This document shows, piece after piece, positions 1 through 36,129 of a stretch of 36,129 bases of DNA; within the stretch, counting starts at the first letter, position 1; every line of letters begins with the position of its first letter. Both the position numbers and the translations under genes were made by a program. The DNA comes from Candidatus Fibrimonas sp. (GTDB lineage: Bacteria > Fibrobacterota > Fibrobacteria > Fibrobacterales > Fibrobacteraceae): assembly GCA_031273195.1 (NCBI GenBank), contig JAISSJ010000172.1:1-36129 (forward strand). Direction: 5' to 3'. The notes beneath the pieces are model-generated. The model was not told where the DNA came from, searched no databases, and worked only from the letters and a program-made list of their open reading frames with translations.

Positions 1-1018
1 TTTGCCCCACGCTCTCAAAGATTTTTTCCATGCTCAAAAAATGCTGCCTCGCCAAAATATCCGTTGGAACCATGCAAGCCGCCTGCTCCCCTGCCCCGCA
101 AACTCCAATCATCGCAAGCGTTGCAACAGCGGTTTTTCCGCTGCCAACATCACCCTGCAAAAGCGCATGAACCCGGGTGTCGCTTTTCAATCCGTCTTTT
201 ATCTGCTCCAAAACCTGAGCTTGCCCGGCAGTAAGGGAAAACGGCAGGCTGCTTTTTACAAGATCCATCTTTTGCAAATCCAGTTTTCTCGGAACCCCGG
301 AGTTGGCAAGCAAACGCCGCCGCCTGACCATTCGCAAGCAAAACGGCAACATCTCCAAAATTTTCATTTCCTTTTTAGCCGTGAAAATCTCTTCCCAAGT
401 TTGCGGGCAATGCAACCTTTTAAGATTATCTATCACGGGCAGCATTCCCAAAAACGATAACAATTCCGCGGGGCAAACATGCTCTTCGGGCGGCAAAACC
501 AATTTCAAATTTTTTTCAAAAAGCGACTTCATCAGTTTCGCAAAAAACTTGTTTTCCATCTTGGCATTTCTCATCGGTTCCGTTATGGGGTAAATGGGAA
601 CTATGCTGCCGCTGAACTCCTCGTCTTCTTCTATGGGTTGCATATCGGGGTGCGCCATCTGCATGGAACCAAAGACCACAGCCTTCCCGGCAACAACCCA
701 GCGCGTTCCGCTTTTCAACCGGCTTTTCCAATAAGATGTTGCGCTGAAAAAAACAATATCAATGCTGCCGCTCCGGTCTTGGAGCCTTGCTATTAACCTC
801 TGCCTGCCTCCCTTGCCGCCTTTCATCTCCGTGTGAACTATGTGCCCAATCAAAACAACCCGCTCGTCCTCCTTAACTTCCCTTATATCCGTTATGCGCC
901 GCTGGTCAAGCCAATCCCTTGGCAAATTCCGGAGCAAATCCCATAGCGTATCTATGCCGCATTCTTTTAATGCGGCTACTCTTTTAGGGCCAAGTCCGGG
1001 AATGGAGGAGAGAAGCAC
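1..1018 (-). CDS. recG: ATP-dependent DNA helicase RecG, N-terminal part (runs off left edge)
   Basis: RecG remodels stalled replication forks and branched recombination intermediates. Reading the minus strand from a GTG at 1018-1016 gives 339 open codons with no stop to the window edge. The start reads VLLSSIPGLGPKRVAALKE, a helix-hairpin-helix-like opening, followed by an OB-fold wedge region (around VLIGHIVHTEMKGGKGGRQR) and then the helicase Walker A motif GDVGSGKT at about residues 289-296, continuing MVPTDILARQHFLSMEKIF. Position of the Walker A and flanking residues fit RecG. The GTG start is preferred because TATTTTTACCCC, the start-proximal motif seen at other genes here, lies immediately upstream. 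The C-terminal helicase half is missing because the window ends. Divergent from the tRNA gene. Confidence 0.93.
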   Translation of the reverse strand, partial: MLLSSIPGLGPKRVAALKECGIDTLWDLLRNLPRDWLDQRRITDIREVKEDERVVLIGHIVHTEMKGGKGGRQRLIARLQDRSGSIDIVFFSATSYWKSRLKSGTRWVVAGKAVVFGSMQMAHPDMQPIEEDEEFSGSIVPIYPITEPMRNAKMENKFFAKLMKSLFEKNLKLVLPPEEHVCPAELLSFLGMLPVIDNLKRLHCPQTWEEIFTAKKEMKILEMLPFCLRMVRRRRLLANSGVPRKLDLQKMDLVKSSLPFSLTAGQAQVLEQIKDGLKSDTRVHALLQGDVGSGKTAVATLAMIGVCGAGEQAACMVPTDILARQHFLSMEKIFESVGQ

Positions 1019-1051
1019 GGGGTAAAAATAAAAAATTATATGCGGCAACCC

Positions 1052-1080
1052 TTGACAATAAGGGAGAAATTTGCTAAATT
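1052..1080 (+). promoter_or_regulatory. Promoter of tRNA-Ala
   Basis: TTGACA at 1052-1057 and TAAATT at 1075-1080 are separated by exactly 17 nt and lie 15 nt before the mature tRNA. This is a near-canonical housekeeping sigma promoter. Inferred from sequence only. Confidence 0.7.
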
Positions 1081-1095
1081 TACATGACTGATTCA

Positions 1096-1168
1096 GGGGT
1101 TATAGCTCAGTTGGTAGAGCATCACGCTGGCAGCGTGAGGGTCAGGAGTTCGAATCTCCTTAGCTCCA
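1096..1168 (+). tRNA. tRNA-Ala (anticodon GGC)
   Basis: A complete 73-nt cloverleaf can be folded by eye: acceptor GGGGTTA/TAGCTCC, D stem GCTC/GAGC, anticodon stem TCACG/CGTGA with loop CTGGCAG (anticodon GGC, reading GCC and GCU alanine codons), T arm AGGAG-TTCGAAT-CTCCT, and discriminator A. The acceptor contains G-U and U-G wobble pairs, including the G3-U70 pair that is the classic identity element for alanyl-tRNA synthetase. No CCA is encoded in the gene. Confidence 0.96.
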
Positions 1169-1182
1169 TTGTCAACGCCGAA

Positions 1183-1197
1183 TTTTCTACGTTTACC
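1183..1197 (+). promoter_or_regulatory. Start-proximal -10-like motif of the rhomboid gene
   Basis: TTTTCTACGTTTACC ends 3 nt before the ATG at 1201. It matches the motif family found at many gene starts in this window, and would give a leaderless or nearly leaderless mRNA if it is a -10 box. Confidence 0.5.
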
Positions 1198-1200
1198 TAA

Positions 1201-2004
1201 ATGCTAGGTCTCACTCCATTCAGATTCTTGCCTCGCCCTATGCAGGTGATTTTGCTGGTAAACATCGCAGTTTACCTGCTGTCTTGGGTTAAGGGAGGCT
1301 ATGTGCTTTGGTATGGAGCCTTTATGCCAAGCCGGGCGCATGAGCTATGGCGTTTTTTCAGCTACGCATTTGTGCATCTGAATTTTATGCACATTCTTTT
1401 TAATATGCTCATGTTCTGGATGTTCGCAACGGATGTTTGCAAAAGCCTTGGCGAAAGGAATTTCACCGTTCTTTATTTAATATCCGCCATATTCGCCGGC
1501 GTATTCAGCTTGTTTTTTTACACGCTCGGAATCATGGGGCATAACCCCATAGTAGGAGCTTCGGGTGCGCTATTTGGAGTTATGACGGCTTACGCATTTT
1601 TGTTCCCGGAACGAATTATTCTGATGTTCTTTATAATACCCATGAAAATAAAATACGCCATATGGATATTTGTGGCCATAGATCTGTTTATGGCAAATAA
1701 CAATGACGGCGTAGCGCATTATACCCATCTGGGCGGAGTTATTGCGGGCTACCTGTTTATGCAGGCTTGGTCAAGGCCAAAAAAGCAGCAAACGTTTTCA
1801 AGGGAATTTTTCAGGGAACAGGCGCAGCAATACAAGCAAAATCCTCCTTTGGAAGGCGAACTCTATAAGGGTTCTTCCGGCGTGAAAGAGGAACGGCTAA
1901 ATGAAATTTTGGAAAAGATAAATCACAGCGGTTTGCAATCCCTGAATCAGGAAGAACGTGATTATCTGCAATGGTTTGGGCAACAAAACAAAAGGAGAGG
2001 TTAG
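1201..2004 (+). CDS. Rhomboid family intramembrane serine protease
   Basis: A 267-residue polytopic membrane protein. Rhomboids cleave single-pass membrane proteins within the bilayer using a Ser-His dyad. Visible signatures are HILFN in the second helix (around residues 64-68), the catalytic GASGALFG with Ser121, and AHYTHLGG with the catalytic His at about 176; several hydrophobic helices span residues 15-190. The tail (residues 190-267) is hydrophilic and ends with a short helical segment around EERLNEILEKINHSG, a common cytosolic extension in Bacteroidetes/Fibrobacteres-type rhomboids. The start is set by a TTTTCTACGTTTACC motif just upstream. The stop codon lies 1 nt before the next ATG, so it probably forms an operon with the downstream kinase. 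The substrate is unknown. Confidence 0.92.
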   Translation: MLGLTPFRFLPRPMQVILLVNIAVYLLSWVKGGYVLWYGAFMPSRAHELWRFFSYAFVHLNFMHILFNMLMFWMFATDVCKSLGERNFTVLYLISAIFAGVFSLFFYTLGIMGHNPIVGASGALFGVMTAYAFLFPERIILMFFIIPMKIKYAIWIFVAIDLFMANNNDGVAHYTHLGGVIAGYLFMQAWSRPKKQQTFSREFFREQAQQYKQNPPLEGELYKGSSGVKEERLNEILEKINHSGLQSLNQEERDYLQWFGQQNKRRG

Positions 2005-2005
2005 A

Positions 2006-2989
2006 ATGAAACGAGCAATTGGCATTGGTGCAGCTTTGGTAGATCTGGTGGTTTCGGTTAGCGAAGACTGGATTATCCGGCAAAAAAAACCAAAAGGCGG
2101 CATGAGCCTTATGAACTGGGGTGAAATGGGGCGCATTCTGGGTAATGTGGAGGATATTGCCACAATACCCGGTGGCTCGGCTAGCAACACCATGATAGGC
2201 TTATCCAGGCTTGGGGCACCGGCTCGCTTCATATGCAAGGTTGGCAACGACGATTTAGGCGATGTATATTCGCAAAACCTTTGTAACAACGGAGTGAAAA
2301 GTTATGTGCGCAAAAGCTCAACCCCAACAGGGACTGTGCTATCCGCTGTAACGCCGGACGCCCAGCGCACCATGTACACCTACACAGGAGCCTCAGCGGA
2401 ACTCTTGCCAACGGAAATCAGCGATATGCCCTTCCATGAGGCCGATGTTGTTTATTTGGAAGGCTACTTGGCATACAATCCGTCAATGCTTTTGCACTGC
2501 ATTCATGTAGCAAAGAGCAACGGTTTGGAAGTGGTTTTGGACTGCGGTTCCTTTGGCGTTGTAAAAGACTGCCGTTTTTTAATAGACAAGCTGATAGAGG
2601 ACCAGAGCATAGATATTATAATAGCAAACGAGGACGAAGCCCGCACTTTGACAAACGTAGAAGAAGATTTGGCCTGCACGGAAATGACTAGAATAGCTAA
2701 AATAGCCGTTGTTAAACTTGGCAAAAGAGGCTCAATAATCGGCGAAAAAGGCAATATTATAAAAGTAAGCGCGCCTAATACTCAAGCCATAGATACCACA
2801 GGCGCAGGAGACCTTTGGGCTGCGGGTTTTTTATACGGCTATTTAAATAGCTGGCCGCTTGAAAAATGCGGCGAGCTGGCCTCTGCAACCGCTGCGGAAG
2901 TTATACAGGTTATGGGTTCCATTATTCCGGATGCCGGCTATGAAAGGCTGATTAAAATCCGCGATAAAATATCCGCAAGCCTAAAGTAA
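2006..2989 (+). CDS. PfkB-family carbohydrate/nucleoside kinase, adenosine-kinase-like
   Basis: A 327-residue ribokinase-fold kinase. The first PfkB signature is visible as GGSASNTMIGLSRLG (about residues 56-70) and the second, holding the catalytic Asp and anion hole, as DTTGAGDLWAAGF (about residues 262-274). The LDCGSFGVVK and ANEDEA segments resemble bacterial proteins annotated as adenosine kinase, so phosphorylation of adenosine or a related nucleoside or sugar is the best guess; substrate cannot be fixed from sequence. The ATG at 2006 is chosen over an upstream in-frame ATG at 1958 because a good Shine-Dalgarno (GGAG at 1994-1997) is 8 nt away and homology begins there. It starts 1 nt after the rhomboid stop codon, consistent with translational coupling. 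Confidence 0.85.
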   Translation: MKRAIGIGAALVDLVVSVSEDWIIRQKKPKGGMSLMNWGEMGRILGNVEDIATIPGGSASNTMIGLSRLGAPARFICKVGNDDLGDVYSQNLCNNGVKSYVRKSSTPTGTVLSAVTPDAQRTMYTYTGASAELLPTEISDMPFHEADVVYLEGYLAYNPSMLLHCIHVAKSNGLEVVLDCGSFGVVKDCRFLIDKLIEDQSIDIIIANEDEARTLTNVEEDLACTEMTRIAKIAVVKLGKRGSIIGEKGNIIKVSAPNTQAIDTTGAGDLWAAGFLYGYLNSWPLEKCGELASATAAEVIQVMGSIIPDAGYERLIKIRDKISASLK

Positions 2990-3009
2990 TTACTAAATTA
3001 CACTCTGTT

Positions 3010-4581
3010 ATGCGAAAAATAATTGCTATACTTGCTATTGTATCGCTCGCTGTCCTGTGCTTTGCGCATGATAAAGGCGTTGGTGTTTTGTCTGTGGAGA
3101 GTTCCGAACCCGCAGGGGTGTGGCTTAACGGGGAAGCTGTGGGCGTTACGCCGTTTACAATGGAAGTTCCCGCAGGCTGGGTAGTTTACACCATACGCTC
3201 TCCGGGCTATTGGACAGAAGTCTTTCTTGCACACATTAAGCACGGCGAGGAACATAAGCAAAATGTGCAATTGAAAAAATCCGGGCAACCGGCGAGCGAA
3301 ATGCCCGAAATATCGCATATAAACGACTTAAGAACTTTGGAAAGCCTGTACGACAGCCTGTTTAAGCGTAAATCTGCCGCAACGCTGGATTCCGTTTGCA
3401 TTGCTGCTTTCGTAGCTGATTATCCCCTTCCGGCTTCCCCACATGATTTGCCGGGCGAAACCGCCGCCGAATACCACCATTATTACAATACTTATAACCG
3501 TGAAAAAGAGCTGTCATTCAACGAGTGGCATGCGAACTGTTCCGGCCCGATAGAGCAAAATATGAATGGAATTTTAGGGCGCATAAACCAGCTTGGGGCA
3601 AATCAAGTGAGCGGTTTTGTTCCGGCTTCAGGCGGAAAATTTGAATCCGCAGCGGCTTCAAACGGTTTAAAAGGCAATTTGGAACTCAATTTTCGCTCAC
3701 CGGATGGGCGCGCAGATGTTATTTGGAAAGGTGCCTGGGAAAATGATTTTTTAACGGGCGATGCTCTGGTAAGAGCCTTAACTGCCAGCGCTCCTGCGGC
3801 ACTGGCTTTTTTAACCGTTCAAAACCAAACCGTATGGATTCCCGTTGAAGGCGGTTTTTCAAGGCATTTTTACAAATATTACGATTTGAATATATCCTGG
3901 AACGGCTTGCTGATTCCGATGAAAGGCAGTTTTTCTTTGCCGGAATGGCTGGCAGGTGTAGTAGCTCCCAAAGATTCCTTGGAGCCACAGCCGCAGCCTC
4001 CCGCCGAAGAACCGGCAACCCCCAAACCCTTGCTGGCAAAAATACCCGGCGGCAATTTAACATACAAGGGCAAAGACCTGCAAATAAAGCCCTTTGCCAT
4101 AAACATAAGCGCAATAGACCAGGGCTTATACAAGGACAAATGCGGAAAAAAGGATTTTAACAAATACAAAGGCGATTCGTTGCCCGCCCACAGCGTTAAC
4201 TGGAAAGAAGCGAACAGTTGTTGCATTGCGCTGGGCGGCGAGCTTCCTACTGAAGCTGAGTGGGAATATGCCGCAAGGGCAGGCTCTCCGGCTAATTATA
4301 TATGGCCAAATAATGCAAATCCAAAGGATTACGCCGAATTCAACGGCAAAAAACCTGTTGCCGTTGCCGGCAAAAAACCAAATGGCTGGGGCCTTTACGA
4401 TATGTTTGGCAACGTTGCCGAATGGGTTAAGGACGACGGCTTTTGGTTTGGCAAATACAAATACCTGAAAGGCGGTAGCTGGAAATCCGGCGAGAGCGAC
4501 TTGAATATTGAAAACAGCGAAGAAGAAGACGCGCGCTATTGGGGAACTCACACCGGATTCAGGTGCGTGTTTAAGAATTAA
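3010..4581 (+). CDS. Secreted PEGA-domain and FGE-sulfatase (SUMF1)-like protein
   Basis: A 523-residue exported protein of unknown substrate. The N terminus is a signal peptide (MRKIIAILAIVSLAVLCFA). Residues about 24-95 form a PEGA-type domain (SVESSEPAGVWLNGEAVGVTP), usually a surface-layer associated beta module. The middle (about 100-330) is unrecognised. After a Pro/Gln/Glu-rich linker the C-terminal portion (about 345-523) carries formylglycine-generating-enzyme-like hallmarks: LPTEAEWEYAARAG, GLYDMFGNVAEWVKD, KGGSWKSG and TGFRCV. True FGE uses paired cysteines or copper; only the RC near the end is retained, so a binding or structural role is likelier than sulfatase activation. A TAAATT box at 2994-2999 lies 10 nt before the ATG. 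Converges with the decarboxylase gene with only 9 nt between them. Confidence 0.8.
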   Translation: MRKIIAILAIVSLAVLCFAHDKGVGVLSVESSEPAGVWLNGEAVGVTPFTMEVPAGWVVYTIRSPGYWTEVFLAHIKHGEEHKQNVQLKKSGQPASEMPEISHINDLRTLESLYDSLFKRKSAATLDSVCIAAFVADYPLPASPHDLPGETAAEYHHYYNTYNREKELSFNEWHANCSGPIEQNMNGILGRINQLGANQVSGFVPASGGKFESAAASNGLKGNLELNFRSPDGRADVIWKGAWENDFLTGDALVRALTASAPAALAFLTVQNQTVWIPVEGGFSRHFYKYYDLNISWNGLLIPMKGSFSLPEWLAGVVAPKDSLEPQPQPPAEEPATPKPLLAKIPGGNLTYKGKDLQIKPFAINISAIDQGLYKDKCGKKDFNKYKGDSLPAHSVNWKEANSCCIALGGELPTEAEWEYAARAGSPANYIWPNNANPKDYAEFNGKKPVAVAGKKPNGWGLYDMFGNVAEWVKDDGFWFGKYKYLKGGSWKSGESDLNIENSEEEDARYWGTHTGFRCVFKN

Positions 4582-4590
4582 AAATGATTC

Positions 4591-5724
4591 TCAACCGAGC
4601 CTGTCCCTGAAGCTCTCGTAAGTGAATTCTTTTAAAAGGTGGAATTTATCGTCTTTCCAAATCCCTATTGACGGGTGTTTAACCCCGTTGAAGAAAGTTG
4701 TTTTTACAATTGTGTAGTGAATCATATCCAGGAAAATTATCCGGGAGCCTACATTCAAAGGTTCATCAAAGGAATAATCTCCGGCAATATCTCCGGCCAA
4801 GCAGGAATTGCCGGCCAAACGGTAAGTGTGTTTTTTTATTCCGAGCATTGCGCTGTCAACAACCATGGGACGGTAAGGCATCTCCAGGCAATCCGGCATA
4901 TGAGCCGGTACCGATACATCTAAAATGGCTATGTCTATCTCGTTATGCACAATATCCAAAACACTGGATACCAGTTCGCCGGTTTGCCAGCCAACGGCTT
5001 CTCCGGGTTCCAAAAAGATTTCAACTCCCGGATATTTTTCATGAAACCTATTCAAAATCTCTATAAGTTTTTGAACATTGTAATCCACCCTGGTTATGTG
5101 ATGGCCGCCGCCGAAATTAATCCATTTCATTTGGGGAATCCACTCTCCGAAATTCTCCTCCACCTTTTCCAGCACGGCTTCCAAAGCATCTGCATCCTGC
5201 TCGCAAAGCACATGGAAATGCAGGCCCTCAATACCGTCCAAAAGTTCCGGCTTGAACTCCTTTCTTGTAACCCCAAGCCGGCTGTAGCGGCCTGCCGGGT
5301 TGTACAAATCCACCTCAACGGTTGAAAACTCCGGGTTTATTCTTATTCCTGCGCTCACTTTTCTTTTCAAGGTTTCTTTTTTGAACAATTCCCACTGCGA
5401 AAAACTGTTGAAGGTTATATAGGTGGAATGGCTTAAAATATGTTCTATTTCATCCGTTCTATATGCAGGGGCGCATACATGCACTCCCTTTCCCATCTTC
5501 TGGCTGGCGAGCAAAACCTCGTTCAAGCTGCTTGCGGTAGCTCCGGACAAATAATGCGAAACCAGCGGAAATGTTTTCCATAAGCCAAAACCCTTTAACG
5601 CGCATATAACCTTGGCGTTCCCCTCTTTTTGCACCCTGTCCAGAATTTCCAAATTATATACAAGCCGGCTTTCTTCAAGCACATAACAAGGCGAAGGAAT
5701 AACGGAGTAATCTATCAATTTCAA
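4591..5724 (-). CDS. nspC: Carboxynorspermidine decarboxylase
   Basis: A 377-residue PLP enzyme of the alanine-racemase fold (type III), related to DAP decarboxylase. It decarboxylates carboxyspermidine/carboxynorspermidine to spermidine/norspermidine in the alternative polyamine route. Family marks are CALKGFGLWKTF with the PLP lysine at about 44, GATASSLNEVLLA, FHVLCEQ, INFGGGHHITR, FLEPGEAVGW (phosphate/pyridoxal contacts), and the substrate-side NSCLAGDIAGDY cysteine loop. Length is typical. Its ATG overlaps the stop of the upstream deoxynucleoside kinase by 4 nt (5721-5724), so the two are translationally coupled. The partner carboxynorspermidine dehydrogenase is not in this window. Confidence 0.93.
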   Translation of the reverse strand: MKLIDYSVIPSPCYVLEESRLVYNLEILDRVQKEGNAKVICALKGFGLWKTFPLVSHYLSGATASSLNEVLLASQKMGKGVHVCAPAYRTDEIEHILSHSTYITFNSFSQWELFKKETLKRKVSAGIRINPEFSTVEVDLYNPAGRYSRLGVTRKEFKPELLDGIEGLHFHVLCEQDADALEAVLEKVEENFGEWIPQMKWINFGGGHHITRVDYNVQKLIEILNRFHEKYPGVEIFLEPGEAVGWQTGELVSSVLDIVHNEIDIAILDVSVPAHMPDCLEMPYRPMVVDSAMLGIKKHTYRLAGNSCLAGDIAGDYSFDEPLNVGSRIIFLDMIHYTIVKTTFFNGVKHPSIGIWKDDKFHLLKEFTYESFRDRLG

Positions 5725-6434
5725 TTGTTCCAGCTTAAATAGGTGTTCTGGGTAATAGGTTCATCTACGGCTTTTTTTATGGAATTTACAATAGAAGATA
5801 CGGGTGAAGATTCATGCACAAAATCCACGTTGTTCACATCTATTATCAAAACGGGGCTTGTCTTGTAGTGGAAAAAATAGCGGTCGTACAAAATGGTTAA
5901 TTTATGCAGGTAATCTTTTGTTATGCCTTTATCTACATCGCTGTCTTTTAGCCTCAACTGCTCTGTTTGCCTCAGTCTGCTTTGGACTCTGCGGTAGAGG
6001 GTTTCCTCACCGGCTCTTAAATAAACGACAAAATTGGGATTGATGATTTTTTTTGAAGATTCAAGGAGAATACTGCGCATTTTCTGGTAGAGTTTCCATT
6101 CCTGTTCGTCTTCTATGGTTAATTCCGCAAAAATATCGTTTTTTTCAAATATAAAATCAGATACATAGAGCTTGTTTTCCGCAAACATATCCGGCTGCCT
6201 AAGGTTTTTTTGCAAAACTCCAAACTGCTTGTAGCGGGAGAGCATAAAGGCTATTTGCGTTTGAAAGGCATATTTTCTCTTGTCACCGTAAAATTTCTCC
6301 AAAAACGGGTTTGGCTCCAATTCCTCTCTGAAAGAGTACAGAGTTTGCTTGCCGTATTCCTTTTCAAGAGCATCTATTAGCGCAGACTTCCCAACGCCTA
6401 TGGGACCTTCTATTGCGATGAAAGCGGAGTTCAT
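5721..6434 (-). CDS. Deoxynucleoside kinase (dAK/dGK-like)
   Basis: A 237-residue P-loop kinase that phosphorylates deoxynucleosides for salvage. The N terminus contains the P-loop GPIGVGKS (residues 10-17), followed by REELEPNPFLEKFY and QTQIAFMLSRYKQ, which match the substrate-binding helices of bacterial deoxyadenosine/deoxyguanosine kinases; the LID arginines appear in LRAGEETLYRRVQSR. Whether purine or pyrimidine deoxynucleosides are preferred cannot be told. The ATG is preceded by TTTTCTACATTACCCC, the start-proximal motif, inside which lies a 14-bp palindrome (6449-6462). First gene of a two-gene unit with nspC. Confidence 0.88.
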   Translation of the reverse strand: MNSAFIAIEGPIGVGKSALIDALEKEYGKQTLYSFREELEPNPFLEKFYGDKRKYAFQTQIAFMLSRYKQFGVLQKNLRQPDMFAENKLYVSDFIFEKNDIFAELTIEDEQEWKLYQKMRSILLESSKKIINPNFVVYLRAGEETLYRRVQSRLRQTEQLRLKDSDVDKGITKDYLHKLTILYDRYFFHYKTSPVLIIDVNNVDFVHESSPVSSIVNSIKKAVDEPITQNTYLSWNN

Positions 6435-6448
6435 ATTCAGGGGTAATG

Positions 6449-6462
6449 TAGAAAATTTTCTA
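6449..6462. promoter_or_regulatory. 14-bp palindrome TAGAAAATTTTCTA, copy 1, at kinase promoter
   Basis: A perfect palindrome. On the minus strand its right half forms the start of the TTTTCTACATTACCCC motif preceding the deoxynucleoside kinase. It also supplies the stop codon (6460-6462) of the neighbouring coiled-coil protein gene. The same 14-mer recurs at 6771-6784. It may be a regulator site or simply a symmetrical upstream extension of the -10 element. Confidence 0.45.
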
Positions 6463-6759
6463 AGCTAACTTGTAATGCTCTTTTAGTTGCCCTTTAAGCT
6501 CTGCGTTTTCTGTTCGCAATTTGTCTATTTCGGACTTTAACTTGTCTATTTCGTTCCTCAATTCCTTAATTTCCATTTTTAATTCTCTGATTTCATTAGT
6601 TGAGGATTCCCATAAACCCTTCCACGCCATAACCGATTGCGTTAATGCCTCCAACTGGTTATCCTGCCTATCCTTGAAAAATTTAGCCAAAACAGTCAGT
6701 ATAGCCGCTATACCAGCCAAGCCTCCTATTGCGCTTACATATACGAATATTTGCTCCAC
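6460..6759 (-). CDS. Small membrane-anchored coiled-coil protein
   Basis: A 99-residue protein of no recognised family. Residues about 5-27 (FVYVSAIGGLAGIAAILTVL) form one transmembrane helix; residues about 56-93 are a heptad-rich coiled coil (repeats of E-x-x-x-L, for example IDKLKSEIDKLRTENAELKG). It probably sits in the inner membrane with the coil in the cytoplasm or periplasm. The start is GTG at 6759-6757, supported by TTTTCTATATTTATAGGC directly upstream. It is divergent from the metX-metW-guaA gene through a 38-bp region holding a perfect palindrome. Similar small TM-coil proteins act as scaffolds or spanins, but nothing here proves a role. Confidence 0.7.
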   Translation of the reverse strand: MEQIFVYVSAIGGLAGIAAILTVLAKFFKDRQDNQLEALTQSVMAWKGLWESSTNEIRELKMEIKELRNEIDKLKSEIDKLRTENAELKGQLKEHYKLA

Positions 6760-6770
6760 GCCTATAAATA

Positions 6771-6784
6771 TAGAAAATTTTCTA
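6771..6784. promoter_or_regulatory. 14-bp palindrome TAGAAAATTTTCTA, copy 2, between divergent genes
   Basis: Identical to the palindrome at 6449-6462. Each half merges into a start-proximal -10-like motif: TTTTCTATATTTA on the minus strand for the coiled-coil gene and TTTTCTAAATTCCC on the plus strand for the fusion gene. The two divergent promoters therefore share one symmetric core, only 14 nt from the plus-strand ATG. Confidence 0.5.
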
Positions 6785-6797
6785 AATTCCCAAAACC

Positions 6798-9700
6798 ATG
6801 CCCTTAGAACCCAACAACAGCATAGGCCTTGTGCAACAAAAGGACTTTGTCTTTCGCTCCGAGCATGGCTTTGTTCTGGAAAGCGGCGATGTTTTGCCGG
6901 AGTTAGCGGTTCGCTACGAAACCTACGGGGATTTCAGGGAGGGGGCTGCTCCGGTTGTCTGGATTTGCTGCCCCTTTACCACAGATGCCCACGCCGCCGG
7001 CCTGCACGAAGAAAACGAGCCTAAATCCATTGGCTGGTGGGATGCTATGATAGGCCCCGGCAAACCTATAAATACGGACATATTTTTTGTTGTTTGCAGC
7101 AATAATCTGGGCGGCTGCAAAGGGACAACCGGCCCCACCTCCATAGACCCCCGCACAGGCAAGCCCTACGGCTCAAAATTCCCTCGCATAACAATAGGCG
7201 ATATGGTGAATGCGCAAAAAAAACTCGCAGACCATCTGGAAATAAAAAAGCTCTTCGCCGTAATCGGCGGTTCAATGGGCGGGTTCCAAGCCATTACCTG
7301 GGCCTTGGAATACCCGGATTTTGTTGAGCGGTGCGCACTCATAGCCAGCGGAACAAGGCTTTCCGCACAGGCTCTCGGCTTTGAAATAGTCGGGCGAAAA
7401 ATCATTTTAGACGATGAAAATTTTAACGGCGGAGATTATACCGAGCAAAAAAAACCCTCCAACGGCCTGGCAAATGCCCGCAAAATTGCGCACATCACCT
7501 ACCTTTCGGCGGAATCAATGCGAAACCGTTTTGACAATGCGAAAAATTTGCCAAAAGACCCCGGAAATTTTTACACCGGGTCTGCCCTTGAAAACTACCT
7601 GGGCCATCAGGGTGAAAAATTTGTGAACCGTTTTGATGCAAACAGCTACCTGCACCTCACATGGGCTATGGATAATTTCAACCTGGAGGAGAAATACGGT
7701 TCTTTGGAAAATGCGGTTGCCCGTGCAAATGCGGAATTTCTATGCGTTCATTTGAGCAGCGACTGGCTGTTCACGCCGGATGAATCCTACAGGCTGACCT
7801 TTGCGCTTTTGAACCAGAAAAAGATTGTGAGCAGCGTTGAGCTGAACACCAATTTAGGGCACGATGGCTTTTTGCTGGAAACCAACGATTTGGGAAGTTT
7901 GCTATCCCGGTTTTTGGATGTTCGCTCGGTTGAACGCCGCGATGAAAATTATACCAGCCGAGTGTTTATAAGCACAGAAGAAATAAGCCGCATTTCCGCC
8001 CTTATACCGCAAAATGCAAGTGTTTTGGACATAGGCTGCGGAGACGGCTGCCTGCTCCACGCCTTATGGCGGGAGAAAAAAGCTGTGGGCGTGGGCTTTG
8101 ACCGTTCCTTTAAGGGAGTTCTGCATTGCCTGGATTTCAACGTGCCTGTTATTCAAAAGGATTTGGATAAGGAAGGGCTTTCTCAAATATCGGATAGCAG
8201 CTTTGATTTTGTGATTTTCAACAGAACTCTTCAGGAAACGCAAAACCCAAGAGAGGTTCTGCTAGAGATTCTGCGCATAGGCAAACAGGCTGTTGTGACT
8301 TTTCCGAATTTTGGGAATTGGATTGTTCGCAAAGCCCTTGCGTTTAACGGACGTATGCCAAAGAGCAAGTTTTTGCCCCACGAATGGTACAACACCCCAA
8401 ACATCCATCTTTTTACCCTGAGCGATTTTATCACGCTTTGCGAAAAAGACCATATCCATATCAAAAAACTGGAATTTGCAAACAGCAACGTATTGAGCAA
8501 ACTTTTAACCGCAATCGGATTTAAAAATTCCGGAGCGGAACAGGTGGTAGCGGTTATTGAAAAGCTAAACCCCGAACCTACGGACACCATTGCCGTTTTG
8601 GATTTTGGCGGCCAATATGCGCATTTAATAGCAAACCGAATCAGAAGGCTAGGCGTTTTTACCCGCATCTTTTCGCCTAATAGCTCCGTAGAGTTTTTGA
8701 AAGGCGTGAAAGGCATTGTTTTTAGCGGCGGCCCCATGAGCGTTTACGAAAAAAATGCTCCGGCATTCAACAAGGCGATTTTAAACATAAATGTTCCAAA
8801 GCTGGGAATTTGCTACGGCCACCACCTTATAGCGCAAAGCCTTGGCGGCAAAGTGACCCCTGAAAAAGTAAAGGAATACGGCATAGCGAATTTGGAAATT
8901 GCAAACGAAGAAAGCCCTCTCCTGAAAAACATTCCCGCAAAAAGCCAAGTGTGGATGAGCCACGGAGACAATGTTTCAAAACTTCCAAACGGTTTTAAAG
9001 TCGCAGCAAGCACAAGCGACTGCGAATTTGCCGCAGTGGAAAATCCACATAAAAAAATCTACGGCATTCAGTTTCACCCGGAAGTTACGCACAGCGAATT
9101 TGGCGAACAGCTTTTGGAAAACTTTGCCGTGAATATATGCAAATGCAAAAAGTTTTGGAGCGTTAAAAACTATTTGCCGCAAATAAGCGAAAAAATGATT
9201 GAAGCGGCAAAAAACAAAAAGGTATTTTTGCTGGTGAGCGGCGGCGTGGATTCCACCGTAGCTTTTGTGCTTTTGAACAGGGTTTTGGGCAGCGAAAGGG
9301 TTTTGGGGTTGCACATAGACAACGGCTTAATGAGGCAGAACGAGAGCCGCCAGGTGATGGATTATTTGCAAAAAGAGGGCATGAACAATCTGAAAATTTG
9401 CGATGCAAGCGAGGATTTTCTGGCCGCATTGAAGGGCGTAACCGAGCCGGAAAAAAAGCGCAAAATAATAGGCGAAACCTTTCTAAAGGTTAAAGACAGC
9501 GAAATGCGGCGGCTCTCGCTCAACGAAGATGAATGGCTAATAGCTCAGGGCACCATTTATCCTGACACCATTGAGAGCGGCGGAACGGAAAATGCGGATG
9601 TGATAAAAACCCATCACAACCGTGTGCAGGGCGTTTTGGACTTGCAAAAAAAAGGCTTGCTGCTGGAACCGCTTGCAGACCTCTACAAAGACGAGGTGAG

Positions 9701-10376
9701 GTATTTGGGCGAAAGCCTTGGCATACCGCATGAGCTTGTATGGCGGCATCCCTTCCCCGGCCCAGGGCTTGGGGTTCGCTTGCTGTGCAGCGATGGAAAA
9801 GCCGCCGGCAAAACGCTGGACGAAATCCCTGAATTGAAAAACGCTTTGAGCGAAGCCGCATTGAAAGGGCGGTTGCTACCCATAAAAAGCGTGGGTGTTC
9901 AAGGAGATGCGAGAACTTACGCTCAACCCTTGCTGCTGGAGAGCGAACTCCCCTGGCAAATTCTGGAAAGGCACAGCACGGCTTTGATAAATCGCTTTGC
10001 GGAGATTAACCGTTTGGCATGGCTGGTAGGGCATATTGCGGATTCGCCTCCGGAGCCTGCGAAGCTGTATTGCGAAAAAAACGCCCTTGACCAGCTCAGG
10101 GCTTTTGATGCTATTTGCAATGAATTTTTATTTGAAAATAATTTGTACGATAAAATATGGCAAATGCCTGTTGTTTTGCTTCCGCTAAAAATCGCAGACA
10201 AGCCCTGCGTTCTTATGCGCCCCGTGAACAGCGCAGAGGCTATGACGGCAAATTTTGCGAAGATAGACCAGAATCTGCTTAAAAACAAGTTGTGGCCAAG
10301 GCTAAAAGAAGCCGGCGCAGGTGCGTTGTTCTATGACATTACGCACAAGCCGCCAGCGACTATTGAGTGGGAGTAG
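6798..10376 (+). CDS. MetX-MetW-GuaA triple fusion: homoserine O-acetyltransferase / MetW / GMP synthase
   Basis: One uninterrupted 1192-residue ORF with three complete enzymes. Residues 1-375: MetX alpha/beta-hydrolase-fold homoserine acyltransferase with triad Ser159 (GGSMGG), Asp322 (SSDWLFTPDE) and His355 (GHDGF). Residues about 385-590: MetW, a SAM-methyltransferase-fold partner of MetX (DIGCGDG 411-417, FPNFGNW, LPHEWYNTPNIH). Residues about 596-1192: glutamine-hydrolysing GMP synthase with class I amidotransferase Cys672 (GICYGHH), His760 and Glu762 (FHPE), PP-loop SGGVDS (814-819), and C-terminal THKPPATIEWE. Metabolic roles are O-acylhomoserine synthesis for methionine and XMP to GMP. 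MetX-MetW fusions are known; GuaA attached to them is unfamiliar to me. No ATG, GTG or TTG start or ribosome site occurs at the MetW-GuaA joint (about 8570-8595), arguing against two genes merged by a sequencing slip. The start is supported by TTTTCTAAATTCCC upstream. Confidence 0.93.
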   Translation: MPLEPNNSIGLVQQKDFVFRSEHGFVLESGDVLPELAVRYETYGDFREGAAPVVWICCPFTTDAHAAGLHEENEPKSIGWWDAMIGPGKPINTDIFFVVCSNNLGGCKGTTGPTSIDPRTGKPYGSKFPRITIGDMVNAQKKLADHLEIKKLFAVIGGSMGGFQAITWALEYPDFVERCALIASGTRLSAQALGFEIVGRKIILDDENFNGGDYTEQKKPSNGLANARKIAHITYLSAESMRNRFDNAKNLPKDPGNFYTGSALENYLGHQGEKFVNRFDANSYLHLTWAMDNFNLEEKYGSLENAVARANAEFLCVHLSSDWLFTPDESYRLTFALLNQKKIVSSVELNTNLGHDGFLLETNDLGSLLSRFLDVRSVERRDENYTSRVFISTEEISRISALIPQNASVLDIGCGDGCLLHALWREKKAVGVGFDRSFKGVLHCLDFNVPVIQKDLDKEGLSQISDSSFDFVIFNRTLQETQNPREVLLEILRIGKQAVVTFPNFGNWIVRKALAFNGRMPKSKFLPHEWYNTPNIHLFTLSDFITLCEKDHIHIKKLEFANSNVLSKLLTAIGFKNSGAEQVVAVIEKLNPEPTDTIAVLDFGGQYAHLIANRIRRLGVFTRIFSPNSSVEFLKGVKGIVFSGGPMSVYEKNAPAFNKAILNINVPKLGICYGHHLIAQSLGGKVTPEKVKEYGIANLEIANEESPLLKNIPAKSQVWMSHGDNVSKLPNGFKVAASTSDCEFAAVENPHKKIYGIQFHPEVTHSEFGEQLLENFAVNICKCKKFWSVKNYLPQISEKMIEAAKNKKVFLLVSGGVDSTVAFVLLNRVLGSERVLGLHIDNGLMRQNESRQVMDYLQKEGMNNLKICDASEDFLAALKGVTEPEKKRKIIGETFLKVKDSEMRRLSLNEDEWLIAQGTIYPDTIESGGTENADVIKTHHNRVQGVLDLQKKGLLLEPLADLYKDEVRYLGESLGIPHELVWRHPFPGPGLGVRLLCSDGKAAGKTLDEIPELKNALSEAALKGRLLPIKSVGVQGDARTYAQPLLLESELPWQILERHSTALINRFAEINRLAWLVGHIADSPPEPAKLYCEKNALDQLRAFDAICNEFLFENNLYDKIWQMPVVLLPLKIADKPCVLMRPVNSAEAMTANFAKIDQNLLKNKLWPRLKEAGAGALFYDITHKPPATIEWE

Positions 10377-10408
10377 AAATTTTTTCTCTTTTTTCCTTAA
10401 AAAAAAAC

Positions 10409-10414
10409 TATATT
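10409..10414 (+). promoter_or_regulatory. -10 box (TATATT) of the GH9 gene
   Basis: TATATT lies 6 nt before the ATG at 10421, after an A-rich and T-rich tract. If used as a -10 element, transcription would begin at or next to the start codon. Confidence 0.45.
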
Positions 10415-10420
10415 ATATAT

Positions 10421-12151
10421 ATGTATAAATTTCTTCCCTTTGCACTGCTAATTTCCCTCTCCCTGCAAAATGTCTTTGCCGAAGGAGCTTTTTCTGCCGA
10501 ACAGTATAAAAAAGCTCTTTGGATGGTAACCCGCTTCTACGGAGGGCAACGGTCAGGTATTGGGCCTAACTGGCTCATAATGGAGCACACCAATCCTGCA
10601 TACAGAACTAGCTTTACCGGGGATGCCGACGGTTCGCACAACCTTGAAGGTGGGTGGTTTGACTGTGGTGACCATGTGACTTTTGGACATACGTTCTACT
10701 ACGCAACATATATGCTGGCGAAAGCGTATGATGAATTCCCAAAAGGCTTTTACGACTTGTATCACGGGAAAGATTACAGCGACTACATGGCATCCCAAGA
10801 TTGGAGCATTGAAGGGGGGTCGCCGAACAGGATGCCTGACTTGCTTGAAGAACTCAAGTATGCCACCGACTGGATAATCAAGGCTACGCCTAACGCCAAT
10901 ACATTTTATTATGAAAAGGGAGAAGGCGGGCCGGATCACAACACTTGGGTTACTGCCGGAAAGATGTCAACCCAGCCGGTTAGCGACGGTGGCGAACCAC
11001 GCAAGATGTGGAAAAATCCCAACGATGGACACATGGCCTCCTACGCTGCAGCGGCAATGGCCATTATGTCCAGGATTTACCGCGAACATGACCCGGATTA
11101 TGCTGATTTGAGTCTTGCTCATGCGAAGAATGCCTACGGTTATGCTAAACCGCGCAAGGAACAGTCTGCAGGTGCGGGATCTGGCGGTTACTACGGTGAA
11201 GGCAAGAAAGGCGTCGCATTTGTCATAGCTGCCTCCGAGATGTTCTTAACGACCGGTGAATCCACATACAAAAACGATATTGATGAAAGCAAATTAACCG
11301 ACCATGGCTGGGGGCTTGATTACGCAAATCCCAACGACCTTGCCGTTTACTCGGCAGCAATGGCAATGTCTGAAAAGAGAAATACCCACCTCGAATTTTT
11401 ACGCACAACTTTCATAAACAGGTTCACTGGCCAGATAAATGATGAAAAGGTTTCAACCGTAGGCAACTCTGGCTGGGGTGCATTGCGTTACCCCGCTAAC
11501 CACGCATTCATTGCAGCTCTCTACTCCAAGGCAAAGGATATAACCGACTATGACCAGTTTATCTTCGATCAAGTAGATTACATTCTTGGCAATAATAAGT
11601 CAGGCCAATCGTTTATCGTAGGGTTTTGCGAAAGCTGCAAAAAGCAAGCCACCAAACCTCACCACAGGAATGTATATCTTAGGGATGACAACCCATCCAA
11701 CAATGAACAAAACAGCATGACTATCCCCGAAAGGAATAAATACTTTGGATATATGGTAGGCGGAAGTTTTAAATCCAGCGATTACAATAATGACATCAAT
11801 CAATACCAATACACCGAGGGCGGCATAGATTACAACGCCGGCCTTCTCGGTGCCCTCGCCTACATAGTTTCCAAGGTTGCGCCTGCTCCGGACATACCTC
11901 CTATAACACCGGAACCACCGGATCCTCCGGACCCAGAACCAGAACCGATAATATCCGCGCCAAATAAAATCAATTCCCCAAGCCCCGTTATACGCTTCAC
12001 GGGAGCTTATGTATTCCCCGCCCAAAACAAAAGTTTCACCGTAAAAATCTTCAATTTAAAAGGCGATGTTGTTTCCGTGATCAAAAGCAACGGGCAAGCG
12101 GTCAAATTCGTTCCGCCGAATTTTGGAGTTTATTATGCGGTAAATTTATAA
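10421..12151 (+). CDS. Glycoside hydrolase family 9 endoglucanase (secreted cellulase)
   Basis: A 576-residue secreted enzyme that cleaves beta-1,4-glucan in cellulose with inversion. Signal peptide at 1-20, then a GH9 (alpha/alpha)6-barrel starting directly at SAEQYKKALW without an N-terminal Ig or CBM. Visible motifs: FDCGDHVTFG with Asp81 and Asp84 (nucleophile-water base), KPHHRNVY (His414, His415, Arg416), and TEGGIDYNAGLLGAL with proton donor Glu466. A Pro/Glu/Asp linker (about 490-508) leads to a 60-residue C-terminal module (FTVKIFNLKGDVVSVIKSNG, ending FGVYYAVNL) resembling type IX secretion sorting domains. The ATG at 10421 is chosen over an in-frame ATG at 10367, which would overlap the fusion gene and place residues before the signal peptide. 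Confidence 0.93.
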   Translation: MYKFLPFALLISLSLQNVFAEGAFSAEQYKKALWMVTRFYGGQRSGIGPNWLIMEHTNPAYRTSFTGDADGSHNLEGGWFDCGDHVTFGHTFYYATYMLAKAYDEFPKGFYDLYHGKDYSDYMASQDWSIEGGSPNRMPDLLEELKYATDWIIKATPNANTFYYEKGEGGPDHNTWVTAGKMSTQPVSDGGEPRKMWKNPNDGHMASYAAAAMAIMSRIYREHDPDYADLSLAHAKNAYGYAKPRKEQSAGAGSGGYYGEGKKGVAFVIAASEMFLTTGESTYKNDIDESKLTDHGWGLDYANPNDLAVYSAAMAMSEKRNTHLEFLRTTFINRFTGQINDEKVSTVGNSGWGALRYPANHAFIAALYSKAKDITDYDQFIFDQVDYILGNNKSGQSFIVGFCESCKKQATKPHHRNVYLRDDNPSNNEQNSMTIPERNKYFGYMVGGSFKSSDYNNDINQYQYTEGGIDYNAGLLGALAYIVSKVAPAPDIPPITPEPPDPPDPEPEPIISAPNKINSPSPVIRFTGAYVFPAQNKSFTVKIFNLKGDVVSVIKSNGQAVKFVPPNFGVYYAVNL

Positions 12152-12165
12152 TTCTATCTTTACCC
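12152..12165 (+). promoter_or_regulatory. Start-proximal -10-like motif of murD
   Basis: TTCTATCTTTACCC starts right after the GH9 stop codon and ends 4 nt before the murD ATG. It matches the recurring start motif and suggests murD has its own promoter rather than depending on the cellulase gene. Confidence 0.45.
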
Positions 12166-12169
12166 GAAT

Positions 12170-13402
12170 ATGCATGAACCCGTTGGAATTTTAGGTTTTG
12201 GGGTGGAAGGAAAAAGCACCCTGAAATTCTTGAAAAATAAAGGCATAAAGGAAATCCTCATCTTTGACAAAAGCGATGGCGAAAATTATTTAAATAATTT
12301 ATCCGCCTGCAAAACGATTATCCGCTCCGCAGGTGTTTATCCCCTGCAAAAGGAAATTTTAGACGCACAGGCAAAAGGAGCGGAGCTAACAAGCCAAATA
12401 GAACTCTTTTTTGAACTGTATCCGCCTGCTCAAATCATCGGCGTCACTGGTACGCTTGGAAAAGGCACTTGCGTTTCCATGATCGCTCACTGCCTTAAAG
12501 CATTGAATATCAAACATTCGGTTGGCGGAAATTTTGGCGTTCCCGCTTTGGATTTATTGCAAGAGCAAAATCCCATAGTTGTTTTGGAACTGAGTTCATT
12601 TCAGCTTATGACGCTTGGAATTTCCCCGCACATCGGGGTTGTTCTGCAAACAACAAGCGAACATCTGGACTGGCACACATCTGTTGAGCAATACAGAGAC
12701 GCAAAAGCAAATCTGGTGCGCTGGCAAAAAAGAAACGACTTTTGCATTTACAACGCCGCCTCCGAAGGAGCCGTGCAAATAGCCACACAAAGCGGGGCCA
12801 TAAAAAAACCGTTTAAAACGCTCCCGCTTTCAATGGATGATTTCAAGGTAAAAGGCGAACACCAACTGCAAAACATGGCGGCTGCAACACTTGCTTTGGA
12901 GTGTGCGGGAATGGATGTTTCGCTTTGCATAGATGCTTTGAAAAGCTATGAAGGTTTGCCCTTCCGTTTGCAAAACGTAGGCACAAAAACTTTCAAAAAC
13001 AAAACCCTGGCCTTTTACAACGATTCCTATTCCACACGCCCGGAAGCAGCGATAGCCGCTGCAAAAGCCATGGACAAGCCTTTTACCATTATACTCGGCG
13101 GCTCCGAAAAGAATGCGGATTTTACGGAATTATCCCAAACACTTGCAAAAAACAACTTGCTGAAAGGGGTCGCTTTAATAGGGTTCACCGCAGAGAGAAT
13201 GCTAAAATCCCTGCAAAGCGAAAACTGCAAGGCGAATATGCAAATTTTTGAAAACCTGCAACTCGCTTTTAATTGGTGCCTGGAAAACACGGAAAACAAC
13301 GGAGCGGTTCTGCTCTCCCCCGCTTGCGCATCTTTTGGGCTGTTTGCGAATTACAAGGAGAGAGGGGAAAAATTCAATGAACTGCTGGATTCTTTGCATT
13401 AA
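12170..13402 (+). CDS. murD: UDP-N-acetylmuramoyl-L-alanine:D-glutamate ligase
   Basis: A 410-residue Mur ligase adding D-Glu to UDP-MurNAc-L-Ala in peptidoglycan synthesis. Domain order is right: N-terminal Rossmann-like domain (VGILGFGVEGKSTLKF, RSAGVYP), central ATPase domain (VVLELSSFQL, SEHLDWHTSVEQYRDAKANL with the lysine expected to be carbamylated, HQLQNMAAA), and C-terminal domain (NDSYSTRPEAAIAA, ILGGSEKNADF, LLSPACASFGLFANYKERG). Oddity: the P-loop reads GTLGKGT (residues 94-100), where MurD normally has GTNGK(S/T)T; the Lys and final Thr are kept. Slightly shorter than the usual 430-450 residues. It stands alone here rather than in the usual dcw cluster. Confidence 0.88.
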   Translation: MHEPVGILGFGVEGKSTLKFLKNKGIKEILIFDKSDGENYLNNLSACKTIIRSAGVYPLQKEILDAQAKGAELTSQIELFFELYPPAQIIGVTGTLGKGTCVSMIAHCLKALNIKHSVGGNFGVPALDLLQEQNPIVVLELSSFQLMTLGISPHIGVVLQTTSEHLDWHTSVEQYRDAKANLVRWQKRNDFCIYNAASEGAVQIATQSGAIKKPFKTLPLSMDDFKVKGEHQLQNMAAATLALECAGMDVSLCIDALKSYEGLPFRLQNVGTKTFKNKTLAFYNDSYSTRPEAAIAAAKAMDKPFTIILGGSEKNADFTELSQTLAKNNLLKGVALIGFTAERMLKSLQSENCKANMQIFENLQLAFNWCLENTENNGAVLLSPACASFGLFANYKERGEKFNELLDSLH

Positions 13403-13410
13403 GGTAAAAT

Positions 13411-13482
13411 ATGAAAAAACGCTACATAAACCGCATTTTACATACCAAAAACGCAGTGATTTACTGCAAAAACCATATTTAA
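13411..13482 (+). pseudogene. Probable N-terminal remnant of an AAA/DUF4143 ATPase
   Basis: A 23-residue ORF, MKKRYINRILHTKN..., resembles the first residues of AAA_14/DUF4143 ATPases, which begin with a short basic segment before the P-loop. It is in the same reading frame as the DUF4143 ORF at 13522, separated from it by a single TAA (13480-13482) and 13 codons. The P-loop and Walker B region normally lying between are absent, suggesting an internal deletion. Confidence 0.4.
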
Positions 13483-13521
13483 GCTAAAAAATACTATACT
13501 GATTTTCACACGCTTTATCCT

Positions 13522-14283
13522 GTGAATTTTCATGAATTCTTGCTTGCAAACGGCGAGGATTTGCTGTGTGAACAACTGGAAAATTTGCCCGCAACCAAGC
13601 CGGTTCCTGCAGCTTTTGTGGAAAAACTGGATGCTATTCTGCAAAAAATTCTGGATAGCTATGAGTTGGATTTTGCGAAACACGCACCCGTAAACGAGTT
13701 CCCTAAACTTTCCGCAATTTGGCATTCAATTCCTGCGCAGCTTGCCAGAGAAAACGGAAAGTTTATTTTTAGCCATGTTAAAAAAGGTTTAAGGGCAAAG
13801 GATTTGGAAGATGCTTTGGAGTGGCTGTTAAGCGCAGGAATGGTTTATAAGGTAGCCAAAATAGAGAAGCCCTTTATGCCGATGTCGTCTTATGCGGATT
13901 TTTCGTATTTCAAGATTTATATGGCGGATATTGGATTGCTTAGAAGGATGTCAAAATTACCTGCGGCGGCATTTTTGGAAAGCTGCGATATTTTTAAGGA
14001 ATTTAAGGGAACGGTTACGGAAAACTATGTTCTTTGCGAATTGGTAAATAAAAGCGGCGAAGTTCCTTTTTACTGGAAATCGGGAAATTCGGCGGAGGTG
14101 GATTTTGTCATTCAAAGCGGAATGGACATTGTGCCTGTTGAGGTGAAGTCGTCCGATAATGCAAGGGTGCGCTCGCTTGCGGAATATTCAAAAAAGTATT
14201 CGCCGAACAGGACTGTAATCGCATCGTTAAGGAACGTGGGCGGGAATCATGTTCCGTTGTATTTGTTGTGGAAGGGGGTGTAA
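13522..14283 (+). CDS. DUF4143 C-terminal part of an AAA ATPase, 5'-truncated
   Basis: 253 residues from a GTG. The family are stand-alone AAA ATPases with a restriction-endonuclease-fold C terminus (DUF4143), often treated as accessory or selfish genes of unknown role. Seen here: the opening LYPVNFHEFLLANGEDLL (codons for LYP precede the GTG in frame) matches the segment just after the ATPase core; RAKDLEDALEWLLSAGMVYKV, KIYMADIGLLRR, TENYVLCEL and the nuclease-like FYWKSGNSAEVDFVIQ...VPVEVKSS follow. No Walker A or B motif is present, so ATPase activity must be lost. The true coding start is uncertain and it is probably a pseudogene. Its stop is immediately upstream of leader copy 1. Confidence 0.75.
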   Translation: MNFHEFLLANGEDLLCEQLENLPATKPVPAAFVEKLDAILQKILDSYELDFAKHAPVNEFPKLSAIWHSIPAQLARENGKFIFSHVKKGLRAKDLEDALEWLLSAGMVYKVAKIEKPFMPMSSYADFSYFKIYMADIGLLRRMSKLPAAAFLESCDIFKEFKGTVTENYVLCELVNKSGEVPFYWKSGNSAEVDFVIQSGMDIVPVEVKSSDNARVRSLAEYSKKYSPNRTVIASLRNVGGNHVPLYLLWKGV

Positions 14284-14304
14284 CGACAGTTTTTGAGCTA
14301 AACT

Positions 14305-14421
14305 CCTTGCCAAGGGCGGGATTTTTTGCTATATTTGTTAAAATTGGGTTTTTTAGGCAGTTTATGAAGGGATTTAAGGCATTGAAGAAATTGACTTGGC
14401 TGCCTTTGGCGGTAGCTCCTC
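14305..14421 (+). repeat. Leader repeat copy 1: promoter plus first codons
   Basis: First of three homologous segments of about 117 bp. It holds -35 TTGCCA (14307-14312), 17-nt spacer, -10 TATATT (14330-14335), an untranslated stretch of 28 nt, and the first codons MKGFKALKKLTWLPLAVAP. The other copies are at 17167-17283 and 19655-19771. Confidence 0.85.
14307..14335 (+). promoter_or_regulatory. Promoter of the GLUG-repeat gene (leader copy 1)
   Basis: TTGCCA and TATATT spaced by 17 nt, preceded and followed by sequence conserved in the two other leader copies (CCTTGCCAAG, TTTTTTGCTATATTT). The start codon follows 28 nt after the -10, so unlike most genes here this mRNA would have a real 5' leader. 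Confidence 0.65.
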
Positions 14422-16745
14422 GTTTTATTCACCCTTTGGGAAAATCTTTCTTTGTGTTCTTATGCTTTTCTGCTACGCTATCTGCTCAAAACACGGATTG
14501 GTATAATGCAAGCGACACGAAGTTTGAAATTTCCACCGCCGAGCAATTAAAAGGTTTGGCTCAACTGGTTAATGACGGTACAAGCAGTTTCATCGGAAAA
14601 ACAATTACATTAATCGAAGATGTTACGCTCGCCGAGGATTTTATTCCGATAGGTAAAGATTCCGTTTGGAATAAAATGTTTTTAGGCACCTTTGACGGGA
14701 ATGGGCATAGCATATCGGGTCTATCAGTGTCAAACGTAAGAGCTGCGGGTTTATTCGGTTTTAATTGGGGACAAATCAAAAATCTCACAATCAAGGCTAC
14801 AAAAATAAAGGCTACGGCAACATCCGGCAGGGCGTATGCCGGAGTGCTGGCCGGATTTTACAATTCTCAAAGCCCTATAGAGAATTGCTATGTGATTGCC
14901 GATTCTGTTGTTGCATCTGGCAGTGCCGTTTCTGTTGCTGGCGGCTTGGCAGGTTTTATCAGAAGTAAAATATCAAATAGTTATTCTACCGCAAACGTAT
15001 TGGCTATCAGTACAGATACTGATTCCGGTTCTCTTGCCGGCGGCTTGGCAGGCGCTGCGCTTGCCATTGAAAATAGTTATTCCACAGGGAATGTATCCGC
15101 TATCAACACGAAAAGCTCTATTGCTGGCGGTTTGGTAGGCGAAGGCGCAGACATAACATATTCCGGTACCTCTATATCAGAGCTTGCTAGCAGATCTAAA
15201 CTTACAATATTGAACAGTTATTCCACGGGGAATGTATCGGCACAATCTGCTGCCGGTGGATTAGCCGGTGCTACAATTGGATGGACGGAAATCTCAAAAA
15301 GCTATTCTACAGGTAATATATCGGTCAATGGTTCAAGTTTGTCAAACGCAGGCGGCTTGGTAGGTATGATGATGCCCTTGGGCGGGGCTATCGTTATTTC
15401 AAATAGTTATTCCGCAGGGGACGTATCGGCTATTTCCAGTGATAATACATTAAATATGTCTTGGGCTTATTCCGGTGGTTTGATTGGATATGCTAACGCA
15501 AGCGATATTACAAACAGTTATGCAAGAGGAAAAATAAGCGGAAAAACTTCCAGTGATAATTTCGGCGGAATTTTCGGTCGATATACAGGAGGGACGCTTA
15601 CGTCCGTATATTACAATTCGGATGCCACAATCCAGCCATCCGGTCAAGGTTCGCCAGCAGGAATTGAAGCAAAGAGCATGGACGAACTGAAAATGAAAGA
15701 AACATTTGCAGGTTGGGATTTTGAATATGTTTGGGGAATAGAGGAAGCCTCGGTTCCGCCGTTTTTGAATTTTTGGTTTCCGATTTCTAATGATATTGAA
15801 TACTTTAAAATTCTAGACCAAACATATACCGGTTCGCAAATAAGATTCATGCCTGTAATTCGGAAAAAAGACGGTACGCTTTTAACTAAAGGCATAGATT
15901 ATGAGTTGAGCTATGGCGAAAACAAAAATGCAGGCGAAGGAACAATAAATGTTACCGGCAAAAACGCTTATTCCGGCATATCCAAAATTATAACTTTCAA
16001 AATCATTCCGAAAAAGCTCACCGTCATAGGTGCTGTCGCTCAAAACAAAACCTACGATGGCACGGATATAGCAACAATAACGGGAGCAACCCTGAGAGAT
16101 GTCGCAAGCGGAGATGATGTTTTCCTTTTAAATGCCACAATAGGCACATTCGCATCGGCAAATGCAAGCGGAGGAAATGTTTCTGTAAGCACAAATATGC
16201 TTTTAGCTGGGGAATCTGCAACTAATTATTTTTTAGTTCAGCCTGAACTAGTGGCTAGAATAGAGTGGAAATTTTTAAAAAATGATGCAATAGAGCCCAT
16301 AGACGATCAAGACTACACAGGATTTGCCATAGAGCCGGCTATTATTGTGAAAGACAATACAAAAGTGTTAATTCTCGAAACGGATTATACCCTTAGATAT
16401 TCCAACAACATAAATCCTGGCATGGCAACCGTAGAAGTAACCGGCAATGGTAACTATGCAGGCCAAGTAAGAATCAACTTCACAATATCAAGCGATGGTT
16501 CAGTACCTGTTTTCTTTAACATCGAAACAATCAACTCCGCCGTCGCCGCACATAATGCCATCAATCTACAAGTTCAAACCGCCGCTTGTCTGCAAATCTA
16601 TAGTCTAAGTGGCGAACTGAAAAAAACATTGTATTTCAAAAATGGTGTGTATAACGTAACATTCGGAGATTTACCAAAAGGAATGTATATAGCAAAAATA
16701 ATATTTGACAATGAAAAAAAGAAATTAAAAATACCGATTATATGA
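14364..16745 (+). CDS. GLUG-repeat surface protein with YDG-like domains and C-terminal sorting domain
   Basis: 793 residues, predicted secreted adhesin-like protein. The first 20 residues copy the leader of the two downstream lipoproteins; then a second hydrophobic stretch (FFVFLCFSATLSAQ) looks like a working signal peptide. Residues about 90-420 contain at least six GLUG units, seen as alternating GGLAG or GGLVG and NSYSTGNVSA motifs, a beta-solenoid repeat of bacterial adhesins. Then come bacterial-surface modules including a YDG-type unit (KKLTVIGAVAQNKTYDGT) and two units with Y-TG-x-I...DYxLxY...G. The end (LQIYSLSGELKKTLYF...LPKGMYIAKI) resembles a type IX secretion sorting domain. 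An in-frame ATG at 14268 is rejected because it lies in the preceding gene and would translate the promoter. The stop overlaps the ATG of the next ORF by 4 nt. Confidence 0.85.
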   Translation: MKGFKALKKLTWLPLAVAPRFIHPLGKSFFVFLCFSATLSAQNTDWYNASDTKFEISTAEQLKGLAQLVNDGTSSFIGKTITLIEDVTLAEDFIPIGKDSVWNKMFLGTFDGNGHSISGLSVSNVRAAGLFGFNWGQIKNLTIKATKIKATATSGRAYAGVLAGFYNSQSPIENCYVIADSVVASGSAVSVAGGLAGFIRSKISNSYSTANVLAISTDTDSGSLAGGLAGAALAIENSYSTGNVSAINTKSSIAGGLVGEGADITYSGTSISELASRSKLTILNSYSTGNVSAQSAAGGLAGATIGWTEISKSYSTGNISVNGSSLSNAGGLVGMMMPLGGAIVISNSYSAGDVSAISSDNTLNMSWAYSGGLIGYANASDITNSYARGKISGKTSSDNFGGIFGRYTGGTLTSVYYNSDATIQPSGQGSPAGIEAKSMDELKMKETFAGWDFEYVWGIEEASVPPFLNFWFPISNDIEYFKILDQTYTGSQIRFMPVIRKKDGTLLTKGIDYELSYGENKNAGEGTINVTGKNAYSGISKIITFKIIPKKLTVIGAVAQNKTYDGTDIATITGATLRDVASGDDVFLLNATIGTFASANASGGNVSVSTNMLLAGESATNYFLVQPELVARIEWKFLKNDAIEPIDDQDYTGFAIEPAIIVKDNTKVLILETDYTLRYSNNINPGMATVEVTGNGNYAGQVRINFTISSDGSVPVFFNIETINSAVAAHNAINLQVQTAACLQIYSLSGELKKTLYFKNGVYNVTFGDLPKGMYIAKIIFDNEKKKLKIPII

Positions 16746-17146
16746 GCTACCCCATGCCCTCCATCATGGTAAAAGACTACATAGAAAAATACGAATTTGA
16801 AGTTGACGATTTGATGCCCCATCGCTTGCGGCAGATACGCCTGAATTTCAACTTCAATGAGGAACTCGCTTGGGAATGTGATGTTAGTAAAGCGGAAGGA
16901 GCTACGGATGCCTGTGTTGTTTACAAACGCACTCCCGCCTCCAACAAATGGGACACATTGCGCATAGAAAAACACCCAGTTGAAAAGAACGGCCTTTTTA
17001 TCTTTGAACCTTGGAAATACGATTACAACCAGCTGGGCATCATCCAAAAAGACAACCAAAACACAGTCACAATAACCACCGTAAACAAAATAGGCCTCGC
17101 AAATAGCCTTAAATCTGTTTTATTTGTTCATAACACAGACGCTTGA
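16742..17146 (+). pseudogene. Internal fragment of a second giant-gene copy
   Basis: A 134-residue ORF with no signal peptide. Positions 16746-17098 align without gaps to 22493-22845, inside the giant gene (its residues about 648-764); by hand count 327 of 353 bases agree. Homology begins exactly one base after the stop codon of the GLUG gene and ends at NKIGL, after which the ORF runs into unrelated residues. It is best read as a relic of an earlier tandem copy of the giant gene, although the ORF is open and overlaps the preceding stop by 4 nt, so translation cannot be excluded. Confidence 0.8.
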
Positions 17147-17166
17147 CCGAAATTTAACTGGTTGCC

Positions 17167-17283
17167 CCTTGCCAAGAATGGGATTTTTTGCTATATTTAT
17201 AAGTGATAAATTTTTGTGATGTGCTATGAGTGAGTTTAAGGTATTGAAAAAGTTTATTTGGCTGCCTTTTGCAGTGGCTCCGT
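17167..17283 (+). repeat. Leader repeat copy 2: promoter plus first codons
   Basis: Same arrangement as copies 1 and 3: TTGCCA (17169-17174), 17-nt spacer, TATATT (17192-17197), start codon 28 nt further on, then MSEFKVLKKFIWLPFAVAP. Confidence 0.85.
17169..17197 (+). promoter_or_regulatory. Promoter of lipoprotein gene B (leader copy 2)
   Basis: TTGCCA and TATATT at 17-nt spacing, within conserved CCTTGCCAAG and GATTTTTTGCTATATTT sequence shared with copy 1. Confidence 0.65.
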
Positions 17284-18296
17284 TATTGAGTGGGTGTTCT
17301 TTTTTTCTTGATACTAAAGAATATGATTTTATACAAATGGTAGGTTTTTCAAGCGATACAACTGCCATTTTGTTCAGGTATAATTGGGAAAAAACTGAGG
17401 ATTGTTTTGCGCACTTGTGTGGTGGTGATAATTATCTTGATTTGGAGCTTATGCTGGTGGATGTCCGTTATCACAAAGTTCATTGGAAATCTAGAGTAAA
17501 AAATAATTATGGCGAAAATTTTCGGGTTAGACAGTGGAGTGATTCTCTTGTATTTATTGATTACGACGGAAAAATAGGAGAAAACCGTATGTTATGGACG
17601 ATTGGCGACTCTAAACCGCTTAAAGTAAATTTCTCCTTGGAAGGATATGGATTAGAAAATTTTGATGAGAAAACGCTGGATTTGCAAATTCCCCCCAACT
17701 TGGGAATGTTTGATTTATATCAGCAAAGACAGTGGAAAAACGAAACAATTCTTATGTGGAGGGATACTACAAGGACGGGCAATCTCCCTGAATATTTGTT
17801 GCTGAACAGAAAGAATTTTGTTATTAGCGTGTGGCAACCCTCTGCCGAAGAAAAAGAATTGGCAGAAAAAGGTGCGATTTGGGATGGCGAAAAATTTATT
17901 TATTTGGAAAATGAAACATCGGAATCTTGCAAAGCATTTGTTATTTCCGGCAATGGAGATACCTTGCATACAATAGGGCATTATCCTTATATAGAACTTC
18001 AAGAATTTTCTACTGAAGGAAATGTCTTTGATAAACGTTGTGAATTTGGTTTTTTGTTTGCATTTGCAGGAAATCTCATTTCCATACGAGCGATAAATAA
18101 TATAAGCTTGCCGGCAACTCTTCTTCCTAAAGATACTAGCAACATTCCTAATATTTACGGCCTCACTGCAATGGTATTTATTGATAAAAATAAGAGAGAA
18201 TTGCTAAATCCTTCATTTTGGTATGATGGAAGAAAAGAATGGCAGTATGGAGTTGGAAAATTTATAAATTTATCTGGGAATATTACGGAGTATTGA
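17226..18296 (+). CDS. Lipoprotein of the giant-gene cassette, paralogue B
   Basis: 356 residues with a lipoprotein signal (FAVAPLLSGCS, Cys at about residue 23), so probably membrane anchored. No known family. It is paralogous to the 279-residue lipoprotein at 19713: shared points include SDTTAILF, a W..TE segment, LVDVR.H.V.W, QW.DS, LWT.G..KP.KVNF and an identical C-terminal NITEY. The last codons, the GGAG ribosome site and the 1-nt gap to the next ATG are identical in both cassettes. Its downstream partner, the start of a giant gene, is broken after about 44 codons, leaving this lipoprotein orphaned but intact. Lower GC than the housekeeping genes. Confidence 0.75.
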   Translation: MSEFKVLKKFIWLPFAVAPLLSGCSFFLDTKEYDFIQMVGFSSDTTAILFRYNWEKTEDCFAHLCGGDNYLDLELMLVDVRYHKVHWKSRVKNNYGENFRVRQWSDSLVFIDYDGKIGENRMLWTIGDSKPLKVNFSLEGYGLENFDEKTLDLQIPPNLGMFDLYQQRQWKNETILMWRDTTRTGNLPEYLLLNRKNFVISVWQPSAEEKELAEKGAIWDGEKFIYLENETSESCKAFVISGNGDTLHTIGHYPYIELQEFSTEGNVFDKRCEFGFLFAFAGNLISIRAINNISLPATLLPKDTSNIPNIYGLTAMVFIDKNKRELLNPSFWYDGRKEWQYGVGKFINLSGNITEY

Positions 18297-18297
18297 T

Positions 18298-18468
18298 ATG
18301 AAAAAAATTCCTTACCTGATAATTGTTCTTTCCAACATTTTTGTTACGGTTTCTTATAGCAAACCCATGGAAACTTTTGAGAATTATAATGTTGTTTTAG
18401 TGCATGGTGCAGGTGGTAGCTACTTTGGATTACCAGAAACAACATTATTTCATTTAAGTATTTTTTAA
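18298..18468 (+). pseudogene. 5' remnant of a giant hydrolase gene (copy B)
   Basis: 56 codons. The signal peptide and KPMETFENYNVVLVHGAGGS, then YFG, match the start of the 3771-residue protein (GEPMESFKNYNVILVHGAGG). Homology stops after YFG (about 18429); the last 12 or so codons are unrelated and end at TAA 18466-18468. The minus-strand Lit-like gene ends inside this tail (18454). A GGAG site at 18287-18290 precedes the ATG. This is the beginning of a once complete second giant gene, truncated where the Lit-like gene now sits. Confidence 0.85.
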
Positions 18469-19470
18469 AGATCTTTTTAATAATTCTATTCTATCCAGAT
18501 ACTCATAAAATAAATCTTTCGCAGTTTCAACAAGGGTATTGGGTTTGTAAATTTTTAGATTTTGAAATAACGTACTATTCATAACAAAGTATTCATCTAA
18601 AATTATACAGCCAAAACGATATAAGTAATACTCACATACTTGGTCGGTAATTCCAACAAATTCAAGCACATTTCCTAAACGGACATCCAAATCTGGATGA
18701 TAGACCTGATTGATTTTTTCTGGGCCTTTAACAAGAAATAGAGGGGATATAAAAGCCATAAGTATAGAAACTCCCTTCAGCATTCTTTGCGGTTGGTCGG
18801 TTTCTTCATTCATTAAAATTTCTAAAGCCTGATTGTCTGCTTCTTTTTCACAAACAAGTATGAAATTCTTATCTTGCTCAGTAGTTTTGTCATTTGTTTT
18901 TTCCTTTATTTTAATCATTTCTTCACAATGACAGTTAATTATATGGGAAGCTTCGTGCCAAAGTAATATGCCAATCGCATCCAAGAAAATAGTATTTACT
19001 TTTTCTGCATAAATTTTTTCTTTTTCGGACATATATGCATATGCTTTTGGATTTGGGTTTGGTAATTGAATATCCCAATCCGTTAATTCATTAAGTAAGG
19101 AAAATGCCCAGTAACGCAAGAGACTTGCTCGTTTGATGACGGTCATATCTATTTCATTTTTTTCACCATATTTTATGTTTAATTCATATTTCATTTGACC
19201 TTCCTCAAATTTTACCCAATGAGAATAGATAAAAGCCCACATAAATTCCAAAAAACGTTCTTGAATTTGAATTGTTTTTTCTTTACAAATTACAAATGGA
19301 GATTGGATTATTTTACTTCCTATTTCATAATTGAAATGAGGCTCTATGTTACCATTTTTTATTTCTTCTAAGACTCTATTACAAAAAGATTTATTTTTCT
19401 GTTCAAAATGAAATGTTATGTTATGCTCCAAGGCTCTAATTGGGGAGGGTCTAGGTAATTCTTCTTGCAT
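18454..19470 (-). CDS. Lit-family (peptidase U49-like) phage-exclusion metalloprotease
   Basis: 338 residues. E. coli Lit is a zinc protease that cleaves EF-Tu in response to a T4 capsid peptide and aborts infection. Features in line with that family: FLEFMWAFIYSHW (residues about 73-85), PNPKAY before the core, IFLDAIGILLWHEASHIIN with the zinc motif HEASH at 172-176, then CEKEADNQALEILM with the likely third ligand Glu in EKEAD (207-212), and a C-terminal helical part with HPDLDVRLGNV. Length slightly exceeds Lit (about 300). A strong AAGGAG ribosome site (19478-19483), low GC and opposite strand set it apart from neighbours. It interrupts giant-gene copy B, so it was probably acquired. Substrate unproven; other HExxH proteases remain possible. 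Confidence 0.75.
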   Translation of the reverse strand: MQEELPRPSPIRALEHNITFHFEQKNKSFCNRVLEEIKNGNIEPHFNYEIGSKIIQSPFVICKEKTIQIQERFLEFMWAFIYSHWVKFEEGQMKYELNIKYGEKNEIDMTVIKRASLLRYWAFSLLNELTDWDIQLPNPNPKAYAYMSEKEKIYAEKVNTIFLDAIGILLWHEASHIINCHCEEMIKIKEKTNDKTTEQDKNFILVCEKEADNQALEILMNEETDQPQRMLKGVSILMAFISPLFLVKGPEKINQVYHPDLDVRLGNVLEFVGITDQVCEYYLYRFGCIILDEYFVMNSTLFQNLKIYKPNTLVETAKDLFYEYLDRIELLKRSLKNT

Positions 19471-19654
19471 TTATATTCTCCTTGTTTAGCATCCAACACA
19501 AAGTCCATTATGAACAATCGTATAGATTTTATCATAAAATACAAAATTATTGGATATTACATCCTACATTCTGTAAGAGGATAACATCCAAAGTTTAAAA
19601 TTACCCCTAAAGTGCCATTTTTGCTCCAAAATCACAATTTTTAGTTTTTAGCCC

Positions 19655-19771
19655 CCTTGCCAAGAGCGAGTTTTTTTGCTATATTTGTGAATATCGTTTT
19701 TTGTGATATGTTATGAATGAATTTAAGACATTGAAGAAATTGATTCGGTTACCTTTGGTGGTGACTCTGTT
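19655..19771 (+). repeat. Leader repeat copy 3: promoter plus first codons
   Basis: TTGCCA (19657-19662), 17-nt spacer, TATATT (19680-19685), start codon 27 nt later, then MNEFKTLKKLIRLPLVV. The AT-rich 185 bp before it (19471-19655) holds the Lit-like ribosome site and a pair of short motifs, GGATATTACATCC and GGATAACATCC, of unknown meaning. Confidence 0.85.
19657..19685 (+). promoter_or_regulatory. Promoter of lipoprotein C and the giant gene (leader copy 3)
   Basis: TTGCCA and TATATT at 17-nt spacing. As no other promoter is evident before the giant gene and the lipoprotein stop is 1 nt from its ATG, this promoter probably drives an mRNA of about 12 kb. Confidence 0.65.
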
Positions 19772-20552
19772 GCAGAGTTGTACTGGTTGTACTAGCGTTG
19801 TTGATAGTGGCTCTGATTTAATAGGGATAGGCTATGCAAGCGACACAACTGCTATTTTGTTTTATGAGCTGTGGGAAACGACTGAAAGCTTTAATATTCC
19901 CGTTAGGAGCAATGTCACCAGCTACTATGGCTGGGAGCTTAAGCTGGTGGATGTCCGTTTTCATAATGTTTATTGGGAAGCTCAGGTAGAGCAGGGGAGA
20001 TCTAATACTGCTATATTATATAGTAGCCAATGGAATGATTCCTCTATGCTTGTAGATCTTACGGGATCTGGGTATTGGCTGTGGACAGTTGGCAACAAAA
20101 AACCACAAAAGGTTAATTTTAATTGGAATACTGAAATGAAAGATGATGTGAATGGCGGAGATTATAAGAATGGTTGGTTATTAGGACGTGGAAGAGGTTT
20201 TCAACTTCGCCCTTGGAAAAATGATTCTGTCTTATTATATTCTAAAACTAGACAAGCTATTATAGATTCCCAAACCATGACTGTGAATGACTGGTCTCCA
20301 ACTAGTGAAAATATTTGGGTAAATGCTTGTGATGATTTTTGGTGGGGGAAAAATGGAGGGGTATGCTTGTTAGATAAATCTGATTATGTCGCTTTCTTTT
20401 CGGAAAAAGGAGATACGCTTGGTAATTTTACTTATACTCAAGAAAGAGTAACTATCTATGGCTCTCAATGGGCTAATGATAGGATGCCTTCGTTTTGGAT
20501 TTTTGGTAAAAGAGAATTTTTAGATTCACTCAGAAATATTACGGAGTATTGA
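19713..20552 (+). CDS. Lipoprotein of the giant-gene cassette, paralogue C
   Basis: 279 residues, no recognised family. The N terminus has a lipoprotein-type signal (LPLVVTLLQSCTGC; the anchored Cys is probably in LLQSC). It is a diverged paralogue of the 356-residue lipoprotein at 17226, sharing ASDTTAILF, LVDVRFHNVYW, QWNDSS, LWTVGNKKPQKVNF and the terminal NITEY. It sits in the same position relative to a giant gene: TGA, one base, then ATG, with GGAG at 20543-20546. Tight coupling suggests the two products work together, for example as surface anchor, chaperone or protective partner, but this is inference. Confidence 0.75.
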   Translation: MNEFKTLKKLIRLPLVVTLLQSCTGCTSVVDSGSDLIGIGYASDTTAILFYELWETTESFNIPVRSNVTSYYGWELKLVDVRFHNVYWEAQVEQGRSNTAILYSSQWNDSSMLVDLTGSGYWLWTVGNKKPQKVNFNWNTEMKDDVNGGDYKNGWLLGRGRGFQLRPWKNDSVLLYSKTRQAIIDSQTMTVNDWSPTSENIWVNACDDFWWGKNGGVCLLDKSDYVAFFSEKGDTLGNFTYTQERVTIYGSQWANDRMPSFWIFGKREFLDSLRNITEY

Positions 20553-20553
20553 T

Positions 20554-23500
20554 ATGAAGAAAATGTTTTATTTAGTGTTTGCATTATCTCAGGTTTTCCT
20601 TGCTCTTTCTTATGGCGAACCTATGGAAAGTTTTAAGAACTATAATGTGATTCTAGTGCACGGTGCAGGTGGTCGCTACTTCGGTATGGATTGCGATAAC
20701 GATTCAAAAATTAAAGAAGCTTGGACATATTTAGAACCGAATCAAGATACTACAAAAACAGAGCAAGAAAATTACTTAGACATAATCGGCGGTTATGGCG
20801 ATAAAGCTTTACCTTTTATGAAAGATCGCGCGAGTTCCGCTGAAGATATGGATTTAAACAATGATGGGTTGCGCCATTGGTTGACCGAAGATATATTTGA
20901 AAACGATAAATCCGTAATTTACCTGCAAAGACCATTCACAAATCCAGCAAATTCCCCCATTAACAATGCAAAAGAATTGGGAGACCGCAAATGGCAAGTA
21001 AATAACAAATGTGAGTTTCGCCGCTCCCTTATAGAAGAAGCGCAGGAAGTGAGGGCAAAAGGCAGAGAGAATTTGGGCAATTTACGTAATAAAGGTGTAG
21101 AAAATCGCAATGCGCTTCCCCCTTCCCGCAACATACTCATTGCCCACAGCATGGGCGGCGTAGCCTCCCGCGAATACGTGCAGGGAACTGGCTACAACAA
21201 CGATGTTGACAAAATAATCACCCTTGATTCGCCTCACGAGGGCACAGGGGCTTTGAACTTGCTTGTGGAAGTAAGCGACTTGGAAACCCGTCTTAAGATT
21301 GCCGCCCTCAATGCCGACGGAACTACGTATTTAGCTACCGCAGGCCTTCTTGTGGCAGCAGCCAAGGATATGCCCGCAGCTACAATTGCTCTATACAGCC
21401 TTATACCTTCACTAATAACAACAGGCGGCGATGTGACTACTTATGGCCTTGGACAGATATTGATAAAAGTATTGGACAAGCATTACCAGCCAGATGATCC
21501 TTTAACGCCCTACATAGACCCTACCCGTAGCAACAGCGATATTGACGGCATAATCAATTTGAAGAACCGCTCATACACGGACAGCCTTCCCATGATGCGT
21601 TTGCTTTACGGCGAAAACAGCATGACCTTCTCCGACCCGGCTATTCTGAACGCTGCCAATATGTCAACTTTTCCAATACCTATCCCCAAAGCGTTGATGT
21701 CATCGTATTACAATTTATATTCCCAGTATTACGGCGGCGGCAGCCGAACCGTTAATTTCATCAATTCGGCATCGGCGTATGCCGCCGGTATGATATTTGG
21801 TGTTACTATAGGTGAACACGGTACTACCCTAATCCCGCAATGGTCGGGCATGGCAAAAGACACCAAGTCCTTGAATGACCCTAGCGCAGATGTAATCAAG
21901 CGGTCTTATAACGGCCATGTTAATGGATCACTTGACGATGTGATAAAAATTATTGCCGCGGAAATAAATGCTATAGCAATACTTATTGTCGCTGTCAATG
22001 AAATACCCTTTCTTCCCCATTCAGTTGCGTCATCAATAAAAACCGGCATAGCCTTTGCCGCAAGCCCTGCGTTGGCTGCGGAGATTGGCGTAGCGATTAC
22101 CACTGGCATTATGGATTTGGCGGATTCCCATGAGGCTCCGCTTTTGAAAGAATATCAGAATAAATGGTTCGGTGCATCCAACAGTTATACAAAAATCACC
22201 GGCGGGCAAGAAACTTATAAACCCTACCAAATGGAAGAATTCCTGTACGAAAAGCCCTTTGTAAACGTGCATGTAAAAAGCAGTTATGGCCCTGACTGGA
22301 AAGACCAGAAATCAGATACCTTGGGCTTATATATAGGAGATTCTCTCAAGCCAATGCATATTGACAGCAGCCTTTCCACCTCTCTCAAATTCAAATCCTC
22401 TGCCGACTGGGAAACCGTGGGCGCAAAGAAAGAACGCTGGGCAATAACAACAGGCGTAGGCAATGAAAAGATACCCATCCGCCACGCAGACCGCTACCCC
22501 ATGCCCTCCATCATGGTAAAAGACTACATAGAAAAATACGAATTTGAAGTTGACGATTTGATGCCCCATCGCTTGCGGCAGATACGAATAAACTTCAATT
22601 TCAACGAAGATTTAGCATGGGAATGCGATGTTAGTAAAGCGGAAGGGGACAATACAGCCTGTGTTGTTTACAAACGCACTCCCGCCTCCAACAAATGGGA
22701 CACATTGCGCATAGAAAAACACCCAGTTGAAAAGAACGGCCTTTTCGTCTTTGAACCTAGCAAATACGATTACAACCAGCTGGGCATCATCCAAAAAGAC
22801 AACCAAAACACCGTCACAATATCCACCGTAAACAAAATAGGCCTCAAAAACAGCCAACGCTTCTTCTACCTGTTCAGAGCAACCGCAGACTTGCTAGAAC
22901 CCGCCTGGCCGCTCAGAAATATCAAAACAAGTAGCCTAAACGGATTCGAAGCCTATATAAGCACTCTGGGCTACCAAAACATTGTAGCTCTCGGCGGCAA
23001 AGAATATTTGTCACAAGACCCACAGTATAATGAAAACTATGAATACACCGATTCTACCGCAATGTCCAACCCATTGCAGGTTCAAAACGGCTATTTGCTG
23101 AAATCACTCGGCGATTACAGCAAATTCCACAGCAAAGAAGGCAGATACGTTTGGCAAACAACAATAAAAACCGGCGATACTTCAGACCCGCTAAAAAGTT
23201 CAATTTCAGACATGACAATCCCCTTTACCCTAGACACAACACCGCCCAAAACAAACCTCAACCCGGAAAACGATATATTCAACGCAGATTCAACAACATT
23301 CCTAGCCCGCTTTGAAAATGACTCCGAAATTGACGAATCCCTCAGACTTGTCGCACTCTTCCTGAAAAACTCATACGGGCAAACAATCGCTACCGCAAAA
23401 TTCACGGAAGTACTCGCTTCAAGTTTCAGCATCAAATTGCCCGATTTCAAAAATACCCAAAACCAAGCCATGAACAATCTGCCGGATGGCAAATACAAAA

Positions 23501-26500
23501 TAGTTTCTTATGCCTTTGACGGCTCAACAAACTCTTTGGAACAGTATAACCTGCTCAACAACGTTATCGGCGGCAGCGCCTCGCTCTACGACCTGTTCGA
23601 AAATAACAAAGTCAAACAAGGCATAATCGCAAGCAGAGATACCGCAGATTTTATAGTAGATTCACAAGCTCCCGAATTCGATTTCTCCTTGTCCGAAAGT
23701 ATCTTGAACCTTGGCAAACTTTTAAAAATAACTTTGAACGTCTCCGACTCAAATGGAAAAGATTCCGCTACGGTGCGTTTTTCCGTTTCTTTTGCCGAAG
23801 GAAAAGATACCTTACGGCTGGGTGATACCCTGCTTCTGCGAAACGGAATTCGCAGCAAGGAATGGAATGAATTGGAAAGCATGGCTATTCCTGATGGCGA
23901 TTACGAAGTTTTCATTGACGTTTGGGATGAATCCGGCAATCATAAGCGGAAAAAATATGACGGACTCTTGCGCATAGACCGCACACCGCCTGATATAGTT
24001 GGAGTTTGGTCTGATATATTTATTTCTACGGATTCTTTGGACAATTATTCCGCAAGCATGGAGGTAAAACAACAAGGCTACGAAAAGCATATTTCGGAAA
24101 TGCAATGCCGCTACCGCATAAATAACGGCGAATGGCAAAATATAGCGGAAAAGTCGTCTAAAAAAATAGATACTCTTAGATTTAATATGGATAGGAACAT
24201 TGTCGGAAATGAACACGGCAAAAGACACCTGGAGGCCGGTTGCACGGATTGGGCGGGGAACTTCGCTTCAAAACTGGATTTGTTCCACGTGGGTGCCCGC
24301 TTTCCCGTTATAATTCATCCGAAAGATGTTTCTGTGGAAGAACCGGTAATAGCGATTCGCGGCTCCGCTCCAACACAATCTTCAGACAATTTGCCCGGTT
24401 CTTACCAACTTGAGTGGCGCAGAGAAGGGGATACCTCATGGCAAACAAATGGCATGGACGTTGGAGCGAGCAGACGTTATTCTGCGGATTTGGCTTGGGT
24501 TTCCAAAAGCACCCAACCCGCAGACGAAACGGATTTAGGCTTTTTTGATATGAGAGGCCTTGAAGGCGGTAACTATGAATTGCTTCTCTCCGTTAGAAAT
24601 TGCGACTCCTGCAAGTGGCGCAAAGACACGGTTTCCTTCCATTATTGGCCAAAAAGCGACACGGTTAAAGAAAAATTGCTTTTCACTAAGTCCAATGACA
24701 CATTTACTCCAGGCGAAGGCTCATTGTCCCTCTCTCTGCAAATTGCAGATACGGAAAGCAAAGATTATCGCGCAAATATTTATGCTCATGATTCAAAAGG
24801 CAATGCTTTGTTTTTCGCTTCTACAAATTCATTGACTGCCTCGCCTTATGTCGGCAAATCGGATTCCTTGGAAGGAAATGGAGTATGGTTCTGGAGCGAA
24901 AACGATGTTTATTATGTGCGTTGGAAAGGCTTGCCCAAAGACGAGGAAATAGCTATACATTATACAAAGGGAAAATTTGATGAAAGCATCTGCGGCAATG
25001 GCTGTTCTCTTAAAGATACTGCGCTTGCTTCCAATGAAGAAGCCCTTGGCAATGCAAACCAAAACATAGCAAGAGAAATTCTCACTCCGCCGGGTCTTGA
25101 CAAGGCTATGATTTTTAACGGAACTTCGGGAGAATTCAGTTTTAAGAGCGATAACGCGCTTTGGCTCAAATTGAAAAAGAACGCTGATACTACGCATAAA
25201 GTTTATTTGGGCAAAGGCGGCAGCCCATTGGAATATGTTGTCAAGTACACGGGAACCGGCATTCAAATAAAAAAAGATTTCTACGGTTTTTACTATAAAT
25301 GGAACGGTATGTCTTCAACCGGTCGCTATCCCCAAGGCAAGGCCGTCACTTTTTACGCTGAGGCTTTGGAAAATATAATAGGCGGCGAGGTTCTTCGCGA
25401 TTCCATTAATGTTTTGCTCACAATGCCGGATTTAAAAATAATTTCCGATACCGCTGCTTTGGATGCCTTTTATGTTATAAGAAATAGCGCGGATTCGGGT
25501 TCTGTTTTGGGCAATAAAATGATTCATTACGGCATTGCCGGACGAGATGCGATTGTTAACGCATATATTAAAAAAGCGAACGGCAGTATCGTTAAGAATT
25601 TATTGACTAACGCTCCCCATGCAGCTTCCGGTTCAGACAAAGCCTATCCGCTTTCTTGGAACGGCGAGGACAATAACGGGCATTTGGTTTTGGAGAGTGG
25701 GAGTTATTATTTTGAGTTAGTAGCTACGGAAAGCGGTGTTTCCGGCAGTCCGCAATCCGATATTCTGAGGCGGAATTTTGAAATATCCCTGGCTCCGGGT
25801 GTGCATTATGTGAAAGACGAGCCGGGAGAAACACCTGTATCTTCCCTTTCGCTTTTGCACGCAAAACCTGTGAATGCTGCTTATTGGCAATATGCTCCGG
25901 CAGCGGATTATTTGGTGGAGGCAAATGCGGTAGGTAAATGGCTTCCGGATTCTTTGCGCAATATTGAGGTTGAATGGACTGCAGGCGGAACGCAAAATAT
26001 TTACGGCTATCCGCCGCAGAGGTACAGTTTGGCGGTAAAGCGGCAGCGGGAAAATTTGCCGTTGGTGATAGTTGCACAAGCCAAATTAGCAATTGTAAAA
26101 TTATATTGTGCAACAGGAAATAAAGAAAATCAGTATATTGACACTATTTTATGGCGCAATACTTTGCAATTCGATAAAAATAGTTTGTCAAATTACATAT
26201 ATGTATCTTTTGATGCTGATGATTATGGAGATGTTGGCAGGGGATTTGCGGAAGATACAACTTTTAATAAAATAATTTTATATGCATTTTTATTAAAAGA
26301 TGCTGAAGAAAAAAATAGTAAAAATTTAATAGAAAATGTAAGTCCTGTTTGGAAGAAAGAAATTAACTTACCAAGACCTTCCGATAATCACAGATATGAA
26401 AACGATATAAATAACCGTATAGATTCATTGAGCAGTAAAGATATCAGTTGCGAGCCTATTGAACCTACCGCTTCTTCAGAGGGGCAGTTTTGCACATATG

Positions 26501-29500
26501 CAAAAGATGAAAATGGAAAGTTGAAAGACCCAGATAATTATAACCCAAATAAAAATCTTTTCGATATAATTATTAAACCTATGAATGAATATTTCTATGA
26601 AGACAGAGGTAAAATTCATAATGATTGCATTTCCCGGAGTGCTAGGAGATTTCAATTTATGGATTTAGAAATAAAATTCACCATTCCCGATAAAGATTAC
26701 TGGAACGTTGAATACGGCTACGACAATTTGGTAAACCGCACGATAAGGTTTGACCAGACAAACAAAACCATGTATGGCGATAACGGTTATTTAAAAACTT
26801 TGCACGATAGCACAAATATTCCTGTCAGAGATAGTATTTTCTTTGATGGTGAAAATTGGCATTCAAATTACAATTATGGTCTGCTCACTCCATTTGAAAT
26901 GCACAGATACCCTTTCGTTTCGGTTAGCAAGCTTCCAAGCAACAACGCTTTCGCATTCCCTGACGAAACGGCCGACCCCAAATACCAATATCCCAGCTAT
27001 TACCATGCAAAATACTATAATTTTGATAATGGAGGCACACGATTCCGGGCATTGATAGCACCGCAAAATCAAATGGCATCAGTAGCATTATATTCGGATG
27101 GAGATCCAGTTTCCACCAAGACAGCTTTTGGCCATGGAACAGTAAACATATACGTCTCAATGGACGCCGCCCCGGAATCATTCCAAAAAGACATGGCACA
27201 GATTGCCTATCCCGCCAAAGACTGGACTCCCCAGAATACGTGTCCAAGCCATAATACTCCATGGCTGGATTCAGCTAAAAACGAAGCCGACTGCAAAAAA
27301 TTTTATAAAGCCGGTTCAAAAATTCATTATGACGTAGGTGATTTTACCGATGATGAATGGAAAGAAGCTATGCTAACAAATAGCGGCGATATACAGGTCA
27401 TAGCCAATATCGGAAATTCCGCAAAACCTCTATCACCCTTTGCCACGCTAGGAAACCCCAACGAAAACCAATCCATTTGCGGAAATTTATTTTCCATGAT
27501 GCCTTCCAACTACGATAACAATAAGTTTTATATAGAAACAGGTTGCGATTCATACCTTTCGGGAGTTGAAGCAACATACACCCCAAAAATCATGAACACA
27601 GCCGATACCACGCTATACAGCTTTGCCAATAACTCTTTATACATAAACGCTCTCGATTGGAATAATACTTTTGTTTTACCGCAGAAAAAGTACCCTGAGC
27701 GTGATTCCTCCATAACCCTGCAAATAGGAAATGAATTCCAAGACGAATGGGTAAAAGAACTTAAATTGACAAGCGCAAAAGCAAATTATTTGAATAGCAG
27801 CGAACACACGCATTTCAAAGCAAACCATGAAGGCGACAGCCTTATTAAATTATCGGTAAAAAGTCCTCCTGACTCCGTACGCCCCTCCGAATTCATAGCG
27901 GTAAAAGGCACTGTTCCGAAAAATTCAAACTGGAAGCTGTCTTACCTTAACGGCGGTGCCTTGCATACCATAGCAAAAAAACAAACGGATTCCTTATTTG
28001 AGTGGTTTAACGTAAATACGCTTCAAGGCAACACATCCATCCTTTTGCAATGGGGCGGCGAAGGCAATCTCCTGAACATTCGCAAGCTGGACCTGGATAT
28101 AGGCCACGAAGTGACGCAAAATAACGGCGGCACTGTTCAATCCCTGTTTGGCGAAGTGAGCGTTTGGTTCCCGCCAGGCTCCATGGAAGATACCATAGTC
28201 ACCGTGCGCACGGCAGATGCCAAAGACTATGCCTTTACCACCTCCAACAACACTGCCCTCGTAGGTCCGGTAATAGAAGTGCTTCCGGCCAAAAAATTCT
28301 CTGATACGCTTGCTCTCCCCCGCATAAAAGCCCGCATAACACATCAGGAATTGGATGCCATGAGTTTATCTCCGGACGATGTGCGTTTATACAAAATAGA
28401 TACGGAAAACAAAAAATTCGTTGCACTTGAAAATATGCTCAGGGGCTTTGACAAAGAACCTGATTGCCTGACCAATACGGTTTATAATAAATGCGAAGGT
28501 TATAATGAAAATTGGTCATATCTTTTAATATCAGCGGAAACACGTTCATTCTCCATATTCGCCGTTCTTGACACGGCAACAGCAAAACGGCTCAACGAAG
28601 AACCTGCAAGCAAACCCGATTCGGTTCCCTCTCAAATAATATGCTCCATTCCCCAAGACACACTTTGGCTCGGCTTGGACAATGGCTACCTTGAAATGTT
28701 CCAGGAATGCAACCAGCTTGTGATGGGAACCCTGCAACTCCGCAAAAACGGCAGCATTGTAACAGAACGCAGCCAAGTATCCACAGAACCAATGCGCTGG
28801 GACGGACGCATAGGCTTGAATAAAATCTCAAACGGCGAATACACTTCACGCTACATTACAGTTTCTCCATTAGGCTCGGAAACCCAAACACTAGGCCCAA
28901 CCATACTCACCGACCCAGCAAGGCCGCAAATTTCCGACTGGAGCATAGAAGAAACCTCCGAACTCCTGGACCGCATATTCACCGTGAACGCAAAGGCAAA
29001 AGACGATGAGTCCGGCATAAACAGCGTATTATTGAAATGGGATTTGGGCGGAGTAACAGATTCAGTTTCCTTAATTGCGGATTCTGCCGGCTATGTCTCA
29101 TATAAAATAACCTTGAACAGAAACAGCCTTTCCCAATGCCTCGGTTGCAAATTAACGCTTTCGCTTATAGCCGAAGATTTTGGTCACAACAATGCTAGAA
29201 AAGAATGGACTTCCGGCAGCCTTTATCCGTACCCCGCCGATCTCGCGCTTTGGTACCCAGCCCTTGAAGGCGGTGGCAGAACAGCACGGGAATACACCAA
29301 AACCGGGCACGACTTGGATTTGCTGATGCAAACCCCGTGGCACTCCGCTTCGGGATTGTATTTCAAAGAAAGCGAAGACAAAGCTCCCGGCAAAGGGCAG
29401 GTGAATTTCGGCAGCACGGACTCATATACGCTGGAAGCATGGCTCCGCCCCGGATACCCTGCAATTTCCGCTTGGCAACGAGTTTTGGGCTTCAATTCCG

Positions 29501-31869
29501 TCACAGGCAAACGTATAGAATTGCAGGTAAATGGCGAAGACATACGCCTTTTGGATGGCTTTGAAACATGGACTGTTCCGAATGTGCTGTTGCGATCCAA
29601 AGAATGGACTCATTTGGTTGTAGCAGTGGATGCGAACTACGCCCACTTCTATGCAGACGGCGAACTGGCGGGAACCGTCACCGCTGTGCCTTCTGAGCGT
29701 TTGTGGTATGGCAATTTCTCTTTGGGAACCGAAGAAAACATCCCATCCTTTACAGGGCATATTATGCAGGTTCGTTTCTATAAAAGGGCTTTGGGAGCCT
29801 CCGAAGCTCAAGCTCTGTTCAGAGGGGTGGGTGCGGGAGAAGATTCCCGTGTTGAAATTACGCTTGCCAACGAACTTGACTTGAAAATATATGGCTTTGA
29901 ACGCGGCTTCAGTTGCGCCGTTCCAGGCTCGTCCTATTGGGGAACGCCAGGAGAAGCATCCTTGCCTTGGAAGGTTTGGGTGGTCAAGGGAGGTTCTTAC
30001 AGAGTGTTCTTGTATGCCCGTTCAGCGCAGCCCGGAAACAAAATTGTAAAAGCGGGGCTTGGGGGTTCTCTGCAATCAGGAACGGCAGCCTTGGAAAGCG
30101 TTTGGCGGCCTATAGAATTACAGGGAATAAACTTGCCTTTGCAAGCGGGATTCAACAATTTGGAACTGCGCATACCAGCCGGATTGGATATTGCCGGAAT
30201 TGCCATAAGCGATAACCCCGGCTTGCTGCCTTCGCAAATTTCATGGAAATCCGAAGGTGCCATAACCAATTCTTCTGTGGTTGATGCTCAAGTCCGTTTT
30301 GAAGGCTACCCGGAGCCTTCCATGATTCGCCCTCGCATCCGTTTGCAAAATACCGGCTCCACTGCAATATACGGGCCTAAAGTACGCTATTATTTCCGAG
30401 GGGAAGACCCGGCCCAGGTTCAAGCATCTAAATTCTATCCGCAAGAAGGAGAGCTTGCGGTTCGCCAGGAAGGGGACAATCTAGGCTATGCGGAGTGGAG
30501 CTTCCCGGAGACCACCGTATTGCCTCCGGGCCAGCTTCTTTTCTGGGGAGAAGGCCCGCATTTCGGTTTGCACAATACAAATTATATTCCTTGGGTTGTT
30601 AAGGATGACCCTTCTTTTACAGATATCATTGTGCTGGATGCGGAGAACAGGGTTTTGAGCGGTTCCTGCTTTGAAAATGAAGCTCCGCTTATCACTGTGC
30701 CCATCGTACAGGTTCTTGCAAGAGATTCCCGCGCAAACGACAATCAGGCAAGCCAGCTATATATAAAATTGGAAAACATAGGGCAAATACCCATACGTGA
30801 TTACGAGGTGCGCTATTCATTCTATGTTTCCGGCGGCATTGCTCCGGTTCTCGATGTGTATGATATGCAGGGGTTGTCTGCCTCGTTGAAAAATTTGGGT
30901 TCCGGTCGCTGGCAGGTGGCAATTACGGGGAGTGCTTCGCTTGGCCCCGGAATATCCTGGGCTAATCCGGCGCAGTTTGCGTTGCATTTGCCGAATTGGC
31001 AAGCAGGATGGCAAACCGGAGACGATCCCTCTTACGAAGGCCTTTCTGGTGAATGGGCTCTCGCAAAAGGCGTGGAGGTCTTTGATGCCGCAGGCAACCG
31101 TATTTACGGCAAAGAACCGGTTTGGAGTTCTTCTTCCGAATCTTCCTCAAGTTCTGTCGCATCTACATCTTCTGCTCAGGTTCGTGTAATGGCGAAGGAA
31201 ACCAAAGCCCATGAATCCAATGCTTCTGCTGTTCGCTTCTATGTAGAAAATCTTGGTGCGGAGAGCATATCCGGCTTTGAGGTTCGCTATTGGTTCTCGG
31301 TATCTTCAGGGAAAAATTTGGAGTACCAAGTATATAGCAATACCCAGTTCTTGGCAAATATGGTAAAAGAGACTGCTAATTTATACAGTGCTCGCTTCGT
31401 TTATGCCGGAAGTCCTTTGGCTCCAAATGCAAAAACAGAATGGGGCGAGGGGCTTGAACTCTCTGTTCATCACAGCGACTGGTCTGCATGGGATAAAGAA
31501 AGCGATTTCTCCCATAAGGGGTTGGGAATTGATTTCTCCGAGGCTCATTACATAACGGTTTATGACAGCGAAGGCAATATCATTTGGGGAACCGAACCGA
31601 TGATTCCGGAAGAAATGGATTATCCCGCCATTGAATTCACCCGCCAGCCTGACGGTTTGCTGGTTTCCGTTCACGAGCTTTCCAATATAAGGCTGGACTT
31701 GGTGAATGCGGCAGGTATGCCGCAGAAATTCTTGTACCAAGGTGTTTTGAATGTCGGCGAGCATTTGATTCCTATGGACTGGTCTGCGGTGGATCTGGCG
31801 AGGACATACCTTGTAGCCCGTTTAAACGGACGAATTTCCAGTCAGCTTCTTTCTAAATTGGGGAATTGA
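20554..31869 (+). CDS. Giant secreted alpha/beta-hydrolase, Ig-like, LamG and CBM3-like surface protein
   Basis: 3771 residues, predicted secreted. Signal peptide 1-20. Residues about 30-520: lipase/PGAP1-like alpha/beta hydrolase with oxyanion VHGAGG (35-40), nucleophile Ser199 in AHSMGG and TLDSPHEG at about 223-230. Residues about 880-1250 hold Ig-like units marked by DTTPP, DSQAP and DRTPP; about 1644-1729 a FlgD-like Ig unit (SWNGEDNNG); about 2520-2673 a ZU5-like segment (GEVSVWFPPGSM); about 2896-3093 a LamG/concanavalin-like domain (HLVVAVDANYAHFYADGEL); about 3100-3226 a CBM-like beta module. Three CBM3-like repeats follow at about 3228-3369, 3383-3523 and 3543-3683, each with a ...N-G...I...VRYYF-type strand, a Ser-rich linker lying before the third. 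The last 80 residues resemble a type IX sorting domain. Coupled to lipoprotein C. The likely role is a surface-bound, polysaccharide-binding esterase or lipase; substrate unknown. Confidence 0.85.
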   Translation: MKKMFYLVFALSQVFLALSYGEPMESFKNYNVILVHGAGGRYFGMDCDNDSKIKEAWTYLEPNQDTTKTEQENYLDIIGGYGDKALPFMKDRASSAEDMDLNNDGLRHWLTEDIFENDKSVIYLQRPFTNPANSPINNAKELGDRKWQVNNKCEFRRSLIEEAQEVRAKGRENLGNLRNKGVENRNALPPSRNILIAHSMGGVASREYVQGTGYNNDVDKIITLDSPHEGTGALNLLVEVSDLETRLKIAALNADGTTYLATAGLLVAAAKDMPAATIALYSLIPSLITTGGDVTTYGLGQILIKVLDKHYQPDDPLTPYIDPTRSNSDIDGIINLKNRSYTDSLPMMRLLYGENSMTFSDPAILNAANMSTFPIPIPKALMSSYYNLYSQYYGGGSRTVNFINSASAYAAGMIFGVTIGEHGTTLIPQWSGMAKDTKSLNDPSADVIKRSYNGHVNGSLDDVIKIIAAEINAIAILIVAVNEIPFLPHSVASSIKTGIAFAASPALAAEIGVAITTGIMDLADSHEAPLLKEYQNKWFGASNSYTKITGGQETYKPYQMEEFLYEKPFVNVHVKSSYGPDWKDQKSDTLGLYIGDSLKPMHIDSSLSTSLKFKSSADWETVGAKKERWAITTGVGNEKIPIRHADRYPMPSIMVKDYIEKYEFEVDDLMPHRLRQIRINFNFNEDLAWECDVSKAEGDNTACVVYKRTPASNKWDTLRIEKHPVEKNGLFVFEPSKYDYNQLGIIQKDNQNTVTISTVNKIGLKNSQRFFYLFRATADLLEPAWPLRNIKTSSLNGFEAYISTLGYQNIVALGGKEYLSQDPQYNENYEYTDSTAMSNPLQVQNGYLLKSLGDYSKFHSKEGRYVWQTTIKTGDTSDPLKSSISDMTIPFTLDTTPPKTNLNPENDIFNADSTTFLARFENDSEIDESLRLVALFLKNSYGQTIATAKFTEVLASSFSIKLPDFKNTQNQAMNNLPDGKYKIVSYAFDGSTNSLEQYNLLNNVIGGSASLYDLFENNKVKQGIIASRDTADFIVDSQAPEFDFSLSESILNLGKLLKITLNVSDSNGKDSATVRFSVSFAEGKDTLRLGDTLLLRNGIRSKEWNELESMAIPDGDYEVFIDVWDESGNHKRKKYDGLLRIDRTPPDIVGVWSDIFISTDSLDNYSASMEVKQQGYEKHISEMQCRYRINNGEWQNIAEKSSKKIDTLRFNMDRNIVGNEHGKRHLEAGCTDWAGNFASKLDLFHVGARFPVIIHPKDVSVEEPVIAIRGSAPTQSSDNLPGSYQLEWRREGDTSWQTNGMDVGASRRYSADLAWVSKSTQPADETDLGFFDMRGLEGGNYELLLSVRNCDSCKWRKDTVSFHYWPKSDTVKEKLLFTKSNDTFTPGEGSLSLSLQIADTESKDYRANIYAHDSKGNALFFASTNSLTASPYVGKSDSLEGNGVWFWSENDVYYVRWKGLPKDEEIAIHYTKGKFDESICGNGCSLKDTALASNEEALGNANQNIAREILTPPGLDKAMIFNGTSGEFSFKSDNALWLKLKKNADTTHKVYLGKGGSPLEYVVKYTGTGIQIKKDFYGFYYKWNGMSSTGRYPQGKAVTFYAEALENIIGGEVLRDSINVLLTMPDLKIISDTAALDAFYVIRNSADSGSVLGNKMIHYGIAGRDAIVNAYIKKANGSIVKNLLTNAPHAASGSDKAYPLSWNGEDNNGHLVLESGSYYFELVATESGVSGSPQSDILRRNFEISLAPGVHYVKDEPGETPVSSLSLLHAKPVNAAYWQYAPAADYLVEANAVGKWLPDSLRNIEVEWTAGGTQNIYGYPPQRYSLAVKRQRENLPLVIVAQAKLAIVKLYCATGNKENQYIDTILWRNTLQFDKNSLSNYIYVSFDADDYGDVGRGFAEDTTFNKIILYAFLLKDAEEKNSKNLIENVSPVWKKEINLPRPSDNHRYENDINNRIDSLSSKDISCEPIEPTASSEGQFCTYAKDENGKLKDPDNYNPNKNLFDIIIKPMNEYFYEDRGKIHNDCISRSARRFQFMDLEIKFTIPDKDYWNVEYGYDNLVNRTIRFDQTNKTMYGDNGYLKTLHDSTNIPVRDSIFFDGENWHSNYNYGLLTPFEMHRYPFVSVSKLPSNNAFAFPDETADPKYQYPSYYHAKYYNFDNGGTRFRALIAPQNQMASVALYSDGDPVSTKTAFGHGTVNIYVSMDAAPESFQKDMAQIAYPAKDWTPQNTCPSHNTPWLDSAKNEADCKKFYKAGSKIHYDVGDFTDDEWKEAMLTNSGDIQVIANIGNSAKPLSPFATLGNPNENQSICGNLFSMMPSNYDNNKFYIETGCDSYLSGVEATYTPKIMNTADTTLYSFANNSLYINALDWNNTFVLPQKKYPERDSSITLQIGNEFQDEWVKELKLTSAKANYLNSSEHTHFKANHEGDSLIKLSVKSPPDSVRPSEFIAVKGTVPKNSNWKLSYLNGGALHTIAKKQTDSLFEWFNVNTLQGNTSILLQWGGEGNLLNIRKLDLDIGHEVTQNNGGTVQSLFGEVSVWFPPGSMEDTIVTVRTADAKDYAFTTSNNTALVGPVIEVLPAKKFSDTLALPRIKARITHQELDAMSLSPDDVRLYKIDTENKKFVALENMLRGFDKEPDCLTNTVYNKCEGYNENWSYLLISAETRSFSIFAVLDTATAKRLNEEPASKPDSVPSQIICSIPQDTLWLGLDNGYLEMFQECNQLVMGTLQLRKNGSIVTERSQVSTEPMRWDGRIGLNKISNGEYTSRYITVSPLGSETQTLGPTILTDPARPQISDWSIEETSELLDRIFTVNAKAKDDESGINSVLLKWDLGGVTDSVSLIADSAGYVSYKITLNRNSLSQCLGCKLTLSLIAEDFGHNNARKEWTSGSLYPYPADLALWYPALEGGGRTAREYTKTGHDLDLLMQTPWHSASGLYFKESEDKAPGKGQVNFGSTDSYTLEAWLRPGYPAISAWQRVLGFNSVTGKRIELQVNGEDIRLLDGFETWTVPNVLLRSKEWTHLVVAVDANYAHFYADGELAGTVTAVPSERLWYGNFSLGTEENIPSFTGHIMQVRFYKRALGASEAQALFRGVGAGEDSRVEITLANELDLKIYGFERGFSCAVPGSSYWGTPGEASLPWKVWVVKGGSYRVFLYARSAQPGNKIVKAGLGGSLQSGTAALESVWRPIELQGINLPLQAGFNNLELRIPAGLDIAGIAISDNPGLLPSQISWKSEGAITNSSVVDAQVRFEGYPEPSMIRPRIRLQNTGSTAIYGPKVRYYFRGEDPAQVQASKFYPQEGELAVRQEGDNLGYAEWSFPETTVLPPGQLLFWGEGPHFGLHNTNYIPWVVKDDPSFTDIIVLDAENRVLSGSCFENEAPLITVPIVQVLARDSRANDNQASQLYIKLENIGQIPIRDYEVRYSFYVSGGIAPVLDVYDMQGLSASLKNLGSGRWQVAITGSASLGPGISWANPAQFALHLPNWQAGWQTGDDPSYEGLSGEWALAKGVEVFDAAGNRIYGKEPVWSSSSESSSSSVASTSSAQVRVMAKETKAHESNASAVRFYVENLGAESISGFEVRYWFSVSSGKNLEYQVYSNTQFLANMVKETANLYSARFVYAGSPLAPNAKTEWGEGLELSVHHSDWSAWDKESDFSHKGLGIDFSEAHYITVYDSEGNIIWGTEPMIPEEMDYPAIEFTRQPDGLLVSVHELSNIRLDLVNAAGMPQKFLYQGVLNVGEHLIPMDWSAVDLARTYLVARLNGRISSQLLSKLGN
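22493..22845 (+). repeat. 353-bp segment duplicated at 16746-17098
   Basis: Ungapped match to 16746-17098 with 26 mismatches by hand count. The mismatches cluster in two patches (around 22588-22637 and 22649-22664) with perfect identity over long stretches on either side, including the first 94 bases. Confidence 0.9.
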
Positions 31870-31871
31870 AT

Positions 31872-32541
31872 ATGTTAAAAAATACGCTTCTGAATCTGCT
31901 TGTTTTTTCTTGCCTTTCAATGGCTGCAGACATAACCACCATACTGGCAAATCAAAAAAACGCTGCTTTTTCCCGATACGGCGGAAATTCGTATGCGCAC
32001 GGTTATCACCATGCAAGGTATGCCTGCGCAGACTATGGAAAGCCGTTTGATAAGCAAAGGCAGGGAAAAAAACATTACTGAACTCAAATCCCCTCTTGTG
32101 AATATGAAAATTGTTCGCAATGGTGATCAGTTAAGCATCACAGATCTTAAAACAGGCGCAGTATTGCCTTCGCAAACGGCACCGCAAACCGCCGTGCCTG
32201 ATATAAACCAGGGCATGGGGAGTGCAGAAGATTATCTTGCGCCAGCCAAGGAAGGAAATCTTTGGCGTTTGTCTCCTAAAGACCCGGCAAAAGCAACTTT
32301 ATTCTACTCGGAAGAATTGAAGCGGGTGGTTAAAATACAACATACCGTGCAACCCGGCGTTTACAGCGAAACAAATATCAAATACTGCGATAAAACCTGT
32401 TCTTTTCCGGGTACTCCGGTTTCTATAGAAATTGAAACGTATGTCAACGGGCAAGCGGCTTCCAAAGTTTTGCTGGAAATCATTTCAATCCAAAAAGTCT
32501 CATCCCTTTCCGATGCCTTGTTTGCAATACCAAAGAAATAA
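31872..32541 (+). pseudogene. Secreted LolA/DUF4412-like protein, frameshifted
   Basis: The start at 31872 encodes a signal peptide (MLKNTLLNLLVFSCLSMAAD) and continues ITTILANQKNAAF, after which the frame runs to a stop at 32079-32081. Another frame then carries DTAEIRMRTVITMQGMPAQT, TELKSPLVNMKIVRNGDQL and so on to 32541. Removing one T from the T5 run at 31967-31971 joins them as NAAF-P-DTAEIR, giving a 222-residue periplasmic protein. The second half looks like the LolA/outer-membrane-lipoprotein-sorting-like fold (a curved beta sheet: MKIVRNGDQLSITDLKTG). Either the gene is broken, expressed by slippage, or the base is an error. It starts 2 nt after the giant gene's stop, so it may be its last operon partner. 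Confidence 0.7.
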
Positions 32542-32542
32542 C

Positions 32543-32559
32543 TTTTCTACATTACCCCC
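32543..32559 (+). promoter_or_regulatory. Start-proximal -10-like motif of the UPF0434 gene
   Basis: TTTTCTACATTACCCCC directly abuts the ATG at 32560; it is the same as the motif before the deoxynucleoside kinase gene on the other strand. There is no room for a ribosome binding site. Confidence 0.5.
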
Positions 32560-32769
32560 ATGATTTCCAAAGATTTACTAGAGATTTTATGCTGCCCAAT
32601 AACAAAACAACCCCTGCAAGAGGCAAACGCAGAGGAATTGGAAAAATTAAAACTGGAAGCCGCCCTGATAACAGCGGATAAAAAAAGAGCGTATCCTATA
32701 AGGCAAAATATACCCGTGCTGCTCGCTGAGGAGTGCGTATTGATTGATGAGTTGAGAGTTGAGAGTTGA
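32560..32769 (+). CDS. Trm112-like UPF0434 family protein
   Basis: A 69-residue protein of the UPF0434/Trm112-like family (YcaR type), small zinc-ribbon-like proteins thought to act as partners of methyltransferases. It begins MISKDLLEILCCPITKQPL and has the family's AYPIRQNIPVLL block. The first Cys pair is CCP rather than the spaced CP-C of many relatives and the second is absent, so zinc binding is doubtful. The C terminus (ELRVES) is translated from a GAGAGTT tandem repeat at about 32748-32770, so its last residues are probably variable. Five bases separate its stop from the ung ATG. Confidence 0.85.
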   Translation: MISKDLLEILCCPITKQPLQEANAEELEKLKLEAALITADKKRAYPIRQNIPVLLAEECVLIDELRVES

Positions 32770-32770
32770 G
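32748..32770 (+). repeat. GAGAGTT short tandem repeat
   Basis: About three 7-bp units (GAGTT GAGAGTT GAGAGTT GAGAATT) bridge the end of the UPF0434 gene and the start of ung. The antisense reading gives NSQLSTLNS, a false-ORF pattern often seen with this kind of intergenic repeat. Confidence 0.6.
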
Positions 32771-32774
32771 AATT

Positions 32775-33449
32775 ATGGTTAAACTTGAAAGCTCTTGGTT
32801 GAATTTGCTTGCAGACCTCTTTGAAACTCCTTGGTTTGCGGAAATTAAAAGCAAAATAATTCAAGAGAGAAAACAATACACGGTTTACCCGCCGGCAAAT
32901 CTGTTTTTCAACGCTATGGATTTATGCCCCGTGCCGCAAACCAAAATCGTGATTTTGGGGCAAGACCCTTATCACGGAACAGGGCAAGCGCACGGGCTTT
33001 CCTTTTCCGTTCCCATTGGGATTGATATTCCGCCCAGCTTGCTGAATATCTATAAAGAACTGGAACGTGATTTGGGCATTAAACCACCTGCTCACGGCAA
33101 TTTGGAATCGTGGGCAAAACAAGGAGTGCTGCTCTTGAACGCCTCGCTTTCAGTAAGAGCAAATTCGCCTGCATCGCATTTTTACATAGGCTGGGAAAAA
33201 TTTACGGACTTGATAATTGAAAGGCTCTCGCAAAATAAAGAGAATCTGGTGTTCATGCTTTGGGGAAATTTCGCTCGCAAAAAGAAAATCTTAATCGCTC
33301 AAAATAAAAACCACCTGGTACTGGAGGCTCCGCATCCATCGCCCTTATCCGCAAGCAGAGGCTTTATTGGCTGCGGGCATTTTTCTGAAGCAAACCGATT
33401 TCTTCAAGCTCACGGACTTGAACCTGTTTGCTGGGAACTCCCTTCTTAG
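32775..33449 (+). CDS. ung: Uracil-DNA glycosylase (family 1)
   Basis: 224 residues. It excises uracil from DNA to start base excision repair. The water-activating loop GQDPYHG has catalytic Asp64; the DNA-intercalation loop HPSPLSA has His187; VYPPANLFFNA and LLLNASLSVR are further family blocks, and GCGHFSEANRFL is the usual C-terminal end. Length is standard. The ATG at 32775 is chosen over an upstream in-frame TTG that lies in the tandem repeat. Tail-to-tail overlap of 86 bp with the HU-like gene. Confidence 0.95.
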   Translation: MVKLESSWLNLLADLFETPWFAEIKSKIIQERKQYTVYPPANLFFNAMDLCPVPQTKIVILGQDPYHGTGQAHGLSFSVPIGIDIPPSLLNIYKELERDLGIKPPAHGNLESWAKQGVLLLNASLSVRANSPASHFYIGWEKFTDLIIERLSQNKENLVFMLWGNFARKKKILIAQNKNHLVLEAPHPSPLSASRGFIGCGHFSEANRFLQAHGLEPVCWELPS

Positions 33450-33735
33450 CTGCCAAGCCTGTCACCTTAGTTTTAAGCTCGGAAGAAAATTTGAAATTCA
33501 TGCCTTTGCTGGCAGCTAAAGGTATAAGCTCGCCGGTTTTCAAATTGCGACCAAGCCTTGGGTTGCAGGTCTTTGGAGAAAAAGTTCCAAAGCCTCTTAT
33601 CTCCAAAGAATTGCCCGCTTTGATTGTATCTTTTACAACATCAAAAAATTGTTCAATTGAACTTCTCACATTATCTCTAGACATTCCGCAGGATATTGCG
33701 GTTTCATTAATCAAATCGCTTTTTGTGATTGGCAT
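33364..33735 (-). CDS. HU/IHF-family DNA-binding protein with C-terminal extension
   Basis: 123 residues. HU/IHF proteins bend DNA and compact the nucleoid. The N terminus MPITKSDLINETA, then FFDVVKDTIKAGNSLEIRGFGTFSPK and NPRLGRNLKTGE give the helices and the DNA-grasping beta arm; the arm's usual proline-rich tip is preserved as PRLGRN. Typical members have about 90-100 residues; here about 25 more (AAKKGVPSKQVQVRELEEIG...) follow, and most of their codons lie antisense to the end of ung. The start at 33735 is preferred to an upstream ATG because TATATT (minus strand, 33747-33742) sits 6 nt before it and homology begins there. It follows the 98-residue gene by 13 nt. Confidence 0.9.
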   Translation of the reverse strand: MPITKSDLINETAISCGMSRDNVRSSIEQFFDVVKDTIKAGNSLEIRGFGTFSPKTCNPRLGRNLKTGELIPLAASKGMNFKFSSELKTKVTGLAAKKGVPSKQVQVRELEEIGLLQKNARSQ

Positions 33736-33748
33736 TGATAGAATATAG

Positions 33749-34045
33749 TTAAAACTTAGGGTAAAAAATTCCATATCTCCTGTGCAAATATTCTTTTTCG
33801 TCGTAGAGCGGTTCTACCCGTTGAAGCTTGCTCGGAACATTTTGTTTTGCAAGGCTATCCGCATATTCCTTAGCCCTTGCACAGCCAAGTCTGTAACCTA
33901 TTACCAAAACCGTATCGCCCGCTTGCCTGATCTCAACTTCCTGTTTTGCAAAAGATAAAATATTCCCCTTGCGCATATTTATGTAAAGCACCATAGCGGC
34001 ATAAATTATCAGGATTACAGTTACTATTCTAACTATTCTAATCAC
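33749..34045 (-). CDS. Small membrane-anchored protein downstream of SPFH gene
   Basis: 98 residues if started at GTG 34045-34043, which overlaps the stop of the SPFH gene in a GTGA quartet. One N-terminal transmembrane helix (VTVILIIYAAMVLYI) is followed by a soluble region with VLVIGYRLGCARAKEYADSLAKQ and ending RRYGIFYPKF. No family recognised. A longer ATG start at 34108 is rejected as it lies wholly within the SPFH gene. Overlap suggests it is co-translated with, and may assist, the SPFH protein. Confidence 0.65.
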   Translation of the reverse strand: MIRIVRIVTVILIIYAAMVLYINMRKGNILSFAKQEVEIRQAGDTVLVIGYRLGCARAKEYADSLAKQNVPSKLQRVEPLYDEKEYLHRRYGIFYPKF

Positions 34046-34854
34046 TTCACTTCCAAGAAGGGCATAGGGCCGTTGCCACCGGTGTAAACAGGGAGTTTGC
34101 CATCCCATTTTTCAATGGCCTTCAAGTTTACATATTCTTTGCCGCCTTGTGCGCGTATCGCCTCTGTCTGAATGCGAATAGCTTCTGCCTCGCCCCTTGC
34201 CTGTGCTATTTTTTGGTCCGCCTCAACCTTCACCCTTTCCAGATTATTTTTTGCGGTAAGGGCTTTTTGCTCGGCAACCTGCTTGTCTTCAATAGCTTCG
34301 TTGAAAGAGCGGGCAAAATCGAAATTGGTTATTTGAACTCCGCCTGCATCCACCACTATGTTATAGTCCAAAAGCTGCCGGGTTAAGCTCTCCGATATTT
34401 CATTTTTGAGCTGTTCTCGCAAGGTCAATAGTTCCTCTGCCGTGTAGCGGGCAACAACAGCTTTAACGGTTTCCTGAATACGGGCTGCTATGATTTTGTT
34501 TTCTACTTCCAAACCTACTTTTGAATAAAGCTCATCCAGCTTGTTATGGTCCAGGTGGTAGTTGAGAGTGACAATGGTTGAAACCGTTTGCATATTTTTA
34601 GAAGCCGCAGCCGCAGGGGCTTCTGCTTTCTGGGTGCGGATATCCACTTTTGAAACGGTTTGCATAACCGGGATTTTAAAGTGCAAGCCTTCGCTTGTAA
34701 CCGATGTTATTTTTCCCCATGTGAAAACAAGGGCTTTTTCGCCGGCCCTAACGGTATAAAACGAAGCGGAAACAATAATTGAGCCTATAACTATTACAAT
34801 TATAGCAAAAGCAAGAAGCCTGTAAGACTGAGGAACGTTGTTTTGTGTTGACAT
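34042..34854 (-). CDS. SPFH/prohibitin-family membrane protein
   Basis: 270 residues. Prohibitin-like SPFH proteins form large ring assemblies at the membrane that scaffold proteases or lipids. There is an N-terminal transmembrane helix (LLAFAIIVIVIGSIIVSASFY), then the SPFH domain (VRAGEKALVFTWGKITSVTSEGLHFKIP..., TIVTLNYHLD, VVARYTAEELLTLREQLKNEI, GVQITNFDFARSFNEAIEDKQVAEQ) and an Ala/Gln/Glu-rich coil (ADQKIAQARGEAEAIRIQTEA), ending near KAIEKWDGKLPVY. This layout is closest to eukaryote-like prohibitins. TTTCTATATTACCCCCT abuts the ATG. Divergent from surA-like gene. Confidence 0.9.
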   Translation of the reverse strand: MSTQNNVPQSYRLLAFAIIVIVIGSIIVSASFYTVRAGEKALVFTWGKITSVTSEGLHFKIPVMQTVSKVDIRTQKAEAPAAAASKNMQTVSTIVTLNYHLDHNKLDELYSKVGLEVENKIIAARIQETVKAVVARYTAEELLTLREQLKNEISESLTRQLLDYNIVVDAGGVQITNFDFARSFNEAIEDKQVAEQKALTAKNNLERVKVEADQKIAQARGEAEAIRIQTEAIRAQGGKEYVNLKAIEKWDGKLPVYTGGNGPMPFLEVK

Positions 34855-34860
34855 AGGGGG

Positions 34861-34889
34861 TAATATAGAAAACGCAAATTTCTATATTA
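34861..34889. promoter_or_regulatory. Symmetric divergent promoter pair
   Basis: A perfect 11-bp inverted repeat, TAATATAGAAA (34861-34871) and TTTCTATATTA (34879-34889), with a 7-nt spacer. Each arm is the start-proximal -10-like motif for one of the two divergent genes, placing the boxes 6-7 nt from the start codons. A -35 for either gene would have to overlap the other gene's -10. Confidence 0.55.
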
Positions 34890-34894
34890 ATCCC

Positions 34895-35905
34895 ATGAAA
34901 ATAATCTCTTATGTTTTTTTACTCGCTTTTTCCGCCTATGCCCAGTTGCTTTCCGGCGGGAATTTTGATGTTATTAAGGTTAATGGCGTTGGTATCAGCC
35001 AAGGAAAGATAGACAGTTTGGTAAAGCAGTTTGCGCTGGCTCAGGGGCAAGGGCAGAATGTTTCGCCGGAAACCATGAGCCAAATTCGCTGGCTTGTTGT
35101 AAATCAGCTTGTTGGCCAAGAGCTTGTAAAAGCGGAAATAGCAAAACAAGGCCTAAAGGCAGACGCAAAAAAAACTGATAGCGTTGTTGCCGTATTCAAA
35201 AAACAGTTCCCAAACGATGCCGCATTCAAGCAGGAATTGAAAAAAAGCGGTTCCACGGAAGCGGATTTCAGGAAATACGTGGAAAACCAGCTTTTAGCAG
35301 ACCAGCTTTTGGAAAAGAAGATTCCATACCCTAAAGAACCAACGGATAAAGATAAAAAGGATTATTGGGAAAAGCACAAAAACGAAGCGATTAAAAGCGA
35401 TACCATAGGCGGCATAAAAATTGTTTTAAATATCGCAAAAGGGGAAAACGCTCAGGCAATCCAGGATAAAAAGGATTTTTTAAAAGGCAAGGCCGCTGAA
35501 GCTCGCATGGCAAAAGCCAACCTTATGGTGCTTATGGAACAATTTGCAATTATGGCCGCCAGAATCAGCGAAGACCCGAACGCCTCAAAAGACGGCGGAA
35601 TCATGAAGAAATTTTTGCCGAAAACCCAAGGGGAAACATTCGCAGGTGCCGTCAAAAACTTAAAAGTAGGCGAAATCAGCGAGCCTTTTGTGCTGGACGG
35701 CAATAAGGTTATGATGTTCATGCTCACCGAGAAAAACGATGGCAAATATGAGAGCTACGAGCATGAGATAGATTACATTTTACGGCTTGAATCCGAGCGC
35801 AACCGCCAAATGGCCACTAAAGACTACCTGAACCAGCTTTCCAAAATCTATAAGGTTCAATACTTGAACAAGGATTATACCCCGCCGGAGGCTATCGGGA
35901 AGTAA
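34895..35905 (+). CDS. Periplasmic peptidyl-prolyl isomerase, SurA/parvulin type
   Basis: 336 residues. It is likely a chaperone for outer-membrane or secreted proteins. Signal peptide MKIISYVFLLAFSAYA; then a SurA-N-like helical domain (NGVGISQGKIDSLVKQFALAQ, MSQIRWLVVNQLVGQELVKAEI, ...RKYVENQLLADQLLEKKI) and a rotamase-like domain (IKIVLNIAKGENAQAIQDKKDFLKG, ARISEDPNASKDGGIMKKFL, VGEISEPFVLDGNKVMMFML) with the DGG and F-P-like fold points. The ATG at 34895 is preferred over an in-frame ATG at 34838, which is inside the divergent gene; TTTCTATATTA lies 5 nt before it. Confidence 0.88.
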   Translation: MKIISYVFLLAFSAYAQLLSGGNFDVIKVNGVGISQGKIDSLVKQFALAQGQGQNVSPETMSQIRWLVVNQLVGQELVKAEIAKQGLKADAKKTDSVVAVFKKQFPNDAAFKQELKKSGSTEADFRKYVENQLLADQLLEKKIPYPKEPTDKDKKDYWEKHKNEAIKSDTIGGIKIVLNIAKGENAQAIQDKKDFLKGKAAEARMAKANLMVLMEQFAIMAARISEDPNASKDGGIMKKFLPKTQGETFAGAVKNLKVGEISEPFVLDGNKVMMFMLTEKNDGKYESYEHEIDYILRLESERNRQMATKDYLNQLSKIYKVQYLNKDYTPPEAIGK

Positions 35906-35914
35906 TTTAAAATT

Positions 35915-36129
35915 ATGACTGATAAAGCATATATCACAAAATGGTGCTTCTGGTCACCCGGCAAAGGCAGTGCCGAATCACCGCCCTTGCCTTTTGTTTC
36001 GCCAATGGTCAAAAGACGTTTAAGCCAGCTTTCCCGCATGGCTTTATATGCCATACACGAAGTTTCTCAAGGCAAACAAAACATAAAAATTACATTTTCT
36101 TCCGAATACGGAGAAATTACGCAACAATT
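35915..36129 (+). CDS. Beta-ketoacyl synthase-like N-terminal domain protein (runs off right edge)
   Basis: 71 codons are visible from ATG 35915. The reading W.FWSPG..., LPFVSPMVKRRLSQLSRMAL, then ITFSSEYGEITQ matches the short N-terminal beta-ketoacyl-synthase-like family (Ketoacyl-synt_2) found in aryl-polyene and related fatty-acid-type pigment clusters, where it occurs as a stand-alone accessory protein. If that holds, such a cluster should continue to the right. It begins 9 nt after the PPIase stop. The rest is outside the window. Confidence 0.7.
   Translation, partial: MTDKAYITKWCFWSPGKGSAESPPLPFVSPMVKRRLSQLSRMALYAIHEVSQGKQNIKITFSSEYGEITQQ

Follow-up and report, generated by a model that had tools for sequence, protein, structure and literature searches.

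The window analysed here is contig C172 (JAISSJ010000172.1; 36,129 nucleotides) of a 60%-complete MAG of Candidatus Fibrimonas, and it was compared with relatives from Candidatus Fibrimonas and Fibrobacter. It carries a giant gene on the plus strand (20554–31869) that is open over 3771 codons without internal stops and is, as an earlier note on this DNA had claimed, the single whole giant gene present. The predicted secreted protein of 3771 aa is made up of a signal peptide, a PGAP1/lipase-like head (aa 1–599; 20554–22350), an Ig-like adapter that is the most conserved stretch (aa 600–815; 22351–22998) and a long body with a LamG domain, two CBM_3-like stretches and a tail-like C-terminus. On its 3′ side lies a conserved small gene, LolA-like by eye (31872–32541, plus strand), which is frameshifted in the window compared with relatives; the apparent frameshift follows a run of A and may be a sequencing error or a real break. 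Upstream of the giant gene, and adjoining it, is the gene for lipoprotein C (19713–20552, plus strand, 279 codons), which begins within a cassette leader (19653–19785, plus strand) consisting of promoter-proximal sequence and the first lipoprotein codons. This leader is 82% identical to a leader in relative G002.

A second lipoprotein gene, B (17226–18296, plus strand), starts within its own leader (17165–17284, plus strand; 77% identical to leader C), and its frame is indeed open over all 356 codons that had been claimed for it. Both B and C encode lipoprotein-type signal peptides, and they share 36% identity; the lipoprotein profile matches B with an E-value of 6e-51, with B itself among its rows. 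Lipoprotein B is joined to relic B (18298–18468, plus strand), a giant-gene 5′ end of 56 codons. The first ~45 of these are recognizable as giant codons (62% aa identity), after which the sequence, broken just past an HGAGG motif, is unrelated; at the nucleotide level identity is 75% over 173 nt, lipoprotein end included. The junction AATATTACGGAGTATTGATATGAA, i.e. NITEY, stop, one base and ATG, is identical between B and C over 24 nt, and a GGAG ribosome-binding site sits within the last lipoprotein codons of both. Together, the position of the GGAG site and the stop-N-ATG arrangement suggest translational coupling, so that lipoprotein C is probably coupled to the giant gene. The open frame of B, the giant-gene 5′ end joined to it and the identical junction bear out the earlier description of copies B and C.

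Upstream of cassette B lies relic A (16746 to ~17108, plus strand), an internal fragment of a giant-gene adapter corresponding to giant aa ~647–767. It matches giant nt 22493–22855 with 92% identity over 363 nt, and thus runs slightly beyond position 17098, where it had been thought to end. Its end region is the same as that of fragment ends in other genomes. Within the genome both relics are specific to the window locus, and are therefore not chance matches. The leader occurs in only three copies in the assembly. The third, leader A (14305–14413, plus strand), which the earlier note had overlooked, includes the first ~19 lipoprotein codons and is 80% identical to leader C, and we therefore conclude that three cassettes were once present. 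Leader A now drives into a different gene (14364–16745, plus strand), encoding a GLUG/YDG-repeat protein (Pfam Glug, YDG) with a T9SS-type tail; TIGR04183 scored above its cut-off in the genome search and 22.8 against 23 bits with the protein alone. Here the first 19 lipoprotein codons continue in frame into the GLUG coding sequence, whose stop codon abuts relic A. The protein is thus read from a captured lipoprotein start codon (MKGFKALKKLTWLPLAVAP joined to its own signal region), and its alignment with the closest GLUG homolog of the genome begins only at residue 30. The GLUG gene has evidently replaced lipoprotein A and hydrolase head A, capturing their start signals. Immediately before leader A is a 5′-truncated ATPase gene (13522–14283), whose DUF4143 protein matches only the C-terminal half (210–429 of 439) of PADLOC PDC-S01. 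Elsewhere in the window a single 1192-codon ORF (6798–10376) looks by eye like MetX (homoserine acetyltransferase), MetW and GuaA (GMP synthase) fused end to end, which is unusual.

The interval between relic B and leader C is occupied by a low-G+C gene on the minus strand (18454–19470) for a Lit-like (Peptidase_U49) phage-exclusion protease with a HEASH motif (PADLOC Lit 2e-17; Pfam U49). Its match to NF007238 has an E-value of 8.5e-33, yet reaches 114 bits against a 274-bit cut-off. In relatives, defence or restriction genes are often found between the orphan and the active unit: an EcoRI-type methylase with a GmrSD/HNH nuclease in L072, with genes similar by sequence in L073 and L085, a C5 methylase in L082, a GmrSD/HNH gene in L081 and an N6 methylase in L086. 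Incoming DNA may tend to insert at the cassette locus. Genes for Lit/Peptidase_U49 phage exclusion and restriction are cargo of the locus and lie outside the proposed effector-immunity pair.

We next consider the features of the encoded proteins. The head scored 27.6 bits against PF07819 (cut-off 24.3), and the HSMGG nucleophile elbow (AHSMGG in the window) hardly varies across the 26 rows of the head alignment. The structural model of the head had a pLDDT of 67.6, and its closest PDB matches by Foldseek were bacterial lipases and PGAP1, although these were weak (E-value 3e-3, low TM). We therefore predict that the head is a PGAP1-like or lipase-like alpha/beta hydrolase. The adapter model consists of beta strands and gave Ig-like matches, and LamG and the two CBM_3-like stretches of the body were found with Pfam. 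The lipoprotein family gave no significant match in Pfam, NCBIfam or PADLOC; its model is all-beta with WD40/propeller-like matches, at moderate confidence. With regard to export, inspection of the giant points to a Sec-type signal peptide. The T9SS translocon protein SprA was found in 25 of the 25 genomes searched, window genome G000 included, and the window genome encodes 28 TIGR04183 T9SS tails. The giant itself had no match to TIGR04183, the model of the T9SS tail (Por_Secre_tail domain), and its C-terminus resembles a T9SS tail by eye only.

A scan of the genome collection yielded 28 loci; a head or adapter is present in 17 of 41 genomes. The same layout, [lipoprotein + truncated hydrolase]n, lipoprotein, giant, recurs across Fibrobacter and Candidatus Fibrimonas, and displaced orphan modules form arrays in about 20 loci; F. 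intestinalis, a culturable Fibrobacter, is among the species with such arrays. For example, the G006 array consists of a lipoprotein, a head stub of ~50 aa, a lipoprotein and a giant, and G016, L076 and L080 each hold two orphans and an active unit. The single-contig genome G042 contains a broken unit, a lipoprotein with a truncated head, a lipoprotein and a 3902-codon giant. Since the same array is present in a single contig, assembly collapse is ruled out as the general cause of the relics. Three further observations concern the distribution of the family. Fibrobacter-like cassettes occur in two MAGs titled Paludibacteraceae and Bacteroidales (L073, L086), by misbinning or transfer. A more distant version (L128; G001:C107, 3689–10202) has two lipoproteins of the cassette-lipoprotein family, each followed by another large or small secreted protein with a weak head match only. 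In L047 and L055, from two genera, the orphan units neighbour gyrB-like genes and have an identical type of head-to-leader junction, which suggests a shared old insertion place.

Most orphans stop within the first ~785 of the 3,700–4,100 giant codons. The head ends fall into four clusters, at aa ~40–48, 201–217, 237–248 and 743–785, each at or beside a conserved motif (HGA, HSMGGVASREYV, SPHEGTGALNM and the adapter end, respectively). In G014, G022, L076, L080, G042 and G049, stubs ending at the third site continue directly into the leader of the next unit and its ribosome-binding site. Body scraps reaching aa ~943–1054 remain in only a couple of orphans (to aa 1054 in G020 C102), suggesting a longer ancestor for these. 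Frameshifts were detected in relics of G004 and G042, and in one orphan lipoprotein, copy 1 of G004.

Comparison of the giant with those of close relatives showed that identity steps up at aa ~600, the boundary between head and adapter. As in polymorphic toxin systems, a variable domain is exchanged on a conserved carrier: in three pairs of loci the bodies are 75–91% and the heads 38–39% identical. In L075 and L077 the identities are 91% for the body, 39% for the head and 30% for the lipoprotein; the corresponding values are 89, 38 and 28% for L072 and L073, and 75, 39 and 30% for L080 and L085. The converse case is found in L072 and L077, with heads 73% identical and lipoproteins and bodies both 48%. 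Aligned as DNA, L075 and L077 match at 81% in the flank upstream and at 96% beyond the start of the adapter; in between, similarity is confined to short patches, which indicates a swap at one locus. The body clades (support 100) were rejected by the head alignment, with AU p-values of 4.8e-6, 4.4e-6 and 1.3e-5. Cassette exchange is thereby documented in the sequences of the relatives. In the window, cassette C and G006 share 66% identity in the body and 42% in the head, as a swap would leave them, but this body clade was not rejected by the head tree (AU p-value 0.19); a head swap in the window itself is suggested by analogy with the relatives.

The gene adjacent to the head is co-inherited with it, although it lies upstream instead of downstream as in polymorphic toxin systems. 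Lipoprotein and head distances were correlated with a Mantel r of 0.80 across 37 cassettes and 0.82 across 21 active ones (0 of 2000 permutations), in comparison with 0.30 for lipoprotein and body and 0.19 for head and body. Lipoprotein similarity thus tracks the head and hardly the body, which indicates that the lipoprotein is exchanged together with the head. The Mantel figures are Pearson-based, and by rank (Spearman) lipoprotein and head correlate weakly within the actives (0.20); the link is therefore carried by closely related pairs. One exception is L082, whose head is 59% identical to that of L073 while its lipoprotein is only 28% identical. This mismatch arises because the L082 head is a mosaic, with aa 1–225 79% identical to L081 and aa 226–520 74% identical to L073, indicating recombination near the third head-end site.

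We then asked how the orphan lipoproteins evolve. The dN/dS of orphan-orphan pairs is 0.20–0.23, a figure that may partly reflect an earlier period of activity, as some of the divergence may predate orphaning, and that of active-active pairs is 0.25–0.36. The earlier note had proposed dN/dS for lipoprotein B versus C; the value, 0.47, is unusable because dS is 1.4 and identity 36%. Three genomes that are at least 99% complete (G022, G054 and G062) encode an intact lipoprotein of 297–323 codons next to a truncated head, but no giant to match it, the absence resting on a body search in G022 and on a head/adapter search in all three. One orphan lipoprotein, in L095, shares 83% identity with an active one from another genome, that of L075, and G022 and G049 share the same orphan lipoprotein (96% identity) with head lengths of 258 and 829 aa. 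These results argue that orphan lipoproteins are kept by selection while their heads are lost. The idea that the lipoproteins merely lag behind in decay is thus contradicted. Of the earlier picture of tandem cassettes at different stages of decay, the tandem cassettes with broken giants proved real and family-wide; decay of whole cassettes describes them poorly, as the ends cluster and the lipoproteins are under selection.

Taken together, we consider it probable that the locus is a mirror image of a polymorphic effector-immunity system, with an N-terminal lipase as the 'toxin', an upstream lipoprotein as its immunity protein and orphans kept upstream. The giant would be a surface or secreted carrier, whose exchangeable lipase-like head would act on the envelopes of rivals, presumably on a lipid substrate. 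The upstream lipoprotein, probably translation-coupled to the giant, would be the cognate immunity protein that neutralizes the head in the envelope. A new lipoprotein-head unit would replace the old one by recombination, through the leader on the 5′ side and the adapter (aa ~600–780) on the 3′ side. Displaced units would stay upstream; their heads are truncated and therefore presumably harmless, and their lipoproteins would be retained by selection as orphan immunity against relatives still carrying the old head. In the window, cassette C would be the active unit, B a candidate orphan immunity gene followed by 56 codons of a head, and A a cassette whose lipoprotein and head were lost to the GLUG gene. 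If the giant carries a C-terminal export signal, this would force the order of N-terminal toxin and upstream immunity.

The known properties of polymorphic toxins do not all apply. Displaced orphan modules are present, as in such systems, but the variable part is not C-terminal; it spans aa 1 to ~600. We therefore class the locus as working like a polymorphic toxin system and not as a standard member. In addition, all heads belong to one hydrolase superfamily, whereas the toxin folds of classical polymorphic toxins are varied, and this counts against the polymorphic-toxin reading.

Several other explanations were weighed. The lipoprotein could help a secreted lipase to fold, activate it or anchor it in the membrane, the array then consisting of tandem paralogues that lose their giants. 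Dedicated membrane foldases exist for lipases of some bacteria, and the lipoprotein adjoins the head, is probably coupled to it in translation and is co-inherited with it. However, intact lipoproteins are under selection where there is no giant and only a truncated head, and the all-beta, propeller-like model argues against a helical Lif-type foldase, which makes a helper role unlikely. Closest to the view of the earlier note is neutral decay: whole cassettes would be duplicated, and the giant, at 11 kb ten times the length of the lipoprotein gene, would break first for its size alone. Giants are large targets, and the frameshifted relics of G004 and G042 and the remaining body scraps in G020 agree with it. 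Against it stand the orphan lipoprotein dN/dS of ~0.2, the recurrent truncation points, the stubs that in several genomes are joined directly to the following leader, and lipoproteins that persist in genomes without giants. Simple duplication and decay was rejected on the orphan dN/dS and the giant-free genomes, and we hold neutral decay in general to be quite improbable.

Alternatively, the giant might be a cellulose-binding surface protein whose head is an esterase or lipase used in nutrition, with a lipoprotein that protects the producer only and a diversity that reflects substrates. The CBM_3-like stretches and LamG of the body would suit this role, and Fibrobacter has been proposed to export plant-degrading enzymes through T9SS (PMC6851124). 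The exchange of head and lipoprotein on near-identical bodies and the retention of lipoproteins without their giant are instead signatures of antagonism, and a nutritional function appears very improbable to us.

The effector-immunity reading finds its closest parallel in CDI and Rhs orphan modules (PMC4927057, PMC3967940), in which a conserved giant carrier likewise bears an exchangeable toxin-immunity unit and tandem displaced modules keep a piece of the carrier, with retention proposed for immunity. There, the toxin is C-terminal, immunity is downstream and orphans trail; here, the head is N-terminal, the lipoprotein is upstream and orphans precede the giant, retaining start signals and losing the distal part of the head. 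The TANFOR toxins of Bacteroidetes (PMC7073777) are also large proteins of T9SS-bearing bacteria, proposed as T9SS substrates, with adjacent immunity genes. They differ in their C-terminal toxins, downstream immunity and N-terminal TANFOR domain, for which the giant gave no match in the NCBIfam scan. T6SS lipase effectors (Tle; Tle1, PMC13133936) similarly pair a lipid-active envelope toxin, which is a prediction for the present heads, with an adjacent immunity gene, but they are T6SS-delivered and are not heads of surface proteins of 3,700–4,100 aa; no family match links the lipoprotein to Tli proteins. Tandem, non-identical immunity paralogues shuffled by recombination are known for T7SS EsaG (PMC9484751), and orphan immunity proteins of Serratia Rhs are thought to protect against non-self toxins (PMC10539506). 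Both involve other proteins, another secretion system and another gene order, whereas the orphans described here usually drag a head stub along.

Our literature search turned up no account of interbacterial polymorphic toxins with such a layout in Fibrobacterota. Members of this phylum are key cellulose degraders of the rumen and the termite gut. We lean, by a narrow margin of confidence, towards a mirror-image toxin class in these gut and rumen cellulose degraders, with a T9SS-type C-terminal export signal, an N-terminal toxin and a heritable row of immunity genes whose disarmed heads record past weapons. The effector-immunity reading accounts for an otherwise puzzling annotation, in which intact lipoproteins are followed by gene stubs. 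If true, the locus would be a candidate kin-discrimination weapon for Fibrobacterota, an N-terminal toxin, too, could be exchanged together with its immunity gene, and the turnover of weapons could be read from the way in which the orphans of an array are ordered and truncated.
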